Below are positions 1 to 64,000 of a stretch of DNA of 64,000 nt, in pieces. The position numbers and the translations under genes are program-made. Source of the DNA: Nonomuraea angiospora (GTDB lineage: Bacteria > Actinomycetota > Actinomycetes > Streptosporangiales > Streptosporangiaceae); NCBI RefSeq assembly GCF_014873145.1, contig NZ_JADBEK010000001.1:2232001-2296000 (forward strand), written 5' to 3'. Position 1 is the first letter of the stretch. Every line of letters starts with the position of its first letter. The notes under the pieces are model-generated. The model was given only the letters and a program-made list of their open reading frames with translations. It ran no database searches and was not told the DNA's origin.

Positions 1-181
1 TCCAGGGCGGTTCTGAGTTCTTCTGGAAGCATGGATGGGTTCACCTGTGGTCCGTACGTGGCTTGCCTGCGTCAATGATGCTCGCGATTCGCCGGTGCTC
101 CGAACTCGTACGGCCGGCCGGGGCTGCGCCCCTGGCGAACGGGCCGATCCTGCGGCCCCGCGCGGCGGTAGCGTGCCGAGC

Positions 182-1045
182 ATGCTGATCATCGGCGACA
201 TCAAGATCGCGTACGAGGAGGCCGGCCCCGCGACCCCTCTGGGCACCGTCGTGCTCGTGCACGGCGGGACGACCGACATGCGCCTCTGGGAGCACCAGTT
301 CCGCGCCCTCTCCGAGCGCTACCGCGTGATCCGCTACGACCGGCGCGGCTGCGGCCGGTCCGGCGACGCCGCGGGCGAGGTGTGCCACCACGAGGATCTG
401 CTCGCCGTCATGGACGCGCTGGGGGTCGAGCGGGCGGCGCTGGCCGGCAGCTCGATGGGCGGCGCGTACGCGACCGAGGTCGCCCTGGCCGCCCCCGCCC
501 GGGTGGCCGCGCTCGCCCTGATCGGCTCGGGCCTGGCCGGTCACCCATGGCCGCAGGAGATGCTGGACCAGGCGCGCGAGCGCGTCCACGGCTCGGTGCC
601 CGCCGACCGCCTGGCCCGCTACCGCGACGGCACCGCCGACCATGTGGATCCCGCCGACGTACGCGCGATGGCGGAGGCCCACACCCTCTGGCAGACCGCC
701 GGGCCCGACCGGGGCCGCGACGCGCTCTCCGACGAGGTGTGGGAGTCGGCGGTGGAGATGTGCGGCCTCGTGTTCGAGCGCTCCTGGAGCGGCCCCCGAT
801 CCACGGAACGCCACCTGACCCCGCCCGCCGCGACGCGACTGCCCGAGATCAGCGCCCCCACCCTGGTGATCAACGGCCTGTCGGACGTGCCCGGCATCCA
901 GCAGATGTCCGACCTGCTCTCGGCCGGCATCCCGGCCGCCCGCCGCCTCGACCTCCCCGAGACGGGCCATCTGGCGCCGCTCGAACGCCCCACCGAGGTG
1001 ACCGAGGCCCTGACGGCATTCCTGGCGACCGCCTTCACTCCCTGA
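182..1045 (+). CDS. alpha/beta-hydrolase fold protein
   Basis: A 287-residue soluble hydrolase; the substrate cannot be told. The strand order is typical: an HGG oxyanion region near residue 27, the nucleophile elbow G-S-S-M-G with Ser91, an Asp in LVINGLSD about two thirds along, and a terminal His in TGHLAPLERP. The frame is open further upstream (to position 35), but that stretch is Arg/Pro-rich and unlike a hydrolase, so I start at ATG 182 just before the first beta strand. The Shine-Dalgarno there is weak. The gene stands alone, followed by 200 bp without a recognisable gene and then the convergent marR-type gene. Esterase, lactonase or haloperoxidase-like activity are all possible. Confidence 0.85.
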   Translation: MLIIGDIKIAYEEAGPATPLGTVVLVHGGTTDMRLWEHQFRALSERYRVIRYDRRGCGRSGDAAGEVCHHEDLLAVMDALGVERAALAGSSMGGAYATEVALAAPARVAALALIGSGLAGHPWPQEMLDQARERVHGSVPADRLARYRDGTADHVDPADVRAMAEAHTLWQTAGPDRGRDALSDEVWESAVEMCGLVFERSWSGPRSTERHLTPPAATRLPEISAPTLVINGLSDVPGIQQMSDLLSAGIPAARRLDLPETGHLAPLERPTEVTEALTAFLATAFTP

Positions 1046-1245
1046 CCCCGCCACGCCCTGGCAGATCGCCCCGTGCCCCCGGCGAGTAACCCCGACCCGT
1101 GACCCCCAGCCCGGCCCCCCACTTCCAGCCCGTCCCGCTGCGTTCCGCTGGTCGCCGCTTCCCCTGCGCCGACCGGCACCACCGCCACCGGCGCCCGCCG
1201 GTTCCTGCCAGCCCGGACCGGCTCGGGCCGAACCCGAAGGCGGGG

Positions 1246-1734
1246 TCAGGCCGAGGCAGCCGAGGTGCGGTCGGGCTGGGGGCGGGTGGTGCGGCCGGCC
1301 GTGGAGGCGTACTCGGCGAGGATCCCGTCGATGGCGGACGCCAGGAGCTCCCTGTGCTCCATCGGCAACTCCCCCGCCAACGCCTCCAGCCGCGCCTCGA
1401 CCCCGTCGTGCGCCAGCGCCCCGACGCGCTCCCCTTCGGGGGTCAACTCGACGAGCCAGGCCCGCCGGTCCCGGGAATCACGCGTGCGGGCCACGAGCCC
1501 GCGCTTCTCCGCCCGGTCGACGAGCCCCGTCAGGCTCGACTTCTCCAGGTGCAGCGTGCGCGTCAGCTCCGTCATCCCCACCGGCCCGCCGACGAGCAGG
1601 CACAGCAGCTGCGCCTGCTGCGGCGTAAGGTCCTGCTCCCTGCCGACGTCCCCGAACACCTGCTGCACCAGGTGCCCCAGACGTACGAGGGCGGTAGTGA
1701 ACGTCGCGACCACGACATCGAGTCTAGTTGACAA
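1246..1734 (-). CDS. MarR-family transcriptional regulator
   Basis: A 162-residue winged-helix repressor of usual MarR length. The core runs LTPQQAQLLCLL, MTELTRTLHLEKSSLTGLVDRAEKRG (HTH, about residues 52-80) and the wing ARTRDSRDRRAWLVELT. The first in-frame start is TTG at 1734; a GTG seven codons in is an alternative. It is divergent from the LLM-hemerythrin gene across 100 bp that hold a perfect palindrome, so it most likely represses that gene and itself. MarR proteins often sense phenolics or oxidants, which would fit an oxidoreductase target; that link is inference. Confidence 0.88.
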   Translation of the reverse strand: MSTRLDVVVATFTTALVRLGHLVQQVFGDVGREQDLTPQQAQLLCLLVGGPVGMTELTRTLHLEKSSLTGLVDRAEKRGLVARTRDSRDRRAWLVELTPEGERVGALAHDGVEARLEALAGELPMEHRELLASAIDGILAEYASTAGRTTRPQPDRTSAASA

Positions 1735-1747
1735 TGGTTCACATTAC

Positions 1748-1762
1748 GAACTAATTTAGTTC
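1748..1762. promoter_or_regulatory. MarR-type operator in divergent promoter
   Basis: A perfect 7-bp inverted repeat with one central base (GAACTAA-T-TTAGTTC). It lies in an AT-rich island between the divergent marR and LLM-hemerythrin genes. A TTGACA at 1728-1733 followed 18 nt later by TAATTT could be the rightward promoter, with the palindrome covering the -10 box. Probable binding site of the adjacent MarR protein (inferred from position). Confidence 0.6.
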
Positions 1763-1834
1763 CTATTACCAACTGTTCGCACTACCAACCAACTTACCTC
1801 TGGCGGCGAACGGCAGCACATCCAAGGAGCCCCC

Positions 1835-3373
1835 ATGCCCGACTACGACCACGAGCTGCTCTTCAGCGTCAGCGTCGTGCCCTCCGCCCACCAGGCCGAC
1901 ACCGTCGTCGCCCTCTCCCAGCTCGCCGAGCGCGCAGGACTCGATCTCGTCACCTTCTCGGACCACCCGTACCAGCCCACCTTCCTCGACACCTGGACCC
2001 TGCTCGGCTACGTCGCCGCCGCCACCGAGCGCATCCGGCTGGCCGGCAACGTGCATCCGCTGCCGCTCCGGCCGCCCGCCATGCTCGCGCAGGCCGCCGC
2101 CAGCCTCGACATCCTCAGCCACGGCCGCTTCGAGCTCGCCCTGGGCACCGGGGGATACTGGGACGCCATCGCCTCCATGGGCGCCCCGCGCCTGACCCCC
2201 GGCCAGGCCGTGGACGCGCTCGAGGAGGCCATCCCGATCATCCGCGCCGCCTGGGACACCGACGCCCCCGGCACCATCGACCACCACGGCGAGCATTACC
2301 AGGTCACCGCCCCGCGAGGCCCGCGCCCGGCCCACGACATCGGCATCTGGCTCGGCGCGTACAAGCCGCGCATGCTCCGCGTGACCGGCCGCCTCGCGGA
2401 CGGCTGGCTCCCCTCCCTCCCCCGCCTCCGGAGCATCGGCGAGCTCGGCGAGGGCAACGCGGTCATCGACGAGGCCGCCGCCGAGGCGGGGCGCTCGCCC
2501 CGCGACATCCGCCGCCTGCTCAACCTGGGCGAGGAGCTGCCCGCCGCCCAGCTCGCCGAGATCGCCCTCACGTACGGCGTCAGCGTCTTCATCCTCGCGA
2601 TCGACGACCCCGGCCGGCTCCAGCGCTTCGCCCAGGAGACCGCCCCGGCCGTACGCGAACTCGTCGCCGCGGAACGCCCCCAGCCCACCCCGCCGAACAC
2701 CGCAAGCCCGGCCCCCGACCTGGCCGCCACCCGGACCCCCGACAACGCCTCCGACCTGGCCACGACCCCGGCCGCCTCCAACCTGGCCGCCACCCCGACC
2801 CCCGACAACGGTGTACGGCTCACCGACGTACGCGTCTGGGACGAGACCACCCGCCCCACCGGCCCCGCCCCCGACCCCACCAGGCACTACACCCCCGCGG
2901 AGCAGGCCAACGGCCGGCACCTCATCGACGTGCACGACCACCTGCGCGCCGAACTCGCCCAGCTCCGCGACCTCATCGACCAGGTAGCCTCCGGAGTGAT
3001 CGACGCCGGCACCGCCCGCTCGCACATCAACACCATGACCATGCGCCAGAACAACTGGACTCTCGGCGCCTACTGCGAGTCCTACTGCCGCCTCGTCACC
3101 ATGCACCACACCGCCGAGGACGCCATGGTCTTCCCCCACCTCCGCCGCGCGGAGCCCGTCCTTACCCCCGTGCTCGACCGCCTCCAGGAAGAGCATCACG
3201 CCATCCACAAGATCATCGAACGCGTCGACCGCGCCCTCGTCTCGTTCGTCGGCGACCCGGACGGCCTCGGTCACCTGCGCGAAACCGTGGACCTGCTCAC
3301 CGACAGCCTGCTGTCCCACCTGTCGTACGAGGAGCGCGAACTCGTCGAGCCCCTGGCCAGGCACGGCCTCTAG
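1835..3373 (+). CDS. LLM flavin oxidoreductase fused to a hemerythrin domain
   Basis: A 512-residue two-domain protein. Residues 1 to about 280 are a luciferase-like (LLM) TIM barrel of the F420/FMN-dependent type, with FSDHPYQP, RIRLAGNVHPLPLR, SHGRFELALGTGGYWD and IWLGAYKPRML. Residues 280-355 are a Pro/Ala/Thr linker holding a 30-bp direct repeat (2718-2747 and 2781-2810). Residues about 358-510 are a hemerythrin HHE four-helix bundle with likely iron ligands in DVHDHLR, MHHTAEDAMVFPHL, EEHHAIH and SHLSYEERE. The hemerythrin half would bind O2, NO or iron next to a flavin/F420 redox centre. It is transcribed away from a MarR gene. Its stop codon lies in a 20-bp repeat array. Fusion order and length are clear; the reaction is unknown. 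Confidence 0.88.
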   Translation: MPDYDHELLFSVSVVPSAHQADTVVALSQLAERAGLDLVTFSDHPYQPTFLDTWTLLGYVAAATERIRLAGNVHPLPLRPPAMLAQAAASLDILSHGRFELALGTGGYWDAIASMGAPRLTPGQAVDALEEAIPIIRAAWDTDAPGTIDHHGEHYQVTAPRGPRPAHDIGIWLGAYKPRMLRVTGRLADGWLPSLPRLRSIGELGEGNAVIDEAAAEAGRSPRDIRRLLNLGEELPAAQLAEIALTYGVSVFILAIDDPGRLQRFAQETAPAVRELVAAERPQPTPPNTASPAPDLAATRTPDNASDLATTPAASNLAATPTPDNGVRLTDVRVWDETTRPTGPAPDPTRHYTPAEQANGRHLIDVHDHLRAELAQLRDLIDQVASGVIDAGTARSHINTMTMRQNNWTLGAYCESYCRLVTMHHTAEDAMVFPHLRRAEPVLTPVLDRLQEEHHAIHKIIERVDRALVSFVGDPDGLGHLRETVDLLTDSLLSHLSYEERELVEPLARHGL

Positions 3374-3480
3374 AGCCGGCGGGGACCCTCTAGACCCGGC
3401 GGGAGCCTTTAGGCCCGGCCTGCGGGAAACGCGTGACGGCGGGAGGCTTTAGGCCCGGCGGGCGGGGAACGCGTGACGGC
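3367..3480. repeat. tandem repeats spanning two convergent stop codons
   Basis: Two degenerate units of about 20 bp beginning CCTCTAGA (3367 and 3387) run into two 40-bp units (3401-3440 and 3441-3480) that differ at only a few positions. The array contains the stop codon of the LLM-hemerythrin gene (3371-3373) and that of the convergent MFS gene (3449-3451). The second 40-bp unit encodes the last residues of the MFS protein; the first is a non-coding copy. It looks like a slippage duplication of the 3' end. No other gene lies between the two stops. Confidence 0.85.
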
Positions 3481-4705
3481 GCGCCGCGACCACGACCGCC
3501 AGGGCCACCGCCACCAGCGGCAACGACGTCCACGGCAGCGCGCCCGGCCCTGCCCCCTCCAGCACCAGCCCGCCGGCCAGCGACCCCGCGGCGATCCCCG
3601 CGTTGTACACGGTCGTCTGCATGGACGTGGCCGCGTCCGCGTTCCCCGCCCCGGAGGCGTCCACCAGCGCCGACTGCAGCAACGTCGGCACACCGCCGAA
3701 GGCCGCCCCCCACAGCGCGACCGCGCCCAGCGGCGCCCAGCTCTGCCCTCCGGAGACGCCCGGCGACGCCCAGCCGGGACCTCCTGAGACGGCCGGCGGC
3801 CCCCAGCCCTGACCTCCGGAGACGGCCAGCACCGCCATGGCCCCCGCCACCACGGCCAGCACCACCACGAGCGTCACCCGCGGGAACCGGTCGATCACCA
3901 CCCCGGTCACCCAGATCCCCGCCACCGTCCCGACCCCGAACACGAGCAGCACGACACTCGTCCGCCCCAACCCGGCGAAGTCCACGAACGGCGCCAGGTA
4001 CGTGTACATCACCTGATGCCCGACCAGCACCAGCACCGTCACCCCCAGGATCACCCGGACGCCGGGCAGCACCGCCACCCGCCGCAACGGGACCCGTACC
4101 GTGGCCGCCTCACCGGGAAAGTCCGGCACCTTCCACAGCACCCACCCCACCAGCGCGACCGCCACGACCGCCAGGCCCAGGAAAGCGGTCCGCCACCCGA
4201 ACGCCGAGGCCAGCGCCGCACCCGCCGGGATCCCCGCGCACAGCGCGACGGTGATCCCCGCCGAGACGATCGCGATGGCCCGCCCCCGCCGCTCGACCGG
4301 CACCATCCGCGCCGCGTACCCGACCAGCATCGCCCACAGGATCCCACCCATGACCCCGGCCAGCACCCGCGCACCGAAGGTCACCGCATAGGACGACGAG
4401 AGCGCGGTCACCGTGTTGAACAGGGCGAACCCCACCAGCGTCCCCACCAGCACGGGCCGCCGCGGCAGCCCGCGCAGCAACGCCGTCAGCGGGATCGCCG
4501 ACAGGGTCGAGGCCACCGCGTACGCCGTCACCAGGAACCCGGCCCGCCCCTCCGGCACCCCCAGCGCCGCGCCGAGCTGCGGCAGCAGCCCCGCCGGAAG
4601 CAGCTCCGTCATCACCGCCGTGAACGCCGCCGAGAACAGCGCCAGCAGCCCCGACCACGGCATCCTCCCGACGCGTACGGCGTCGGCGATCGTCGCACCA
4701 GACAT
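3449..4705 (-). CDS. MFS drug-efflux transporter (DHA1 type)
   Basis: A 418-residue integral membrane protein, about 12 helices. The N-terminal part has TELLPAGLLPQLGAALGV and a loop 2-3 motif (LLRGLPRRPVLVGTL), as in actinobacterial multidrug/chloramphenicol-type exporters. Between helices 8 and 9 it carries three 11-residue repeats of the form SGGxxWxxxxV, absent from ordinary family members as far as I know. The gene diverges from a MerR regulator across a 16-bp palindrome, so efflux induced by a ligand of that regulator is likely. Its last codons lie in a 40-bp tandem duplication. Confidence 0.88.
   Translation of the reverse strand: MSGATIADAVRVGRMPWSGLLALFSAAFTAVMTELLPAGLLPQLGAALGVPEGRAGFLVTAYAVASTLSAIPLTALLRGLPRRPVLVGTLVGFALFNTVTALSSSYAVTFGARVLAGVMGGILWAMLVGYAARMVPVERRGRAIAIVSAGITVALCAGIPAGAALASAFGWRTAFLGLAVVAVALVGWVLWKVPDFPGEAATVRVPLRRVAVLPGVRVILGVTVLVLVGHQVMYTYLAPFVDFAGLGRTSVVLLVFGVGTVAGIWVTGVVIDRFPRVTLVVVLAVVAGAMAVLAVSGGQGWGPPAVSGGPGWASPGVSGGQSWAPLGAVALWGAAFGGVPTLLQSALVDASGAGNADAATSMQTTVYNAGIAAGSLAGGLVLEGAGPGALPWTSLPLVAVALAVVVAARRHAFPARRA
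3722..3820 (-). repeat. three 33-bp in-frame repeats inside the MFS gene
   Basis: Units 3788-3820, 3755-3787 and 3722-3754 (reading order) encode SGGQGWGPPAV, SGGPGWASPGV and SGGQSWAPLGA. They insert a Gly/Trp/Pro-rich segment in a loop between transmembrane helices. Confidence 0.9.
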
Positions 4706-4723
4706 GCCGAATATGCTGAAACG

Positions 4724-4739
4724 TTCACATCAATGTGAA
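4724..4739. promoter_or_regulatory. operator between MFS and MerR genes
   Basis: Perfect inverted repeat TTCACAT-CA-ATGTGAA in the 55-bp divergent spacer. It lies immediately upstream of the MFS start (4705) and 21 bp before the regulator's GTG. Likely the MerR-protein site controlling both genes. Confidence 0.6.
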
Positions 4740-4760
4740 GGCAAGCCGGGAGGTCCTGCC

Positions 4761-5126
4761 GTGAGAATCGGTGAACTGTCGCGACTGACGGGCGTGCCGA
4801 CCCGCATGCTCCGCTACTACGAGGAGCAGGACCTCCTCCACCCGGAGCGCGCCGACAACGGCTACCGCCATTATCCGGAGTCGGCCGTCTACCGGGTTCA
4901 GCAGATCCGCGGCCTGCTCGACTCCGGCCTCACCACGGAGATCATCCGCCGCGTCCTGCCGTTCCTGAACAAGCCCGACGAGATCCACCTGCATCCGCAG
5001 TGCCTCACCCCGGAGCTGGCCGACCTCCTGGAGGCCGAGGCCGATCGCATCCAGCAGCGCATCGAGTGCCTCTCCCGCAACCGCGACGCGATCCACGCGT
5101 ACCTGGCGGCCGTGCGATCTTCCTGA
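4761..5126 (+). CDS. MerR-family transcriptional regulator
   Basis: A 121-residue MerR protein. RIGELSRLTGVPTRMLRYYEEQDLL is the canonical N-terminal HTH, followed by the YRHYPESAVYRVQQIRGL wing and a C-terminal dimerisation helix (ADLLEAEADRIQQRIECL). GTG 4761 is chosen because MerR proteins start directly at this helix and GGGAGG sits 7 bases upstream. A Cys near residue 78 (HPQCLTPEL) is the only one before the helix, so metal sensing is not obvious. Paired divergently with an MFS exporter, it is probably a drug-responsive activator. Confidence 0.92.
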   Translation: MRIGELSRLTGVPTRMLRYYEEQDLLHPERADNGYRHYPESAVYRVQQIRGLLDSGLTTEIIRRVLPFLNKPDEIHLHPQCLTPELADLLEAEADRIQQRIECLSRNRDAIHAYLAAVRSS

Positions 5127-5317
5127 ACCCGACCCGGCGCCTTTACAATGTAGATCACGTACAACGTACCAGGACAAAGGGGCCGATTCCCCGCACGTTC
5201 GAGTTACTGATCAACGGCGGCCCCTTGATCGAAAACGGGGTGTGGCGCTGCACCCGCCCTCCAAGATCGCTACGTATAGTGATCTCCGATGTCACTTCGT
5301 GATTACAGGGGGAGATC

Positions 5318-5644
5318 ATGAGGAACAGCCTCATCGCCGTCGGCGGCGCGCTGCTCGCCGCGACCGCACTGTACGGCAGCGTCACGCCCGCCATGGCCGA
5401 CACGGACTCGAAGCACCACAACCTGAAGCACTGCGGCCTCGGGGTGGACGACGACATTACCTATCACCACGTCACGGACCACGGCGTGTTCGCCGGGACC
5501 CGCGAGATCAAGGCCTGCAAGGACGGCGGCGCCGGCTGGGACTGGTCGTGGGACCCACACTGGAAGCACCGCAACTGGCCCACCAGCGGCAACGGCAACT
5601 GGGTCGGCACCTGGCCCGACCACGGCTTCCACCACGACCACTGA
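5318..5644 (+). CDS. small secreted His/Trp-rich protein
   Basis: A 108-residue precursor with a clear Sec signal peptide (MRNSLIAVGGALLAATALYG, cleavage near AMADT). The mature part has about 80 residues and is rich in His and Trp (KHHNLKHC, DWSWDPHWKHRNW, DHGFHHDH), with two Cys that could form one disulfide. The His-rich tail suggests metal binding, but that is only composition. GGGGGAG lies 6 bases before the ATG. The 190 bp upstream hold no other gene. A strong hairpin follows. I do not recognise the family. Confidence 0.75.
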   Translation: MRNSLIAVGGALLAATALYGSVTPAMADTDSKHHNLKHCGLGVDDDITYHHVTDHGVFAGTREIKACKDGGAGWDWSWDPHWKHRNWPTSGNGNWVGTWPDHGFHHDH

Positions 5645-5662
5645 TCAAGCCCCAAATCACGC

Positions 5663-5701
5663 GCTCGTCCCGGCGCCCACCACACAGGCACCGGGACGAG
5701 C
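5663..5701. terminator. hairpin terminator after secreted-protein gene
   Basis: Perfect 11-bp stem (GCTCGTCCCGG paired with CCGGGACGAGC), extended inward by three more pairs after one mismatch, 19 bases after the stop codon. There is no T-run, as is common in actinomycetes. Confidence 0.7.
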
Positions 5702-5703
5702 AC

Positions 5704-5979
5704 ATTCAGCCCCCGCCACCCTCCAAGGCCCCGGCTGCCGTCCAGCGTTCCCGCCGCCCTTCAACCCCCGCCGCCCTTCAACCCCCGCCACCCTTCAACC
5801 CCCGCCACCCTCCAGACCCCTGCCGCCGATCAGGCCCCGACCGCCGTTGCGGCATCACCGCCGGGACGAGCGCGCCTGGACGCCCACCGACGTTGCACCC
5901 ACCCCTGCTACAGACCGTTGCGGGCACCACCCGCTGGAAGGAGCCGTTGCGGCGCACCCCGCCGGGACGGGCGCGTCCG
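5704..5979. repeat. C-rich 17-bp minisatellite and neighbouring repeats
   Basis: The 430-bp gap before the kinase gene holds no convincing gene. From 5743 to about 5827 it has four to five 17-bp units of the type TTCAACCCCCGCCACCC (starts at 5760, 5777, 5794, with a decayed copy at 5811). A second pair of 36-37 bp direct repeats beginning CCGTTGCGGC follows at 5844-5879 and 5944-5980. Confidence 0.75.
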
Positions 5980-6076
5980 GCACGCCCGCCGGGAGGGGCC
6001 GCATCCGACACACCCGTCGCAACGCCCTCCCCCAGTCGGTTCTGCGTTCCGGGGACGATGCCGCCATGCTGGGACG

Positions 6077-6910
6077 GTGAATGATCCACTGAGCTGGTTG
6101 GCCCAGAACGCCGAATCGGGACCTCTCCCCGTCCGCGAGGGACAGTTCCACCGGGTCGTGATGGGCTCGGACCGGGTCGTGTGCCTGCCCCGCACCGAGG
6201 CGGCGGCCGCCCGGCTGCCCCAGCGGACGGCCATACTGCGCGTGCTCGCCGGGCTCGATCTCGGCTTCCGCATCCCCCGCCCGCTGTCCGAGGGCGCGGG
6301 CGAAACGCCGTACCTGGTGCTGAGCCGCGTCCCCGGCGCACCGCTGGAGAACGGCGCGCTCGACGACCCGGCGGTGGCCGAAGCGGCGGCGGAGCAGTAC
6401 GCCGAACTGCTGGGCGCGCTGGCCCGGGCGGGGGCCGACGAGCGGGCGCGGGCGGCGCTGCCGTGGACGCCGGAGGATCGGTGGCGGCGGTTCGAGGCGG
6501 ATGTCCGCGCCGAGTTGTTCGGGCTCATATCGGACGCCGGACGCCGGCGGGCCGAGCGGGAGCTCGCCGCAGCCGCGGGTCTCCCCCACGTCACCACGGC
6601 GGTGGCGCACGGCGACCTCGGCGCCGAGAACGTGCTGTGGGAGATCGACGGCGGGCGGCCCCGGCTCAGCGGCGTGATCGACTGGGACGAGGCCACCATC
6701 GGCGACCCCGCCGAGGACCTCGCCGCCATCGGGGCCGGCCACGGCGACGCGTTCCTGAACCGGGTGCTCGCGCTGGGCGGCTGGGCCGACGACGAGACGG
6801 CGGCCCGCATCGCCGCCATCCGCGGCACGTTCGCCCTCCAGCAGGCCCTGGACGCCCACCGGGACGGCGACGCCGACCAACTGACGGACGGCCTGACCGC
6901 CTACCGCTGA
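6077..6910 (+). CDS. APH-family phosphotransferase
   Basis: A 277-residue kinase of the aminoglycoside/choline/homoserine phosphotransferase fold. The catalytic loop HGDLGAENVLW (about residues 178-188, Asp180 as base) and the Mg-binding GVIDWDEATIGDPAEDLA about 20 residues later are intact. The N-lobe is short, and FHRVVMGSDRVVCLPRTEAAA replaces the usual nucleotide loop. GTG 6077 is chosen because it begins the recognisable N-lobe; the open frame upstream is Pro/Arg-rich repeat translation. It stands alone. The substrate could be an antibiotic, a sugar or a cofactor; the sequence does not say. Confidence 0.85.
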   Translation: MNDPLSWLAQNAESGPLPVREGQFHRVVMGSDRVVCLPRTEAAAARLPQRTAILRVLAGLDLGFRIPRPLSEGAGETPYLVLSRVPGAPLENGALDDPAVAEAAAEQYAELLGALARAGADERARAALPWTPEDRWRRFEADVRAELFGLISDAGRRRAERELAAAAGLPHVTTAVAHGDLGAENVLWEIDGGRPRLSGVIDWDEATIGDPAEDLAAIGAGHGDAFLNRVLALGGWADDETAARIAAIRGTFALQQALDAHRDGDADQLTDGLTAYR

Positions 6911-7151
6911 CCACGTACCGCCGAGCGCCGCCCACACCCCCTCGCCGCCCGCACCCCACCCCCCGCGCCGCCCGTGCCCCCGCGCCGCCCGTGCCCCCCG
7001 CGTCCCGCGCCACCGCACGACCCGTGTGCCCGCGCCAATGCGGCAGGCGACCAGCGGGTAAGCACCGCAGCCAGGCCTGGCCGCGGGCGTTGCGTCCCAC
7101 AGGCGGATCGTCCGCCTTCACGACGTGACCACCGCGATCACCGCTGGGAGC

Positions 7152-7259
7152 ATGCCGCCCAAGGCCCATTGGAAGGCCATGCAGATCTTGCGGGAACGCT
7201 ACGCCCTGCCTGCGATCATCACCACTGCTGACGCACTGCCGAGCCAGCTCACACCGTAG
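7152..7259 (+). CDS. small ORF of unknown function
   Basis: A 35-codon frame (MPPKAHWKAMQILRERYALP then an Ala/Thr-rich end) with a fair Shine-Dalgarno (GGGAG, 2-6 bases before the ATG). It lies beside a degraded recombinase gene, so it may be a relic of a mobile element gene rather than a working gene. No family recognised. Confidence 0.25.
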   Translation: MPPKAHWKAMQILRERYALPAIITTADALPSQLTP

Positions 7260-7264
7260 ATGAG

Positions 7265-7661
7265 TGCAGCGGAGACGGCGGCGTTGGATGAGGTCGGCTT
7301 CGGCGGTGACGCGGGCGGAAATCTCCGCACCGAGACGGACGTACGGCCGAAGCCCGGCCAGGCGCTGGTGGCGGCTCTTGGCCTGCAGTTCGGGCGCGGT
7401 GCGGCAGGCCCGGGCCAGATCCTGTGGCGGAACTGGTGCAGCTTCCATCCCTGCCGACGCGGGTCAAGCTTGGCCGAAGCATTCTTTGAACAGGTACTCG
7501 GCACGCGGGTGGGACAGCCGTCCGCGTCCGGTGGTCGGGTCGATGTCGGCGGTCGCGGATGTGCGCGGGCCGGAGGCAGGCGCACATCCATCGGCCAGGA
7601 ACAGCGGCCCTGCGGTACGGACGGTCGCTGCGCTCGGCCGATTGCCGCGAGCGGGCAGCAT
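7265..7661 (-). pseudogene. decayed tyrosine recombinase (integrase), C-terminal part
   Basis: Three adjacent minus-strand frames read on as one integrase C-terminus. The first has GRLSHPRAEYLFKE (ending near 7480). After a one-base shift comes DPRRQGWKLHQFRH, the HxxR box. After another shift comes RTAPELQAKSRHQRLAGLRPYVRLG, matching the box with the second His and the catalytic Tyr. Two frameshifts, a short deletion after the HxxR box and the absence of the N-terminal domain show it is dead. The rest of 6911-7739 has no working gene that I can support. It marks an old integration event next to the ABC operon. Confidence 0.65.
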
Positions 7662-7739
7662 CGTCCCGCAACCCGTCGCGGTGCCACGACCGCGATCACC
7701 GATCCCGCCCGCTCCCCGGCGCTGAACAGAACTGGCCTG

Positions 7740-8702
7740 TCAACCGGAGCGGCGGAGGGTGCGGCGGACGGCCAGGCCGCCGAGGGCCGCCGACGCGAAC
7801 GTCAGGATTGTGGCCTCGGTCCACTGGAAGCGCCAGAACCGGGACGGCGGGTGGTAGTACACCGCGTACCGGTAGCCCTTGCCGAACAGGCACGCCTGCC
7901 ACGCCCTGGTGTTCTTGTCGCTCTGCCCCGCGTCCACTCGCCGTGGACAGCCGCTATGGGCCGGCTCGGCGACCTCCCTCCCGGACGGCTCCACCCAGGC
8001 GGCGCTCACCAGCCGGGCGTCGGGATCGTCCAGCAGCACAGCGCCGGACAACTCGGTACGCGCCGGCTCGGCGTAGTAGTCGCTCAGCTGGAACAACGCG
8101 AACATCGTCACCGCCACACCGGCCACGACCAGCGCCATCGCGGGCATCGTACGCCGGAACAGGGTGCCGGCCAGAGTGCCCAGCGCGAATGCGTACAGCC
8201 ACCACGCCGCCGGCTCCACCCCGACCATGTTGAACACGCCGATATTGCCGAACGTGGAGTCGATCCCCGCCCTGAACACCGGCCGCCACAGGCTCACCAT
8301 GAGCGACAGCAGCAGCCCTCCGGCCACGACCCCCGCGCCCAGGACCGACAGCTTGACCGCCAGCCACCGCCACACGGGCACGGACTGGGTCCAGGCCAGG
8401 CGGTAGGTGCCGCGCTCGTACTCGCGGCCGAGCAGCGGCGCGCCCCAGAACGCCCCGATCAGCGCCGGCGCCACCAGCGGCATCCAGCCGAACACGGAGT
8501 AGATCGCGTCGTAGCGCTGCCCGAGCGCCACCGCGAGGTCTCCGCACGCAACGGCGGGCCCGGGGCAGCCGGGCGGGGCGTGCTCGGCCACGTACCGGCT
8601 CGCCTCCACCGCCGAACCCAGCAGCAGCACCCCCAGCAGCGCCAGGAAGCCCACTGTCACGAGGATCTGCGCCCGGTGCTGGCGCCACGTCACCCAGATC
8701 AC
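7740..8702 (-). CDS. ABC-2 type transporter permease
   Basis: A 320-residue membrane subunit with about six helices. It starts WVTWRQHRAQILVTVGFLALLG, typical of actinobacterial ABC-2 permeases in YtrA-regulated operons, and ends LTFASAALGGLAVRRTLRRSG. GTG 8702 overlaps the stop of the ATPase gene by 4 bp, which implies translational coupling. A large extracytoplasmic loop (about residues 60-90, with CPGPAVACGD) and a second soluble insert near residues 210-270 carry Cys residues. Substrate unknown; such systems often handle peptides, lipids or antibiotics at the cell envelope. Confidence 0.85.
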   Translation of the reverse strand: MIWVTWRQHRAQILVTVGFLALLGVLLLGSAVEASRYVAEHAPPGCPGPAVACGDLAVALGQRYDAIYSVFGWMPLVAPALIGAFWGAPLLGREYERGTYRLAWTQSVPVWRWLAVKLSVLGAGVVAGGLLLSLMVSLWRPVFRAGIDSTFGNIGVFNMVGVEPAAWWLYAFALGTLAGTLFRRTMPAMALVVAGVAVTMFALFQLSDYYAEPARTELSGAVLLDDPDARLVSAAWVEPSGREVAEPAHSGCPRRVDAGQSDKNTRAWQACLFGKGYRYAVYYHPPSRFWRFQWTEATILTFASAALGGLAVRRTLRRSG

Positions 8703-9544
8703 GCGCCCACCCCCGTCAGTCCCGGCAGCGCCGCTGACTCGGGGCTGCGCAGGTAGCCCATGACGAGCTCCTCCAACCTGGGGCGCCGCGCCTGCCAGCG
8801 CGGATCGAGCGGGGGCGCGCCCCTGATCAGCATGCTGACCTGCCTGCCGGCACGACTCGCCCACACCACCTGCGTCCCCGCCGCCGACGCCTCGTCCGGC
8901 CCGGTGAGCACGAGATGCCCGTCGAGCAGCTCCTCGATGTCACCGCTGATCTGCAGCCGACCCGTGTTCAGGACGACCAGCCAGTCGCACGTCTCCTCCA
9001 GGTCGGCGACGACGTGCGAGGACAGCAGCACGGTCAGCTCCCGTTCGGCCAGCTCCGCCATGATCGAGCGCATCACGTCGTGGCGGGCGAGGGGGTCGAG
9101 GTTGGCCAGCGGCTCGTCCAGCACGAGCAGGTCGGGCCGGCTGGCCAGCGCCAGCGTGACCGCCACCTGTGCCTGCTGCCCGCCCGACAGCCTGCCCACC
9201 TTCTGCTTCAGCGGGATGCCCAGCCCGGCGAGCCGGTGGGCAGCTGCTGCGGCGTCCCAGCGGGTGTTCATGCGGCGGCCGAAGGCGAGCATCTCAGCGA
9301 CGGTGAAGCTTTCGTACAGCGGCTTGTCCTGTGCCACGAACGCCGCCTCGCCGGCCACGCGGACGCTTCCCAGCGCGGGCCGCAGCAGGCCCACGGCCGC
9401 GTGCATGAGCGTGGTCTTGCCCGCGCCGTTGGGCCCGACGAGCGCCGCCACGCGTCCCGCGGGCACGGACAGCGAGCAGTCGCGCAACGCCCATGTACGG
9501 CGATAGCGGACCCCCAGCCCGGTCGCCTCCAGCGCGGGCCTCAT
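8699..9544 (-). CDS. ABC transporter ATP-binding protein
   Basis: A 281-residue nucleotide-binding subunit. Walker A is GPNGAGKTT, the Q-loop region VAQDKPLY, the signature LSGGQQAQV, Walker B DLLVLDEPLANLDP and the switch His is in LLSSHVVADL. The C-terminal 60 residues are an extra domain of unknown role, common in ABC-2 ATPases. The ATG at 9544 overlaps the stop of the gntR gene by 4 bp, and the 3' end overlaps the permease start by 4 bp. It energises the downstream permease. Confidence 0.93.
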   Translation of the reverse strand: MRPALEATGLGVRYRRTWALRDCSLSVPAGRVAALVGPNGAGKTTLMHAAVGLLRPALGSVRVAGEAAFVAQDKPLYESFTVAEMLAFGRRMNTRWDAAAAAHRLAGLGIPLKQKVGRLSGGQQAQVAVTLALASRPDLLVLDEPLANLDPLARHDVMRSIMAELAERELTVLLSSHVVADLEETCDWLVVLNTGRLQISGDIEELLDGHLVLTGPDEASAAGTQVVWASRAGRQVSMLIRGAPPLDPRWQARRPRLEELVMGYLRSPESAALPGLTGVGA

Positions 9545-9942
9545 GCCACGCCCTTCTTCACGGCGTCGGCCAGGACCACGCTGAACAGCGCCCGCAGGTC
9601 CTCCTGATCGAGCTCTGCCGCGCGGGCGTCGCGCACCCACGCCTCCAGATCGCGCCGCAGCCGCGTGTGCTCGGCGAGCGTCGGGCCCGCGATGCCGCGC
9701 CGAACGAACGTCCCCATTCCTGGCCGCCCCTCGACCAGCCCTTCGCGCTCCAGCTCCCGGTATGCCTTGAGCACGGTGTTGGGGTTGATGGCCAGGCTCT
9801 CGACCACCTCGCGGGCGGTCGGCAACTGGTCACCGGGCCGCAGTGTGCCGAGCCGGAGCGCCTGTTTGACCTGGTGAACGAGCTGCAGGTACGTCGAGAC
9901 GCCCGAGCTGCGGTCCAGGTTGAACTCGATCAACCAAAACAT
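9541..9942 (-). CDS. GntR-family regulator, YtrA type
   Basis: A 133-residue repressor with the GntR winged helix in the first 75 residues (PGDQLPTAREVVESLAINPNTVLKAYRELEREGLVEGRPGMGTFV) and the short C-terminal dimerisation helix that defines the YtrA group. It is the first gene of a three-gene operon with 4-bp overlaps (gntR, ATPase, permease). Its ATG lies inside the left arm of a 15-bp perfect inverted repeat, so the protein probably shuts off its own operon until a cell-wall-active signal arrives (known for YtrA; inferred here). Confidence 0.92.
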   Translation of the reverse strand: MFWLIEFNLDRSSGVSTYLQLVHQVKQALRLGTLRPGDQLPTAREVVESLAINPNTVLKAYRELEREGLVEGRPGMGTFVRRGIAGPTLAEHTRLRRDLEAWVRDARAAELDQEDLRALFSVVLADAVKKGVA

Positions 9943-9973
9943 CCTTTCACTAACTGAATAGTGAAAGGATGTT
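9938..9973. promoter_or_regulatory. YtrA-type operator overlapping the gntR start
   Basis: Perfect 15-bp inverted repeat (AACATCCTTTCACTA and its complement) around a 6-bp centre. The gntR start codon (9940-9942) and the AAAGGA that would serve as Shine-Dalgarno are part of the repeat. A bound repressor would block both transcription and access to the start. In RNA the same arms could fold and hide the start codon. Confidence 0.8.
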
Positions 9974-10214
9974 GGTTTGGGACGCTCGTTGTCAACCTGC
10001 AGTTGTCAGGCGACGCCGTGTTCGGCATAGGGACGGGTCTGGAGGCAGCAGGTCTTGACCGACGTCGCCGACGCCCGCCCGACCCGGTGCCTGCCCGCGA
10101 CCGATGAGCAGCGCTGATCGTAACCGCCCGCCTGCTGGCGACCCGGTCGCCGGTGTCACGAGGAGGGTCGCCCCGATGAGTGGGATGCCGCCGGTCGAGT
10201 CGAGGCGGGGATGG

Positions 10215-12671
10215 CTACGGCGTGTCGGTGATCGCGCCGTCCAGGCCGGAGCGTTTGAGATCTAGCGTGCTCAGGTCGCATCCGCGCAGGTCGACGCCCG
10301 TCAGGTCACACTCACGGAACGACGTGTGGTCGAGGATCGCACCGGCGAAGACAGCGCCGGTCAAGGTCGCCGGCTGGATCATCGCACTGCCCAGCCGAGT
10401 GAAGGCGATGTTCGCGTCGACCAACTCGCTGTAGCCGAACCCCGCCCTGGTGAGGTCCACGCCGGCCAGGTTGGCGCCGGTCAGGTCGGCACCGGAGAAG
10501 ATGGCGCCGCGTGCGGACGCTCGCGACAGATCCGCGCCGGCGAGGTTGGCACCGGCGAAGAGCATCTGGTCGAGGTCCAATCCGCGTAGATCGGCGCCGG
10601 AAAGATCGAGTTCTTCCTCCGCGTTGCCGGCGCGCCACTGATTGAAGGCGTACGGCCCCTGTCTCAGGATCCCGATGACCTCCGCCGGTCCCCCTGCCGT
10701 CGCCCCGCCGGCCTCCCCGTCGAGACGCCCCACCCGCTCAGGACCGTCGGGGGTGCGGGCGACGGGCGCGTCGAGGACGGCGACTTCCTCCCTCGCGATG
10801 GCGAGTTCCGCGGCAAGTTCCTCGTCGTACGGATACATCTCCGCCATCGCCTCCACCATCGAGAGGCGAGTGCTCAGCAGTTTCAGCGCGTTGTCCCGAT
10901 CGCCGCCGCGCTTGGCCAGGTCGGCGAGGCGCTGGAAGGCCAGGCCGGCTTCCAGGGCGGTTTCCGAGCTCGGGTTCGCCTGGAAGAGCCGGGTACGGAT
11001 CCACGAGCACTCGGCCCAGGTCTCGTATTCCTGGTCCGCGTGCTCCGGCAGGTCGAGCGCGCGGTACACCTCGCCGAGGTGCTGCAACGAGCCGGCGAGC
11101 CGCTGGTCCGCTTCGATGAAGGTCGGGTGCTCGGCCGCGAGCTCGTGGTAGATGTCCACGGCGGCCGTGAGCACGGCCTCGGCCGCCGCCGGCCGGCCGT
11201 CGGCGAAGCGGGCCTGGCCGCAGGTGTCGTACGCGGCTCCGAGACAGAACCTGGCCTCGTCACGCTGCGGGTGGGTGGCGGCCCACTCCTTGACGGCGGA
11301 CAGCGATCGTTCGGCCACCTCTCGCGCGGCGCGCGGGAAGTCGTGCCGGATCAACATGGCGACCAGGTGGTCGCGGATGGGACGGTGGTGGCCGTTGCCT
11401 GCCGGCACGTACGGCGCGATCTCTCCCAGGAGCGCCATCCCCGCGTACTCGGAGTCCGTCTCCAGGCTCTCGACGACGGCGAGGACGAAGTGCGTCAGGT
11501 CACCCATCCCCTGGACCGCCAACAGGTGCCGGCAGACCGCGACGTAGTCGTCGAACGTGCCGTCGCCGTGCGTCCGGGTGTAGTGCATGTTCATGGCGCG
11601 CTCGTGACGGTCGGCGATCGCCGGGCCTTGGTGCGGCGCGAGCATCTCCGCGAGCCAGCGGTCGGCGAAGTAGACGGTGTCCCCGTCCCACCCCTCCCAC
11701 CCGTTGAGCAGTCCGAGCTCGGCGAGCCGGGCCGCGGTGTCCTGCACGCTTTTGAGCGCCGCCCGCTTGGGCTTCGGGCGCTCCCTCCGGTCGGGCTCGC
11801 GGGTGTCGCAGGCGACGGCCAGGTCGTACGCGGTGACGGGGACGGTGGAGATCGCGGCCTGGAGCAGGGTCTCCCGCTGTTCCCCTGTCAGCTCGGCCAT
11901 GATGAGGTCGAGCGGTACGGCCCCCGATGCCACGGCCGCGAGCCGTTCCCCCACACCCTGGGGGTTCGCCGCCAGCCAGGCGTCGGCCAGTTGCAGGGAC
12001 CGTGGATGCGCCGCGGTCGCGCGGACCACTCGCTCCCGGGTGGCCGGATCCGCCGTGGACAGGAACGGCAGCCCGGCTGCCAGCTCGGTTCCCGCGGTGA
12101 GGTCCAACGGGTCGAGCCGTAGGACACCGAGCCGGTCGTCCGTGGTCGACGGCGGTAGTGAGGTCCGGCTGGTCACCAGCACCCGGCCGCGATCGGCGGC
12201 CTGGCACAGCCGGTCGAACGCCTCGCCGAAGCCGGGATCCAGGTAGCCCGCGCCGTCGAGGTTCTGGCTCAGGTCGTCGAAGAGCAGGACAAGGGGGAAG
12301 CTCTTCAGCAGCCGGCAGGTCGTGTCGAACATGGCGTCGTCCGACGGAGCCAGGCCGAGGGCTCCCATCATGCGCGTCTGTTCCTGGGAGAGCTCCTCGC
12401 CCCAGCCTAAGAAGGCCTCTGTGACACCTCGGAACAGCGTTTGCGGCGACCACCTGCCCACCACGGCGGCCACTCCCCAGCCATCGGCCTGAAGCCGCCC
12501 GAGCACCTGGCGGGCCAGGGCGCTCTTGCCCATCCCCGCTCCCCCGGTGATCACCAGCCCGGCCGGAGCTGCGGCCAGCGTGGTCAGCGCGGCCCGCACG
12601 TCCGGCTCTCTGGCCAGGCCGGGCGGTCCGAGCCGCCGCACCTCCGGGCTCATGTTCTCGTCCCCGTTCAC
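10215..12671 (-). CDS. STAND NTPase with TPR-like helices and pentapeptide repeats
   Basis: An 818-residue signal-transducing ATPase. Walker A GGAGMGKSAL at residues 43-52, Walker B VLLFDDLS near 128-135, and GRVLVTSR near 162-169 form an NB-ARC/STAND nucleotide module. A helical middle follows with TPR-like pieces (AREVAERSLSAVKEWAATH, LGEVYRALDLPEHADQEYETW). The last 135 residues are pentapeptide repeats of the A(D/N)LxG type, a right-handed beta-helix. GTG 12671 has GGAGG six bases upstream; the frame stays open and protein-like further upstream. There is no N-terminal effector domain, unusual for STAND proteins. Function could be regulation or phage sensing; neither is shown. Confidence 0.82.
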   Translation of the reverse strand: MNGDENMSPEVRRLGPPGLAREPDVRAALTTLAAAPAGLVITGGAGMGKSALARQVLGRLQADGWGVAAVVGRWSPQTLFRGVTEAFLGWGEELSQEQTRMMGALGLAPSDDAMFDTTCRLLKSFPLVLLFDDLSQNLDGAGYLDPGFGEAFDRLCQAADRGRVLVTSRTSLPPSTTDDRLGVLRLDPLDLTAGTELAAGLPFLSTADPATRERVVRATAAHPRSLQLADAWLAANPQGVGERLAAVASGAVPLDLIMAELTGEQRETLLQAAISTVPVTAYDLAVACDTREPDRRERPKPKRAALKSVQDTAARLAELGLLNGWEGWDGDTVYFADRWLAEMLAPHQGPAIADRHERAMNMHYTRTHGDGTFDDYVAVCRHLLAVQGMGDLTHFVLAVVESLETDSEYAGMALLGEIAPYVPAGNGHHRPIRDHLVAMLIRHDFPRAAREVAERSLSAVKEWAATHPQRDEARFCLGAAYDTCGQARFADGRPAAAEAVLTAAVDIYHELAAEHPTFIEADQRLAGSLQHLGEVYRALDLPEHADQEYETWAECSWIRTRLFQANPSSETALEAGLAFQRLADLAKRGGDRDNALKLLSTRLSMVEAMAEMYPYDEELAAELAIAREEVAVLDAPVARTPDGPERVGRLDGEAGGATAGGPAEVIGILRQGPYAFNQWRAGNAEEELDLSGADLRGLDLDQMLFAGANLAGADLSRASARGAIFSGADLTGANLAGVDLTRAGFGYSELVDANIAFTRLGSAMIQPATLTGAVFAGAILDHTSFRECDLTGVDLRGCDLSTLDLKRSGLDGAITDTP

Positions 12672-12787
12672 GATCGTCCTCCAGCAGGCACGACGAATTG
12701 GACTGATCAACCCCCGATTGCCGGGTGAGCCTACTTGATCGTCGGCGATCTCTTGGGCGATCTCCGAAATGAGCCAGTCATCGAAGT

Positions 12788-14149
12788 TCAGCAGCCTGGT
12801 GATGCCGGGCGGTCGGCTCCGGATCCAGCGGTCTGCCGCGGCCCGCCGGCGCGCGAGGGCAGCAGCACGACGACGAGTACGGCGCCGAGCGCCACGCAGA
12901 GCGCGCCCGCCGTGAGCCCGCCCGAGTAGCCCATGACGGCCAGCGCGGCCACCCCGACGGCGCCGCCGATCTGCTGGACGGAGGTGAACAGGGCCGAGCC
13001 GAGACCGACGTCCTCCTCGGTGGTGCCGTCGACCGCGGCCACCGCCATGACGGGCAGGCTCAGCCCGTTGCCCACACTCAGGATGAGCATGCCGGGCAGG
13101 ACGTGGGCGGCGTAGGAGTCACCCGCCGCCACGCCGGACAGCAGCAGCAAGCCGGCGATGTTGACCAGGAACGCCAGCAGGAGCGCCCAGCGCGTCCCGA
13201 TCCTGAGCGAGACACGGGAGGACAGCCACATGCCCGCCAGGATGCCGGCACCGTAGGGCAGGTAGGCGATGCCGGCCAGGAGCGGGCTGTAGCCCAGAGC
13301 GGTCTGCACCTGGATCATCAGCAGGAACGACATCGCGTACATCGCCATCGAGAACAGCAAAGTCGCGCCGTTGGCGACCGCCCGCGTCCGCGAGGCCAGG
13401 AACGATCCGGGCACCAGCGGCGCCGCCGCCCGCGACTCGGCCACCAGGAACCCCACCGCCAAGACGGCGGAGAGCACGACGGCTCCGATGACGAGCGGAT
13501 CGCTCCAGCCGGTCTCGCCGGAGCGCAGCAGCCCGTACACCAGCGACACCGCGGCACCGGTGACCAGGACCGCGCCGGGAACGTCGAGGCGGCGCCGGCC
13601 GGGCGCGCGGGACTCGGGGACCAGGCGGGGCAGCGACGCCAGGGCCACGGCGACGACGGGCAGGTTGATCAGGAAGATCCAGCGCCAGGACACCAGGTCG
13701 GTCAGCGCCCCGGACAGCACCAGGCCCGAGGTCCCGCCCAGGGCCGCGATGCCGCCCCAGATGCCCAGCGCCCTGGCCCGCTCCTCCGGCCCCGGATACA
13801 GCAACGTGATCATCGACATCGCCGCAGGCCCGGCCATCGCGGAACCGGCGCCCTGCACGAACCGCCCGATCACGAGCTGCCACGGCTCCCGCGCCAGCCC
13901 GCAGGCCAGACTGGCCGCCCCGAACAGCGCCACCCCGACCAGGAAGACGCGGCGACGGCCCAGCAGATCCGCCATCCGGCCGCAGAGCAGCAGCAGACCG
14001 CCGAAGGCCAGGAAGTAGGCGTTGGCGACCCAGGGCAGCCCGGACGCGCTGAAGCCCAGCTCATCGCGGATGCTGGGCAGGGCCACGTTCACGACGGTGT
14101 CATCGAGCACCAGCATGAACTGGACAAGACACAACACAATCATCGGCAC
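12788..14149 (-). CDS. DHA2-family MFS multidrug transporter
   Basis: A 453-residue exporter of the 14-helix DHA2 (EmrB/QacA) family. Helix 1 has VLDDTVVNVALPSI, loop 2-3 GRMADLLGRRRVFLVG, and helix 5 GGTSGLVLSGALTDLVSWRWIFLINLPV (motif C region). The start is GTG 14149 or the ATG two codons later. It is divergent from an AraC regulator over 60 bp, so it is probably under that protein's control. The gene ends about 116 bp before the STAND start. Confidence 0.92.
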   Translation of the reverse strand: MPMIVLCLVQFMLVLDDTVVNVALPSIRDELGFSASGLPWVANAYFLAFGGLLLLCGRMADLLGRRRVFLVGVALFGAASLACGLAREPWQLVIGRFVQGAGSAMAGPAAMSMITLLYPGPEERARALGIWGGIAALGGTSGLVLSGALTDLVSWRWIFLINLPVVAVALASLPRLVPESRAPGRRRLDVPGAVLVTGAAVSLVYGLLRSGETGWSDPLVIGAVVLSAVLAVGFLVAESRAAAPLVPGSFLASRTRAVANGATLLFSMAMYAMSFLLMIQVQTALGYSPLLAGIAYLPYGAGILAGMWLSSRVSLRIGTRWALLLAFLVNIAGLLLLSGVAAGDSYAAHVLPGMLILSVGNGLSLPVMAVAAVDGTTEEDVGLGSALFTSVQQIGGAVGVAALAVMGYSGGLTAGALCVALGAVLVVVLLPSRAGGPRQTAGSGADRPASPGC

Positions 14150-14210
14150 CCGACGACGCTATGGTCCGCCGCGTTTGGCCACAATTCGCGACGAGGCCAG
14201 ACTGTGTCGC

Positions 14211-14957
14211 ATGGAGGACATGGGCGCGATCATCGTCGGCCACTTCCCGCTGACCTCCGGGGAGTGGATCCCGCCGCACAGCCACACCCACCACCAGCTC
14301 GCCTGGACCCGGCGCGGCGTCCTGGGCGTCGAAGTGGGCGAGGTGTACTGGGTCCTGCCGCCCACCCGGGCACTGTGGCTGCCCGCCGGTGTCATCCACG
14401 CGACCGGCGCGACCCGCGACGCCGTACTGTGCAGCCTGTACCTGGCGCCGGAGCGCTGCCCCCTGGACTGGCCCGAGCCCACCGCGGTCGGCGTGGACGG
14501 CCTGCTCGCCGAGCTGATCGGCTACCTGGCCCGCCCCGGCCTCGCCGACGACGCGCGGCTGCGCGCCGAGGCCGTGCTGCCCGACCTGCTGCGCCCGCTG
14601 CCCACCCGGCCCATCGACGTGCCGCAGCCCACCGACGAGCGGGTCCAGGTGGTGGCGGCCGCCCTGCTGGCCGACCCCGCCGACCCGCGCAGCCTGGAGG
14701 CTCACGCCCGCGCGGCGGGCGTGAGCAGGCGAACCTTGACCCGGCTGTTCGTACGCGACACGGGCATGAGCTTCGACCACTGGCGCACACAGGTACGGCT
14801 GCGCGCCGCCCTGCCGCTGCTGGCAGAGGGCCAGCCGGTTTCACGGGTGGCACACAGCGTGGGGTACGCGACGGCGAGCGCGTTCCTGGCCGCCTTCCGC
14901 CGCACGGTCGGCACCACACCCCGGCGCTACCTGCTCAGCCGCGGATCATGGGGTTGA
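14211..14957 (+). CDS. AraC-family regulator with cupin sensor
   Basis: A 248-residue regulator. Residues 1-110 form a cupin (PPHSHTHHQLAWTRRGVLGVEV, WLPAGVIHATGA) that would bind a small ligand. Residues 150-245 hold the double HTH ending YATASAFLAAFRRTVGTTPRRYL. ATG 14211 is used; a second ATG three codons on is equally possible. It diverges from the DHA2 efflux gene, a common arrangement for ligand-induced export. Confidence 0.92.
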   Translation: MEDMGAIIVGHFPLTSGEWIPPHSHTHHQLAWTRRGVLGVEVGEVYWVLPPTRALWLPAGVIHATGATRDAVLCSLYLAPERCPLDWPEPTAVGVDGLLAELIGYLARPGLADDARLRAEAVLPDLLRPLPTRPIDVPQPTDERVQVVAAALLADPADPRSLEAHARAAGVSRRTLTRLFVRDTGMSFDHWRTQVRLRAALPLLAEGQPVSRVAHSVGYATASAFLAAFRRTVGTTPRRYLLSRGSWG

Positions 14958-14978
14958 CGCGGGTCACCGAGCCTGCGC

Positions 14979-15380
14979 CTAGGAGACGCGTTCGGCGTTG
15001 GAGATGTAGCCGCCTCCGCCCGGGTAGACCCAGGCGCCGTTGAGGGTGGTGTCATCGGCGCTGAAAGTGCCCTGGTAGTAGGCGGGTGAGCCGCGCTCGC
15101 CGGCCCAGATGGTGAGGGTGTCACCGAGGAGCTCGTAGGTGTAGTCCAGGGTGCTGCCGTCATCGCCGTAGTAGCGGGAGGTGATGTCGGCGCCGGGTTC
15201 GGCCATCAGCTTGCGCTCCCGGCCGATGATCTCGATGCCGAAGGTGTCACCGAGCCGGACGTCCTGCTGGAGGAAGTGGTCGTTCAGCCAGCGGTAGGTG
15301 ACGGTTCCCTCATGACCGCCGGTGATCTTCCACGTGCCGACGAGCCGGGCCAGGGCCTGCAGTGCGGGGTCGTTGCTCAT
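14979..15380 (-). CDS. DUF1579-like small lipocalin-type protein
   Basis: A 133-residue soluble protein, LARLVGTWKITGGHEGTVTYRWL then a run of beta strands (FLQQDVRLGD, GIEIIGRERK, TSRYYGDDGS, YTYELLGDTLTIWAG). This resembles the DUF1579/lipocalin-like proteins that often accompany oxidoreductases. ATG 15380 is preceded by GAGGGAG. The frame is open upstream to 15443, but that part looks non-coding. Function unknown. Confidence 0.75.
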   Translation of the reverse strand: MSNDPALQALARLVGTWKITGGHEGTVTYRWLNDHFLQQDVRLGDTFGIEIIGRERKLMAEPGADITSRYYGDDGSTLDYTYELLGDTLTIWAGERGSPAYYQGTFSADDTTLNGAWVYPGGGGYISNAERVS

Positions 15381-15439
15381 CGCGGTCTCCCTCGGAGTGA
15401 ACGAATGTCGCCCATTCTGACCACGCGCGGCGCCGAAAC

Positions 15440-16012
15440 TCATCGGTCCCGCAACGGGGAGTTCCGAGCACTTCCTCCGTCGTCGCTGACGCGGGGTTCG
15501 CCGGAGTCGATGACCGCGTCCAGCACGTGGTCGAGCCGTTCCTTGATCTCCCAGCCCTGCGTCGCGGGTTCGGTCTCGTCGGGCAGCAGCAGGGTGCTGG
15601 ACACCAGTGGTTCGCCGAGTTCGGCCAGCAGTGCCTGGGTGACGAGGTGATCAGGGATGCGGACGCCGACCGTCTTCTTCCGGGGGTGCAGCAGCCGCCG
15701 GGGGACCTCTTTGGTGGCGGGCAGGATGAACGTGTAACCGCCGGGAGTCGCCGCCTTGACCTGGCGGAACAGCGCGTTGCTCAGGTGTACGAACTGTCCG
15801 AGCTGGGCGAAGTCCCGGCATACCAGGGTGAAGTGGTGGTCGCTGCCGAGGCCGCGGATCTCCCTGATCCGGTCGAGGCCCTCCTTGTTGCCGGGTCGGC
15901 ATCCCAGGGCGTAGCAGGAGTCGGTGGGGTAGGCGATGAGCCCGTCCGCCCGCAGGATCTCGGCGATCTGGCTGATCAGGCGGGGCCGGGGGTTGCGATC
16001 GGCGCGGACCGC
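15440..16012 (-). pseudogene. YciO/Sua5-type (YrdC fold) gene without a start codon
   Basis: The minus strand reads RLISQIAEILRADGLIAYPT, DSCYALGCRPGNKEGLDRIR, FTLVCRDFAQLGQFVHLSN, TPGGYTFILPATKEVPRRLL, KTVGVRIPDHLVTQALLAEL and so on, a clear YrdC-fold protein closest to YciO. No ATG, GTG or TTG exists between the in-frame stop at 16037-16039 and the conserved core; only a CTG at 15979 could serve. After VIDSGE the C-terminus loses the family's usual tail and ends at 15440. Both ends therefore seem damaged, while about 170 internal codons are free of stops, suggesting recent decay. A non-canonical start cannot be excluded. Confidence 0.7.
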
Positions 16013-16036
16013 ACCCGGCTCACGTGGTCCAGATGG

Positions 16037-16120
16037 TCAACAGCGGGCCAGCACCGCGAGCTCCCCGTTGAAGCCCACCACCAGTTGCCCGCTCGACGTC
16101 AGCGTCATCGAATAGGGCAT
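16037..16120 (-). pseudogene. possible beta-propeller gene fragment
   Basis: A 27-codon frame with SMTLTSSGQLVVGFNGELAVL, which looks like the last blade of a WD40-type propeller. No body precedes it. It abuts the damaged YciO-like gene, so this stretch is probably a small gene graveyard. Low confidence because the piece is so short. Confidence 0.25.
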
Positions 16121-16193
16121 CGACGGGCATAACCGGCACCGTAACTCCCCCGCTGACGCGGATCGGCCGCAGGGGCGCTGACGGCCTTGGAGG

Positions 16194-16784
16194 TCAGGCG
16201 GTTGGGCGGCCTTCGAGAGGGTTGGCGGCGATCCGCCCGGCGACGTCGTTCCTGACCGATGCGGCGGCCGCGCTGTCCGGCTTGCGCCTCGCCTGGTCCT
16301 CGAAGCACGCCAGGAACTCCGCGCCGAATCCCAGCCGAGGATAGCGGGCGAGGATCTCCGCCCTGGCGTCCGGCGAGAACTCCTCCGGGTGCCGTCCGAC
16401 CACCTCCCAGCTGCTGGCGACCTGCAGCAGGTGGGACTCGGGGTCGCCGGCCGGGGACACGTCTTCGCGCATGTGCAGCATGATGATCTCGGTGACCCTG
16501 GCGGCCCGCCCCGCCGGCCAGCCGGCCGCCACGCCGCAGACCCAGGCCAGCTGCCCTCCCGCCTCCTCGAACGGCAGCCGGTGGCTGTCGAAGGCCTCCG
16601 TCAGCCCGATGTCGTGGAGCAGCGCCGAGACGTAGAAGAGCTCGTCATCGAAGGCGATCCCGTGCGCCGTGCCGTACACGGCTCCCCACAGGTAGGAGCG
16701 GACGCAGTGGTTGAACAGCGCGGGCGAGCAGAAACGGGTGGCCACCGACAGCGCCGCCACGGCGGCGGGAGTCTCCGGAAACAT
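16194..16784 (-). CDS. HD-domain protein
   Basis: A 196-residue putative metal-dependent phosphohydrolase. The HD pattern is present: His26 in FNHCVRSYLWG, His-Asp at 57-58 in ALLHDIGLT, and a later HM in IIMLHMRED. The layout (NHCVRSYLWG, then LLHDIGLTEAF) is like cyanamide-hydratase-related HD proteins. It is a single gene with 156 bp upstream that include a 6-bp inverted repeat (16789-16804). Substrate unknown. Confidence 0.8.
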   Translation of the reverse strand: MFPETPAAVAALSVATRFCSPALFNHCVRSYLWGAVYGTAHGIAFDDELFYVSALLHDIGLTEAFDSHRLPFEEAGGQLAWVCGVAAGWPAGRAARVTEIIMLHMREDVSPAGDPESHLLQVASSWEVVGRHPEEFSPDARAEILARYPRLGFGAEFLACFEDQARRKPDSAAAASVRNDVAGRIAANPLEGRPTA

Positions 16785-16939
16785 GGGGCCAGCTTTTCAG
16801 CTGGACGTCAGGTCCCGAGGTCCGACCTTGGCCGCATGCCGGCGGTGGTACCCGATGCGGGGGTCGCGCTGATCAAACCGGCGCCGTCGCGCCCAGCCGA
16901 TAACCCTGCCTTGGCGGTGCGTATGCACCGGCCCGCCGG

Positions 16940-17863
16940 CTATTCGCCCTCCGTGACCCGGATGATGGTCTTGCCGGGAGTGCGCTGGGCCGGCGCGAAC
17001 GCGGAGGGCGCCTCGGCGAGCGTCCGCACGGCCCCGACGATCGGGCGGAGCCGTCCGTCCCGGACCCGCCGTGCCAGGTCCGCCAGCCGGGCACGATCGG
17101 GCTCGACGACGAAGAAGATCGCCCGCCCGTCACGGGGGCGGACCGTGGGTGGCGAGACGATGGTGACCAGCGTGCCGCCGTCGCGCACCAGCGCGGCCGA
17201 GCGGTCCAGGATGTCACCGCCGATCACGTCGAGAACCACGTCGACCTGACCGGCATCTTCGAGACGGTCGGCCTGCAGGTCCAAGAAGGCGTCCACGCCG
17301 AGGCCGAGTGCCGTGTCCCTGTCGCCGGCCCTGCCGGTGCCGATCACTCGGGCGCCCGCCTCGCGTGCGAGCTGCACCGCGACAGAACCGACACCGCCCG
17401 CGCTGCCGTGGATCAGGACGGTCTGGCCGGCGGCCAGGCGGCCGTGGTCGAACAGGCCCTGCCACGCGGTCAGTCCCGAGATCGGCAGTGCGGCGGCCAC
17501 GGTGTGGCCGACGCCGGCCGGCAGCGGGGCGAGGTTGCGGGCCTCAACCGCCACGTACTCGGCCAGCGAGCCGTTGCGGGCCCAGTCGGTCAGCCCGAAC
17601 ACCCGCTGGCCGACGGTCAGGCCGGTCGTCCCGTATCCCAGCTCGGCGACGACACCCGACACCTCGTGCCCCGGCACACTGGGCGTCCGGTCGCGGCCGG
17701 CGCGATCGGACCACGTTCCCGGCCAGTCGAGCTCTCCGGGGGTGAACCCCGCGGCATGCACCCGGACGACGACGTCGTTCTCGGCGGCGTGCGGGTACGG
17801 CTCCTCCGTCAGGGAAAGCCCGGCCAGACCGGCGGCGCGGTCTCGAACGGTGATGGCCTGCAT
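16940..17863 (-). CDS. zinc-independent MDR oxidoreductase (quinone reductase-like)
   Basis: A 307-residue medium-chain reductase. The N-terminal GroES fold has VRVHAAGFTPGELDWPGTW and PGHEVSGVVAELG. The NADPH site is LIHGSAGGVGSVAVQLA, followed by VLDVIGGDILDRSAALV. The structural and catalytic Cys ligands of zinc alcohol dehydrogenases are absent, as in quinone oxidoreductases. ATG 17863 has GAGGA eight bases upstream. It probably reduces quinones or enones with NADPH; no operon partners. Confidence 0.88.
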   Translation of the reverse strand: MQAITVRDRAAGLAGLSLTEEPYPHAAENDVVVRVHAAGFTPGELDWPGTWSDRAGRDRTPSVPGHEVSGVVAELGYGTTGLTVGQRVFGLTDWARNGSLAEYVAVEARNLAPLPAGVGHTVAAALPISGLTAWQGLFDHGRLAAGQTVLIHGSAGGVGSVAVQLAREAGARVIGTGRAGDRDTALGLGVDAFLDLQADRLEDAGQVDVVLDVIGGDILDRSAALVRDGGTLVTIVSPPTVRPRDGRAIFFVVEPDRARLADLARRVRDGRLRPIVGAVRTLAEAPSAFAPAQRTPGKTIIRVTEGE

Positions 17864-17962
17864 GACGGGTCCTCGCTCGTGGTGGAGATGTCCAACAGGA
17901 CGAACGTACAGGCGTTCTCCTCCCGAACGGGTCTTGGCCACGACGTAATCAGACCGCGGTGG

Positions 17963-18883
17963 TCAGGGGCGGAGGCGGGAGGAGGGAGTGGCGGGGGAGG
18001 CCGGGCGGCCGACCCGGGCCACGTGGAGGAGGGTACGGGGGTCCGCGACGCCCAGCCGGTCCGCGAGCGTCCGTCTGGTCGGCTCGCAGTCGATGATCTG
18101 GCTCAGCGGGTGCGTGGCGTAGCCGTGGGCGGACAGGGTGAGCCAGTGCCGCATCAGCACGCGCCCCAGCTCCAGCTCGTCCTCGACCGCCCCCACCAGC
18201 ACCAGGACGTCCCCGTCGTAGTCCAGCAGGTCCCGCGAAGCGCCGGCCAGCACCCGGGGCAGGCCCAGGGGGCGCAGGGCCGGGTAGAGGGCGAGCGAGG
18301 CGCGCAGGCCGATGGCCTCCGCCCTGCTGAGGGACAGGGCCCGGTCGGTGAGGCCGTCGAGCAGGTAGCGGCGGTGGCGGCGGGTGAGCCGCAGCCAGGC
18401 GCGCAGCTCCCGCGTCACCTCCCGGTCGCCGAACTGGTGCAGGTCGGCCGCGTGCAGCAGGTCCGCGAGGTCGCGGCAGGCCAGCCGCCGCATCCCGGTC
18501 AGCTCCGCGACCAGCGGGTCCGGCAGGCGTCCCGGGTGGTACTCGCCGCGGTTGGCCCCGCGCGCCCGGACGTCCGCCGTCGTGAAGGGCGTCCGGTACG
18601 GCTGCGCGGCGGCGTACAGGACACCCACCCGGCGCGGCCCCGGATCGGGACGGAACCCGACGGACAGGCCGGCGTCGGCGCAGACGATCAGGCAGCACTC
18701 CACGAACGCGCCCAGGCTCAGGCGCAGGTCGCGGCCCGTGGGGTCGCTGATGGGCAGGGCGCGTGAGGGGTCCCAGCCGACCTCGGCCCCGTCGTCCGTG
18801 TAGGTGAGGGTCCAGGGCTGGGTGTTGTGGGCGCTGGGGGCCCGCCAGAAGTCCGGCTCCAGCGGCCGCAGCCGGTCTTTCAC
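17963..18883 (-). CDS. Acg-type FMN nitroreductase
   Basis: A 306-residue flavoprotein of the Acg group. The signature WRAPSAHNTQPWTLTY near residue 12 and SLGAFVECCLIVCADAGL near 60 match the first half of the nitroreductase fold. LDYDGDVLVLVGAVEDELELGRVLMRHWLTLSAHGYATHPLSQI forms the second half. GTG 18883 overlaps the stop of the upstream gene by 4 bp, making it the last gene of a four-gene coupled operon. In this context it may oxidise or reduce a product of the ligase/acyltransferase pair (inference). An earlier in-frame extension is only a shadow of the neighbour. Confidence 0.85.
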   Translation of the reverse strand: MKDRLRPLEPDFWRAPSAHNTQPWTLTYTDDGAEVGWDPSRALPISDPTGRDLRLSLGAFVECCLIVCADAGLSVGFRPDPGPRRVGVLYAAAQPYRTPFTTADVRARGANRGEYHPGRLPDPLVAELTGMRRLACRDLADLLHAADLHQFGDREVTRELRAWLRLTRRHRRYLLDGLTDRALSLSRAEAIGLRASLALYPALRPLGLPRVLAGASRDLLDYDGDVLVLVGAVEDELELGRVLMRHWLTLSAHGYATHPLSQIIDCEPTRRTLADRLGVADPRTLLHVARVGRPASPATPSSRLRP

Positions 18884-19956
18884 GCCGTCAGGCCCTTCTC
18901 GTAGAAGGTGTAGCCGTGCAGGGGGCGGCCGCCCATCGCGGTGTACTGGGCGGCGGATCCGGGGTTCGTGCGCTCGACGTACGTGCTGCGCAGCGCCCGG
19001 TAGCCGCCCCGGCGCAGCCCGTCGTGCAGTTCCCGGGACAGCAGCCGCATGTAGCCGTGGCCCTGCTCCCCGGGGACCGTGCCCTTGATGATGAGCACGG
19101 CCTCGCTGCGGTAGCGGGATCGGGTGGCCAGCAGGCGGAGCTGGTTCAGGAGGTGGAGATTGCCACGAATTTTCGCGATAAATCGCGAAATGTCGGGCAA
19201 GCACAGCACGAACGCGACCGGCCGCTCCCCCTTCGTCAGGTACAGCAGCAACGACTCGTCCAGCAGGTACGCCAGCCCGTCCGTCTGCGCCGCGAGCTGC
19301 TCCGCCGAGATCTCCGTGTAGTAGCCGAGCTGCGCGAAACTGGCGTTCAGCATCTCCCGCAGGATCGGCAGCTGCTCCGCCACGCGCCGCCGGTCGCCTC
19401 GGTGCACGCGCAGCCCCTCGGCCGCGATCCGCCCGTCGTCGAACGCGAACACCGGCTCCTCCGGCACCGGGCAGATCCAGGTGTCGGACTCGAAGCGGCG
19501 CGCGAAGCCGCACGCCTCGTACGCGACCGGATAGTACGGGTGGTTCCAGGCGCTGTCGATGAAGCCGCGCTCGCCGAACCCGGACGTGATGACCCCGCCT
19601 GCCTGGTTGGGCAGCAGCGACACCGGCCCGAACACCGCCTCCTTCCCGGCGGTGCGCCCGGCCGCGAGGATGTCGTCGAACAGCTCCTCCGCCGCCTCCT
19701 CCGCGAACTCGGTCAGCCCGAACAGCTGCGTGGCCCGGCCCAGCTTGGCGTCCAGCGCGGCGTCGGTGTGCAGGGTGGTCCGCGCGACCACCCGCCCGCG
19801 CCGCCTGAGCAGGAACAGCCGTACCCCTTGCCGGTGCCACGCGCGTACCTGCGCGTGCAGCGGCGGAATGAAGCGCGGCTCGCCCGCGTAGACGCGGTCG
19901 GTCAGAGAGAGGAAGTCGCGCAGGTCACGGCGGCTCTCAACGGGATGCAGCGTCAC
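18880..19956 (-). CDS. GNAT-fold acyltransferase-like protein (YghO-like)
   Basis: A 358-residue protein. The start SRRDLRDFLSLTDRVYAGEPRFIPPLHAQVRAW follows the YghO-like pattern (short helix, then PPL), then RGRVVARTTLHTDAAL and GKEAVFGPVSLLPN. The C-terminal half has AFVLCLPDISRFIAK and a GNAT-like end (GYMRLLSRELHDGLRRGGYRALRSTYVERTNPGSAAQYTAMGG). It probably transfers an acyl group, perhaps one activated by the ligase two genes upstream (inference). GTG 19956 overlaps the upstream stop by 4 bp, and its own stop overlaps the nitroreductase start by 4 bp. It contains an odd AT-rich 20-bp palindrome (19171-19190). Confidence 0.75.
   Translation of the reverse strand: MTLHPVESRRDLRDFLSLTDRVYAGEPRFIPPLHAQVRAWHRQGVRLFLLRRRGRVVARTTLHTDAALDAKLGRATQLFGLTEFAEEAAEELFDDILAAGRTAGKEAVFGPVSLLPNQAGGVITSGFGERGFIDSAWNHPYYPVAYEACGFARRFESDTWICPVPEEPVFAFDDGRIAAEGLRVHRGDRRRVAEQLPILREMLNASFAQLGYYTEISAEQLAAQTDGLAYLLDESLLLYLTKGERPVAFVLCLPDISRFIAKIRGNLHLLNQLRLLATRSRYRSEAVLIIKGTVPGEQGHGYMRLLSRELHDGLRRGGYRALRSTYVERTNPGSAAQYTAMGGRPLHGYTFYEKGLTA
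19171..19190. repeat. 20-bp palindrome within the GNAT-like gene
   Basis: Perfect inverted repeat TTTCGCGAT-AA-ATCGCGAAA in the middle of an otherwise very GC-rich reading frame. The codons it forces (such as ATT, TTT, AAA) are rare in the surrounding gene. It could be a protein-binding site; no function shown. Confidence 0.7.
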
Positions 19957-20411
19957 CCGCGCCTCACCCGGGGACCTTCGCCGTCCTCGACGGACAGCTC
20001 CGTGGACAGCGGGGTGAACGTCTCGATGTGCGCCATCGGCCCGCCCTCCGCGCGCCAGACCCCGTTGCTGTAGCCCTCCGGCTCGGCGTTGTAGAGCCGG
20101 ATGTAGCCGCCGGTGGCGTTCCTGGTGCCGTCCGTCACCCACTGCATGAGCTTGCGGTGGTGGCGGCTGCGGGCGAAGCGCAGCAGCGCGTCGCGGTCCT
20201 CGAAGAACGCGAGCGTGCCCAGCGTGAACGGGAACTCCCAGTAGACCTTGTGCCAGCAGTAGCCGCGCATCCGCTTCATGTCCCGCACCATGCGGAACCA
20301 CGTCAGGGTGAGCGTGAATATCGACAGCGGCCCCCGGTAGCGGGTCGCGCCGACGAACATCGCCGTCGCCCGCCCCTGCGGCGGGGCCTTGCTGAAGTCC
20401 GTGGTCCTCAT
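19953..20411 (-). CDS. DUF4188-like monooxygenase-fold protein
   Basis: A 152-residue protein: YRGPLSIFTLTLTWFRMVRDM, YCWHKVYWEFPFTLGTLAFFEDRDALLRFARSRHHRKLMQWV, GTRNATGGYIRLYNAEPEGYSNGVWRAEG. This looks like a dimeric alpha-beta barrel of the antibiotic-monooxygenase type, close to DUF4188, though I cannot confirm the family without a search. It overlaps the upstream ligase stop by 4 bp (ATGA) and the downstream gene by 4 bp, so it is translated as part of the four-gene unit. Confidence 0.7.
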   Translation of the reverse strand: MRTTDFSKAPPQGRATAMFVGATRYRGPLSIFTLTLTWFRMVRDMKRMRGYCWHKVYWEFPFTLGTLAFFEDRDALLRFARSRHHRKLMQWVTDGTRNATGGYIRLYNAEPEGYSNGVWRAEGGPMAHIETFTPLSTELSVEDGEGPRVRRG

Positions 20412-21952
20412 GCGTCCTTCACCAGGTAGACGTTCTTCATCTTCGTGAGCCCGGCGAACGGCCCCTCGCCCGGGTCGAAGACCTTGACGCGCAGGTCGGC
20501 GGCCGTCGGGTCCTCCTTGAGCGACTCGGCGAAGTCGCGCGAGACGGCGCTCAGGTGGGCGACCACGCCCTTGCGGCAGATCTCGGCGAGTTCGCCGCGG
20601 TCGGCGGCGCCGGGGCCGCGCAGCTCGATGTTGATCACCGGGCGGTACTCCAGGCCCGGCAGCTCCTCCAGCGACAGGCAGAACCGGTTGATCGCGGCCG
20701 CGTACGGGTTGCCCTGGTAGAGGCCGTACTCGACGTCCTGCGGATACAGGTTGGCCCCCATGTAGGAGATCGTCGAGTCCTTGCGGCCGAACAGGAACAG
20801 CAGCGGCAGGTTCATCCGCTCGTCGGTCCACGCGCGCTCGTACGCGTCGGCGCCGAGCGCCCGCTTGACGTCGGCGAGGGTGTGCAGCCTGGCCTCGTCG
20901 CCGACGTTGTAGCGGAGCTTGGGCTGCAGGCAGCTCTTGGTGTTGATGGTGCACAGCAGCTCGCCCTCGCTGTTGACCTCCAGGAACGTCTCCAGCGGGT
21001 TGTAGTGGAAGATCATCGGCAGCCGCTGCTCCCCCGGCCCGAGCAACAGCTCGCGCAGCCCCCGGTCGGTGGCCAGGCGCCTGCGTAGCCACACGCTGAA
21101 CCCGCTCTCGGCGCCCATCCCGATCGTCAGGTCGCTGGCGCCGTAGCCGGAGCGGACCTCCTCGAAGCGCTCCTCCAGGTAGTCGCGCAGCGCCTCGGTC
21201 ATGCCCTCGCCGCCGACCATGCCGCGGATGCGGTAGTCCGCCCACGGGAAGCCGCTCTCGTCCAGGCGGTCGCGCAGGTGCTTGAGGAACGGCGGGTACG
21301 CGGCCACCACGTAGTCGTAGCCGGGCCCGAAGTGCTCCAGCGTGTCGGCGATCTTCTCCAGGTCGGGGCCGGTGTTCTTGACCATCGCCACGCGCGCCAT
21401 GGCGGTGCCCGTGGTGGTGCCGGTGGCCCAGGCGCCCATCGAGTACGCGTTGATCACGAACAGCCGCCTGCCGGGGAAGACCAGCTCGATGTAGCCGGCC
21501 GCGTTGCGGTAGATGCCCTTGAGCTCGCGCGGCCCGCGTACCCAGTTGTACGGCTTGCCGCTGGACCCCGACGACTCGTCCACGATCACGCCGGGCCGGT
21601 GCAGTCTGCCCTCCTGGCAGCGGCTCTCCTCGTCGTACACGGCGGCGTAGTTCTGCTTGCTGGTCTCGGGGAAGTCCGCCAGCCGCCTGGCGTGCCCGGC
21701 GCCGTTCGCCCGCAGGAAGTGCCGGTAGGCGGGCACGTCCACGGCGGCGAACTGGCAGGCCAGCCTGGCGTGCCGGGCCGCCAGCCAGTCGAAGGCCGGG
21801 TGGTAGCTCCGGGCGACGAGCCGCCAGATGGCGGGGTGCATCGCGCCCAGCCGGTACGCGCCGGTCAGGGACCAGGAGCAGGCCTGGAGGCGGGCCCTCC
21901 GCCAGCGCTGGCGCAGGGTGAGCGGCCCGAGAGCCGGGCTGAGGCGGGTCAT
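20408..21952 (-). CDS. PaaK-like adenylate-forming ligase
   Basis: A 514-residue member of the ANL superfamily, phenylacetate-CoA-ligase group. The phosphate-binding loop is DESSGSSGKPYNW near residue 124. The ATP site region includes VGGEGMTEALRDYLEERF and SGYGASDLTIGMG, and the hinge motif is LFLFGRKDSTISYMGANLYPQDVE. It would activate a carboxylate as an adenylate for CoA or acyl transfer. It is the first gene of an operon coupled by 4-bp overlaps with a DUF4188-like protein, a GNAT-fold protein and a nitroreductase. It diverges from a BldC-like regulator. The long insert between the P-loop and the core (TTTGTAMARVAMVKNTGPDLEKI) is as in PaaK relatives of unknown substrate. Confidence 0.85.
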   Translation of the reverse strand: MTRLSPALGPLTLRQRWRRARLQACSWSLTGAYRLGAMHPAIWRLVARSYHPAFDWLAARHARLACQFAAVDVPAYRHFLRANGAGHARRLADFPETSKQNYAAVYDEESRCQEGRLHRPGVIVDESSGSSGKPYNWVRGPRELKGIYRNAAGYIELVFPGRRLFVINAYSMGAWATGTTTGTAMARVAMVKNTGPDLEKIADTLEHFGPGYDYVVAAYPPFLKHLRDRLDESGFPWADYRIRGMVGGEGMTEALRDYLEERFEEVRSGYGASDLTIGMGAESGFSVWLRRRLATDRGLRELLLGPGEQRLPMIFHYNPLETFLEVNSEGELLCTINTKSCLQPKLRYNVGDEARLHTLADVKRALGADAYERAWTDERMNLPLLFLFGRKDSTISYMGANLYPQDVEYGLYQGNPYAAAINRFCLSLEELPGLEYRPVINIELRGPGAADRGELAEICRKGVVAHLSAVSRDFAESLKEDPTAADLRVKVFDPGEGPFAGLTKMKNVYLVKDA

Positions 21953-22017
21953 GAACGGTGAGACTAGTGGGCCGGGTAGAAGATCACTTTATGCCCACTT
22001 TCATCGGTTTCATGCAC

Positions 22018-22052
22018 TCCCTATCCTTCCCTATTGTGTGCCATCATAGGGA
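22018..22052. promoter_or_regulatory. triple TCCCTAT repeat in the divergent promoter
   Basis: TCCCTAT occurs at 22018-22024 and 22028-22034 as a direct repeat with 10-bp spacing. Its complement ATAGGGA at 22046-22052 makes an inverted repeat with the second copy (11-bp spacer). It lies between the PaaK-like operon and the BldC-like gene, and the last copy merges with the Shine-Dalgarno of the latter. BldC is known to bind direct repeats, so autoregulation and control of the operon are likely (inference). Confidence 0.6.
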
Positions 22053-22057
22053 GCGAT

Positions 22058-22450
22058 ATGGAGCATTACACCGTCGAACAGGTGGCGTCCCTGCTCGGGT
22101 TGCACGTCAAGACCGTCCGCAACTACGTACGCGACGGGCGGCTGCCGGCCGTGCGCATCGGCAAGCAGTACCGGATCGCCAAGGAGGACTTGGCGGCCTT
22201 CACCGGCACGCCGATCCGCGCGCCCCGCCGCGCGGAGGCGTCGAGCATCGTGCAGATCGACGGCATCGCCAGGGGCGACATGGACCGGGTCAGCACGATG
22301 GTCCTGGGGTCGCTGGCGAGCCGGCCCCATGGGCTGCGCGTGGAGTTCGTCTACGACGAGGAGCGCGAGCACCTGAAGGTAATCGTGCTGGGCGGGCTGG
22401 AGGACAGCGCCCAGGTCCTGAGGATCATCGACGCGCTGGTACGGGAGTGA
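22058..22450 (+). CDS. BldC/excisionase-like helix-turn-helix regulator
   Basis: A 130-residue protein. Residues 1-50 are a MerR-like helix-turn-helix of the BldC/excisionase kind: YTVEQVASLLGLHVKTVRNYVRDGRLPAVRIGKQYRIAKEDLAAF. The C-terminal 75 residues (GLRVEFVYDEEREHLKVIVLGGLEDSAQVLRIIDALV) look like a small alpha/beta sensor or dimerisation domain. ATG 22058 follows GGGAG. It is divergent from the PaaK-like operon and followed by a DUF4180 gene. The TCCCTAT repeats just upstream are probable binding sites. Confidence 0.85.
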   Translation: MEHYTVEQVASLLGLHVKTVRNYVRDGRLPAVRIGKQYRIAKEDLAAFTGTPIRAPRRAEASSIVQIDGIARGDMDRVSTMVLGSLASRPHGLRVEFVYDEEREHLKVIVLGGLEDSAQVLRIIDALVRE

Positions 22451-22479
22451 GGCCCATGGCCGGGATCTACGCCTCGCCG

Positions 22480-22542
22480 GAGGCCACCTGCTCCACGCCC
22501 ACACTCAAGAGATCATGGACTTCCTGGAGACCTCACATGCTT
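22480..22542 (+). pseudogene. possible 3' remnant of a PadR-type regulator gene
   Basis: The frame reading HLLHAHTQEIMDFLETSHA then stop resembles the last helix of PadR-like regulators. Its stop overlaps the DUF4180 start (ATGCTTGA), as an intact coupled gene would. The body of the regulator is missing, apparently deleted. Short, so low confidence. Confidence 0.3.
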
Positions 22543-22905
22543 GACGACCGCGTATACGTCTGCGAGCCGCACGGCGAGCCGCTGCGCGAGACCCGCGACG
22601 CGCTCGACCTCCTCGGCGAGGCCTTCGGCAGGGGCGCGAGCTGGGTGGCCGTCCCCGCCGGGCGGCTGCACGACGACTTCTTCGCGCTGCGCACGGGCGT
22701 GGCGGGCGAGATCGCGCAGAAGTTCGTCAACTACCGGGTCGGGCTGGCCGTCGTGGGGGACATCTCCCGTTTCACCGCCGCCAGCTCGGCGCTGCGTGAC
22801 TGGGTGGTCGAGTCGAACCGGGGCGGGCACGTCTGGTTCGTCGGCGACCTGGAGGAGCTGGCGGCCCGGCTGCCGGCTCGCGAGGATCCCGCGAGCCGGA
22901 CCTGA
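22537..22905 (+). CDS. DUF4180 domain protein
   Basis: A 122-residue protein with the DUF4180 pattern: RDALDLLGEAFGRGASWVAVPAGRL, DDFFALRTGVAGEIAQKFVNYRVGLAVVGDIS and DWVVESNRGGHVWFVGDLEELAARL. ATG 22537 fits the family's length and has GGAGA seven bases upstream; an in-frame ATG at 22456 would add an unlike 27 residues. Function of the family is unknown. Its stop codon is inside a 16-bp tandem repeat. Confidence 0.85.
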   Translation: MLDDRVYVCEPHGEPLRETRDALDLLGEAFGRGASWVAVPAGRLHDDFFALRTGVAGEIAQKFVNYRVGLAVVGDISRFTAASSALRDWVVESNRGGHVWFVGDLEELAARLPAREDPASRT

Positions 22906-22953
22906 AGCGAGCCGGACCTGAAGCGAGCCGCGCTGAGGCGAGCCGGGCCTGAG
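22891..22953. repeat. 16-bp tandem repeat over the DUF4180 stop codon
   Basis: Four units of GCGAGCCGGACCTGAA or close variants (22891, 22907, 22923, 22938). The first unit carries the last codons and TGA of the DUF4180 gene, the rest are non-coding. Confidence 0.88.
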
Positions 22954-22963
22954 GCGCGGCTCG
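22924..22963. terminator. bidirectional hairpin between convergent genes
   Basis: Perfect 10-bp inverted repeat CGAGCCGCGC / GCGCGGCTCG with a 20-base loop. It sits between the stops of the DUF4180 gene and the convergent LLM gene (22965). Confidence 0.6.
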
Positions 22964-22964
22964 T

Positions 22965-23798
22965 TCAGGCGCGGCGGGCGGCCACGGCGGCGAGCATCTC
23001 CCAGGCCGCCTCGGGGTGCAGCGTCTCGTCCGGCTCCGTGTGGAACGGGTCGAGGACGACCGCCTCCGCGCCGAGCAGCCGCAGCTCCTCCAGGTCGGCC
23101 ATGACCTGCTCGATCGTGCCCTCGCCCGCGCGCCGCTCCGCCAGTGGCTCGTCGGTGATCCGCAGCAGGATCCTGGGCGTCAGGGCGGGCACCGGCCGGC
23201 CCTCCTCGGCGGCGATCTCCTTCAGGCGCGACCAGTGCTCGCGCAGCCAGGGCAGGGTGTTCCGCAGCGGGTGCCATCCCTCGCCGTAGCGCACCGCCCT
23301 GCGCAGCCCCGCCTCGCTGCCGCCGCCGACCCAGATCGGCACGCCGCCGCCGGAGCGGTAGTCGTCCTCGTCGGCCCAGGCGGCGCGGATGGCGGCGAGG
23401 TATTCGTCGGTCACCTTGCCGCGCCGCTCGTACACCGCCCCCAGCGCCTCGAACTCCTGCCGCGCCCACCCGATCCCCACGCCCAGCACCAGCCGCCCGC
23501 CGCTGAGGTCGTTGAGGTTGGCCGCCATGCGGGCGACGAGCAGCGGGTGGCGGTACGGCACGATGAGCACCGTGGTGCCGATCCCGATCCGCGTGGTGGA
23601 GCCGGCGAGCCAGGCCAGGGTCGTGAACGGTTCGTAGAACGGCGCGGGATACTGCTCGGCGACGTCCGAGGTGATCGCCACATGGTCGGAGACCATGAGC
23701 AGGTCGTATCCGAGCCCCTCGACCGTCTGGGCCCAGCTGCGCAGCACGCCGGGGTTGGTGCCGGGGCCGAAATTGGGAACGTTCACGCCGATTCGCAC
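22965..23798 (-). CDS. LLM-class F420-dependent oxidoreductase
   Basis: A 277-residue TIM-barrel enzyme: RIGVNVPNFGPGTNPGVLRSWAQTVEGLGYDLLMVSDHV, TTRIGIGTTVLIVPYRHPLLVARMAANL, GRLVLGVGIGWARQEFEALG and VPIWVGGGSEAGLRRAV. It lacks extra domains. It is a close paralogue of the gene at 50023-50826, sharing most of these blocks. Hydride transfer with F420 or FMN is expected; the substrate is unknown. Single gene. Confidence 0.9.
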   Translation of the reverse strand: MRIGVNVPNFGPGTNPGVLRSWAQTVEGLGYDLLMVSDHVAITSDVAEQYPAPFYEPFTTLAWLAGSTTRIGIGTTVLIVPYRHPLLVARMAANLNDLSGGRLVLGVGIGWARQEFEALGAVYERRGKVTDEYLAAIRAAWADEDDYRSGGGVPIWVGGGSEAGLRRAVRYGEGWHPLRNTLPWLREHWSRLKEIAAEEGRPVPALTPRILLRITDEPLAERRAGEGTIEQVMADLEELRLLGAEAVVLDPFHTEPDETLHPEAAWEMLAAVAARRA

Positions 23799-23815
23799 CG
23801 GGTCAGGCTATCCCG

Positions 23816-24634
23816 TCAGCCACACGCGGCTCGCACGTCCGCCACGAGGGCCGCCGCGGCGTCCACCGTACGGGCGATCTCCTCCGGGGTGCGCCCCACC
23901 TCTGCCAGCAGCGCCTGGGCCCGCTCGCCGAAGCCGGGCGGGGCGGAAGGGAGCCGGGCGGCCGAGGCGACCATGCCCTTCTCGTTGATCAGCCAGGCGC
24001 CGTCGGCGGCGTGCAGGGCGTGGCAGGCGACGCCGACGACCCGGAACAGCGCACCGGCCGCGTACGCCGGGTCCTGGCCCTTGGCGCCGTACCCGCCGAT
24101 CATCAGGGCGAAGTCGGCCTCCCACAGCCGCTCGATCAGGGCCTGGCGCAGCGCGGGCGGATATTCGTCCGCGATCTCCCGCCGCAGGGCGGCGAGCTCG
24201 CCGGTGGGGTCGGCGAGGACCTGGCACAGGGCGACCTCGCCGGCGTAGGCGTGGGAGTAGAAGCCGAGGGGGTGGCCGACCTGGAAGCCGATCTCGTAGC
24301 GGCCCTGGCGGCAGTCGTCCCAGACGCGGTGGACGCGGTCGAGGTCGCGGTAGATCCAGTCGACCCGCCAGTCGTCCATGGTGAGCCAGCCGCCGCCGTC
24401 CACCCACGGCCCCCAGCCGCCCGGCTCGGTCACCTCGGTCGGCTCGCCGGTCACCTCCCGCGCGAGGGCGCGCAGACCCTCCACGTCGAGCGGTCCCCGG
24501 TAGTAGAGGCCGAGGTCGATGTCGGAGTCCGGCCGGTGCGTGCCGCGCGCCCGGCTCCCACCCAGGACGACGGCCACCACCCCGGGCACCTCGGCCAGTC
24601 GGGCGGCTATGGCGTGAATGTCCGGCTCCTGCAC
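23816..24634 (-). CDS. nucleotidyltransferase-domain protein
   Basis: A 272-residue protein of the polymerase-beta nucleotidyltransferase fold. The catalytic motif is GGSRARGTHRPDSDIDL, with Gly-Ser at 26-27 and the Asp pair at 38 and 40. A helical C-terminal domain follows (about 130-270), as in kanamycin-nucleotidyltransferase-like proteins with a DUF4111-type tail. It may adenylylate a small molecule or protein. It diverges from the phosphodiesterase gene. Confidence 0.82.
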   Translation of the reverse strand: MQEPDIHAIAARLAEVPGVVAVVLGGSRARGTHRPDSDIDLGLYYRGPLDVEGLRALAREVTGEPTEVTEPGGWGPWVDGGGWLTMDDWRVDWIYRDLDRVHRVWDDCRQGRYEIGFQVGHPLGFYSHAYAGEVALCQVLADPTGELAALRREIADEYPPALRQALIERLWEADFALMIGGYGAKGQDPAYAAGALFRVVGVACHALHAADGAWLINEKGMVASAARLPSAPPGFGERAQALLAEVGRTPEEIARTVDAAAALVADVRAACG

Positions 24635-24746
24635 GGGTCGATCTTAGAACCTCCCGGCCCGCGGGCGTCTCCTGGCCGGTTACCTGATCGTCGGCTGCGC
24701 CGGGGGCGAGCGGGTCCATCGGAGGAGGAGTGGGCAGGGGACGGTC

Positions 24747-25229
24747 GTGAGAGTCGTCGCGTTGTCGGACACGCACGCGCCCAGGCGCTGGCGTTCCTGC
24801 CCGCCCCGCGTCGCCGAGCACCTGCGCGGCGCGGACGTCATCCTGCACGCGGGCGACGTCTGCGTGGCCTCCGTGCTGGACGAGCTGGCCGCGTACGCCC
24901 CCGTTCACGTCGTGAAGGGCAACAACGACGGCCCGGACGTGGTGGCGCCGGAGACGCTGGAGCTGACCCTGGACGGGCTGCGGATCGGCATGATCCACGA
25001 CAGCGGCCCGGCCAAGGGGCGCCTGGACCGCCTGCGGCGCCGCTTCCCTCAGGCGGACCTGGTCGTCTTCGGCCACTCGCACATCCCGCTGGACGAGTCG
25101 GGCGGCGGCCTGCGCATCTTCAACCCCGGCTCCCCCACCGACCGCCGCCGCCAGCCGCACGGCACGCTGGGCCTGCTCACCATCGAGAACGGCGTCCTGA
25201 CCGCCGCCGAGATCGTGCCCGTCACCTGA
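24747..25229 (+). CDS. MJ0936/YfcE-type metallophosphoesterase
   Basis: A 160-residue calcineurin-like phosphodiesterase with all metal motifs: SDTH at the start, HAGDV, GNNDG, HDSG and GHSHIPL near the end, then FNPGSPTDRR. The length equals that of YfcE-type enzymes. GTG 24747 starts directly at the first strand. It hydrolyses phosphodiesters in vitro in characterised relatives; the natural substrate is unclear. Confidence 0.9.
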   Translation: MRVVALSDTHAPRRWRSCPPRVAEHLRGADVILHAGDVCVASVLDELAAYAPVHVVKGNNDGPDVVAPETLELTLDGLRIGMIHDSGPAKGRLDRLRRRFPQADLVVFGHSHIPLDESGGGLRIFNPGSPTDRRRQPHGTLGLLTIENGVLTAAEIVPVT

Positions 25230-25427
25230 CGACGGCGGATCAGTCCGGCCGCGCCGTACGACCGGCGGTGTAGTCCGGGGGGCGGCGGACCGCCCGACCG
25301 TACGTCCCGCGGCGTAGCGGAGACGGAGACGGCGGGCGGATTTTGTCACCGCCGCTTGCGAGGATCCTCGGGACTTAAGGGCCGCGGTAAGTCGACGGGA
25401 ACGAAGCCGTAAGCGCCCTCCAGCACA

Positions 25428-25442
25428 GTGATCCCAGATCAC
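25428..25442. promoter_or_regulatory. short palindrome before the FAD oxidoreductase
   Basis: GTGATC-CCA-GATCAC, perfect 6-bp arms, directly upstream of the Shine-Dalgarno (AGGAG at 25443) of the oxidoreductase gene. It could be an operator or a start-proximal RNA hairpin. The remaining 200 bp back to the phosphoesterase gene show nothing recognisable. Confidence 0.4.
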
Positions 25443-25461
25443 AGGAGAGAAGGGCCGAGAG

Positions 25462-26751
25462 ATGAGCCAGCCGTACACCGTCCAGGACGAGATCTCGCTT
25501 CCCGGGTTCGCCGGGACCGTCCACCTGCCGGGCGAGGCCAGTTATGAGGAGCTGCGCCGCTCGCTCAACCCGCGCGTGGACGCCCGCCCGGCGCTGGTGG
25601 CCGAGGCGTACGGCGTGGCCGACCTGCGCGGCGCGCTGCTGGCGGCGCGGCAGCACGGGGTGCCGTTCGCGGTGCAGGCGACCGGGCACGGCACGCACGA
25701 GGCGTGCGACGGCGGCGTCCTGGTCAGGACCTCCCCCATGGCCTCGGTCCTGGTGGACCCGGACCGGCGGATCGCCCGGGTGGGGCCCGGGGCGCTCTGG
25801 GGCGAGGTGGTCGCGGCCGCCGCGCCGTTCGGGCTGGCGCCGCTGTCGGGGTCGTCGCCGTCGGTCGGCGTCACCGGCTACACGCTCGGCGGCGGGCTCG
25901 GGTGGCTGGCGCGCAAGCACGGGTTCGCGGCCGACAGCGTGGTGCGCGCCGAGGTGCTGCTGGCCGACGGCCGGCACGTCGTGGCGAGCGCGGACAGCCA
26001 CCCCGAGCTGTTCTGGGCGCTGCGCGGCGGCGGTGGCGGGTTCGGCGTCGTCACCTCGCTGGAGTTCCGCCTCCACCCGGTCGAGCGGGTGTTCTCGGGG
26101 TTCGCGTACTTCCCGATCGAGGCGGCGGCCGAGACGCTGACCGCGTACCGGAGCTGGATCGAGGACGCCCCCGACGAGATCAGCACGGCGGTGGTGCTCA
26201 GGCGGATGCCCGACGACGCGCCGGAGGCGGTGCGCGGCAGGCACGTCGTCATGGTCAAGGTGGTGCACGCCGGCGAGGCCGAGGAGGCCAGGCGGCTGCT
26301 CGCGCCGCTGTGGCGGGCGGCCGGTCCGGCGCTGCTGGACGAGACCCGCCCCAGCACGTACGCGGCCACCTCCATGGGCGGCACGCCCAACCGGCACATG
26401 GACATGTTCGAGACGGTGCCCGACGAGGTGATCGGCACGCTGGTGCGGGCCGCGGAGCACGCGCAGACCGTGGAGATCCGCCACTGGGGCGGCGCCATGG
26501 CCCGCCCGGGCCAGGACGCCGGCCCGGTCAGCCACCGCGGCACGAAGCTGTCGGTCATCGTGGACACCGTCGTGCCGGGGCTGGCGGAGGAGCTGCGCCC
26601 GTACGCCAACGGCGGGACGTTCCTCAACTTCCTGGCCGACCCCGCCAGGACGGCGGCGGCGTTCGCGAGCGGCGACTTCCGGCGGCTGCGCGAGGTCAAG
26701 CGGGCCTACGACCCGGACGGCTTCTTCCGCGTCGGCCACGTCGCCCGTTGA
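25462..26751 (+). CDS. FAD-linked oxidoreductase (PCMH/BBE type)
   Basis: A 429-residue flavoprotein of the berberine-bridge-like family. The FAD domain has [21 protein letters not shown], where His76 or His79 is the probable covalent flavin attachment, [27 protein letters not shown], and [19 protein letters not shown]. The second Cys attachment of bicovalent enzymes is missing. The BBE tail is [14 protein letters not shown]. No signal peptide. It probably oxidises a sugar or secondary metabolite. Single gene between a phosphoesterase and lexA. Confidence 0.9.
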
Positions 26752-26869
26752 GCACGGGGCCGACGCGCCGCCGCCGCCCGGCCCGCGACCACGAGACGCG
26801 AACGGGCCCAAGAGGGTCACGTCCAGGGCAAGATCGTGCTCCAGGTGACCGCCTGACCGGGCCTGCCTC

Positions 26870-26875
26870 TAGCAT
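26870..26875 (+). promoter_or_regulatory. -10 box of a likely leaderless lexA transcript
   Basis: TAGCAT ends seven bases before the lexA GTG, with no Shine-Dalgarno between. This is typical of a leaderless actinobacterial promoter. No clear two-sided SOS box was found in the 130 bp upstream, only a lone CGAAC half-site. Confidence 0.45.
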
Positions 26876-26882
26876 TTCGCAG

Positions 26883-27542
26883 GTGACCACCTACGACGAT
26901 CCTGACGCGTTCGAGCATCTGGACTTCTCGGCCCTGCCACCGCGCCAGCAGCGGATCCTGGCCATGATCCGCGACTGGGTGGTCAGGTACGGCTATCCCC
27001 CGGGCACTCGCGAGATCGGCCACGCGGTCGGGCTGCGGTCGTCCTCCTCGGTGTCGAAGCACCTGAAGAGCCTGGAGGAGAAGGGGTTCCTGCGCCGGGG
27101 CGCGACCATGACCCGGCCGATCGACGTGCGGCTGTTCCTGCGGGCCGCGGCGCCGGAGCCCGCCGGCGACGTGGTGAGCGTCCCCGTGGTCGGCGACATC
27201 GCCGCGGGCACACCCATCCTGGCCGACCAGCACGTGGACGACATGCTGACCCTGCCCCGCGAGCTCGCCGGGCGCGGCACCGTGTTCGCCCTGCGGGTGC
27301 GGGGCGACTCGATGATCGACGCCGCGATCTGCGACGGCGACATGGTCGTGGTGCGGCAGCAGCCCGAGGCCCACTCGGGCCAGATCGTCGCCGCGATGAT
27401 CGACGGCGAGGCCACGGTCAAGGTGTTCCGGCGGCGCGGCGGGCACGTCCTCCTCGAACCGCGCAACCCCGCCTACGACGTCATCGACGGCGACGACGCC
27501 GTGGTGCTGGGCATCGTGGTCTCGGTCCTGCGCAGCGTGTGA
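26883..27542 (+). CDS. lexA: LexA repressor
   Basis: A 219-residue LexA. The winged helix at 18-75 has [33 protein letters not shown]. The self-cleavage site is Ala108-Gly109 in [11 protein letters not shown]. The catalytic dyad is Ser143 (RGDSMID) and Lys180 (EATVKVF). It represses DNA-damage genes and cleaves itself with RecA. GTG 26883 is chosen from the family's N-terminus; the long open frame upstream is only a shadow of the FAD gene. The linker between domains is of ordinary length. A second LexA may exist elsewhere in the genome; that cannot be judged here. Confidence 0.93.
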
Positions 27543-27551
27543 GCACCTGCG

Positions 27552-28436
27552 TCAGGCGAGGACGGCCGGCTTGAGCACGTCCTCGCACCACTGGTGGAAG
27601 GTGGTGGGGGTGCTCGCCCGAGGCGTGCGGACGGCGCCGTTGTCGAGGCCGGCGTCCTTGGCCAGCGCCATGTCGAGCATCCCCTGAGCCATGGCTTCGG
27701 ACATGCCCGAGCCCACCAGCCCGGCCTTGAACGCTTCGCCCGGCAACTGCTCGAAGCGGATCGGACGGCCCAGCACCTCGGACATGATCCGCGCCATGTC
27801 CTCGAAGGAAATGTCCTCGGGACCGAGCACCGGGACCTCCTCGACGCCGCTCCAGGTGTCGTCGAGCAGCAACTCGGCGGCGACCGCGGCGATGTCGCGG
27901 GTGGCGCAGCTCGGAGCCTTGTGATCGCCGGAGATGGGCGAGGTGAACATGGACCGGTTCCTGATCAGCTCGGTCTGGCGCAGCAGGTTGTCCATGAACG
28001 AGGGCATCGCCAGCGCCCGGTAGCTCACGCCCGTGCTCGCGATCAGGTCGTCCATGGCGAGGGACGCGGTCACGTACCCGGCGTTCCCGGCCACCGGCGT
28101 CCCTCGGCCCAGGGCCGAGACTCCGACCACGCGCTCGACCCCCTGGGACACGATGGCCTCGCACGCGGGCCGGCTGAAGCCGGCGTAGGCGGCATGGACA
28201 CTCGCGGAGCGAGGGTCGGACGGCACCAGCCAGAAGACGGTGCGGGCGCCGGCGAACGCCTTGGTGACCACGTCGAGCTCGCGGTGCGAGCCCTCGACGA
28301 CCTCGGCGTACGCGCGCACCGCGGCGGGCAGCCGGTCGGGCTCGCGCGCGATCACCCGGGTGGGCGCGCCGGCGGCCATGAGGCGGTCGAGGACCTGGCG
28401 GCCGATCTTGCCGGTGGGCGTGGTGACGACGATCAT
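27552..28436 (-). CDS. NmrA-like NAD(P)-binding protein
   Basis: A 294-residue atypical short-chain dehydrogenase. It begins MIVVTTPTGKIGRQVLDRL, a Rossmann fold with a TGxxG-type loop, and continues VIAREPDRL, FWLVPSDP and VVGVSALGRG. The usual YxxxK catalytic pair is not evident, so it is more likely an NmrA/azoreductase-type reductase or redox sensor. It diverges from a LysR gene by 105 bp and is the probable target of that regulator. Its stop is 10 bp from the lexA stop. Confidence 0.87.
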   Translation of the reverse strand: MIVVTTPTGKIGRQVLDRLMAAGAPTRVIAREPDRLPAAVRAYAEVVEGSHRELDVVTKAFAGARTVFWLVPSDPRSASVHAAYAGFSRPACEAIVSQGVERVVGVSALGRGTPVAGNAGYVTASLAMDDLIASTGVSYRALAMPSFMDNLLRQTELIRNRSMFTSPISGDHKAPSCATRDIAAVAAELLLDDTWSGVEEVPVLGPEDISFEDMARIMSEVLGRPIRFEQLPGEAFKAGLVGSGMSEAMAQGMLDMALAKDAGLDNGAVRTPRASTPTTFHQWCEDVLKPAVLA

Positions 28437-28541
28437 GAAAACTCCTGGAGGGAAGTGTTGACGGGAAGGACGGGAGCCAGTCAACCGGGCGCCGCGGCAG
28501 ACCTGAAGGACCGATTCGATCGCCATTGATACTGTCGAGGT

Positions 28542-29552
28542 ATGAATGACTTGGAGGTCCGGCAGCTCCGCTACTTCGTGGCCGTCGCCGAGGAGCTGCA
28601 CTTCGGGCGCGCGGCGGAGCGGCTCGGCATGGCGCAGCCGCCGCTGTCCCGCGCGATCCGGGCCCTGGAGCGGCAGCTGGGCGTGCCGCTGCTGGAGCGC
28701 ACCACGCGCCACGTCGCGCTCACCTCCGCCGGCGAGACCCTGCTGCGCGACGCCCGGATCGCGCTCGACGCGGTCACCGCGGCCGCCCGGCGGGCCCGGC
28801 ACGCCGGCCGGTCCGACCCCGGGCTGCGCCTGGCGCTGAAGGCCGACTACGACGGCGGGCTGCTGCCGCGGATCCTCGACGCGTACCGGCGCGAGGCGGC
28901 CGCCCTCCCGGTGGAGCTCGTGCTGGGCGGGAAGGGGGACCAGCTGGCGGCGCTGCACGACGGCCGCGCGGACGTCGCCCTGGTGCCCGCCCCTCTTGAC
29001 GAACCCCTTGACGTACGCGGCCTGGACGTCGAGCCGCTGCTGACCGAGCCCCGGCTGGTCGCGCTGGCGGCCTCCGATCCGCTGGCCTCCCGCTCGTGCC
29101 TGCGCCTGGCCGACCTGACCGGCAGGACCCTGCCCGACGGGACACCCGCCGACGGCCGGGAAGCCTGCCCGGCGACGGCCGGGACCCGGCCGAGACGCCT
29201 GGACCTGGCAGAGATCTTCAACCTGGTCGAGGTGGGCAGCATCGTCTGGTTTCCCCCGGCCTCGGTCGCGCCGCGCCACCCCCGGCCCGGCATCGCGTAC
29301 CGGACGGTCAGCGACCTGCCGCCGCTCACCCTCACCGTGGCCTGGCCGCACCACAGCCGCTCACCGGCCGTCGCCGCCTTCGTCCGCACGGCCACCACCA
29401 CAGCCACCACCACGGCCACCACCACAGCCACCACCATGGCCACCACCACAGCCACCACCATGGCCACCACCACGGCCACCACCATGGCCACCGTCACCCA
29501 TCCGGCGGAGGCGGAGGCGGAGGCGCCGGCGCCCCAGCGCGCCCTGAGCTGA
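28542..29552 (+). CDS. LysR-family regulator with Ala/Thr repeat tail
   Basis: A 336-residue LysR protein. The HTH is at residues 5-65 (VRQLRYFVAVAEELHFGRAAERLGMAQPPLSRAIRALERQLG), and the effector domain follows with LKADYDGGLLPRIL and VALVPAPL. The C-terminus carries an extra tail, residues 284-319, of (Ala-Thr-Thr-Thr/Met) repeats encoded by eight 12-bp units, then an acidic/Pro end. The effector domain is otherwise complete, so the tail is an addition. Divergent from the NmrA-like gene, its likely target. Confidence 0.9.
   Translation: MNDLEVRQLRYFVAVAEELHFGRAAERLGMAQPPLSRAIRALERQLGVPLLERTTRHVALTSAGETLLRDARIALDAVTAAARRARHAGRSDPGLRLALKADYDGGLLPRILDAYRREAAALPVELVLGGKGDQLAALHDGRADVALVPAPLDEPLDVRGLDVEPLLTEPRLVALAASDPLASRSCLRLADLTGRTLPDGTPADGREACPATAGTRPRRLDLAEIFNLVEVGSIVWFPPASVAPRHPRPGIAYRTVSDLPPLTLTVAWPHHSRSPAVAAFVRTATTTATTTATTTATTMATTTATTMATTTATTMATVTHPAEAEAEAPAPQRALS
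29391..29498 (+). repeat. eight 12-bp repeats at the end of the LysR gene
   Basis: Units of GCCACCACCAC(A/G) or GCCACCACCATG, 29391-29486, plus a decayed ninth to 29498. All stay in frame and encode ATTT or ATTM. Confidence 0.95.
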
Positions 29553-29562
29553 ACCGGCGACC

Positions 29563-31323
29563 CTAGGCCGCCGGGCGGAGGCGGGCGGCGGTCGTGACGC
29601 CCAGGAGGGCGCGGGCCAGGGCGTCCGTCTGGCGGAACAGCGGGGCGTCGGCGCCCGGCCGGGCGAAGCCGGCGATCCCAGGGCCGCCCGCGGTCCACGG
29701 GCCCAGGGCGAAGCGGCGGGGGTGGACGGCGCCGGTGCGGGCGACGAGGCGGCGGTCCGGGAGGCGGACGTCCAGGAGGCCGGACTCCTCGCGGCACTCG
29801 CCCCGGGCGAAGAGCGCGCCGAGGAGCGGGTCGGTGCTGCGCGCCACGGTCGGCTCCGGCAGCCGGGCCTCCACCAGCGCCCGCGCCTCCACCGCGCCGG
29901 GCACGCTCGCGCCGACCGCCCGCCAGACCCCTGCCCGCTCGTCCCGCCCGACCCGGATGCCCTCGCCCAGGAACGTGACCACGCCGGCCCGCGCCAGCGC
30001 CCGCAGCTCGGCCAGCCGGGACGCGGGCGGCCCGCTGGCGAGGTAGTTGTACAGGCCCTGGAACCAGGGGTCGGCCGGCACCACCCCGCGCAGCGCGTTC
30101 AGGCCGTGGATCAGGGCCAGGTCCGCGCTGTGCGCCGGGTCGGCCCGCCGTTCCAGGTCGGCCGTCAGGTAGCCGCCCATCCAGCGCCCCAGCCCGGCCA
30201 GGTCGCCGAAGCGCATCCCGCGCAGCGGCCGTTCCAGCCGGTCGAGCCGCAGCCGGTCGGCGAAGCGCGGCACCGACCTGGTGACGAGCGCGCGCATCTC
30301 CTTCCCGCCCCACTCGGCCTGCGCGAAGGCGGGCTCGAACGCCTCCCAGCCCGTCCGCGTGCGTGCCGGGTGCCCGTTGAACAGCTCGAAGTAGTACGCG
30401 TACGCCAGCTCCTTGGCCACCGCCCGCCGCAGCTCCCCGGCGGGCGTGCCCGAGGTGACGAACCTGGGCAGTCCGGGCGGTGGCGCGGCGAGCCGGTAGC
30501 CGGTCTTGGCGTGGTACGGCACTCCCCTGCGCGACCCCACGTACAGGCGCGGCTCCGACCCGCCGGGCACGTAGTGCAGCTCGCCGCCGTGTTCGGTGAA
30601 GCGCCCGCCGCGTCCCGACGTGAGCAGGGTCAGCAGGTCGACGAACGCCAGCCCGGCACCCCGTACGAGCACCGGCTCCCCGGCCGGGATCACGCCCGGG
30701 TCGAGGTCGGCGGCGTACCCGGCGGGGAGGTAGGCCAGGCCGTGCCGGGCGGCGAAGGCGAGCTCCTCCGCCTCCGGCGGCGAGGGCAGCGCGCCCTGGT
30801 GGCCCTGCGCGAGCACCACCGCGTCCACCTCCAGCGCTCCCCCGCCGGACAGCTCCACCCGCTGTCCCCCGCGCACGTCGGCCAGGCCGACCGCCGTGGC
30901 CCGGTGCAGGCGCACCCGTACGTTGGGCGGCGCGGTCCGCGCCACCTGCTCGAAGGCGAAGGAGAGATAGCGGCCGAGGACCGGGCGCGGCGCGAAGTAC
31001 CCGGGCTCGCTCCCGAGCCACTCGGCCAGCGACGGCCCGGGACGCGGCGGGCCTTCGCAGCGCACCGACCGGTCGGTGAAGACCGTGATGTCGGCCGCCG
31101 CCGAGTTGGCCCACAGCAGGTCCGGCTGGCCCGCGCGCCAGACCCGGCCCGCGCCGTGCGGGTGCGGGTCCACCACGTGCACGTCCAGCAGGTGGTCTCC
31201 GAGCAGCTCGGGAGCGTTGGCGCAGATCCGCTCCACGACGGACGTCCCCGTGGGACCGGCCCCGATCACCGCGACAGCGCTCACCCCGACCCCGCCCCGC
31301 TCTCCCCTGGTCACGCGCCGCAT
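29563..31323 (-). CDS. FAD/NAD(P)-binding oxidoreductase
   Basis: A 586-residue flavoprotein: SAVAVIGAGPTGTSVVERI is the dinucleotide fold, followed by HVVDPHPHGAGRVWRAGQPDLLWAN. A second nucleotide site is at GEPVLVRGAGLAFVDLLTLLT. It belongs to the large FAD/NAD(P)-binding proteins (FAD_NAD_binding_9 type) of actinobacteria, some of which hydroxylate amines. ATG 31323 with GGGAGGGG just upstream is used; GTG 13 codons later would also keep the fold. A 27-bp palindrome 60 bp upstream suggests regulation. Confidence 0.85.
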   Translation of the reverse strand: MRRVTRGERGGVGVSAVAVIGAGPTGTSVVERICANAPELLGDHLLDVHVVDPHPHGAGRVWRAGQPDLLWANSAAADITVFTDRSVRCEGPPRPGPSLAEWLGSEPGYFAPRPVLGRYLSFAFEQVARTAPPNVRVRLHRATAVGLADVRGGQRVELSGGGALEVDAVVLAQGHQGALPSPPEAEELAFAARHGLAYLPAGYAADLDPGVIPAGEPVLVRGAGLAFVDLLTLLTSGRGGRFTEHGGELHYVPGGSEPRLYVGSRRGVPYHAKTGYRLAAPPPGLPRFVTSGTPAGELRRAVAKELAYAYYFELFNGHPARTRTGWEAFEPAFAQAEWGGKEMRALVTRSVPRFADRLRLDRLERPLRGMRFGDLAGLGRWMGGYLTADLERRADPAHSADLALIHGLNALRGVVPADPWFQGLYNYLASGPPASRLAELRALARAGVVTFLGEGIRVGRDERAGVWRAVGASVPGAVEARALVEARLPEPTVARSTDPLLGALFARGECREESGLLDVRLPDRRLVARTGAVHPRRFALGPWTAGGPGIAGFARPGADAPLFRQTDALARALLGVTTAARLRPAA

Positions 31324-31383
31324 CGCCCCTCCCGCCAGACCGGGGTCCGCCGGGGGAAGCCGACGCCTCCCCCGGTGGAGCGC

Positions 31384-31410
31384 TAATACCTACATTAACA
31401 GTAGGGATTA
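31384..31410. promoter_or_regulatory. palindromic operator upstream of the FAD protein
   Basis: TAATACCTAC-ATTAACA-GTAGGGATTA, 9 of 10 arm positions paired, in an AT-rich island of a GC-rich region. It is 60 bp upstream of the FAD gene and 13 bp after the kinase stop. Read on the minus strand it contains TAATGT and TATTAG hexamers that may form the promoter. Confidence 0.6.
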
Positions 31411-31422
31411 CGGGAAAGATCG

Positions 31423-32319
31423 TCAAGCCGGCTCGGGCTCGTCCGGTGGCAGGCAGACCGTGAGCGCGCCCGCGGCGGCCTTGGCCTTGAGCCGGCTGGT
31501 GGGCTCGCGCTCCCCGCCGTCGAGCTCGTACATCAGCGGGACCCCGAACCGGGCCGACACCTTCCTGGCCCGCGTGATCCGGACGAACGGCGAGTCCTCG
31601 GAACGCCCCGCGGCCATCCTGCCGATCACCCGCCCCCAGGCGAGCGGCCCCTTGGCGGTCGAGACGCCGACCTCCAGCCAGCCGTCGTCCGGCCGCGCGT
31701 CGTCGAACGCCTCGACGCCGCCGGCGATCGTGCTCACGTTGCCCAGCAGCAGGCAGCTCGCCCGGCCCTCGAACCAGGTCGTCCCGTCGACCTTGATCTT
31801 CATCGGCACGAGCGGCTCGCCGACGTGCCGGACGGCCGCCTTGACGTAGCTCAGCTTGCCGAGCCGCTTCTTGGCCCGCCCGCTCGCCTCGGCGATCATC
31901 TCGGCCTCGAACCCGGCCCCCGCCATCACCGCGAAGTGCTCGCCGTTGAGCACGCCCAGGTCCAGCTTCTCGCGCCGGCCGTGGAAGCCGATCCGTACCG
32001 CCTCGTCGAGGTCGGCGGGGATGCCGAGGTTGGCGGCGAACAGGTTCGCCGTGCCGGCGGGGAGCACGGCCATCGGCACGCCGGAGCCGGCCATCGCGTC
32101 GGCGCAGCGCTGCACCATGCCGTCGCCGCCCCAGACGAACACCAGCTCCGCGCCCTGATCGAGGGCTTGCCGGACCTTCTTGGGCGCCTTCTTGCTCTTG
32201 GGCACCTCGTACCAGAGCAGCTCGCCGACGCCCTCCTCGGTGATGAGCACGCGTAATCTGTCCAGACCGGCGCCGAGAGTCTTCTTGCGGTGCGCGACGA
32301 CCGCCACGATGGGGGACAT
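31423..32319 (-). CDS. diacylglycerol kinase-family lipid kinase
   Basis: A 298-residue soluble lipid kinase of the DagK/YegS type. The nucleotide motif GGDGMVQRCADAM is near residue 64, followed by LPAGTANLFAANLGIP, LDLGVLNGEHFAVMAGAGFEAEMI and the C-terminal beta sandwich with DDGWLEVGV. It phosphorylates diacylglycerol or a related lipid. It diverges from two PAP2 phosphatase genes, giving opposed kinase/phosphatase functions around one promoter region. Confidence 0.92.
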   Translation of the reverse strand: MSPIVAVVAHRKKTLGAGLDRLRVLITEEGVGELLWYEVPKSKKAPKKVRQALDQGAELVFVWGGDGMVQRCADAMAGSGVPMAVLPAGTANLFAANLGIPADLDEAVRIGFHGRREKLDLGVLNGEHFAVMAGAGFEAEMIAEASGRAKKRLGKLSYVKAAVRHVGEPLVPMKIKVDGTTWFEGRASCLLLGNVSTIAGGVEAFDDARPDDGWLEVGVSTAKGPLAWGRVIGRMAAGRSEDSPFVRITRARKVSARFGVPLMYELDGGEREPTSRLKAKAAAGALTVCLPPDEPEPA

Positions 32320-32393
32320 GCGTGGCGGACTACCCCGGGCGCCGGATTTCAGGCGGAGGAATCAATCCCGCGTGCCGGGGTAGCCGTGCGCGA

Positions 32394-33119
32394 ATGAGTA
32401 TCCATGGCGACCGCGGACTGGGATTGCGACTGACCCTCGCCAGCGTGGCGGTGGCGCTCGTCATGATCCCGTTCACCTTGCTGCTCGTCGTGGCCAAGAT
32501 GCCCGTCAACGGACTGGACGCGGAGGCCGCGCGGTATCTGCACGAGTACGCCCTCACCCATCCCGGGGTGACGAGGTTCCTCATCGTGTGGACGGATCTG
32601 TTCGGGCCGTGGCCGTGGCGCATCGCGGTCATCGCGTACGCCGCCTGGCTGCTGTACAAGGGCGCGCCGAGGCTGGCCGCCTGGGCGGTCACCACCATCA
32701 CCGTGGGCGGGCTGCTCGGCCTGGCACTCAAGATCGTCGTGGCCCGGGCCAGGCCGCACCTTCCGGACCCCGTCGCGCTCGCGCCGGGCGACTCCTTCCC
32801 GTCGGGCCACGCGGTGAACGTGACGCTCGGCGCGGGGGTGCTCGTCCTGCTCGTCCTGCCCCTGCTGCCCCGGTGGGGGCGGGTGGTGGCGTGGGCCGCC
32901 GCGTGCTTCGTGGTGCTGTCCGTCGGCTACACGAGGATCGCGCTCGGCGTGCACTGGGTGAGCGACGTGGTCGCCGGGATCGTGCTGGGCGTGGCCGTGA
33001 TCGCCGCGACGGCGGCGGCGTTCGAGACGTGGCGGCGCGAGGAGGGGCGCAGGCCCGTCTCGCCGCCGGTCGAGGGAGTGGAACCCGAGTTCGTGAAAGC
33101 GAGCGATGAGAAGAAGTGA
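32394..33119 (+). CDS. PAP2-family membrane phosphatase
   Basis: A 241-residue protein with about six helices and the three phosphatase motifs: KIVVARARPHLP, PSGHAVN and TRIALGVHWVSDVVAG. The first helix follows residue 15. It dephosphorylates a lipid phosphate such as phosphatidate or undecaprenyl diphosphate at the outer face. The downstream PAP2 gene overlaps by 4 bp (GTGA). Start ATG 32394; the frame is open upstream but overlaps the divergent kinase start. Confidence 0.92.
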   Translation: MSIHGDRGLGLRLTLASVAVALVMIPFTLLLVVAKMPVNGLDAEAARYLHEYALTHPGVTRFLIVWTDLFGPWPWRIAVIAYAAWLLYKGAPRLAAWAVTTITVGGLLGLALKIVVARARPHLPDPVALAPGDSFPSGHAVNVTLGAGVLVLLVLPLLPRWGRVVAWAAACFVVLSVGYTRIALGVHWVSDVVAGIVLGVAVIAATAAAFETWRREEGRRPVSPPVEGVEPEFVKASDEKK

Positions 33120-33769
33120 AACGTTACGCGTTATCGATCCTGCTGCCGATGATCCTGATGGCCGCCGTGACGTACGGCGTGGGCAGGGCGATCCTCGCCT
33201 GGCCCACCGGCGAGGCGTCGGTGAGCCGGAGCCTGGCCGCCGGCCGGACCCCGCTGTGGAACACCCTCACCGACTTCGGCAGCAGCCTGTCGGACACCCC
33301 CTACATCGTGGCGCTCACCGCGATCGCCGCGATCGGCTTCAGACTCCTCTACCGGCGCTGGCGCGAATCGATCTTCCTCGTCGCGGCCGTCTGGGGCCAG
33401 TCCCTCATCTTCCTGGCCACCACCGAGGCCGTCGGCCGGCACCGGCCGCCCGTGGAGCACATCGACCCGGCCCCGCCCACCTCCAGCTTCCCGTCGGGGC
33501 ACGTCAGCGCCGCCGTCGCGTTCTACTGCGGGCTGGCGCTCGTCCTGACCTCGCATGTCCGCAACAGAGCGCTCCAGGTGCTGATCTGGGCGCTCGGAAT
33601 CGCCGCCCCGCTCGCCGTCGCCCTGTCGCGCCTCTATCGCGGCATGCACTTCCTCAGCGACGTGATCTGGGGCGCGCTGCTCGGCGCGGGCTGCGTCGTC
33701 ATGGCCGCCCGGGCCATCCTGTACGCGCGCGAGCGGCGGCGGCGCTCAGAACTCGTTCGATCTGCGTAA
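33116..33769 (+). CDS. second PAP2-family membrane phosphatase
   Basis: A 217-residue paralogue of the upstream gene, with motifs EAVGRHRPPVEH, PSGHVSAAV and SRLYRGMHFLSDVIWG. It begins at GTG 33116, coupled by a 4-bp overlap. Its last 24 bp overlap the end of the convergent PLD-type gene. A two-phosphatase operon may form a heteromer or act on two lipid phosphates. Confidence 0.92.
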   Translation: MKRYALSILLPMILMAAVTYGVGRAILAWPTGEASVSRSLAAGRTPLWNTLTDFGSSLSDTPYIVALTAIAAIGFRLLYRRWRESIFLVAAVWGQSLIFLATTEAVGRHRPPVEHIDPAPPTSSFPSGHVSAAVAFYCGLALVLTSHVRNRALQVLIWALGIAAPLAVALSRLYRGMHFLSDVIWGALLGAGCVVMAARAILYARERRRRSELVRSA

Positions 33770-35302
33770 CCGCGCGGGCCGCCCGTCGGGGTCCACGACC
33801 GCCCGGTACAGCGGCATGGCCAGCGCCCGGCGGACGCGGCCCAGTCCGGGCCGCGGATGCGGGCGCAGCCGGCCCGGCGGGCGGGGCCCCCGGCGGCCGT
33901 CCCGGTGCCAGGCCTCCAGCCGCGCGGCGGACTCGGCGAACGCCTCGTACGCGCTCTTGGGGTCGAGCAGGTCGTCCAGGTCGCCGGGGTCGCGGTCCAG
34001 GTGCTCGGCGGCGAGCGTGAGCCGGAGGTCCCTGGCGAACCTGCGGGCGCCCGAGGGCGGGCGCGGGTCGGGCTCCGCGTCGAGGACGGCGCAGCTCAGC
34101 TCGGAGTCGAACGTCCACGAGCGCAGGTTCACGTTGTCGGAGCCGACGCTCGCCCACACGTCGTCGACCACGCAGACCTTGGCGTGCACGTACACCGGCG
34201 TGCTCCGGTGGTTCTCCAGATCGTAGATCGCGACCCGGCCGTCGCCCGCGCGCATCAGCCGGGCCAGCGCTTCCGACCTGCCGATCAGGCTGGCCGGGCC
34301 GGCCAGCCAGCCGTCCTGGTCGGGATGGCGGGGCACCACGATGATCATTCGCAGGCCCGGCTCGCGCTCCAGCGCCTCGGCGAACGGCTCGATCACCTCC
34401 GTGGACCACAGGTACTGGTCCTCCAGGTAGACCAGCGATCTCGCCCGCGTCAGGACCTTGCGGTACGCCCTGGCCACGCTGCGCTCGCCCTCCGGCGCGA
34501 ACGGGTAGGCGTGGCGCAGGTGGGGATAGGTCCTCAGGAGCTGCACGGCATGCGTCCCGGCCGCCGCCGGCGCGGGGCCGGGCTCCGGCAGCGGCGGCAC
34601 GTCGTCCATCCGGCTCATGCGGTCGCGCAGCCGCCTGAACGGCTGGCGCGTCTCCGGCGCCGGGTCCTCCCATCGCTCGCAGAAGACCTTCTCCACCTCG
34701 GCCACGGCCGGGCCGCTGATCGCCACCTGGACGTCGTGCCACGGCGGGCGATCACTGTACGCGCCGGGCATCGGCGCCGCCTGCGGGTCGCCCAGGTGCT
34801 CGGCGTCGTCGCGGCGGCTGTGGCACAGGTCGATGCCGCCGACGAACGCCACGTCCCGGTCCGGGCGGCGGTCATGGCGCAGGACGACGAACTTCTGGTG
34901 GTGCGAGCCCCCACGCCGCACCCGGGTGTCGAGCAGCGCCTGCCCGCCGGCCGCCTCGATGTCCTCGCCGAGGTGCCGGTTCTCGGCCGAGCTGAAGCGC
35001 AGGAAGTCCAGGTGCGAGCGCCAGATCAGCCCTCGGACCAGGGCTCCCCTCTCGGCCGCCCCCGCCAGCGCGGCCGCCACCTCGGGGCCGTCCGGCGTGA
35101 GCCGCTCGTCGGGGTCGCCGCGCCAGTCGGAGAACAGCAGCAGGTCGTCCTTGCCGAGGCCGGCCAGCCGCTCGGCGAGCTCGGCGAAGTAGGTGGCCCC
35201 GTGCACGAGCGGGCGCACCAGGTTGCCCTCCGTCCAGGGGGCGAGCCTGGTCGCGTCGTTCCCGCGCTCGGGGCCGGTGAGGAACCAGTCGTCCAGCCTC
35301 AT
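33746..35302 (-). CDS. phospholipase D/cardiolipin synthase-like protein
   Basis: A 518-residue PLD-superfamily protein with two HKD motifs. The first is HHQKFVVLRHDRRPDRD, the second VYVHAKVCVVDDVWASVGSDNVN. There is no N-terminal membrane helix, unlike classical Cls, so it resembles the soluble PLD-like synthases. It would transfer phosphatidyl groups or cleave phosphodiesters. ATG 35302 overlaps the stop of the upstream DUF1206 gene by 4 bp. Convergent overlap of 24 bp with PAP2. The Arg/Pro-rich C-terminus is poorly conserved. Confidence 0.9.
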   Translation of the reverse strand: MRLDDWFLTGPERGNDATRLAPWTEGNLVRPLVHGATYFAELAERLAGLGKDDLLLFSDWRGDPDERLTPDGPEVAAALAGAAERGALVRGLIWRSHLDFLRFSSAENRHLGEDIEAAGGQALLDTRVRRGGSHHQKFVVLRHDRRPDRDVAFVGGIDLCHSRRDDAEHLGDPQAAPMPGAYSDRPPWHDVQVAISGPAVAEVEKVFCERWEDPAPETRQPFRRLRDRMSRMDDVPPLPEPGPAPAAAGTHAVQLLRTYPHLRHAYPFAPEGERSVARAYRKVLTRARSLVYLEDQYLWSTEVIEPFAEALEREPGLRMIIVVPRHPDQDGWLAGPASLIGRSEALARLMRAGDGRVAIYDLENHRSTPVYVHAKVCVVDDVWASVGSDNVNLRSWTFDSELSCAVLDAEPDPRPPSGARRFARDLRLTLAAEHLDRDPGDLDDLLDPKSAYEAFAESAARLEAWHRDGRRGPRPPGRLRPHPRPGLGRVRRALAMPLYRAVVDPDGRPARLRRSNEF

Positions 35303-36090
35303 GTACGCCGCCAGCGGGCCTCTCCGAAGCAGTAGCCGGCGAACAGCAGCAGCCCGAGGGCCACCACCACCAGCAGCCAGGGCCCGGCCGGAGTGTCGGC
35401 GAACGCCCTGAGCGTGGCGTCGATGCCGCCGGCCTTGTCCGGGTCGAAGGTGACGGCCGCCTGGACCACGAAGACGCCGGCCAGCGCGGCGATCAGCCCG
35501 CGCGCGAGGTAGCCCGCCAGGCCGAGCCGGTCCATCACCGAGCCGGCCCGCCTCGGCATCGGCCTGAGCTCCTTGCGGAACTCCTTCTTGATGCCGTGCC
35601 GCATCCAGTAGACGCCGAGCGCGATGACGCCGAGCCCGATCGCGCCCACGAGGACCTGCCCCGCGGGCAACTCGAGCAGCTTCCCGGTGAGGTCCTGGGT
35701 CCGCTGGTCGTCGGAGGCGGTCTTGTGCGACAGCAGCATGGTCAGCAGCGTGGAGCACACGAACACGTAGACCGCGACCCGGCTGGCCGACTCCACCCGG
35801 TCCTTGACTTCGTGGGCGCCGAAGATGGCCTCCGACGCCTGCCACAGGGCCAGGGCGGCGAACCCCACGACCATGATCCACAAGAGCACGGCCCCGAACG
35901 GCAACGACGCGACCGTGCTGATCGCCCCGTTCTTGTCGGCCTCCCGCCCGCCGTCCCCGAACGCGATCTGCACGGCCAGCACTCCGATCAGCCCGTACAG
36001 CACGCCGCGGCAGACCAGCCCTACCCGCGCCAGCTTGTCCATGGCGGGGCTGTCCGCCGCCTGTCTCGCTTTGGCCTCGGCTTCGGTCAT
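35299..36090 (-). CDS. DUF1206 membrane protein
   Basis: A 263-residue membrane protein with three pairs of helices, the DUF1206 triplicate layout. Each pair opens with a motif like LARVGLVCRGVLYGLIGVLAVQIAFGD (residues about 20-46) and again LGLAGYLARGLIAALAGVFVVQAA near 190. ATG 36090 is chosen over TTG 36102 because GGGAG lies five bases before it. It is co-transcribed with the PLD-type gene by a 4-bp overlap, which hints at a membrane-lipid role. Confidence 0.9.
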   Translation of the reverse strand: MTEAEAKARQAADSPAMDKLARVGLVCRGVLYGLIGVLAVQIAFGDGGREADKNGAISTVASLPFGAVLLWIMVVGFAALALWQASEAIFGAHEVKDRVESASRVAVYVFVCSTLLTMLLSHKTASDDQRTQDLTGKLLELPAGQVLVGAIGLGVIALGVYWMRHGIKKEFRKELRPMPRRAGSVMDRLGLAGYLARGLIAALAGVFVVQAAVTFDPDKAGGIDATLRAFADTPAGPWLLVVVALGLLLFAGYCFGEARWRRT

Positions 36091-36185
36091 GACTTCTCCC
36101 AAGAGCTCGTCAAAACCGGCGAACTGCCCTGAATTCCGCGTTCTAGACCCTCACCCGCCGCGACCGGCGGGAACGAGTGTGAGGA

Positions 36186-36719
36186 TCACTCGCCGAGGTC
36201 GAGATCGGGCGGGCAGTCGATGGGCGCGAAGGAGCCGTCGGCCTGCTGCATCTCGCACTGGCTCTGCCGGTCGCGTTCTCCGGGGCCGGAGGAGCCGGAG
36301 GACCCGGAGAACGCGGCGAAGCCCGCGAAGAAGGCCAGGCCGATGGCGACGACGACGAATCCGACGACGATCGCGCCGTGGCCCCCGCCGGCGTCGGCCG
36401 CGGGCACGGCCCTGGTCGGGTTCCGCGGGTCGTAGAGCACCTCGGTCTCGTTGCCGACGCCGAGGCCGGAGGTGGTCGCCGCCTCGGTGGTGATTTCCCG
36501 CCCCTCCACGGTCGTGAAGGTCAGGACGGGCCGCTGCCGCGCTCTCAGGTGCTCGCCTTGCCCCGTGAACGTGGTCCGGACGTCGCTGACCACGCCCGGC
36601 ACCCGCTGCGCCCGCCGGACGAACTGCCCGCGGTCGACGACCCCCTTGATCGAAACCAGAACGATCAGTATGCCCACCGCCACGAACAGCAGCGGGAAGT
36701 ACTGGAACAGATTTTCCAC
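36186..36719 (-). CDS. DUF3592 membrane protein
   Basis: A 177-residue protein: one N-terminal helix (YFPLLFVAVGILIVLVSI), then RRAQRVPGVVSDVRTTFTG and FTTVEGREITTEA as a beta-rich DUF3592 domain with VLYDPRNPTRAV, and a second helix (GAIVVGFVVVAIGLAFFAGF). The tail is acidic with a CEMQ..DCPPDLDL end. GTG 36719 has AAGGAGA eight bases upstream. Function unknown; members often sit in envelope operons. Confidence 0.87.
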   Translation of the reverse strand: MENLFQYFPLLFVAVGILIVLVSIKGVVDRGQFVRRAQRVPGVVSDVRTTFTGQGEHLRARQRPVLTFTTVEGREITTEAATTSGLGVGNETEVLYDPRNPTRAVPAADAGGGHGAIVVGFVVVAIGLAFFAGFAAFSGSSGSSGPGERDRQSQCEMQQADGSFAPIDCPPDLDLGE

Positions 36720-36871
36720 CGCGATCTCCTTGGCTCGGCCTGCATCTGAGAAACGTCCGGGCGAGCCACAGGTTCCCGGACGGGCGGCCCGGTGCCGGCG
36801 GCGCGGAGTACCGTTGATCGACGGGCCGGGCGGCCCGGCGGCGGAAACCATGGCGAGCGACGGGAGCGGCT

Positions 36872-37567
36872 TTGACCGAGAGCGGGCTCGAACAGCGCTT
36901 ACCCGGGCACCCGGCGGTGACCGAGTGTGTCGTGGTCGAGGGCGAGCAGGTGATCGCCTACGTCGTGGTCGGTGAGACGGGCCGGCTCACGAAGTTCCTG
37001 ACGGAGCTGGTGCCGCGGCGGCGGCTGCCCGACGTGGTCGCGGTCGTGCCGGCGTTGCCGCGCACGCCGGAGGGCGAGATCGACGTCGCGGCGCTGCCCC
37101 TGCCGGTGGCGGAGGGGCCGCGGCCCGAGGGCGGCAAGGGCGGCGGCGCGGCGGCCGGGAGCGGTTCGCTGGTGGTCGGGGGCACGCTCCTGTTCGGCTT
37201 CCTGGCCTTTGCGACCACCAACGTCTTCTGGCCCTACTCCACCGACCTGTCCGGCGTGCCGCTGCCCTGGGCGGCGCTGTTCTTCGGGCTCTACCTCTTC
37301 GAGTGCCTCTCGTTCGGGCTGGGCGTGATGGTCCTGCTGCGGGGCCGCTCGGCGCTGGCCCGGCGGGGCCGCTCCGCGTCGCTGACCACGGCGGCCTGGC
37401 TGGCGCTCGCGTGGCTGCTGCTGGCGTGGTGGCCGCAGGACAACTTCTACCGCCTGGCCGCCAAGACCGACTGGCCGCAGCAGGCGGCCCTGGTCTACGC
37501 ATTCAACGTCACCCTGATGATCGCCGCGGCGGTGCTCGTCGCCTTCGTCTCCGGCCGGCGAAGATGA
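36872..37567 (+). CDS. adenylation C-terminal-like domain fused to a membrane domain
   Basis: A 231-residue protein. Residues 1-78 look like the small C-terminal subdomain of adenylate-forming enzymes: LPGHPAVTECVVVEGEQVIAYVVV, FLTELVPRRRLPDVVAVVPALPRTPEGEIDVAALP. The position of the catalytic Lys (usually near GEID/GKID) seems to be occupied by Glu in EGEID. After a Gly-rich linker come four helices (residues about 97-225). Start is TTG with GGGAG five to nine bases before. No large adenylation domain is nearby, so the module is an orphan. Convergent with the ATP-grasp gene (13-bp gap). Confidence 0.7.
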   Translation: MTESGLEQRLPGHPAVTECVVVEGEQVIAYVVVGETGRLTKFLTELVPRRRLPDVVAVVPALPRTPEGEIDVAALPLPVAEGPRPEGGKGGGAAAGSGSLVVGGTLLFGFLAFATTNVFWPYSTDLSGVPLPWAALFFGLYLFECLSFGLGVMVLLRGRSALARRGRSASLTTAAWLALAWLLLAWWPQDNFYRLAAKTDWPQQAALVYAFNVTLMIAAAVLVAFVSGRRR

Positions 37568-37580
37568 ACCCGCGGCCGGG

Positions 37581-38810
37581 TCAGACGAACATGGCGCCGA
37601 GCGCCTCGTTGGCGTTCCGCACGGCCCGCTCCGCCTCGTCGAGCTCGCCGATCGTCCGGGCGGCCAGCGCGATCCCCAGGTAGGGAAAGGGGTCGAACGC
37701 GGCCGTCGGGATGGTGACCAGGAGGATCGCACCGAGCTCCCGGCAGCGCGCGGCCAGCCGCGTGACGTGCTCGCGCAGCGCGGCCGGCGGCAGCCGGGCG
37801 CCCAGCGGCAGGCAGTCCAGGGTGCGCACCAGGTGCCCGGCGCCGTGCAGGCCGTCCAGCGCCGTCTGGATGGTGAAGGCCGCGCAGGGGCCGGTGAGCC
37901 GCAGGTTGATCTCGGTGGGCACCAGCGAGCCCGCCCGGTCGGCCACGTAGTCCACGTCGTACCAGCCGCGGTAGCCGTGGCGGACCAGTGCCGCACCCAC
38001 GTCGGCGCCGAACGCGGCCGCGGTCCGCGCCTGCCCGGCGGGCAGCGTGCCAGGTCCGACGGTGACGCCCTGGTAGCGGGTTCCGTCGATCGCCATCGCG
38101 CCCGTACCGACCGGGTGCACCTGCCCGTCGGCGGCGATGACGGCGTCGAACGTGGGGTCGGCGACGCCCGCGATGTACTCCTCCAGCAGCAGGCCGCGCA
38201 CCCTGCGGGGCGGCGGGGACGTGGTCACGACCTGGGTGCCCGTTCCGCCCACTCCGTACTCCTTTTTGAGCACGTACGGCCTGGCCGCCCCGCGCAGCTC
38301 CCGGCGTGCGGCGATCCGGCGCTGTGCGGCGATCCGGATCCCGCGATGGCCGGGAGCCAGCTCGCGGAAGAGCTCGTGGGAGCCGCGTTTGGACTCGAAG
38401 CGGCGGACGCACTCCAGCACCCCGGCGGGGGCGGGCCGGATCCGGTCGAACGCGGGCGAGCGGCCCCAGGACAGCACCGCCGTCCCGGGCGGGACGAGCT
38501 CGGGCAGGCCCGCCAGAGCCGCCGACACCTGCCCGTCCGCCGCGATCCCGCCGCGTACCGGCACCTCGCCCCAGCCCAGCGTCCCGGCCAGGTGGCGCAC
38601 CCACCACTCCGGTACGGGCAGCGGCAGCACGACGAGGGCGGGCCGCGGGCTGGCGAAGGCCGCCAGGCACGAGTAGTGGTCACGCCCGGCCGGGATCCCG
38701 CCGAAGGCGGCGTTGAACTCGGCGGCGTTGCCGACATGAACGGCGGGCAGCCCACCCGTCCAGGCCCGCACCCACGACGGCTCGGCACTCATCCGGTCAG
38801 GAAATCCCAT
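37581..38810 (-). CDS. ATP-grasp ligase, PGM1-like
   Basis: A 409-residue ATP-grasp enzyme. An N-terminal pre-ATP-grasp region precedes RRFESKRGSHELFRELA, which I associate with PGM1-type peptide ligases. The ATP loop is YVLKKEYGVGGTGTQVV, then GLLLEEYIAGVADPTFDAVI, and the metal site is PTEINLRLTGPCAAF. It would join a carboxylate to an amine using ATP. No NRPS or carrier genes are adjacent. ATG 38810 is the longest start; ATG 38792 is an alternative. Confidence 0.8.
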   Translation of the reverse strand: MGFPDRMSAEPSWVRAWTGGLPAVHVGNAAEFNAAFGGIPAGRDHYSCLAAFASPRPALVVLPLPVPEWWVRHLAGTLGWGEVPVRGGIAADGQVSAALAGLPELVPPGTAVLSWGRSPAFDRIRPAPAGVLECVRRFESKRGSHELFRELAPGHRGIRIAAQRRIAARRELRGAARPYVLKKEYGVGGTGTQVVTTSPPPRRVRGLLLEEYIAGVADPTFDAVIAADGQVHPVGTGAMAIDGTRYQGVTVGPGTLPAGQARTAAAFGADVGAALVRHGYRGWYDVDYVADRAGSLVPTEINLRLTGPCAAFTIQTALDGLHGAGHLVRTLDCLPLGARLPPAALREHVTRLAARCRELGAILLVTIPTAAFDPFPYLGIALAARTIGELDEAERAVRNANEALGAMFV

Positions 38811-38907
38811 GGATCACCTGACGTGCAAGGTTTGCGGACCGCCGCCCCGCGCCCCCGGTCCTTCTTCGACGGCGGAGAAAAGCGACATGATCACCCGTTG
38901 ACCTGAC

Positions 38908-40188
38908 ATGAGCGCTTCGAGCGATGGACCGCGCCGTACAGCTGACGAAAAGCGCGCGGGCGTGAGGGCAAGGGCAGCGGCTGGGCTGCTCATCGTGGTG
39001 GCGGTCCCGGCCGCGCTCGTCGCGGGACTCGGCGCGCTGTGGGCCGCCGCCGCGGCGAGCGGCAACCGGTACGTGGCGCTGACCGTGGCCGCACCGGCGC
39101 TGGCGGGCGTGGCCTGGGGGTTGTGCCGATTGGCGCTGCGGCGCGTGGCGGGCTCACGGGTACGGCGCTGGGTGCCGATCGCGGTCGCCGGGGCGGAGCT
39201 GGCGGCCGTGGCCGTCCCCCTCGCGGGCCTGCTGTTCGGCGGGCCGCCGCCCCGGCCGATGGCGGCCGGGCCCGGCACGCGGTACTGGGACCTGCCGACC
39301 GGCTCGCGCATCGCCTACACGCGGACCCCGGCCGAGGGCGAGCGCGCGGACACGCCGGTGATCCTCGTGCACGGCGGGCCGGGCGCGCCGGACGCCGAGC
39401 CGTCGCCGCTTGCGCCCGCGCTCGCCGCCGCGGGCTTCGACGTGTACGCCTACCACCAGGTGGGCGCGGGCCTGTCCGGCCGCCTGTCCGACGTGGGCGG
39501 CTACACGGTCGCCCGGCACGTCGCCGACCTCGACGCCGTCAGGGCCGCGATCGGCGCCGACCGCGTCGTGCTGGCCGGCGTCTCCTGGGGCGGCCAGCTC
39601 GTCGCCGCCTACCTGGCCGCGCACCCGGACCGGGTCGCCCGCGCGGTCGTGGCCTCGCCGGGAACGATGTGGTCTCCCGCCTTCCCGGACAACCGGCACC
39701 TGACGGCGAGCGGGCTGCGCGACCAGAACAGCGCGCTGTGGGACCGCCATCCGCGCTTGCTGCTGGCCGCCGCGCTCGTCGAGGTCGCGGGGCCTCGCGC
39801 CGCCCACGCGCTGCTGCCGGGCGAGGCGATGGACGGCGAGTTCGAGTCCCTCGTCGGCGACCTGGACATGCGGGCGGGATGTCCCGGCCGGCCGCTGCGG
39901 GAGCCGCCGTCGGGGTCGGGGTTCTGGGCCAACGTCATGACCGCGCGCGACGCCGGCCGGATGGCCGACCCCCGGCCCGCGCTGCGCCGGGTCGCCGTGC
40001 CCGTGCTGGTGCTGCGCGGCTCGTGCGACTACCTGGCGCCCGAGGTCGCCCGCGAGTACGCCGACGTGCTGCCGAACGCCGCCTTCCGCGCGATCGACGG
40101 CTCCGGCCACGACATCGCCCACGACCGGCCCGCCGAGTACCGGGAGCTGGTCACCGCGTTCCTGCGCGGCGACCCGAATGCCCGTTGA
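38908..40188 (+). CDS. membrane-anchored prolyl-aminopeptidase-like hydrolase
   Basis: A 426-residue protein: three hydrophobic helices in the first 115 residues, then an alpha/beta hydrolase with VILVHGGPGAPDAEP (the HGGPG of the S33 group), nucleophile GVSWGG (Ser near 214), the acid in RGSCDYLAPE and His in GSGHDIAHDRP. It probably acts outside the membrane on peptides or esters. Single gene with a 97-bp spacer to the divergent ATP-grasp gene. Confidence 0.87.
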   Translation: MSASSDGPRRTADEKRAGVRARAAAGLLIVVAVPAALVAGLGALWAAAAASGNRYVALTVAAPALAGVAWGLCRLALRRVAGSRVRRWVPIAVAGAELAAVAVPLAGLLFGGPPPRPMAAGPGTRYWDLPTGSRIAYTRTPAEGERADTPVILVHGGPGAPDAEPSPLAPALAAAGFDVYAYHQVGAGLSGRLSDVGGYTVARHVADLDAVRAAIGADRVVLAGVSWGGQLVAAYLAAHPDRVARAVVASPGTMWSPAFPDNRHLTASGLRDQNSALWDRHPRLLLAAALVEVAGPRAAHALLPGEAMDGEFESLVGDLDMRAGCPGRPLREPPSGSGFWANVMTARDAGRMADPRPALRRVAVPVLVLRGSCDYLAPEVAREYADVLPNAAFRAIDGSGHDIAHDRPAEYRELVTAFLRGDPNAR

Positions 40189-40261
40189 ATGCCCTGCTGC
40201 TGCCCTGGCCGGTGCTGCTTCCCGTACCGAGAATCGGTCCTGGAACCCTGAGGAGGCGGAC

Positions 40262-40663
40262 ATGGCACACAAGGGATCGCATTTGAGGAAGCCGACCATC
40301 GTCCTGAGCACGGCCGCCATGCTGGGCACGGCCGTCGCGCTGCTGACAGGCGGGACCGCGAGCGCCGGCCAGGCGTCATCGGGCATGGCGCTCGCGGTCA
40401 CCTGCGGAGACGGCTCGCTGTCGGCCGACTGGTACTTCGACTCCTCCCACTACAACCCCAGCGCGTGCGCCAAGTGCCAGGAGGCGGGCGCCAGGCTCGA
40501 GGCGACAGGTCTCTGGCGCGCCTACTGCAAACGGCGTTACAACCAGGCCGGCACGCTCACCCGCGTGGACCTCTATCGCTTCTGCTTGGCCTGCCGGAGC
40601 GCCGAGGCGGCCCTCGCCGCGGGGCCGTCGCCCTGGCGGCTCAGCCGTCCGGCCCGCGCCTGA
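40262..40663 (+). CDS. small secreted Cys-rich protein
   Basis: A 133-residue precursor with a signal peptide (KPTIVLSTAAMLGTAVALLTG, cleavage near ASAGQ). The mature part has six Cys including CAKC and CLAC pairs, so disulfides or metal binding are likely. GAGGAGG five bases before ATG 40262. Family not recognised. Its 3' end overlaps repeats and a minus-strand small ORF. Confidence 0.75.
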   Translation: MAHKGSHLRKPTIVLSTAAMLGTAVALLTGGTASAGQASSGMALAVTCGDGSLSADWYFDSSHYNPSACAKCQEAGARLEATGLWRAYCKRRYNQAGTLTRVDLYRFCLACRSAEAALAAGPSPWRLSRPARA

Positions 40664-40868
40664 CGAGGACGAGCACCAGGACGAGCACCAGGACGAGCAC
40701 CAGGACGAGCACGGCCACGCCGGCCAGTCCCACGACGTTGCAGGCGCCGGTGAACGCCGCCCGCACCTCCCCCAGCAGGTGGAGGTCGCCGCGGGCGGCG
40801 GCGCCGGCCCGCTCCGGCGGTGCGGCGCTGATGACGTCACGGTGAGTTGCGTCATCATGGCCCCACAA
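40641..40868 (-). CDS. possible small membrane protein with Val-Leu repeat helix
   Basis: A 75-codon frame whose C-terminal helix is an almost pure Val-Leu run, encoded by 12-bp repeats, followed by RRGPDG. The only start giving this frame its length is TTG 40868; internal GTGs are possible. It overlaps the 3' ends of the secreted-protein gene and MFS gene. The hydrophobic run may simply follow from the repeat, so confidence is low. Confidence 0.3.
   Translation of the reverse strand: MWGHDDATHRDVISAAPPERAGAAARGDLHLLGEVRAAFTGACNVVGLAGVAVLVLVLVLVLVLVLVLVRRGPDG
40662..40724. repeat. 12-bp tandem repeat GACGAGCACCAG
   Basis: Four exact units from 40668 to 40715 plus a partial fifth to 40724, and a leading half unit. 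It begins directly after the secreted-protein stop codon (40661-40663). Confidence 0.95.
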
Positions 40869-42030
40869 GAGCCGACGGGGCCCTGCGGGCCCGGGGGACG
40901 AAGGCGCCGGCGAGTGCCATCAGGGCCGCGGTGACCAGCAGCGCCGGCGGGTAGCCGGTCAGGGGAGCCAGGAGGCCGACCGCGAACGCGCCGGCGGCCA
41001 TGCCGCTGTCGTAGGCGGCGTTCCACAGGGCGCTGACGGTGCTGAACAGCTCCGGGCGGACGCGCCCGTACATGATGGTCATGGTGGCGTTCTGCAGGAC
41101 GCCGAATCCGGCGCCGAAGACGGCGGCGCCGGCGACGACGCTCACGCTCCAGTGCGTCAGCGACACGGCGGCCATCCCTCCCGCGGACAGGACGAGCCCG
41201 GCGAGCAGGAGCCCCTCGTGCCCGCGGCGGTCGCCGACGCGGCCGGCGACCCATTTGGCCAGCGTCGCGGTGGCCGACTGCGCCAGCAGCGCGGCCGGCG
41301 CGACCCAGACAGGCCCGCCGCGTACCGCGAGCGGCACGAAGGTGCACAGGATCCCGGTCCCCGCGGCCGACGCGGCGAACACGGCGGCCGGCCACATCAG
41401 GTACGGCGAGCGCAGGCCGGCCGGCACCCCGGCGGCCCGCCCCGCGACCGCCGGACGGCCCGGCAGGAACGGGACGGTGAGGACGGACAGGACGGGGACG
41501 GCGGCGGTGGCGACGAAGACGGCGTCGTAGCCCGCGACCTGCGCGAGCCAGGTGCCCGCGGGCAGCGCCAGGAGCGCGCTGACCCCGCTGACCAGGCCCA
41601 CCAGCGCGAGCCCCTCGCCGCGCCGCTCGGCCGGCACGAGTTCGGCGGTGAGCGCGCCGCCCGCCACGACCGTGACCGCGAAGCCGACGCCGCGCAGGGC
41701 GCTGACGGCGATGACGGCCGCGGCGTCCGAGGACGTCACCAGCACGAGGGTCGGCCCGCCAAGGGCGACGAGGCCCAGGCCGAGCGCCCACCGGTAGCCG
41801 AGCCTGGCCACCAGGGCGGGTGCGGCCAGCTCGACGGCCACGGTGGTCACCAGCAGGGCCGCGTTCGCGGCGCCGGCGACGGTGGCGCCCGCCGACCGCT
41901 CGGCGTACTCGGGAACGACGGCGAACGGCAGGAAGAACCCGATCGACGAGGCCATCACGGTGGCCATCCGCACCAGCAGCGCCCCGGTGACGATCGGCGG
42001 CCGCGCCGCCGCGCGCGTGGTGGCGATCAC
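40855..42030 (-). CDS. MFS transporter
   Basis: A 391-residue transporter with about 12 helices: RMATVMASSIGFFLPFAVVPEYAER, ALVARLGYRWALGLGLVALGG, LVPAERRGEGLALVGLVSGVSALLALPAG and a second half starting SPYLMWPAAVFAASAAGTGIL. GTG 42030 overlaps the stop of the SRPBCC gene by 4 bp and has GGGGAGG upstream. A longer open frame upstream is a shadow. Export of a small molecule is likely; partner gene suggests no specific substrate. Confidence 0.88.
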   Translation of the reverse strand: MIATTRAAARPPIVTGALLVRMATVMASSIGFFLPFAVVPEYAERSAGATVAGAANAALLVTTVAVELAAPALVARLGYRWALGLGLVALGGPTLVLVTSSDAAAVIAVSALRGVGFAVTVVAGGALTAELVPAERRGEGLALVGLVSGVSALLALPAGTWLAQVAGYDAVFVATAAVPVLSVLTVPFLPGRPAVAGRAAGVPAGLRSPYLMWPAAVFAASAAGTGILCTFVPLAVRGGPVWVAPAALLAQSATATLAKWVAGRVGDRRGHEGLLLAGLVLSAGGMAAVSLTHWSVSVVAGAAVFGAGFGVLQNATMTIMYGRVRPELFSTVSALWNAAYDSGMAAGAFAVGLLAPLTGYPPALLVTAALMALAGAFVPRARRAPSALVGP

Positions 42031-42569
42031 GGCCGTGCCTCCCCACCGGGGAGGGGACTGGCGGCGTCTCGCCGGGTGGCCGGCCTGCCCGGCGGCCTGG
42101 CGGCGCCCTGCCGGGATGGGGGTGGCGCCGGCCCGCCCAGCTCCGCCTCCAGCGACTTCAGCGCGTTGCGCATGTGCTGCTCGAACCGGGAGGTGTCGTC
42201 GTCGGTGAGGAAGGCGGCCTGCTCGGTGTGGACGAGCCTGGTGCCCGGCCCGTGCCGGACGAACTCGATCGTGGCCAGCGAGACCAGGGCGCGTACCTGG
42301 TCGAGCAGCACGTCGTAGCTGTAGACGATGCGTTTGCTCGGCACGATGTCCAGGTAACGAGCCTGGACGGTGTGCGCGGGGCCGCCGGTCTGGAGGCCGT
42401 GGCACCGCTCCACTCCGTCGACGCGGAAGTCCAGGTCGAGGCGCGGGTTCCAGCCTGGGGGACCGCCGGCCCAGCGGGCCTTGACGGCCGGGTCGGCCCA
42501 GGCGGAGAAGACCTCGACCGGCGGGACGGCGTACACGTGCTCGGCCACGAAGGTGGCGTGCGTGATCAT
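42027..42569 (-). CDS. SRPBCC/AHSA1-domain protein
   Basis: A 180-residue protein; residues 1-140 form a START-like AHSA1 fold (VYAVPPVEVFSAWADPAVKARWAGG, RYLDIVPSKRIVYSYDVLLD, TRLVHTEQAAFLTD). The last 35 residues are Pro/Arg-rich. It is coupled to the MFS gene by a GTGA overlap. Such proteins bind hydrophobic ligands or serve as stress-associated proteins. Confidence 0.88.
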   Translation of the reverse strand: MITHATFVAEHVYAVPPVEVFSAWADPAVKARWAGGPPGWNPRLDLDFRVDGVERCHGLQTGGPAHTVQARYLDIVPSKRIVYSYDVLLDQVRALVSLATIEFVRHGPGTRLVHTEQAAFLTDDDTSRFEQHMRNALKSLEAELGGPAPPPSRQGAARPPGRPATRRDAASPLPGGEARP

Positions 42570-42726
42570 GAGAGCCTCTCGTTGTCCGTTCGCTGCCTGC
42601 GACCTTGGCCTGCAGCGACCGGCCGGGGCATCCGTGGGGGCCTCCTGATCACCACGGAGGAGGCACGGATTCGCCCCGGAAAGAGCACCTGACGGAATGG
42701 AGGAGGAGGCCCGCCGCGGCGGCGCG

Positions 42727-43620
42727 CTAGTGCCCGGTGACGGCAGTGTGGACGAGATCGTCGGCCCCGGTGCGGACGCGGGCCTCGGCGATCCTGGCCA
42801 GCGCCGCGCGGGCCTCGGACCGCCTGCCCTCCGGCCGCGCGGGCGGTACGGGGGCGAACAGCGTCACTTCGACGACCAGGTCACGGGTCCCGGCCACCCG
42901 GACCATGGAGGCGAGCAGCGAGTCGTCACCGACGTAGCAGGCGCGGGTCGAGGCCGCCGTCCCTTCGCGGTAGCGCAGCGTGGCCGGGCGGACCGCGGCG
43001 CCGGTGTCGACGGCCGCCTGGAACACCGCGGGCCGGAAGCGCCCCATCCCCCGCCCGCACCACGTGGTGCCCTCGGGGAAGGCGACGACGGTGTCGCCCT
43101 CCCTGAGCGCGTCCGCGACGGCCGCGACGGCCGAGGGCAGCGCGGAGAGCCGTTCCCGGTCGATGAACAGCGCCCCCGAGCCCCTCGCCAGCGTGCGGAT
43201 GACCGGCCACTCGCCGATCTCGCGCTTGGCCAGCGGCCGCGACGGCAGCGTGGCCGCGACCACCAGCGGGTCGAGCCAGGACACGTGGTTGGCCACGACC
43301 AGGGCGCCCCCGTCCGGAACGGCCGGGGCGCCGGTGACCTCGAGCCGGATCCCGAGCGCGCGCAGGAGCAGCCGCGCCCAGGCCATGGTCAGCTTCGCCC
43401 GCCACGACGTCCGTACCCGCCCCACGAGGGACACCGGCACCCCGGCGAGCACCACGAGCAGCGCGGCGCACAGCCGGGCGACCAGGAGGAGGGGCCTGCT
43501 GGCGCGGGCGGCGGGCGCCAGGCAGGCCTGCGCGGTGCACGGGCCGAACGGACGCCAGGGATCGAGCGCGGCCGCCGGGGCAGCAGGGGCAGGGGCCAGG
43601 ATGTCAACGGCCGTGTTCAC
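42727..43620 (-). CDS. olsA: 1-acyl-glycerol/lyso-ornithine lipid acyltransferase
   Basis: A 297-residue PlsC-type acyltransferase. Motif I is ANHVSWLDPLV (HxxxxD) and motif III FPEGTTWCG. An N-terminal helix (LLLVARLCAALLVVLAG) anchors it. GTG 43620 overlaps the olsB-like stop by 4 bp. With that partner it most likely adds the second acyl chain in ornithine-lipid synthesis at the inner face of the membrane; a role in phosphatidate synthesis is the alternative. Confidence 0.85.
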   Translation of the reverse strand: MNTAVDILAPAPAAPAAALDPWRPFGPCTAQACLAPAARASRPLLLVARLCAALLVVLAGVPVSLVGRVRTSWRAKLTMAWARLLLRALGIRLEVTGAPAVPDGGALVVANHVSWLDPLVVAATLPSRPLAKREIGEWPVIRTLARGSGALFIDRERLSALPSAVAAVADALREGDTVVAFPEGTTWCGRGMGRFRPAVFQAAVDTGAAVRPATLRYREGTAASTRACYVGDDSLLASMVRVAGTRDLVVEVTLFAPVPPARPEGRRSEARAALARIAEARVRTGADDLVHTAVTGH

Positions 43621-44333
43621 AGCGGCTCTCCCAGGAAGTGGCGCAGGTAGCGGGTGTTCACGTTGGCCATCGGGAGCAGGACGAAGAAGTCGGCGGTGCC
43701 GAAGTCCCGGTCGTGCGCGGGCGCCCCGCACACCCACGACCCCAGCCGCAGGTAGCCGCGCAGGAGGGCGGGCGGCACGAACCGGTCGGAGCGCACCGCG
43801 CCCCGGGGACGCCACGGCGTGCGCGGCGCGACCCGGTACTCCTCCGGCCCGAGCGGCACCCGCTCCACCACGGCGGAGGCCACCGCGCCCCCGTCGTCCA
43901 GCGGTACCGAGCAGCAGCCCGCCAGCCACTGGTGACCGCCGGAGATCATGTAGCGCGCGATGCCCGCCCACATCAGCGCGACGACCGCGCCGCCCCGGTG
44001 GTCGGGGTGCACGCACGTACGGCCCGCCTCGACCAGCCCCTCCCTGATGGGCGCGAGGTTGGCCAGGTCGAACTCGCCGTCGGAGTACAGCCGCTCCGCG
44101 CGCCCCGGGGGAAGCAGCCGGTAGGTGCCGACGACCTCGCGGCCGTCGCGCACGAGGAGGTGGTCGCAGTACGCGTCGAACCTGTCCACGTCGAGGCCGG
44201 AGACCGGACTGTCGAGCCGCGCCCCCATCTCCTCGGCGAAGACCTCGTGCCGCAGCCGCTGCGCGGCCTGGACGTCGGCGGGGCCGGTGGCCATGCCGAT
44301 CGTGTAGCGACCGGTGTCAAGAGAGATCGTCAT
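43617..44333 (-). CDS. olsB: ornithine N-acyltransferase (OlsB-like)
   Basis: A 238-residue GNAT-fold protein with the OlsB-type pattern: AQRLRHEVFAEEMGARL, DVDRFDAYCDHLLVRD, VVGTYRLLPPG, EAGRTCVHPDHRGG and GGHQWLAGCCSVPL. OlsB attaches a 3-hydroxyacyl group from ACP to ornithine. Coupled to an olsA-like acyltransferase, so the pair gives ornithine lipid, a phosphorus-free membrane lipid. About 190 bp separate it from the divergent EF-G leader. Confidence 0.85.
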   Translation of the reverse strand: MTISLDTGRYTIGMATGPADVQAAQRLRHEVFAEEMGARLDSPVSGLDVDRFDAYCDHLLVRDGREVVGTYRLLPPGRAERLYSDGEFDLANLAPIREGLVEAGRTCVHPDHRGGAVVALMWAGIARYMISGGHQWLAGCCSVPLDDGGAVASAVVERVPLGPEEYRVAPRTPWRPRGAVRSDRFVPPALLRGYLRLGSWVCGAPAHDRDFGTADFFVLLPMANVNTRYLRHFLGEPL

Positions 44334-44481
44334 GGGCGCGGATCCTTCCCTGAAAGCGTCTCACGCCTATGTCGACATGCGGAAATGACGGTTGAGCCGC
44401 ACATCGGGGTCAGCGAGGCGACCGCGTGGTGAACCTCGCACGCACGCGAAAAATCGCTTTCTTGACCGGCTCCCGGTTCAC

Positions 44482-44487
44482 TACACT
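44482..44487 (+). promoter_or_regulatory. probable -10 box for the EF-G leader transcript
   Basis: TACACT lies 36 bases before the leader peptide GTG. A TTGACC occurs upstream at 44462-44467, but the spacing is only 14 bases, so the -35 assignment is uncertain. Confidence 0.35.
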
Positions 44488-44523
44488 CGCCACTGATCAT
44501 CGACGAGGGAGAGGAGTACGGCC

Positions 44524-44631
44524 GTGCGCCACAGCACCACTGCCGTCGTTCCCCCGTCGCGCTACGAGGTGATCCTGGTGTCTCCGTCGTCCCGGTGCCG
44601 GCTGCGCGGCCGCCACTGGACGACGCCCTGA
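44524..44631 (+). CDS. leader peptide upstream of EF-G paralogue
   Basis: A 35-codon frame starting GTG with a strong GGAGAGGAG Shine-Dalgarno. It has a Val-Val-Pro-Pro stretch near residue 8, a run of Arg residues near its end (RCRLRGRHW) and ends Thr-Pro-stop. The stop codon TGA (44629-44631) lies in the left arm of a 9-bp hairpin. It precedes a translation-factor gene by 77 bases. This layout suggests translation-coupled attenuation: ribosomes slowed on the leader would change hairpin folding and raise expression downstream (inference). Confidence 0.6.
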   Translation: MRHSTTAVVPPSRYEVILVSPSSRCRLRGRHWTTP

Positions 44632-44661
44632 CGACACCCGCCTCCTGGCCTCTCGTCAGGG
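44626..44661 (+). promoter_or_regulatory. attenuator-like hairpin overlapping the leader stop
   Basis: Perfect 9-bp stem CCCTGACGA / TCGTCAGGG with an 18-base loop containing CCTCCTGG, which could also pair with a Shine-Dalgarno. No T-run follows. A ribosome at the leader stop would cover the left arm. Confidence 0.6.
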
Positions 44662-44708
44662 GAATCGCGCTGTCCTGCTGAAGAATCCTCCCGAAAGGGT
44701 CTTGGGCC

Positions 44709-46787
44709 GTGCGTCCCCGAATACCTGACAATCCCCTTGCCATCGTCCGCAACCTCGGCATCCTCGCCCACGTCGACGCCGGCAAGACCACCGTCACCGA
44801 GCGCATGCTGTACCTGGCCGGCGCCACGTACAAGCGCGGTGAGGTGCACGACGGCACGACCGTCACCGACTTCGACCCCCTGGAGCGCGACCGCGGCATC
44901 ACGATCTTCGCCGCCGCGGTGAGCTGCGCCTGGGACGGGCACCGCGTCAACATGATCGACACCCCCGGCCACGTCGACTTCTCCGACGAGGTGGAGCGCT
45001 CGCTGCGGGTGCTCGACGGGGCGATCGCGGTGTTCGACGCCGTCGCGGGCGTCGAGCCGCAGAGCGAGTCCGTGTGGCGGCGGGCCGACCGGTACGCCGT
45101 GCCGCGCATCGCGTTCGTCAACAAGCTCGACCGGGCCGGCGCCGACCTGGACACCGCCGTCGAGTCGATCCGCCGCCGGCTGCACAAGGCCCCGCTGGTG
45201 GTCCAGCTGCCGATCGGGCAGGAGGACGGGTTCACCGGGGTCGTGGACCTGGTGCGGATGCGTTCGCTGGTGTGGGCGGGCGGTGCCTGCTCGGCCGGGC
45301 CGGTGCCGGAGGACCTGCTGGCGCAGGCGCGGCGGCGGCGCCGGCTGCTGGAGGAGTCGGTGGCCGAGCTGCACGCCGGCGCGCTGGAGGAGTTCTGCGT
45401 ACGGCCGTCGATCTCCGACGAGACGCTGGCCGGCGCGCTGCGCGACCTCACGCGCAGCGGCGCGGGCCTGGTGGTGCTCTGCGGGTCGGCCTACCGAGAC
45501 CGCGGGATCGAGCCGCTGCTCGACGCCGTGGTGGCGTACCTGCCGTCGCCGCTGGACGTGCCGCCGGTGCGCGGCGAGGGCGGCGCGGAACGGGCCGCCG
45601 ACCCGCAGGCGCCTCTGGCGGCGCTGGCGTTCAAGGTGAACGCCACCGCCACCGGGCGGCTGACCTACGTGCGGGTCTACTCGGGAACGCTGCGGAAGGG
45701 GGACACGGTGCTGGTCACCGGGCTGGTCACCGGGCTGGTCACCGGGCTGGTCACCGGGCTGGACACCGGCGCGGGGCGCACCGAGCGCGTCAGCCGCATC
45801 CTGCGCGTGCAGGCCGACCGGCACACCGAGGTGGACCTGGCGGTGGCCGGGGACATCGTCGCGGTCGTCGGCCTCAAGTCGGCCCGCCCCGGGGCCACGC
45901 TGTGCGCGCCCGGCGCGCCGCTGGTGCTCGAACCGCCGAGCACGGCCGAGCCGGTGGTGTCCGTGGCGGTCGAGGCCCGCAGGAGCACCGACGCCGACCG
46001 GCTGGCCTCGGGGCTGGCGCGGCTGGCCGAGGAGGATCCGTCGCTGGCGGTCCGTACGGACGCCGAGACCGGGCAGACGCTGCTGTCCGGGATGGGCGAG
46101 CTGCATCTGGAGGTGGCGGTGGACAAGCTCCGGCGCGAGCACGTCATGGACGTCGCCGTGGGCCGCCCGCAGGTGGCCCTTCGGGAGACGGTCGTGCGCG
46201 GCGTGTCCGGGCTGCTGTACCGGCACGTCAAGCAGGACGGCGGCGCCGGGCAGTTCGCCCACGTCGTGCTGGACGTGGAGCCGCTGGACGGCGCGCTGGA
46301 CGGTGGGGGCTTCGAGTTCGCCTCGACCGTCGTCGGCGGCCGGGTGCCGCGCGAGTACGTGCGCGCGGTGGAGGCCGGCTGCCGGGACGCCCTGGCCGAC
46401 GGCCCGCTCGGCGGCCACCCGGTGACCGGCCTGCGGGTCACGCTGACCGACGGGGCCACCCATCCGAAGGACTCCTCGGACCTGGCGTTCCGCACGGCCG
46501 GGCGGCTCGCGCTGCGCGAGGCGCTGCGGGCCGGCGTCATGGAGCTGCTGGAGCCGGTGGCGGAGGTCACGGTCACCGTGCCCGGCGACGCGGCGGGCGC
46601 CGTGCTCGGCGACCTGGCCGCCAGGCGCGGCCGGATCTCGGGCTCGTCGGCGCGGGCCGGGACGGTGGTGATCACCGCCGTGGTGCCGCTGGCGGAGGTG
46701 TTCGGGTACGCGACCCGGCTGCGCAGCCGTACGCAGGGCCGTGGCACGTTCACCAGCAGGCCCGCCGGTTACGCCCCCGTCAGGTAG
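44709..46787 (+). CDS. EF-G-like translation factor GTPase (ribosome-protection type possible)
   Basis: A 692-residue GTPase with G1 AHVDAGKTT (20-28), G2 RGITI, G3 DTPGH (84-88) and G4 NKLD (138-141), then domains II to V, ending with the EF-G C-terminal fold (PVAEVTVTVPGDAAGAVLGDLAARRGRI). It is close to EF-G (EVHDGTTVTDF, RVLDGAIAVFDAVAGVEPQSE) but, like Tet(M)/OtrA proteins, it is a lone gene away from ribosomal genes. A VTGL repeat inserts about 14 residues in domain II (336-351). With its leader peptide and hairpin it is a candidate for antibiotic-induced ribosome rescue. A housekeeping-type EF-G2 role is the alternative. Confidence 0.85.
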   Translation: MRPRIPDNPLAIVRNLGILAHVDAGKTTVTERMLYLAGATYKRGEVHDGTTVTDFDPLERDRGITIFAAAVSCAWDGHRVNMIDTPGHVDFSDEVERSLRVLDGAIAVFDAVAGVEPQSESVWRRADRYAVPRIAFVNKLDRAGADLDTAVESIRRRLHKAPLVVQLPIGQEDGFTGVVDLVRMRSLVWAGGACSAGPVPEDLLAQARRRRRLLEESVAELHAGALEEFCVRPSISDETLAGALRDLTRSGAGLVVLCGSAYRDRGIEPLLDAVVAYLPSPLDVPPVRGEGGAERAADPQAPLAALAFKVNATATGRLTYVRVYSGTLRKGDTVLVTGLVTGLVTGLVTGLDTGAGRTERVSRILRVQADRHTEVDLAVAGDIVAVVGLKSARPGATLCAPGAPLVLEPPSTAEPVVSVAVEARRSTDADRLASGLARLAEEDPSLAVRTDAETGQTLLSGMGELHLEVAVDKLRREHVMDVAVGRPQVALRETVVRGVSGLLYRHVKQDGGAGQFAHVVLDVEPLDGALDGGGFEFASTVVGGRVPREYVRAVEAGCRDALADGPLGGHPVTGLRVTLTDGATHPKDSSDLAFRTAGRLALREALRAGVMELLEPVAEVTVTVPGDAAGAVLGDLAARRGRISGSSARAGTVVITAVVPLAEVFGYATRLRSRTQGRGTFTSRPAGYAPVR
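45714..45773 (+). repeat. four 12-bp in-frame repeats in the EF-G-like gene
   Basis: GTCACCGGGCTG four times (45714-45761) and one degenerate copy, encoding VTGL x4 then DTGA, in a domain II loop. Confidence 0.95.
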
Positions 46788-46788
46788 G

Positions 46789-46822
46789 GGGTGGCCCCGT
46801 CCGTACGCGGGCGGGGCCACCC
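46789..46822. terminator. strong bidirectional terminator hairpin
   Basis: Perfect 11-bp stem GGGTGGCCCCG / CGGGGCCACCC, 12-base loop, right after the EF-G-like stop codon and before the convergent methyltransferase gene. Confidence 0.85.
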
Positions 46823-46852
46823 GCGGCGGCGTCGTCAGGCGTCCCGCCGAGC

Positions 46853-47437
46853 TCAGCGCCGCAGCGCGACCAGTTCGCCCTTGCCCACGGCGATCGTGGT
46901 ACAGGTCAGGCTCGGCTCCCGGAGGAGCAGCTCGCGCAGCGGGGCGATCTCCTCGGGGTGGGACAGGGCGTTGTCGGCCACGAGCACCCCGCCCTGGCGC
47001 AGCACCCGGTACGGGTTCGGCCACCAGGAGGGGTACTCGACGCGTTCGGCGTCGAGGAAGAGGAGATCGACGGAGCCGTCCGGCATGCGGGCGAGCGCGC
47101 CGCCGCCGTCCTCGACCCGGAACTCGACATGATCCTCCAGTCCGGCCTCGGCGACGGTGCGCCGGGCGTGCCGCTGGGCCTCGGCGTCGGTGTCGAGGCT
47201 CAGGACGTGACCGCCGACCGCCCGGGCGGCGTCGGCCAGCCACAAGGTGGACACGCCGCGAGAGGTGCCGATCTCCACGATGACCCGGGCTCCGACGCTT
47301 TGGGCCAGGAACCAGAGGAACTCCCCGGCGTCGGGCTCGAGCACCCGCCACCGGTCCAGCCGGTCCTGCTGACCGGCGTCGTGCTGGGCGGCGGCCTCGT
47401 TCAGCTCAGCGATGATCTTGCGCAGTACGGTGTCCAC
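46853..47437 (-). CDS. class I SAM methyltransferase (O-methyltransferase-like)
   Basis: A 194-residue Rossmann methyltransferase. VIVEIGTSRGVSTLWLADA is the SAM-binding glycine loop, LSLDTDAEA the acidic residue after strand 2, and DLLFLDAERVEYPSWW the fourth-strand region, as in small O-methyltransferases. GTG 47437. Single gene, convergent with EF-G. Confidence 0.87.
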   Translation of the reverse strand: MDTVLRKIIAELNEAAAQHDAGQQDRLDRWRVLEPDAGEFLWFLAQSVGARVIVEIGTSRGVSTLWLADAARAVGGHVLSLDTDAEAQRHARRTVAEAGLEDHVEFRVEDGGGALARMPDGSVDLLFLDAERVEYPSWWPNPYRVLRQGGVLVADNALSHPEEIAPLRELLLREPSLTCTTIAVGKGELVALRR

Positions 47438-47522
47438 AGACGCATTCTGCCGCGCCGGCAGCCTTCCCGGCGTCCTCGCCGCACGACCCGGACCGGCGCA
47501 TTCGAGCGAGCGGGGAGCCGTC

Positions 47523-47569
47523 GCTCAGCGACGGGCCGTCTGCTCAGCGACGGGCCGTCTGCTCAGCGA
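47523..47569. repeat. 19-bp tandem duplication over the APH stop codon
   Basis: Two exact 19-bp units (47523-47541, 47542-47560) and a partial third. The unit encodes AEQTARR and the stop, so the end of the kinase gene is present in extra, untranslated copies. Confidence 0.92.
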
Positions 47570-48467
47570 TGAGGCGTCGCAGTGCCGCCTGGGCGGGCGG
47601 GCCCCACGTGGCCTTGCCGCCGCGGCGGCCGTGGACGCCGGTGTGTCCGATGAGCAGGCCGCTGAGGGCGCGCAGCACCGCCCATCCGCGGGCGCGGCGC
47701 AGGGTCGCGGCGTCCGGGGCCGGCTGGTAGGCGGCATGGAAGCGCTCGGCGGCGCCGTCCGGCAGCAGGATCCAGGCGGCGGCGAGGTCGCAGGCCGGAT
47801 CGCCCGCGAACAGGTCGCCGAAGTCGATCACGCCGCAGATGGTGCCGTCCGCGGTGAGGACGTTGGCCGGATGCAGGTCGCCGTGGAGCCAGAGCGCCGG
47901 GCCTGCCCAGCCGGGCGCGGCGGCGGCGTCTTCCCAGACGGCGCGGACGGCGTCCGGGTCGGGGATCAGCCCCAGTTCGGTGGCCTCGGCGAGCTGCCTG
48001 GCGAACCTCCCGGCGTAGCCGGCCAGCGACCCTCCGCGGTCCCGGCCGGCGGGCGCCTGTTCGGGGGCGGGCCGGTGAAGAGCGGTCAGGAAGGCGGCCA
48101 GGGCGCCGGCCGCCTCCGCGCCACGCGTGACCGGGGCGCGGTCGGCGGGCTCGCCCGGCACCCAGGTGGTGACGATCCAGGGTCGCGGAAACCGCGCGGA
48201 GGGATCGCCGAGGCGTTGCGGGACCGGAACCGGCAGGGGCAGGCGCGGGGCGAGGACGGGCAGCCACGCGTGCTCCTTGCGCAGCAGCCCGTCCGCGGAC
48301 TCAGTCGCCCAGGGCAACCGGACGGCGAGGTCGTCGCCGAGCCGCCACAGCTGGTTGTCCCAGCCTCGCGCGCCGAGCCGCACAGGGTGGCCGGCCAGGT
48401 CGGGGTGCTGGTCACGCAGCAGATCCCGTACGAGCTCCGCCGTGATCTCGATCTCGGTGTGCGTCAT
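47544..48467 (-). CDS. APH-family phosphotransferase
   Basis: A 307-residue kinase with the aminoglycoside phosphotransferase fold. ARGWDNQLWRLGDDLAVRLPW is the nucleotide loop with a VRLP Arg in place of Lys, LHGDLHPANVL the catalytic loop, and GVIDFGDLFAGDPACDLAAAW the metal site. ATG 48467 is three codons after the TTG that opens the frame. Such proteins include macrolide and streptomycin kinases, but many phosphorylate other compounds. Confidence 0.87.
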   Translation of the reverse strand: MTHTEIEITAELVRDLLRDQHPDLAGHPVRLGARGWDNQLWRLGDDLAVRLPWATESADGLLRKEHAWLPVLAPRLPLPVPVPQRLGDPSARFPRPWIVTTWVPGEPADRAPVTRGAEAAGALAAFLTALHRPAPEQAPAGRDRGGSLAGYAGRFARQLAEATELGLIPDPDAVRAVWEDAAAAPGWAGPALWLHGDLHPANVLTADGTICGVIDFGDLFAGDPACDLAAAWILLPDGAAERFHAAYQPAPDAATLRRARGWAVLRALSGLLIGHTGVHGRRGGKATWGPPAQAALRRLIAEQTARR

Positions 48468-48492
48468 GCGGAGCAACAGTACGCGTTCATGA

Positions 48493-49377
48493 TCATTCAG
48501 GTGTCGAGTTGTGTGACGCGGAGGCGAGGAACGCCAGCAGCGACTCCGCCAGGGCGTCCGGGGCCTCCTCGGCCACGTGGTGGCCGCTGTCGATCGCCTG
48601 ACCGGTCACCTCGTCGGCCCAGGTGCGCCAGATCGCCAGCGGGTCGCCGTACAGGTCCTCCATGTCGTCCTTGGCCGACCACAGGAACAGGGTCGGGCAG
48701 GTGAGACGGCGGCCCGCGGCACGGTCGGCGTCGTCGGCGGCGCGGTCCACGGTCAGACCGGCTCGGTAGTCCTCGCACATCGCGTGCACGGTGTCCGGGT
48801 CGTGGATGGCGCGGCGGTAGTCCTCGTACGCCTCCTGGCCCATCTGCTCGGCGGTCGCCTTGTACCAGGCGTCGGGGTCGGCGTTGATGACGCGCTCGGC
48901 GGGTTTGGCGGTCTGCCCCAGGAAGAACCAGTGCCACCAGGCCGCGGCGAATCTCGCGTCGGCGCGGGCCAGCGTCTCACCGATGGGGATGGCGTCCATC
49001 ACGATCAGGCGCGTCACGGCGCCGGGGTGGTCGGCGGCCAGGCGGTGGGCGACGTACGCGCCGCGGTCGTGCCCCGCCACGGCGAAGCGGCGGTGGCCCA
49101 GCGCCTCCATGAGCGCGACCATGTCGCCGGCCATGGCCCGCTTGGAGTAGGGCGCGTGGTCGGAGGTGGTGGGCGGCTTGCCGGAGCGGCCGTAACCGCG
49201 CAGGTCAGGGCAGACCACCGTGTGGTGCGGGGCGAGGAGCGGGGCGAGGCGGTGCCAGGTCGCGTGCGTGCGGGGGTGGCCGTGGAGAAGCAGGAGCGGG
49301 GTGCCCGAGCCGCCGTACCGGACGAACAGCTCTGTCTCACCCACGTCGACCATGCTGGTTGCGAAGTCCTCGAACAT
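48493..49377 (-). CDS. alpha/beta hydrolase, haloacetate-dehalogenase-like
   Basis: A 294-residue hydrolase. The nucleophile elbow is GHDRGAYVAHRL with Asp in place of Ser, as in haloalkane/fluoroacetate dehalogenases and epoxide hydrolases. DLRGYGRSGKPP holds the Arg residues next to the nucleophile, WWHWFFLGQ the halide-pocket His-Trp, and GHHVAEEAP the catalytic His. It would displace halide from a haloacid or open an epoxide. Single gene. Confidence 0.88.
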   Translation of the reverse strand: MFEDFATSMVDVGETELFVRYGGSGTPLLLLHGHPRTHATWHRLAPLLAPHHTVVCPDLRGYGRSGKPPTTSDHAPYSKRAMAGDMVALMEALGHRRFAVAGHDRGAYVAHRLAADHPGAVTRLIVMDAIPIGETLARADARFAAAWWHWFFLGQTAKPAERVINADPDAWYKATAEQMGQEAYEDYRRAIHDPDTVHAMCEDYRAGLTVDRAADDADRAAGRRLTCPTLFLWSAKDDMEDLYGDPLAIWRTWADEVTGQAIDSGHHVAEEAPDALAESLLAFLASASHNSTPE

Positions 49378-49464
49378 CCGCGGCTTCTACCCGAGAACCG
49401 GTCACCATGGCCCGTGATCGCGAAGGATCCCGATAACGATTGGGCTGTGCGGCCCGCGGGGTCC

Positions 49465-49587
49465 GCGAACGTCCTGGCGTGCCTGGCGGGCGCGGGTCTC
49501 GGAGTGTCCAGCCTGGTGAAGGTCACCACGTTTCTCCTGAAGCGGGAGTATGCCGACGCCAACTCCGCGATCATCACCCGGCGCTGA
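49465..49587 (+). pseudogene. RidA (YjgF) gene fragment
   Basis: About 37 codons reading NVLACLAGAGLGVSSLVKVT and FLLKREYADANSAI are the middle of a RidA enamine deaminase. The N-terminal third and the C-terminal half with the catalytic Arg are missing, and the frame ends in foreign codons (ITRR stop) at the edge of the deaminase gene. A deletion relic inside a 196-bp gap that otherwise holds no gene. Confidence 0.75.
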
Positions 49588-50026
49588 CGGGGTCCTGACG
49601 GTAGAAGGCGTCGATGGGGGCACGTGCCTCGTCGAACAGGGCCGGGCCGTCCTGCGGCACCGTCGGCCAGGTGCCTGACGCCGGGTTGAGTTCGACGAGT
49701 TGCTCGGTGGCCAGGGCGTAGACGACGCGGCCGAGCCCGGAGCGGGCGATGCCGCCCGCGCACATGGTGCAGGGCTGGCAGCTGGTGTACATGGTGGTGC
49801 CCGCCGCGGTGTCCGGGTCGAGTTCGCGGGCCGCCCAGCGGGCCAGCTTCAGTTCCGGGTGGGCGCTGATGTCGTCGTCGCGTCGTACCGTGTTGTGGGC
49901 CTCGGCGAGGATCGCGCCGTCCGGGCCGACCAGCAGGGAGCCGTACGGCGCGTCGCCCAGCGTGACGGCGTGGGCCGCGATGGCGATCGCGCGCCGCAGG
50001 AACTCCTCGTCGGCAGGGGTGATCAT
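49574..50026 (-). CDS. nucleoside/guanine-type deaminase
   Basis: A 150-residue cytidine-deaminase-fold enzyme. Zinc ligands are in SAHPELKLAR (His, with Glu as proton shuttle) and SCQPCTMCAGG (two Cys). The C-terminal region PASGTWPTVPQDGP resembles guanine deaminase-like or plasmid-type proteins. It overlaps the upstream LLM gene by 4 bp (ATGA). It deaminates a purine or pterin-like ring; with an LLM partner and a RidA relic nearby it may belong to a heterocycle breakdown route (inference). Confidence 0.88.
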   Translation of the reverse strand: MITPADEEFLRRAIAIAAHAVTLGDAPYGSLLVGPDGAILAEAHNTVRRDDDISAHPELKLARWAARELDPDTAAGTTMYTSCQPCTMCAGGIARSGLGRVVYALATEQLVELNPASGTWPTVPQDGPALFDEARAPIDAFYRQDPVSAG

Positions 50027-50826
50027 GATGCTGTCCTCCAGTGTGTGGCCACGGCGGTGAGCGCCTGCCAGGCCGCGTGGGGCCGCCGGGTCTGCTCCGG
50101 ATCACCGTGGTAGGGGTCGAGCAGGACGGTGTCGGCGCCCAGCGAGCGAAGCTGCTCCAGGTCGTCGATGATCTGTTCGATGGTGCCGACGCCGGCGAGG
50201 CGCTCGCCGTCCTCGACGGGTTCGGTGGTCAGCCGCAGGGCGATACGGGGCGCGAACGCGAGCCGCGGGTGCTCCGCCAGGGTAGAGCGCAGCCACGCCA
50301 CGGTGCCCCGCAGCGGGTGCCAGACGTGGCCGAAACCGATGGCTCGGCGGATCGCCGCCTTGCTGTTGCCGCCGACCCAGATGGGCACGCCGCTCTCCTC
50401 GCGCCAGGCGTCCCGCAGGGCGGACAGGTATTCGTCGGTCAATCTGCCGCGCTCGGCGAACGGCACGCCGAGCGCGTCGAACTCCTGGCGCGACCAGCCG
50501 ACGCCCACACCGAGCACGAGCCGGCCGCGGCTGAGCTGGTCGAGGTTGGTGGCCATGCGCGCCACCAGCAGCGGATGCCGGTAGGGCAGCACGAGCACGG
50601 TCGTGCCCAGCCGCACCCTGGTGGTGATGCCGGCCAGGAAGGACAGCGTGGTGAACGGCTCGTAGAACGGCTCGGGGTACCGTTCGGCCACCTCGGGGGT
50701 GATGACCACGTGATCCGACATCATGAGGAGGTCGAAGCCGAGCCCCTCCACGACCCCGGCCCACTCGCGGAGCACGCCGGGATCGGTTCCGGGCCCGAAA
50801 TTCGGTACGTTGACGCCAAGTCGCAT
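50023..50826 (-). CDS. LLM-class F420-dependent oxidoreductase
   Basis: A 267-residue paralogue of the enzyme at 22965-23798: RLGVNVPNFGPGTDPGVLREWAGVVEGLGFDLLMMSDHV, LPYRHPLLVARMATNLDQLSRGRLVLGVGVGWSRQEFDALG. It is the first gene of a two-gene unit with a deaminase and diverges from an Lrp/AsnC gene. The paired arrangement differs from its paralogue, so the two likely act on different substrates. Confidence 0.9.
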   Translation of the reverse strand: MRLGVNVPNFGPGTDPGVLREWAGVVEGLGFDLLMMSDHVVITPEVAERYPEPFYEPFTTLSFLAGITTRVRLGTTVLVLPYRHPLLVARMATNLDQLSRGRLVLGVGVGWSRQEFDALGVPFAERGRLTDEYLSALRDAWREESGVPIWVGGNSKAAIRRAIGFGHVWHPLRGTVAWLRSTLAEHPRLAFAPRIALRLTTEPVEDGERLAGVGTIEQIIDDLEQLRSLGADTVLLDPYHGDPEQTRRPHAAWQALTAVATHWRTAS

Positions 50827-50896
50827 GACGTGAAGCTATCCCGGCTCTCATCGGTTACGGAACCATCTTTTCCCGGCTATATCGGCATTCTCCCGT

Positions 50897-50914
50897 GAAT
50901 CTGCCGGTAGATTC
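50897..50914. promoter_or_regulatory. palindrome before the Lrp/AsnC gene
   Basis: GAATCT-GCCGGT-AGATTC, perfect 6-bp arms (7 of 8 if extended), six bases before the ATG at 50920 and in the divergent spacer to the LLM/deaminase unit. Probable autoregulatory site. Confidence 0.55.
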
Positions 50915-50919
50915 GCGTG

Positions 50920-51366
50920 ATGGCCATCAACCTTGACGACGTCGATTGGGCGATCATCGGCCGGCTGCAGCAGGAAGCCCGGATCTCTCTCAGCGAGCTG
51001 GGCCGGCGCGTGAGCCTCAGCGCGTCGGCCACCACCGAACGGGTGCGGCAGTTGGAGGCGCAGGGCGTCATCACCGGCTATCAGGCGGTGGTCGACCTGG
51101 CCAAGGTCGGCTATCCCGTCCTGGCCCTGGTCCGGCTGAAGTATCCGGGCAACCACCACCAGCCGTTGCGCCGGCTGCTCGCCGAGCGCCGCGAGATCCT
51201 GGAGTGCCTGCGTACCACCGGCGACGATTGCTACACGCTGCGGGTCGCCGCGACCTCCATGGCGCATCTGGAAGAACTCGTGGACGAGCTGGCCGGGTTC
51301 GGCAGCACGACCACCAGCGTCGTCTACAGCCAGACGCTGCCTTACCGCGGCCCCGACCGGCCCTGA
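50920..51366 (+). CDS. Lrp/AsnC-family regulator
   Basis: A 148-residue regulator: VDWAIIGRLQQEARISLSELGRRVSLSASATTERVRQLEAQGVITGYQAVVD is the HTH, and residues 70-140 the RAM ligand-binding domain (CYTLRVAATSMAHLEELVDEL). ATG 50920 follows a GTG in the same frame by one codon. It probably controls the divergent LLM/deaminase unit in response to an amino-acid-like ligand. Confidence 0.92.
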   Translation: MAINLDDVDWAIIGRLQQEARISLSELGRRVSLSASATTERVRQLEAQGVITGYQAVVDLAKVGYPVLALVRLKYPGNHHQPLRRLLAERREILECLRTTGDDCYTLRVAATSMAHLEELVDELAGFGSTTTSVVYSQTLPYRGPDRP

Positions 51367-51447
51367 GCTGATTCTCAACGGATCCTCAACACGGCCCGGC
51401 CTACCTTCCTCTCATCGGTCACACCGACAGCAGAAAGGAAGGCCGCA

Positions 51448-51783
51448 ATGACCGCCTTCATCCGCAAGTCGCTCACTGCACTGACCATCGCGGGCGCCGC
51501 CTCGGTGAGCCTGCTGGCCACCGCCCCCACCCAGGCGAACGCCGACACCCAGACGGTCACCCAGGCCCTCGGCAACGCCCCGTCCTGCGTCAGGGTCTGG
51601 GAGAAGAAGGGCAAGGTGACCAAGACGGGCTACGCCCGGAACAACTGCGGTCGTGCGCTCAACCTCAAGATCATCTGGGCGGACGGCGGCGACGGCCCCT
51701 GCACGCGGGTGGCACACGGCCAGTACATCTCGCACAAGGTCGCCAGGTGGCCGCGCCGGTTCGACGGCGCAGGCCGGTGCTGA
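51448..51783 (+). CDS. secreted tendamistat-like small protein
   Basis: A 111-residue precursor: signal peptide (SLTALTIAGAASVSLLATAP, cleavage near ANADT) and a mature 78-residue domain. The domain has four Cys: APSCV, NNC, GPC, GRC. Spacing between the second and third Cys is 18 residues, as in the alpha-amylase inhibitor tendamistat, and flanking APSC, VKxxx, APGQ-like HGQ and ARx features align by eye. The WRY inhibitory triad of tendamistat is absent (WEK here). So the fold is probably shared, the inhibitor activity doubtful. Confidence 0.75.
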   Translation: MTAFIRKSLTALTIAGAASVSLLATAPTQANADTQTVTQALGNAPSCVRVWEKKGKVTKTGYARNNCGRALNLKIIWADGGDGPCTRVAHGQYISHKVARWPRRFDGAGRC

Positions 51784-51845
51784 CCTGGTTATCACGCCTG
51801 GCCGAAGCCGCGATCGAGAGTCAGTCGGCAGGTGGCCGGCTTCAT

Positions 51846-51900
51846 GATGAACGGCTGCGTCCTGCGCCCCGCCTGTGGGCGCAGGACGCAGCCGTTCATC
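51846..51900. terminator. 24-bp perfect hairpin between convergent genes
   Basis: Arms 51846-51869 and 51877-51900 pair without mismatch, with a 7-base loop. It lies between the secreted-protein gene and the convergent secreted protein at 51915. Best read as a bidirectional terminator; exceptionally long and exact. Confidence 0.75.
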
Positions 51901-51914
51901 TGGCGCGTTGCCGG

Positions 51915-52292
51915 CTAGCAGAGGGTCCTTCGCGCGGATTCCCTGTCACCGACCGGTGTCCTGGCCAGCGTGTAGTAGTTTCCGTGGCCGGTCCTGCTGC
52001 AGTAGGCGTATGCGGTGACCGGGCTGGTGTATCGGGGGCAGCAGCCTGCCCTGACGTCGGGCCCGGGCACGTCGATCCAGATCTCCACCGTGACGGCCTG
52101 GTTGCCGCACCCGCCGATTCCGGAGATCACGTCTCCGTTCTGGCCCGGAGGATAGGCGTACGGCTCGTACCCGTTGCAGGTGGCCGCAGCCGAGGCGGCC
52201 GATGTTTCCGCTGCCGCTGACGCCGCCGAGGCCCATGGCATGAGGAGCCCTAGCGCCACTGTGAGAATCATGATGGTTCGCCGGAACTTCAT
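51915..52292 (-). CDS. small secreted Cys-containing protein
   Basis: A 125-residue precursor with a signal peptide (MKFRRTIMILTVALGLLMPW, cleavage near ASA). The mature part has six Cys (ATCNG, GGCGN, GCCPR, AYCSR, TLC) and aromatic-rich strands. ATG 52292 has GGGAGA eight bases upstream; a longer frame from 52319 lacks a signal-like start. Family not recognised. Confidence 0.75.
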   Translation of the reverse strand: MKFRRTIMILTVALGLLMPWASAASAAAETSAASAAATCNGYEPYAYPPGQNGDVISGIGGCGNQAVTVEIWIDVPGPDVRAGCCPRYTSPVTAYAYCSRTGHGNYYTLARTPVGDRESARRTLC

Positions 52293-52504
52293 CCTTTTCT
52301 CCCATCTACGAGCCACCAAGGATTGAGCGAGGTCGATGGTTCCGCGTCGAGGCGGAGGCCCTCGTCGTACGACGATTCTGGTGAGCGGCCGGATCGGCGG
52401 CTATCCCGTATCCGCCGAGGTATCTCGTTCACTGGATTGACGGAATCAGCGCAGGCCGTAAAAGCAGTGGCCGTGCGGGCTCGGGGCCACGTACGTTCGC
52501 CTCC

Positions 52505-53287
52505 ATGGTTGACGCAGCTTTCGGACATCCGCGCCTCGCCGCCATCTACGACCCGCTCGATCCGGACCGCAGCGATCTCGACGCGTATCTCGCGATGGCG
52601 GAGGAGTTCGGCGCGCGGTCCGTGCTGGACATCGGGTGCGGTACGGGCGTGTTCGCGCTGCTGCTCGCCGGGCGCGGGATCACGGTCACCGGGATCGATC
52701 CCGCGCGGGCGTCCGTCGACGTCGCGCGTGGCAAGCCGGGCGCGGAGCGGGTGCGCTGGCTCGACGGCGACGCGGGGGACCTGCCGCCCATGCAGGTCGA
52801 CCTGGTGACGATGACCGGGAACGTCGCCCAGGCGATCGCCGATCCGCGGGCATGGCGTGCGACGCTGCGCGGCGCGTACGAGGCGCTGCGGCCCGGCGGG
52901 CGGCTTGTCTTCGAGACGCGCGATCCGGCGCAGCGCGTGTGGGAGGAGTGGGCGGAGTGGACGCGCGAGACCACGTACCGCATGACGAACATCCCGGGCG
53001 TCGGCCACGTCGAGACCTGGGCCGAGCTGACGGACGTGAGCCTGCCGCTGGTGAGCTTCCGGGGTACGCACGTGTTCGCCGCGGACGGGGACGTGCTGAC
53101 CTCGGAATCGACGCTTCGCTTCCGCGAACGTACGGAGATCGAGCGGGACTTGCACGAGCACGGCTTCGTCGTCGAGGACGTACGCGACGCACCCGACCGG
53201 CCGGGGAGGGAGTTCGTGTTCGTGGCGCGGCGCGATGCCGCGGAGCTCGTCCCTCCCGGAATGAACGCCGGGCAGACGGGACTTTGA
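52505..53287 (+). CDS. class I SAM methyltransferase
   Basis: A 260-residue methyltransferase: SVLDIGCGTGVFALLLAGRG is SAM motif I, VTGIDPARASVDVAR motif II and LVTMTGNVAQAI motif for the catalytic face. A beta-strand cap from about residue 150 follows. Single gene; 212 bp upstream hold only a short TCGTCGTACGACGA palindrome. Confidence 0.9.
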   Translation: MVDAAFGHPRLAAIYDPLDPDRSDLDAYLAMAEEFGARSVLDIGCGTGVFALLLAGRGITVTGIDPARASVDVARGKPGAERVRWLDGDAGDLPPMQVDLVTMTGNVAQAIADPRAWRATLRGAYEALRPGGRLVFETRDPAQRVWEEWAEWTRETTYRMTNIPGVGHVETWAELTDVSLPLVSFRGTHVFAADGDVLTSESTLRFRERTEIERDLHEHGFVVEDVRDAPDRPGREFVFVARRDAAELVPPGMNAGQTGL

Positions 53288-53392
53288 AGACACTCCCTGA
53301 TCAGGGCCGAAGCGTTCTCGTGCCGTAAGACCGAGTAGGCGGGCTCTGGGGCGGTGGCCGGGCCCGGTGATCGGCTCCGCCATAGTGACAGC

Positions 53393-54799
53393 ATGAGAAT
53401 GCTGGCCGGGGTCGACGTGGGGACCACGCATGTCAAGGTGGGCTTCTTCGACGAGCTGGGCGGCTGCGCCGTGGCCGTGCGGCAGCCGACCCCGCGCGAG
53501 CTGCCCGCCCTCGTCGCCGCGGTGACGCGGGCGCTCGGCGAGTGCGCCGAGCGGGCCGGGCGCGGGCCGGACGCGATCGGGATCGCGGGCATGGCCGAGA
53601 CCGGCGTGCCCCTCGACCGCGCGGGGCGGCCGCTCACCCCGCTGCTGTGGTGGAACGACCCGCGGGCCGCGCGGGAGGCCGCCGAGCTGAGCCGGGACGC
53701 CACGGCGTTGTACGCGCTGACCGGCCGCCGCGCCGACCCCAAATCGCCGCTGGCCAAGTGGCTCTGGCTGCGGGCCCACTCGCCCGAGGTGCTGGAGTCG
53801 ATGCGGTGGTGGGCGAACGTGCCGGACGCCGTGGCGTACGCGCTCACGGGGCGCCTGCGGACGCACGAGACGCTGGCCGCCCGCACCCTGGCCTACGACC
53901 TGGACGCCGGGGACTACGACCCGGGGCTGCTCGCGCGTGCCGGGCTGCGCACCGGGCAGCTGCCGGTTCCGGGCGGGTCCGTGGAGCCGGTCGGGCCGCT
54001 GACCGCGCGGGTGAGCGGGGTGGCGGCCGGGGTTCCCGTGGTGATCGCGGGCCATGACCACGCGGTGGGGTCGTGGGCGGCGGGGGTGCGGCGGCCCGGC
54101 GACGTGGCCGACTCCCTCGGCACGGCGGAGGCGGTGATGGTGCCGTCGGACACGCGCCCGGATCCGCGTACGGGGCTGGCCCGCGGCATCACGACCGACC
54201 CGTCGCTGGACGGGACCCGCAAGGTGGTGGTCGGCGGCCTGCCCACCAGCGGCGCCATGCTCGACTGGCTGCTCTCCCTGACGGGGAACGGCGAGAGCGG
54301 GTACGCGGCGCTGCCCGGGCTGCTGGGCGGGGTGCGGTTGCCGACGGGGATCGTGGTGGAGCCGTACCTGCGGGGCCGGTCCGCCCCCGCGCCCGACCGC
54401 GCCCGGCGCGTGACGGTTTCGGGGCTCGGGCCCGAGCACACGCCGGGCGACCTGCTGGCGGCGGCCGTCGAGGGCACCTGCCTGCACGCCCGCTGGATGC
54501 TCGACGCCCTCACCGCCGTCACCGGCACCGCCCCGGAGCGCCTCGTGGTCCTCGGCGGGCAGGTCAGGCTCCCGCTGTGGATGCGGGTCAAGGCCGCGGT
54601 CTCGCCCGCCCCGGTCGAGGTGGTGCGATCCGATGACGCGGTCTGCGCGGGCGCGGCACTCATCGCGGGGCAGGCGGGCGGGTCGCTGGACGACGTGCCC
54701 GTGCTCCCCCGCGATCGCCAGCCGCCCGAACCCGATCTCGCCGCCGCCTACGTCCCCATTTACGAACGTTTCCTGGCTTCGGCCCGCACACCCCGATAA
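53393..54799 (+). CDS. FGGY-family carbohydrate kinase
   Basis: A 468-residue sugar kinase. The first phosphate loop is GVDVGTTHVKVGFFDE, then AIGIAGMAETGVPLDRAGRPLTPLLWWNDPRA and the FGGY region VIAGHDHAVGSWAAGVRRPGDVADSLGTAEAVM, and the adenosine site VVLGGQVRLPLWMRVKA. Likely a gluconate, xylulose or related sugar kinase. ATG 53393; the stop is duplicated in a direct repeat just downstream. Confidence 0.9.
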   Translation: MRMLAGVDVGTTHVKVGFFDELGGCAVAVRQPTPRELPALVAAVTRALGECAERAGRGPDAIGIAGMAETGVPLDRAGRPLTPLLWWNDPRAAREAAELSRDATALYALTGRRADPKSPLAKWLWLRAHSPEVLESMRWWANVPDAVAYALTGRLRTHETLAARTLAYDLDAGDYDPGLLARAGLRTGQLPVPGGSVEPVGPLTARVSGVAAGVPVVIAGHDHAVGSWAAGVRRPGDVADSLGTAEAVMVPSDTRPDPRTGLARGITTDPSLDGTRKVVVGGLPTSGAMLDWLLSLTGNGESGYAALPGLLGGVRLPTGIVVEPYLRGRSAPAPDRARRVTVSGLGPEHTPGDLLAAAVEGTCLHARWMLDALTAVTGTAPERLVVLGGQVRLPLWMRVKAAVSPAPVEVVRSDDAVCAGAALIAGQAGGSLDDVPVLPRDRQPPEPDLAAAYVPIYERFLASARTPR

Positions 54800-54822
54800 C
54801 GGCATGGCCCGCACACCCCGAT
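54781..54822. repeat. direct repeat over the sugar-kinase stop codon
   Basis: GGCCCGCACACCCCGAT occurs at 54781-54797 and 54806-54822 (25-bp period). The first carries the last four codons before TAA, the second is followed by TGA. Confidence 0.9.
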
Positions 54823-55224
54823 GAGGGCCCGGCGAAGCGGACGCCTGCGGGCGACGGCGGCGCGACTTGGCGTGGCAGGGCGGGATAGAGGCGGAGACGG
54901 GACGGGTGTGGTGGGGCGGGCGTCGTCGTGAGGCGGACGGAGCGGGGTGGAGCGGCACGGCGCCGGGCGGCACAGCGCGGGGCGGCGCGGGCGGGGCGGC
55001 GAGAGCGGAGACGGCGCGGGGCGGCGCGGCGCGGCGCGAGCGGAGACAGCGCGGGGCGAGCGCCGCGAGCGGGGAGGCGCGAGCGGAGACGGCGCGGGAC
55101 GGCGCGGCGCGAGCGGGGCGGCGCGAGCGGAGACGGCGACGGCGACGGCGACGGCGACGGGGTGAAGCGTGCCGACGCGAAGCGTGCCGGGGCTGGCGGG
55201 ACCGGCGGAGGCGGGCGACAGCAC
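54823..55224. repeat. GC-rich purine-skewed repeat region
   Basis: The 400-bp gap between convergent genes has no recognisable gene. From about 54960 to 55165 it is built of GCGGC and GCGAGCGGAGACGGCG-type blocks; GAGCGGAGAC recurs at 55003, 55038, 55081 and 55125. It ends in five GGCGAC units (55134-55160). Many G-runs could form quadruplexes on the plus strand. Confidence 0.8.
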
Positions 55225-55227
55225 GGC

Positions 55228-56205
55228 TCAGGTGACGCGCAGGACGATCCGGCCATCGGCCGTGCCCGCCGCCTGGCGGCGCCATGCCGCTCCCGCATCC
55301 TCCAGCGGCACCACCTCGTGGGCCACCGACAGCCGCCCCCGCGCCGCGTGCTCCGCGACCAGCGTGATGGCCTCGGCGCGCTGCTCCCGGGTCAGCTCAT
55401 TGTTGGTGTAGCCGAGCACCCGCAGCGACCGGCCGCGCAGGGTGGAGGAGTCGAGCGGGCACGTCTCGGAGGCCGAGCCGCCGAGGTTGACGAGCCTGCC
55501 GCCCGGCCGGAGGGTGCGGGCCGCAGCGGCGGCCGGGGCGCCGAAGAGCGGGTCGAGCACCAGGTCCGCCGGGCCGTCGCACGCAGCGGAGAGGCGGGCG
55601 GCGAGGTCGGCCACGTCCTGCGTGCCGAGCTCCACCACCGCGTCCGCGCCCGCCCGCTCCGCCCGTTCCCGGCCTTCGGGAGAGCGGGCGGCCGCGACGA
55701 CCCGGCGCGCTCCGGCGAGGCGGGCGAGCCGCACGGCCGCCTGGCCCACCACGCCCCCGGCGCCCAGCACCACCACCTGCTCCCCCGTTGCGAGCTCGCC
55801 GCGCCAGGTCAGCGCCATGTGGGCGGCCACGGCCGACAGCCCGAGCGCGGCGACGGCGTACGGGTCGGCGCCGGCGGGCAGCTCCACCAGGTCCTCCGAA
55901 CGCACCACCGCCAGCCCGGCCATGCTCCCGTCGCCGGGCGCCATTCCCGCCGTGGTCGGGAACCACACGGCCCGGTCCCCGACGGTCCCGACGCCCTGGA
56001 CGCCGGGCACGTAGGGGACGGCGGGCGTGCCGAAGTAGGAGGCGCCGCCCGCGCACAGCAGGTCCAGCGGCGTGACCGGGGCGGCACGTACGCGTACCAG
56101 GCTCTCCCCCGGCCCGGCCACCGGCACGGGGACGTCGCCGACCACGGGCGGCCGGCCGCACGCCTCGACCCGGGCCGCGCGCATCCGGCCGTGCTCACCG
56201 GTCAT
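55228..56205 (-). CDS. MDR-family quinone oxidoreductase-like protein
   Basis: A 325-residue medium-chain reductase: VRVRAAPVTPLDLLCAGGASYFG, PYVPGVQGVGTVG and the NADPH motif VVVLGAGGVVGQAAVRLARLAGA. Zinc ligands absent. ATG 56205 shares its A with the stop of the ligA-like gene (TGATG), so it is translated as the last gene of the CaiB-lyase-LigB-LigA unit. In that context it may reduce a ring-cleavage intermediate (inference). Confidence 0.85.
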   Translation of the reverse strand: MTGEHGRMRAARVEACGRPPVVGDVPVPVAGPGESLVRVRAAPVTPLDLLCAGGASYFGTPAVPYVPGVQGVGTVGDRAVWFPTTAGMAPGDGSMAGLAVVRSEDLVELPAGADPYAVAALGLSAVAAHMALTWRGELATGEQVVVLGAGGVVGQAAVRLARLAGARRVVAAARSPEGRERAERAGADAVVELGTQDVADLAARLSAACDGPADLVLDPLFGAPAAAAARTLRPGGRLVNLGGSASETCPLDSSTLRGRSLRVLGYTNNELTREQRAEAITLVAEHAARGRLSVAHEVVPLEDAGAAWRRQAAGTADGRIVLRVT

Positions 56206-56564
56206 CAGGTCGCGATGTCCGGGTACGGGAGCCGGAAGGCCGCCAGCCGCCGCGCGTACTCCGTCTGGAAGCCCAGCGGCGGGTGGTCGCGCTCGAACAT
56301 CGCGATGAACAGGGTCAGCGTGAGAAACGGGTGCGCCCCCAGCTCGAACAGCTTCGGGTAGTCGTGCGCGGCCAGCGCCTCCCGCTCGTCGTCGTCGAGG
56401 CGCAGCCAGGTGGACGACTCGCCGGTGTGGCAGCCGAGGATGCGGTTGGCCTGCTCTGACTCCCACCACTCGACGGTGGCGCGCGGCTCCTCGCGGTAAC
56501 GCTCGACCAGCTCGGGGTCGCGGTCGACGGTGAAGAGGAACTTGTTCAGCACATACTTGCTCAC
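56205..56564 (-). CDS. LigA-like extradiol dioxygenase small subunit
   Basis: A 119-residue helical protein of the LigA type: SKYVLNKFLFTVDRDPELVERY, LTDDEREAL-like LDDDEREALAAHDYPKLFELGAHPFLTLTLF. It covers the active site of LigB in protocatechuate 4,5-dioxygenase. GTG 56564 overlaps the ligB-like stop by 4 bp, indicating a heteromer. Confidence 0.85.
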   Translation of the reverse strand: MSKYVLNKFLFTVDRDPELVERYREEPRATVEWWESEQANRILGCHTGESSTWLRLDDDEREALAAHDYPKLFELGAHPFLTLTLFIAMFERDHPPLGFQTEYARRLAAFRLPYPDIAT

Positions 56565-57424
56565 GAAGAACCCCCGCTCGGATACCAGGTGAAGTACGCC
56601 TCCATGGTGTGGAACAGGTCGTACGTGTCCACGTAGTCGGCCTTGCGGCCCTCCCCCGCCACGCCCATCATCAGCATGAAGTCCATGAACCCGTGCGTGG
56701 CGTTCCCCGGCAGGTGGAGGCTGTCCAGGGTGACCTCCGACAGGCAGCCCTCGATGTCCCCGGTGGAGATCCACTCCACGGCCTTGCGGTCGAACTCCGG
56801 GTCGGGCCCGTGCGGCCCGAACTGGCGCGGCCCGCCGAGCTCCAGCGACAGGTGCCCGGTGCCGATGACCGCCACCCGCCGGTCCGCCGGCCAGGACTCC
56901 ACGAGCTGCCTGATCGTCCGTCCGAGCTGCACGAACCGCTGGGGACGCGGCAGGGGCGGGGCGAAGATGTTGGTGTAGACGGGCACGATCGGCAGGTCGG
57001 CCTCGGGGCGCAGGGTGATGATCGGGCACGTGATGGAGTGGTCGATGCGCAGCTCGTTGCTGAAGGCGAGGTCGAAGCCGGCGTCCAGGCCCTCGCGCAG
57101 GATGTACGCCGACAGGTCCTCCTGACCCTTCAGCACCATCCGCGGCAGCCCGAACTCGCGCTCCTCGTTGTAGAAGTTGGCGTCGTAGAACGGCGCCTTG
57201 CCGACCAGGAACTGCGGCATGTTGTCCAGCCACAGCTGGTGGAAGTGGTCGGAGCCGACCATCACCAGCACGTCGGGCCGCGCCCTCGTGAGGGTCTGCC
57301 TGAACGCCTCCACCTTGCGCACCCACTCGTCGGCGAACGGCGGGCGGTCCTCGCCGGTGGAGGTGCTGGCGCGGTAGTAGAAGGGGTGGTGGGTGGATGC
57401 GATGACCGCGACGAGTTCAGCCAT
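56561..57424 (-). CDS. LigB-like extradiol ring-cleavage dioxygenase
   Basis: A 287-residue class III extradiol dioxygenase. Metal and catalytic His are in VIASTHHPFYY, VGSDHFHQL and GTGHLSLELGG, with a Glu further on; NATHGFMDFMLMMG is near the end. ATG 57424 has GGAGG five bases upstream and overlaps the lyase gene by 8 bp. With LigA it would split a catechol-type ring (gallate or protocatechuate relatives) using Fe(II). Confidence 0.88.
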   Translation of the reverse strand: MAELVAVIASTHHPFYYRASTSTGEDRPPFADEWVRKVEAFRQTLTRARPDVLVMVGSDHFHQLWLDNMPQFLVGKAPFYDANFYNEEREFGLPRMVLKGQEDLSAYILREGLDAGFDLAFSNELRIDHSITCPIITLRPEADLPIVPVYTNIFAPPLPRPQRFVQLGRTIRQLVESWPADRRVAVIGTGHLSLELGGPRQFGPHGPDPEFDRKAVEWISTGDIEGCLSEVTLDSLHLPGNATHGFMDFMLMMGVAGEGRKADYVDTYDLFHTMEAYFTWYPSGGSS

Positions 57425-58364
57425 GCGTACCTCCGTTGGCGGCATACGGCTCGGGCGGGACGGGACGGTTGTTGAGGTCCACCGAGAGGAAGATGTCGTT
57501 GGCCACGGGACGGCGCAGCTCCTCGGCGAGCTGCCCGATCAGCCCGGCCGTCCTGGCCAGCAGCGCGAAGCCGCGCAGCAGCTCCAGCGGCAGCCCCAGG
57601 TCGGCCAGCGCCGCGCCGCACGCGCCCGCCCCGTTGAGCGGCAGCGTCCGGCCCAGGACCTGGGGGTGCACGCGGCCGACGGCGGCGTAGAGCGACAGGT
57701 GCGGCCCGAACAGGCCCTCCTCGGCCGCGATCTCGAACAGCCGCGCCGTGCGCGGATCGCCGTCCTTGTGCACGTGGTGGCCGAGGCCCGGGATGCGGCC
57801 GCCCGCCGCGCGCCGGGCCCGTACGGTCTCCAGGGCCAGGGCGTCCCAGCCCGCGTCGTCGGCCGGGAGGGGGTCCGCGGCCCGCAGCACGCCGGCGAGG
57901 AAGCGGCCGCAGTCCTCGGTGACGCCGAGGAAGCGGGAGCCGCCGCCGAGCAGCCCGGCGGCCAGCGCTCCCTGGACGGAGTCGGGCGCCGACAGGTACG
58001 TCAGCCGCGTCACGATCGCGGTGGGCGTGAACCCGTGGTCGGCCAGCGCGGCCAGCACGGCCTCGAACACGCGCACCTCGCCGCGGGCCGGGCGGCGCTG
58101 CGTGGCCAGCCAGAACGCCAGCTCACCGAAGCCCACCTCGCCCATGACGTCGGCCGCCAGGTCGTGCCCGAGCAGGGTGATCGTCTCCAGCGAGGACGCC
58201 CCGAGCGCGGTCGGATACTCCTTCCGCTCCCCGGCACGACCGCCGCCGACGCCGGGCTCCTTCAGCTCCCCGGCACGACCGCCGCCGACGCCGGCGGGCT
58301 CCTTCGGCTCCCCGGCACGACGGCCACCCACGCCGGCCGCCTCCTCCGCGTTCCCGCCGCTCAC
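57417..58364 (-). CDS. citrate-synthase-like (citryl-CoA lyase type) enzyme
   Basis: A 315-residue protein. From residue 50 it is a short citrate-synthase fold of the citryl-CoA lyase kind, with RIPGLGHHVHKDGDPRTARLF (active-site His and the DPR motif). Residues 1-48 are an extra N-terminus of three Gly/Arg/Glu-rich repeats (GVGGGRAGELKEP type). GTG 58364 overlaps the CaiB gene by 4 bp. With a CoA-transferase upstream it may cleave a CoA-activated ring-cleavage product to acetyl-CoA and an oxoacid (inference). Confidence 0.82.
   Translation of the reverse strand: MSGGNAEEAAGVGGRRAGEPKEPAGVGGGRAGELKEPGVGGGRAGERKEYPTALGASSLETITLLGHDLAADVMGEVGFGELAFWLATQRRPARGEVRVFEAVLAALADHGFTPTAIVTRLTYLSAPDSVQGALAAGLLGGGSRFLGVTEDCGRFLAGVLRAADPLPADDAGWDALALETVRARRAAGGRIPGLGHHVHKDGDPRTARLFEIAAEEGLFGPHLSLYAAVGRVHPQVLGRTLPLNGAGACGAALADLGLPLELLRGFALLARTAGLIGQLAEELRRPVANDIFLSVDLNNRPVPPEPYAANGGTHG
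58218..58340 (-). repeat. three 39-42 bp in-frame repeats at the lyase N-terminus
   Basis: Units at 58299-58340, 58257-58298 and 58218-58256 (reading order) share the core CTCCCCGGCACGAC and encode GVGG-RAGE-KEP blocks. Confidence 0.9.
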
Positions 58365-59533
58365 GACCGGGCCTCCCCGCAAGCGCCATCGGCCGGCTGG
58401 GTGAGCCATTTACGCAGCTCCGTGCCGTGCTCGTCGAGCTCCGGCGGCGGCAGCCGGTACCCCGCGGGCGTCCGCGAGAACCGGATCGGATGCCGCGTCG
58501 TCGGCACGGCCCGCTCCCCCTCCCCCACCACGACCACCGGTTCGAGGCCGAACCGCTCGGCCACCGCGAACCCCCCGTCGATCGTGTTGATCGGCCCGCT
58601 CGGCACCCCCGCCTCCACCAGCAGGTCGAACCACTCCTCCGCCCGCCGGGTGACGAGCCGCTCCACGAGGATCGGCCTCAGCTCCTCCCGCCGCGCGGTC
58701 CGGTCGGCGTTGCGGGCGAAGCGCGGGTCGTCGGCCACCTCGGGGATGCCCAGCACCTCGCACAGCCTGCGGAACTGCCCGTCGTTGGCGGCCGCGACGA
58801 TCAGCTCGTGGTCCGCCGTCGGGAGCGGCTCGTACGGGAACACGCTCGGGTGCGCGTTGCCCATCCGGTACGGCACCACGCCCCCGGCCACGTACGCCGA
58901 GCTCTGGTTGACCAGCCCCGTCAGCGCCGACGACAGCAGGTTGACCTCGACGTGCTGCCCCTGCCCGGTGGCCTCCCGGTGCCGCAGCGCGGCCAGGACG
59001 CCGATGACCGCGTGGTTGCCCGCCATCACGTCGAACACCGAGATCCCGGCCCGGTACGGCGGCCCGCCGGGATCGCCGGTCAGGCTCATCAGGCCCGACA
59101 TGGCCTGCACCATCAGGTCGTACCCCGGCACCCGCGCGCCCGCCCCCGCGCCGAACCCGCTGATGGAGGCGTACACGACGCCCGGGTTCGCCGCCAGCAC
59201 GGCCGGGAAGTCCAGCCCGTACTTGGCGAGCCCGCCCGGCCGGAAGTTCTCCACCAGCACGTCCGCGCGCCGGGCCAGCTCCCTGGCCGCCTCCGCGTCG
59301 GCCGGCTCGCGCAGGTCGAGGGCGATCGACCGCTTCCCCCGGTTGACCCCGAGGTAGTACGTGGACGCCTCGCCCCGCGCGGGCGGCGTCCACGACCGGG
59401 TGTCGTCCCCGCCGGGCGACTCGACCTTGACGACGTCGGCCCCCAGGTCGGCCAGGAGCATCGTGGCGTACGGCCCCGCCAGGACCCTGGAGAAGTCGGC
59501 CACCAGCAGGCCGGACAGCGGCCCCTCAGGCAC
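58361..59533 (-). CDS. CaiB/BaiF-family CoA-transferase
   Basis: A 390-residue family III CoA-transferase: LSGLLVADFSRVLAGPYATMLLADLGADVVKVE at the start, LREPADAEAARELARRADVLVENFRPG and FQVNLLSSA-like EVNLLSSALTGLVN. It is first in the operon CaiB, lyase, LigB, LigA, quinone oxidoreductase, all linked by 1-8 bp overlaps. GTG 59533 with AAAGGGAG upstream. It passes CoA between carboxylates; the acid is unknown. Confidence 0.9.
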   Translation of the reverse strand: MPEGPLSGLLVADFSRVLAGPYATMLLADLGADVVKVESPGGDDTRSWTPPARGEASTYYLGVNRGKRSIALDLREPADAEAARELARRADVLVENFRPGGLAKYGLDFPAVLAANPGVVYASISGFGAGAGARVPGYDLMVQAMSGLMSLTGDPGGPPYRAGISVFDVMAGNHAVIGVLAALRHREATGQGQHVEVNLLSSALTGLVNQSSAYVAGGVVPYRMGNAHPSVFPYEPLPTADHELIVAAANDGQFRRLCEVLGIPEVADDPRFARNADRTARREELRPILVERLVTRRAEEWFDLLVEAGVPSGPINTIDGGFAVAERFGLEPVVVVGEGERAVPTTRHPIRFSRTPAGYRLPPPELDEHGTELRKWLTQPADGACGEARS

Positions 59534-59552
59534 GATGGACTCCCTTTCCCGC

Positions 59553-59578
59553 GTCCGTTGAACGGACGATTGTCCGTT
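59553..59578. promoter_or_regulatory. IclR-type operator 1
   Basis: GTCCGTT-G-AACGGAC-GATT-GTCCGTT: three half-sites forming two overlapping palindromes, 20 bp upstream of the CaiB start. Shares the core ACGATTGTCCG with operator 2. Confidence 0.7.
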
Positions 59579-59663
59579 GGGCCAGATCTCATCACCGACG
59601 CGAGCCCGCGTCAACCGTCTTGACACCGGAGTGAGCGCTCATCACAGTGACTGTGACCGTGTA

Positions 59664-59679
59664 GCGGACAATCGTTCGC
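59664..59679. promoter_or_regulatory. IclR-type operator 2
   Basis: GCGGACAATCGTTCGC, whose complement reads GCGAACGATTGTCCGC, the same core as operator 1. It is 15 bp before the amidohydrolase start, so one regulator, probably the IclR at 61219, would control both divergent units. Confidence 0.7.
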
Positions 59680-59693
59680 AAGGAGCGTGTGCC

Positions 59694-61136
59694 ATGAACG
59701 AGTTCGAGGCCGGACGGCCCGTGGTGCTGCGCGGCGGCACCGTGCTGCCCATGTCACCCGGCGGGAGCAGGCGGGTGCTGCCCCGCACGGACGTCCTCGT
59801 GACCGGGGACAGGATCGCCGCCGTCGGCACCGAGCTGGAGGCGCCCGAGGACGCGGTCGTCATCGACGCCTCCGGCGGCCTGGTCATGCCGGGCATGATC
59901 GACACCCACCGCCACATGTGGCAGACGGCGCTGCGCGGCTACGGCGCCGACTGGACGCTCACCCAGTACTTCGTCTGGTTCTACCTGGAGCACGGCAAGC
60001 TGTTCCGCCCCGAGGACATCCACGCCGGCAACACCCTGGCCGCGATCGAGGCGCTGGACGCCGGCGTCACCACCGTCGTGGACTGGTCGCACGGCCTGCG
60101 GACCGTCGACCACGCCGACGCCGCCGCCGACGCGCTGGAGTCCGTGCCCGGCCGGTACGTGCTCGCCTACGGCAACATCCAGCAGCCGCCCGCCGAGTGG
60201 ACGGCCGCGCCCGAGTTCCGCGACTTCGTGCGCCGGCGCGGCGCCGGCGGCGACATGCTCGGCTTCCAGATCGCCTTCGACGTGCTCGGCGACCCGTCCT
60301 TTCCCGAGCGGCCCGCGTTCGAGGTGGCCCGCGAGCTCGGCGCCGCCGTCACGACGCACGCCGGCGTGTGGGGCGCCACCAGCGACGACGGCATCCGCCT
60401 GATGCACGAGCACGGCTTCATGACGCCGGAGACGATCTACGTGCACGCCGCCTCGCTGTCGGCCGACTCCTACCACCGCATCGCGGCCACCGGCGGCTCG
60501 ATCTCGGTCTCCACGGAGAGCGAGCAGAGCGCCGGCCAGGGCTACCCGCCCACCTGGGCCGTGCGCGCCCACGGCATCCCGGTGTCGCTGTCCATGGACA
60601 CCAGCGTGTGGTGGAGCGGCGACCTGTTCTCGGCCATGCGCGCCACGCTCGGCGCCGACCGCTCGCGCGAGCACCTGGAGGCGCACGCCAAGGGCGAGAC
60701 GGTCACGCACTGCGGCCTGCGCGCCGACCAGGTCGTGGAGTGGGCGACCCGGGGCGGCGCCCGGGCGCTGGGCCGCGACGACCTGGGCGTCATCGAGCCC
60801 GGCAGGAAGGCCGACCTCGTGCTCGTCAAGAACGAGCACTCGCCGGTGTCGTTCCCGATCCTCAACCCGTTCGGGCACGTCGCCTTCCAGGCCCAGCGCG
60901 GCGACGTGCACACCGTCATCGTCGACGGCCGCGTGGTCAAGCACGAGCACCGCCTGCTCGGCGTCGACCTCGCCGGGGCCCGCGCGCAGGTGGAGCGCAC
61001 GGTCGAGCACCTGCGCTCGGCGATGGGCGACGAGGCCTGGGAGCAGGGCATGAACCCGGACATCCCCTCGGCGGAGGTCCTCGACAACCCGTACACGTAC
61101 ACCGGCTACCGCAGCGACGCCACGCACCGCCGCTGA
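59694..61136 (+). CDS. amidohydrolase (AtzA/TrzN-like)
   Basis: A 480-residue metal-dependent hydrolase. The composite fold opens VVLRGGTVLPM, the metal site is MIDTHRHMWQ, later His are in TTHAGVW and YVHAASLS, and the metal Asp in SLSMDTS. It hydrolyses or deaminates a ring or amide compound. Divergent from the CaiB-LigAB operon and sharing its operator, so it may supply the substrate of that pathway. AAGGAG nine bases before ATG. Confidence 0.9.
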   Translation: MNEFEAGRPVVLRGGTVLPMSPGGSRRVLPRTDVLVTGDRIAAVGTELEAPEDAVVIDASGGLVMPGMIDTHRHMWQTALRGYGADWTLTQYFVWFYLEHGKLFRPEDIHAGNTLAAIEALDAGVTTVVDWSHGLRTVDHADAAADALESVPGRYVLAYGNIQQPPAEWTAAPEFRDFVRRRGAGGDMLGFQIAFDVLGDPSFPERPAFEVARELGAAVTTHAGVWGATSDDGIRLMHEHGFMTPETIYVHAASLSADSYHRIAATGGSISVSTESEQSAGQGYPPTWAVRAHGIPVSLSMDTSVWWSGDLFSAMRATLGADRSREHLEAHAKGETVTHCGLRADQVVEWATRGGARALGRDDLGVIEPGRKADLVLVKNEHSPVSFPILNPFGHVAFQAQRGDVHTVIVDGRVVKHEHRLLGVDLAGARAQVERTVEHLRSAMGDEAWEQGMNPDIPSAEVLDNPYTYTGYRSDATHRR

Positions 61137-61218
61137 TCGGCCCCAGTATCGGCCGCTGTGCGGACGGCCGACCGTCTAGAGTCGGATCGGACGGATTCCG
61201 AGCGAGGCGAGGGCGTAG

Positions 61219-62019
61219 ATGGCACGTGGTGGCACCGGACCTGACTTCATCGAGGCGCTGGCCCGCGGCCTCGATGTCATCAGGGCGTTCCAGCCTGGGC
61301 GCCCGGTCATGTCCCTGACGGAGGTGGCGACGGCCGCCGGCCTGGCCCGGCCGACGGCCCGCCGCATCCTGCTCACCCTCCAGGAGCTGGGGTACGCCAG
61401 GGCGGAGCAGGGCGGGTTCGCGCTCACGCCCCGGGTGCTGGAGCTGGGCGTCACCTACGTCCGCTCGATGGGGCTGTGGGAGGTGGCCAGGCCGCACCTG
61501 GAGCGGCTCGTCACCCAGACCAACGAGTCGTCCTCGATCGCCCAGCTCGACGGCTCGGATATCGTCTACGTCGCCCGGGTCGCGGTGCCGAAGATCGTAT
61601 CGCTCCAGGTGCAGATCGGCACCCGCTTCCCCGCGCTCCAGACGTCCCTGGGCAAGGTGCTGCTGGCCGCGCTGCCGCCGGCCGAGGTGGAGCGGGTGCT
61701 GGCCGAGCCGGGCCGCTCGGGCATCGAGCCGCGCTGGCGCCCCGACGCCAAGGAGCGCGAGGCGGCGCTGCGCGCGGTCCGCGCCAAGGGGTGGGCCGCC
61801 ACGGACGAGCAGCTCGCGCTGGGGATCCGGTCGGTGGCGGCGCCGCTCAGGGACGGGCTGGGCAACGTCATCGCGGCCGTCAACGTCAACGCCCACGCCG
61901 CCGAGACGTCCATGGAGAAGCTGACCGGCGAATACCTGCCGCTGCTGCTGACGACGGCCGGCGCGATCAGCGCCGACTGGGCGCTCTACCAGGCGGTCCC
62001 GCACGTCACGGCCTCCTGA
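61219..62019 (+). CDS. IclR-family regulator (PcaR/PobR type)
   Basis: A 266-residue regulator: FIEALARGLDVIRAFQPG and the HTH MSLTEVATAAGLARPTARRILLTLQELGYARAEQG, then the GAF-like effector domain (LVTQTNESSSIAQLDGSDIVYVARV, GNVIAAVNVNAHA). IclR members of this group control aromatic acid catabolism. Downstream of the amidohydrolase by 82 bp. Its stop lies in a tandem duplication. Confidence 0.92.
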   Translation: MARGGTGPDFIEALARGLDVIRAFQPGRPVMSLTEVATAAGLARPTARRILLTLQELGYARAEQGGFALTPRVLELGVTYVRSMGLWEVARPHLERLVTQTNESSSIAQLDGSDIVYVARVAVPKIVSLQVQIGTRFPALQTSLGKVLLAALPPAEVERVLAEPGRSGIEPRWRPDAKEREAALRAVRAKGWAATDEQLALGIRSVAAPLRDGLGNVIAAVNVNAHAAETSMEKLTGEYLPLLLTTAGAISADWALYQAVPHVTAS

Positions 62020-62074
62020 GAGCCATCCCCCTGAGCCGGTCCCGCACGTCACCGGCCTCCTGAGAGCCGTCCCC
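61995..62074. repeat. direct repeat over the IclR stop codon
   Basis: Two copies of a 36-37 bp block starting GGTCCCGCACGTCAC (61995-62030 and 62038-62074, 43-bp period), differing by one inserted base and one substitution. The first encodes the last residues and TGA. Confidence 0.92.
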
Positions 62075-62148
62075 GCGCCGCCTGGGTCTTGCCGGTTTGG
62101 GCAAGTCCGCTTTGAATGTGCCCCATACCGGTGATCCAGGAGGGGCCG

Positions 62149-64000
62149 ATGCGCGGTGCACGGGCGTCCGCAGTCGTTCTGTTGATCGTTCTCACGACGT
62201 TCGTGGCCGCGGAGCCGTCCGTCCCGGCGGTCGCCGGGCCGAGCGACCCGGAGCCGGCCTCGCTGGTCACGCTCTCCGTGCCCGACCGCGCCGCGATGGA
62301 GCGGCTGGTGGCCTCGGGAGCCGACCTCACCGAGCGGGTGCGCCCGCAGGCGGACGGCAGCGTCCAGGTGGACGCGGTGGCCACGGCCAGCCAGCTCGCC
62401 GCCTACGCCGCGCTCGGCGCGACCCTGGCGCCGGGCACGCCGCCCCAGGCGAAGGCCAAGGTCACCACCGCCCAGGACCAGCTCGTCATCGAGCGGGCCG
62501 TCTGGATGAAGTCCCGCGAGGGCTACTTCCTGTCGGTGGAGGCGTCCAGCAGCGCGGGCGAGGCGGCCACGCTCACCGTGACGTGGAAGGGCAAGGGCGG
62601 CTCGACCGGGCAGGCGCCGATGGTCGCGTACGTGGACGCGGGCGCGTACCTGGGCCACCAGTTCAGCACCCCGGTGCCCGCCGGCGACCGGCCGCAGTGG
62701 GTCACCGTGACCTCCGCCGGCGGCGGCACGGCCGAGGCCAAGGTGCGGGAGTGGCCCGACGGCGACCGGCCGGACCGCGCCGGTCCCGGCTACCAGAAGG
62801 ACTTCGTCACCCAGTACATGCCGCCCGCGCAGCTCAACGAGCGGATCAAGGCGCTGCACCGGCGTTACCCCAAGCTCACCGAGCTGATCACGCTGCCGTA
62901 CCCGACCAACGGCTACCGGCGGCACGCCCAGGCGCTGATCGGCACGCCGCCCGCCGCCGCCGTCGTGCTCACCTCGGACGCGTACGGCTCCGAGGGCGGC
63001 AACGACGTGGCCGTCGAGCTGGTGAACCCCGGCGCGGCCGGCCGCCCGCTGCAGGTCACCGTGAACGGCAAGCTCATCACGGTCAGCCTGGCCACCGACG
63101 CCTCCGGCGCCCCCGCCAGCACCGCCGCCCAGGTCACCGCCGCGATCAACGCCACCGCGAGCACAGGTGTCAAGGCCGCGACCTACCGCGCCGACGCGGG
63201 CGGCGGCGTCATGGCGCCCGCGCCGCTCACCCAGCTCAGCGACTTCCTCAACGCGCCCGCGAGCGTCTCCCGCGCGCCCGCCCGGGTGCTGGCCCTGCGG
63301 ATCGGCGCCCACCGCGACGGCAGCCGCACCGGCGTGCTGGCCTACGCCCAGGAGCACGCCCGCGAGTGGGTGGCGCCTCTCGTCGTGGTCGAGGCGGCCG
63401 AGCGGCTGCTGCGCAACCACGCCCGTGACCAGGCCACCCGCAGGTTACTGGAGCGCACCGACGTCTTCATCGTGCCGACCGTCAACCCGGACGGCGCCAA
63501 CTACAGCTTCTACGACTTCAACGGCCAGCGGAAGAACCTGACGAACCACTGCCCGCCGCAGCAGTCCGACCCGGCACTGCGCAACACCTGGGGCGTGGAC
63601 GTCAACCGCAACTACGCCGTCGGCTCGCTGTCCGACGGGTACTTCGGCGCCTCGGCCAACTGCCAGAGCGGCACGTACGCGGGCCCCGCCGAGCACTCCG
63701 AGCCCGAGAGCCGCAACGTCATGTGGCTGGCGGAGACGCACCGCAACATCAGGTTCGCCATGAACGTCCACAGCTACGGCGGCTACTTCATGTGGCCGCC
63801 CGGCGCGTACAAGCTCGACGGCCGCGTCGCCCTGCCCAGGCCCACGGACCGGCAGGAGGCGTACTTCATGCGCTCGGCCCGCACGATCGAGCAGGCCATC
63901 GCCGCCGAGCGCGGCACCGTCATCTGGCCGCAGCAGACCGGGCCCGTGACGGACGTGCTCTACTCCGCGGCCGGAAACTCCGCCGACGAGCTCTGGTACG
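62149..64000 (+). CDS. secreted M14 zinc carboxypeptidase (3' end outside window)
   Basis: The frame stays open from ATG 62149 to the last base, at least 617 codons. A signal peptide comes first (SAVVLLIVLTTFVAAEPSV), then a beta-rich N-terminal part and the peptidase domain from about residue 215: AQEHAREWVAP supplies His and Glu of the zinc site, VNPDGANYS, VDVNRNY the substrate Arg, and MNVHSYGGY the third ligand His. AGGAGGGG lies four bases before the ATG. An insert around 270-340 separates the first strands from the HxxE. It would trim C-terminal residues from peptides outside the cell. Confidence 0.88.
   Translation, partial: MRGARASAVVLLIVLTTFVAAEPSVPAVAGPSDPEPASLVTLSVPDRAAMERLVASGADLTERVRPQADGSVQVDAVATASQLAAYAALGATLAPGTPPQAKAKVTTAQDQLVIERAVWMKSREGYFLSVEASSSAGEAATLTVTWKGKGGSTGQAPMVAYVDAGAYLGHQFSTPVPAGDRPQWVTVTSAGGGTAEAKVREWPDGDRPDRAGPGYQKDFVTQYMPPAQLNERIKALHRRYPKLTELITLPYPTNGYRRHAQALIGTPPAAAVVLTSDAYGSEGGNDVAVELVNPGAAGRPLQVTVNGKLITVSLATDASGAPASTAAQVTAAINATASTGVKAATYRADAGGGVMAPAPLTQLSDFLNAPASVSRAPARVLALRIGAHRDGSRTGVLAYAQEHAREWVAPLVVVEAAERLLRNHARDQATRRLLERTDVFIVPTVNPDGANYSFYDFNGQRKNLTNHCPPQQSDPALRNTWGVDVNRNYAVGSLSDGYFGASANCQSGTYAGPAEHSEPESRNVMWLAETHRNIRFAMNVHSYGGYFMWPPGAYKLDGRVALPRPTDRQEAYFMRSARTIEQAIAAERGTVIWPQQTGPVTDVLYSAAGNSADELWY

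What the first reader, a model, noticed from the sequence alone, without database searches (positions are those of the whole stretch)
17963..22450. Four-gene coupled operon: PaaK-like ligase, DUF4188-like, GNAT-fold, Acg nitroreductase
Four genes read in one direction, each overlapping the next by exactly 4 bp, and combine carboxylate activation (20408-21952), a monooxygenase-fold protein, a YghO-like acyltransferase and a flavin reductase. I know no described pathway with this set. A BldC-like regulator with its own repeat operator faces it. It could make or modify a small N-acyl metabolite. Sequence shows the coupling; the pathway is inference.
Basis: partly seen in the sequence, partly recalled or inferred. 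Interest (0 to 1): 0.8.

Follow-up and report, generated by a model that had tools for sequence, protein, structure and literature searches.

The report
Conserved four-gene acyl-metabolite cassette
Four tightly coupled genes that many soil actinobacteria keep together appear to make an unknown small acylated molecule, using a different carboxylate-activating enzyme from the one in the known oxazolone lipid pathways, so the prediction can be tested directly.

Summary
Four minus-strand genes (ligase 21952-20408, DUF4188-like 20411-19953, tandem GNAT 19956-18880, Acg-type flavin oxidase or FDO 18883-17963) overlap by 4 bp at all three junctions. They are not a private oddity. In the best 80 public loci found through the GNAT, the ligase is found in 77, DUF4188 in 79 and the FDO in 80, in one order, usually within 20 bp. 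Flanks vary, and the cassette appears to move between genera as a unit.

The core is ligase plus FDO: in 12 of 12 sampled genomes with a ligase of 300 bits or more an FDO is adjacent; 7 have only that pair. In Rhizobiaceae a homologous GNAT and FDO sit with a ThiF adenylyltransferase instead (10 of 10 records). Acyltransferase + ThiF + FDO is the published logic of N-acyl oxazolone synthesis (PMC10404671, PMC12856293). Best reading: an N-acyl-amino-acid pathway in which a PaaK-like ligase stands in for ThiF. Substrate, product and DUF4188's role are inferred. The regulator is a genus-level neighbour and scores far below the BldC cut-off.

The parts
20408..21952 (-). PaaK-like adenylate-forming ligase (514 aa), first gene of the cassette
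19953..20411 (-). DUF4188 / af470-like small protein (152 aa), 4-bp overlap with the ligase
   Evidence: PF13826 20.5 bits, cut-off 25; 15 of 18 family members match PF13826 at E<=0.01; W53, H54, R81, H85, W91, R105, R120 invariant in 18
18880..19956 (-). tandem GNAT acyltransferase (358 aa, GTG start), 4-bp overlap with the DUF gene
17963..18883 (-). Acg-type flavin-dependent oxidase (FDO, nitroreductase superfamily; 306 aa, GTG start), 4-bp overlap with the GNAT gene
   Evidence: NF047509 144 bits E 7e-42, below cut-off 199; 2ymv E 1.5e-8; cassette FDOs one clade, 100/100, 97/87, 90/57 when the long-branched L198 is added
22058..22450 (+). HTH_17/excisionase-type regulator facing the cassette; genus-level neighbour, not a conserved part
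   Evidence: PF12728 E 1.3e-16; present in 11 of 80 loci
22017..22063 (.). inverted repeat (CCCTAT ... ATAGGG) between ligase and regulator; possible operator (inference)
   Evidence: core kept in N. jabiensis L026

Best explanation
The four genes are a self-contained biosynthetic unit for an N-acyl amino-acid-type metabolite, working by the logic of the N-acyl oxazolone pathways. (1) The tandem GNAT N-acylates an amine or amino acid from acyl-CoA or acyl-ACP. (2) The PaaK-like ligase uses ATP to activate the free carboxylate of the N-acyl product as an adenylate, which closes to an oxazolone-type ring or is passed on. This is the step done by a ThiF cyclase in TyzB/OxzB/TrzS and, apparently, in the Rhizobiaceae ThiF-GNAT-FDO operon. 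(3) The flavin-dependent oxidase desaturates the amino-acid part with O2. (4) The DUF4188 protein adds or assists one further oxidative or ring-forming step. SHOWN: gene order and coupling, conservation as a unit, the ligase+FDO core, a homologous GNAT and FDO with ThiF in Rhizobiaceae, conserved motifs, predicted folds. INFERRED: every reaction, the substrate, the ring and the product.
For: Of 80 loci the ligase is found in 77, DUF4188 in 79, GNAT and FDO in 80, one strand and one order, with conserved close junctions. The same 14 of 36 same-genus genomes carry the close GNAT and the close ligase. Ligase+FDO adjacent in 12 of 12 sampled genomes with a ligase of 300 bits or more; 5 have the full cassette, 7 the pair without a linked GNAT or DUF; 8 loci of about 29%-identical ligase paralogues show no FDO, DUF or GNAT hit. 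Rhizobiaceae: 314-aa protein, ThiF, membrane protein, GNAT and FDO in 10 of 10 plasmid records (annotated as such for ThiF and GNAT in 4; two pairs of records are near-duplicates). One ThiF is PF00899, and three are 30-38% identical over 92-192 residues to TrzS-type ThiF parts. Rhizobiaceae (4 rows), cassette (16) and ligase-pair (4) FDOs lie on one side of a 99/95 branch, TrzS (10) and other FDOs (20) on the other. Published: TyzA/TrzA/OxzA acyltransferase + ThiF cyclase + FDO make N-acyl oxazolones (PMC10404671 passages and section 4; PMC12856293 abstract, parts 1-2 of 7, passages, discussion). An Arg invariant in 10 TrzS rows near the R540 of the paper is kept in 30 of 30 cassette FDOs (the equivalence of numbering is my inference).
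Against: No ThiF in or near the cassette: 0 of 80 loci. The GNAT is not detectably homologous to putative TrzA (hhalign probability 0.2%), and TrzA hits 0 of 80 loci. The Rhizobiaceae GNAT is nearer to the ceramide-type GNATs (26-29%, E 4e-34 to 2e-42) than to the window's (26% over 261 residues, E 3e-19), and the GNAT tree splits it with them from the cassette (100/100); so GNAT and FDO may have met twice. The window FDO scores far better with the Acg/Rv3131 model (144 bits) than with the Rv1355c model (33 bits), and PMC10404671 says current data indicate that FDO-B enzymes (Acg, Rv3127, Rv3131) are not involved in oxazolones. PaaK itself makes a CoA thioester, so the ligase could simply make the acyl donor. 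The 7 ligase+FDO-only loci have no linked GNAT. DUF4188 is unexplained.
Confidence: 0.42

Rival explanations
1. Acyl-donor model: the PaaK-like ligase makes the acyl-CoA (or aryl-CoA) that the GNAT transfers to an amine. The FDO and DUF4188 then desaturate or hydroxylate the acyl or amine part. The product is an open-chain N-acyl compound without ring closure.
Against: The most widespread partner of the ligase is the FDO, not the GNAT (7 of 12 genomes have ligase+FDO without a linked GNAT or DUF). In Rhizobiaceae a homologous GNAT and FDO go with ThiF, a carboxylate adenylating family that is not known as an acyl-CoA maker (last clause general knowledge).
Confidence: 0.32
2. Ligase and FDO form a unit of their own (activation plus flavin oxidation of an acid, for example an aromatic one). 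In the cassette the GNAT and DUF4188 tailor that acid. The product is an oxidised aromatic or fatty amide unrelated to oxazolones.
For: Seven ligase+FDO pairs without linked GNAT/DUF; among the fold neighbours NatL2 is a PaaK-type ligase that joins aromatic acids via adenylates (PMC7204872, abstract and passages).
Against: Nothing specific; flanking genes were not annotated systematically, so linked aromatic-acid genes are neither shown nor excluded.
Confidence: 0.11
3. Sphingolipid-like N-acyl lipid: the GNAT is a ceramide-synthase relative and the cassette builds or modifies a ceramide-like lipid.
For: Distant GNAT relatives sit beside SPT-like PLP enzymes, acyl carrier protein and NAD reductases in Nonomuraea, Streptomyces and Pseudomonas, a set like the Caulobacter ceramide genes (PMC11324152 passages).
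Against: SPT-like enzyme and ACP of those clusters: 0 of 80 cassette loci; the GNATs form separate clades.
Confidence: 0.07
4. Degradation or detoxification operon (xenobiotic acid activation and flavin reduction), not biosynthesis.
For: Nitroreductase and PaaK families are common in catabolism (general knowledge); patchy distribution.
Against: Constant four-gene architecture with a GNAT; FDO of the Acg type rather than a classical nitroreductase. Flanks were not annotated systematically.
Confidence: 0.05

Closest known systems
N-acyl oxazolone pathways tyzACB, trzAS (Mycobacterium tuberculosis) and oxzAB (Pseudoalteromonas rubra)
   Same: Acyltransferase + ATP-dependent carboxylate-adenylating enzyme + flavin oxidase of the FDO subgroup in a compact cluster.
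   Different: PaaK-like ligase where ThiF is expected; acyltransferase is a tandem GNAT not detectably related to putative TrzA; FDO forms its own clade apart from TrzS; extra DUF4188 protein.
Rhizobiaceae operon of a 314-aa protein, ThiF, membrane protein, GNAT and FDO (found here; L143, L209, L210, L212-L216, L218, L219)
   Same: Homologous GNAT (23-29%) and homologous FDO (28-34%) adjacent in the same order.
   Different: ThiF instead of ligase, no DUF4188, two added proteins; its GNAT is nearer to the ceramide type than to the window's. My searches showed no description, but none aimed at Rhizobiaceae.
Bacterial ceramide synthesis clusters (Caulobacter genes of PMC11324152; Pseudomonas BYT-5 plasmid L211)
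   Same: The GNAT in L211 is a distant homologue of the window GNAT (about 26%); that it corresponds to Caulobacter CC_1154 is inferred from the neighbours.
   Different: SPT-like PLP enzyme, ACP and reductase present; no PaaK-like ligase or FDO hit in L211.
PaaK-type AMP ligases NatL2, ClxA and AjiA1
   Different: Identity only 16-18% in the structural alignment; the zinc enzyme that closes the ring in nataxazole was not looked for here.

Membership tests
N-acyl oxazolone biosynthesis (tyz/trz/oxz) | ThiF-like cyclase adjacent or fused to the FDO | tested here: not met
   None of the four genes matches ThiF models; two ThiF queries hit 0 of 80 cassette loci; ThiF-part hits of the own genome lie elsewhere. 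Met in the Rhizobiaceae relatives.
N-acyl oxazolone biosynthesis (tyz/trz/oxz) | Amino-acid N-acyltransferase homologous to TyzA/TrzA/OxzA | tested here: inconclusive
   hhalign with 4 putative TrzA proteins: probability 0.2%; TyzA and OxzA themselves not compared.
N-acyl oxazolone biosynthesis (tyz/trz/oxz) | FDO of the nitroreductase superfamily | tested here: met
   NF047509 144 bits and PRK07877 33 bits; 2ymv E 1.5e-8.
N-acyl oxazolone biosynthesis (tyz/trz/oxz) | FDO within the TrzS (FDO-A) clade | tested here: not met
   Cassette FDOs form a separate clade (90/57 with L198); TyzC and OxzB were not in the trees.
N-acyl oxazolone biosynthesis (tyz/trz/oxz) | Oxazolone product | not testable with these tools
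   Needs expression and mass spectrometry.
Acg family FMN oxidoreductase (NF047509) | Score over the curated cut-off (199 bits) | tested here: not met
   144 bits; the own genome has another gene over the cut-off, 290.6 bits.
PaaK phenylacetate-CoA ligase (TIGR02155) | Score over the equivalog cut-off (646.3 bits) | tested here: not met
   28.8 bits.
PaaK-type adenylate-forming fold | Fold and adenylation motifs | tested here: met
PF13826 Monooxy_af470-like (DUF4188) | Score over the gathering cut-off (25 bits) | tested here: not met
   20.5 bits; 15 of 18 members match at E<=0.01; three of the 120 listed relatives carry a precomputed PF13826.
BldC regulators (NF033787) | Score over the cut-off (77 bits) | tested here: not met
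   15.6 bits.
Bacterial ceramide synthase clusters | SPT-like alpha-oxoamine synthase next to the N-acyltransferase | tested here: not met
   Two such queries hit 0 of 80 cassette loci; present beside the distant GNAT relatives in 8 of 8 loci L106-L113.

The most novel reading that the evidence does not exclude
A PaaK-type ANL ligase has taken over the role of ThiF as the carboxylate-activating cyclase in a lineage of FDO-dependent acyl-heterocycle pathways. With a tandem GNAT distantly related to ceramide-type acyltransferases and a DUF4188 protein it defines a new, widespread actinobacterial class of N-acyl (dehydro)amino-acid or oxazolone-type metabolites. The ligase+FDO pair would be the older core to which different acyltransferases (GNAT; in two loci possibly Acyl_transf_3) were added.
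Probability: 0.36. Interest if true: 0.85.

Novelty: new variant of a known kind. Interest (0 to 1): 0.72.

Why it matters
PMC12856293 calls the physiological role of oxazolones a major unresolved question. A second, non-homologous way to make the same activation step, spread over Micromonospora, Actinoplanes-type genera, Nocardia, Streptomyces, Nonomuraea and others, would enlarge the class. It would allow a ThiF-versus-PaaK comparison of one reaction and give a function to a separate lineage of Acg-type flavin oxidases. The unit is only about 4 kb and can be expressed whole.

Tried and rejected
Defence system: PADLOC gives no hit at E<=0.01 for the four proteins; the regulator matches mad1 over residues 2-48 and a methyltransferase model weakly. 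Regulator as a conserved part: rejected, 11 of 80 loci; in 8 of these my gene calls show another gene between it and the ligase, AlkZ-like in the one tested. Downstream alcohol dehydrogenase (21 bp after the FDO) as a fifth gene: rejected, hits of 35-43% in 3 of 80 loci. Promoter/terminator scan: one promoter-like and one terminator-like site, inside genes. The DUF alignment finds no solved structure. GNAT as a TrzA relative: no support. Plain PaaK or Acg membership: cut-offs not met. The 29% ligase paralogues as part of the system: rejected, none of 8 loci has the partners (L185 is cut by its contig end). FeeM/AHL-synthase folds are not among the 50 rows shown for the GNAT model; that excludes nothing. 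YghO comparison: not tested. Literature searches: 15, 22, 31, 56, 58, 84, 90, 95, 102; DUF4188 occurs in one paper of the library, a cysteine database (listing only). Papers seen: PMC12856293 (outline, parts 1-2 of 7, passages, discussion), PMC10404671 (passages, section 4), PMC12479983 (passages), PMC11324152 (passages), PMC7204872 (abstract, passages); all others search listings only.
Full report
WHAT IS THERE. The minus strand of the window holds four genes end to end: a PaaK-like ligase (21952-20408), a small DUF4188-like protein (20411-19953), a GNAT protein (19956-18880) and an Acg-type flavin enzyme (18883-17963). Each overlaps the next by four bases, as ATGA, GTGA and GTGA. The genome is a 13.09 Mb single contig. 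The best named relative is Nonomuraea jabiensis, 96-98% identical over the four proteins.

IS IT MORE THAN CHANCE. I searched for the GNAT (alignment A1) in genome contigs; 94 stretches encoded a relative and the best 80 loci were kept, with flanks. In these the ligase is found in 77, DUF4188 in 79, the GNAT in 80 and the flavin oxidase (FDO) in 80, on one strand and in one order. The ligase misses are a 3-kb contig (L096, which also lacks DUF4188) and two loci (L032, L034) with no ligase within the flank; in L039 it lies about 5 kb away. A candidate start of the next gene lies within 20 bases of the stop in 75 of 77, 77 of 79 and 79 of 80 junctions, and an exact 4-base overlap is possible in 47, 74 and 57 (the start nearest the stop was taken, and no shuffled control was run). 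In my own rough gene calls, families 0-3 are the cassette, family 4 is an opposite-strand shadow of the FDO gene, and no other flank family occurs in more than 15 of 80 loci. Those that recur are generic (an ABC ATPase) or belong to one genus or to near genera such as Streptomyces/Embleya. Across the same 59 genomes, 14 of the 36 same-genus genomes carry the close GNAT and exactly the same 14 carry the close ligase. In two of them (G003, G033) the ligase is 13-18 kb from the GNAT on the same strand. A further genome, G017, holds a remnant in which the first half of the ligase runs into the last two thirds of the FDO gene, with DUF and GNAT missing.

HOW IT SPREADS. Distances between 77 loci correlate for all six pairs of the four proteins (Mantel r 0.61-0.88, 0 of 200 permutations as high; not corrected for species kinship). 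A likely transfer shows in all four, in groups I picked after seeing the identities: the cassette of Micromonospora chokoriensis and kin is close to that of Dactylosporangium roseum/fulvum (tree distances 0.24, 0.10, 0.27, 0.39) and far from that of other Micromonospora (1.56, 0.74, 1.62, 1.98). So it appears to travel as a unit. It is patchy: in a 394-genome sample of the class, 14 genomes had any GNAT match, only 5 of them above 200 bits, and one of the five (G413) has the GNAT without the partners nearby.

THE CORE IS LIGASE PLUS FLAVIN OXIDASE. Searching with the ligase alignment in 388 genomes of the class and 396 of the phylum (overlapping samples) gave 12 distinct genomes with 300 bits or more. 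All 12 have an FDO next to the ligase. Five have the full cassette: the window, G259, G134, G234, and G614 from outside the class. Seven (G113, G516, G647, G560, G720, G510, G686) have the ligase-FDO pair, in either order, without a GNAT or DUF hit in the 8-17 kb examined. Two of these, G720 and G510, have an Acyl_transf_3 gene alongside; in G720 it is a partial match below the cut-off. Lower-scoring ligases serve as a control: 8 loci with about 29%-identical paralogues show none of the partners, and three loci at 156-221 bits (L205-L207) show no FDO, one of them on a 5-kb contig; one hit of 53 bits (G503) was not examined. In a tree the 30 cassette FDOs form one clade (100/100) apart from TrzS domains and other FDOs. 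With the seven pairs and the long-branched L198 added, the cassette clade weakens to 90/57, but all ligase-partnered FDOs lie on one side of a 100/97 branch.

THE LINK TO KNOWN CHEMISTRY. N-acyl oxazolones are made by an acyltransferase (TyzA, TrzA, OxzA), a ThiF-type ATP-dependent cyclase and an FDO of the nitroreductase superfamily (PMC10404671, PMC12856293). The cassette offers the same three roles with a different carboxylate-activating enzyme; ThiF queries hit 0 of 80 cassette loci. Support came from plasmid records: 14 hold a GNAT match. Ten are Rhizobiaceae (Ensifer, Rhizobium, Shinella), and all ten carry, in a row, a 314-aa protein, a ThiF adenylyltransferase, a membrane protein, the GNAT and an FDO (records). 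Two pairs of records are near-duplicates, in L213/L214 the GNAT reads in two pieces, and in L143 the FDO frame is shorter (272 aa). Their ThiF resembles the ThiF part of TrzS-type proteins (30-38% over 92-192 residues, E 2e-7 to 2e-14 in the best segments). Their FDOs (4 rows) join the cassette and two of the ligase-pair FDOs (97/93 for that group of 22 rows; 99/95 for the split from TrzS and others). So a homologous GNAT and FDO occur with ThiF in one phylum and with a PaaK-like ligase in another. The other four records are one Nonomuraea with the full cassette, and two Pseudomonas and one Streptomyces in which the GNAT sits with an SPT-like PLP enzyme and a reductase (in one Pseudomonas an IS5 transposase gene lies where the GNAT match ends). 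The last kind also occurs in Nonomuraea itself (8 of 8 loci L106-L113 carry the PLP enzyme) and resembles the ceramide genes of Caulobacter (PMC11324152, passages).

WHAT SPEAKS AGAINST. The Rhizobiaceae GNAT is nearer to the ceramide-type GNATs (26-29%, E 4e-34 to 2e-42) than to the window's (26% over 261 residues, E 3e-19), and the GNAT tree groups it with them apart from the cassette (100/100). GNAT and FDO may thus have been joined more than once. The window GNAT is not detectably related to putative TrzA proteins (only four rows). The FDO is not in the TrzS clade and scores better with the Acg/Rv3131 model than with the Rv1355c model; PMC10404671 says current data indicate that FDO-B enzymes are not involved in oxazolones. 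A PaaK-like enzyme may just make acyl-CoA for the GNAT. No product is known. I put the oxazolone-like mechanism at 0.42 and the acyl-donor model at 0.32.

VERDICT. The new points are the ligase-FDO core, the separate FDO lineage, and the occurrence of ThiF or a PaaK-like ligase beside a homologous GNAT and FDO. I file it as a new variant of a known kind, not as a member of the oxazolone clusters, because the ThiF feature is not met.

Noticed in passing
L106-L113 (Nonomuraea-genus genomes), around 3000-15000: Clusters with an SPT-like PLP enzyme (8 of 8), GNAT, MMPL-type transporter, ACP (7 of 8), NAD reductase (7 of 8) and ketosynthase hit (4 of 8): a likely ceramide-type or N-acyl lipid pathway in Actinomycetota, distantly related to the window GNAT.
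   Followed up: partly
L143, L209, L210, L212-L216, L218, L219: Rhizobiaceae operon 314-aa protein-ThiF-membrane protein-GNAT-FDO; in L210 the 314-aa and membrane proteins match no Pfam or NCBIfam model at E<=0.01. A gene annotated as acyl-[ACP]--phospholipid O-acyltransferase lies on the opposite strand next to it in L210, L212 and L218.
   Followed up: partly
L222 (G017:C399), 911-2230: Remnant of the cassette: ligase residues 1-249 run into FDO residues 100-305, with DUF4188 and GNAT missing; looks like a deletion.
   Followed up: partly
L202 7354-7959 and L203 5029-6360: Acyl_transf_3 gene beside an FDO-ligase pair: possibly another acyltransferase recruited to the same core (the L202 match is partial and below the cut-off).
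   Followed up: partly
L097 3891-4877, L104 6715-7689: The DUF4188 gene is about twice as long (328 and 324 aa); in L097 the start MRTTDFSKAP is kept and extra sequence precedes the conserved part.
   Followed up: no
L059, L061, L062, L070, L077, L082; L114: In Streptomyces/Embleya the cassette lies just after genes that look like ssb-rpsR-rplI (in L070 only the last two were called), and in L114 near ribosomal-protein genes (gene names are my reading of the sequence).
   Followed up: no
L032, L034, L039; G003, G033: In some Nonomuraea the ligase is separated from the other three genes (about 5 kb in L039, 13-18 kb from the GNAT in G003 and G033, not within the flank in L032 and L034) yet on the same strand where seen.
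   Followed up: no
L115 (G413), 8804-9895: A GNAT 40% identical to the window's, without ligase, DUF4188 or FDO hits nearby.
   Followed up: partly
window 22546-22905 and 22965-23798: DUF4180 protein and an F420-type luciferase-like oxidoreductase beyond the regulator; the latter is hit in 6 of 80 loci, all Nonomuraea.
   Followed up: partly
NZ_LT559118.1 (plasmids collection): An 11.85 Mb Nonomuraea gerenzanensis record is filed as a plasmid; by size it looks like the chromosome.
   Followed up: no
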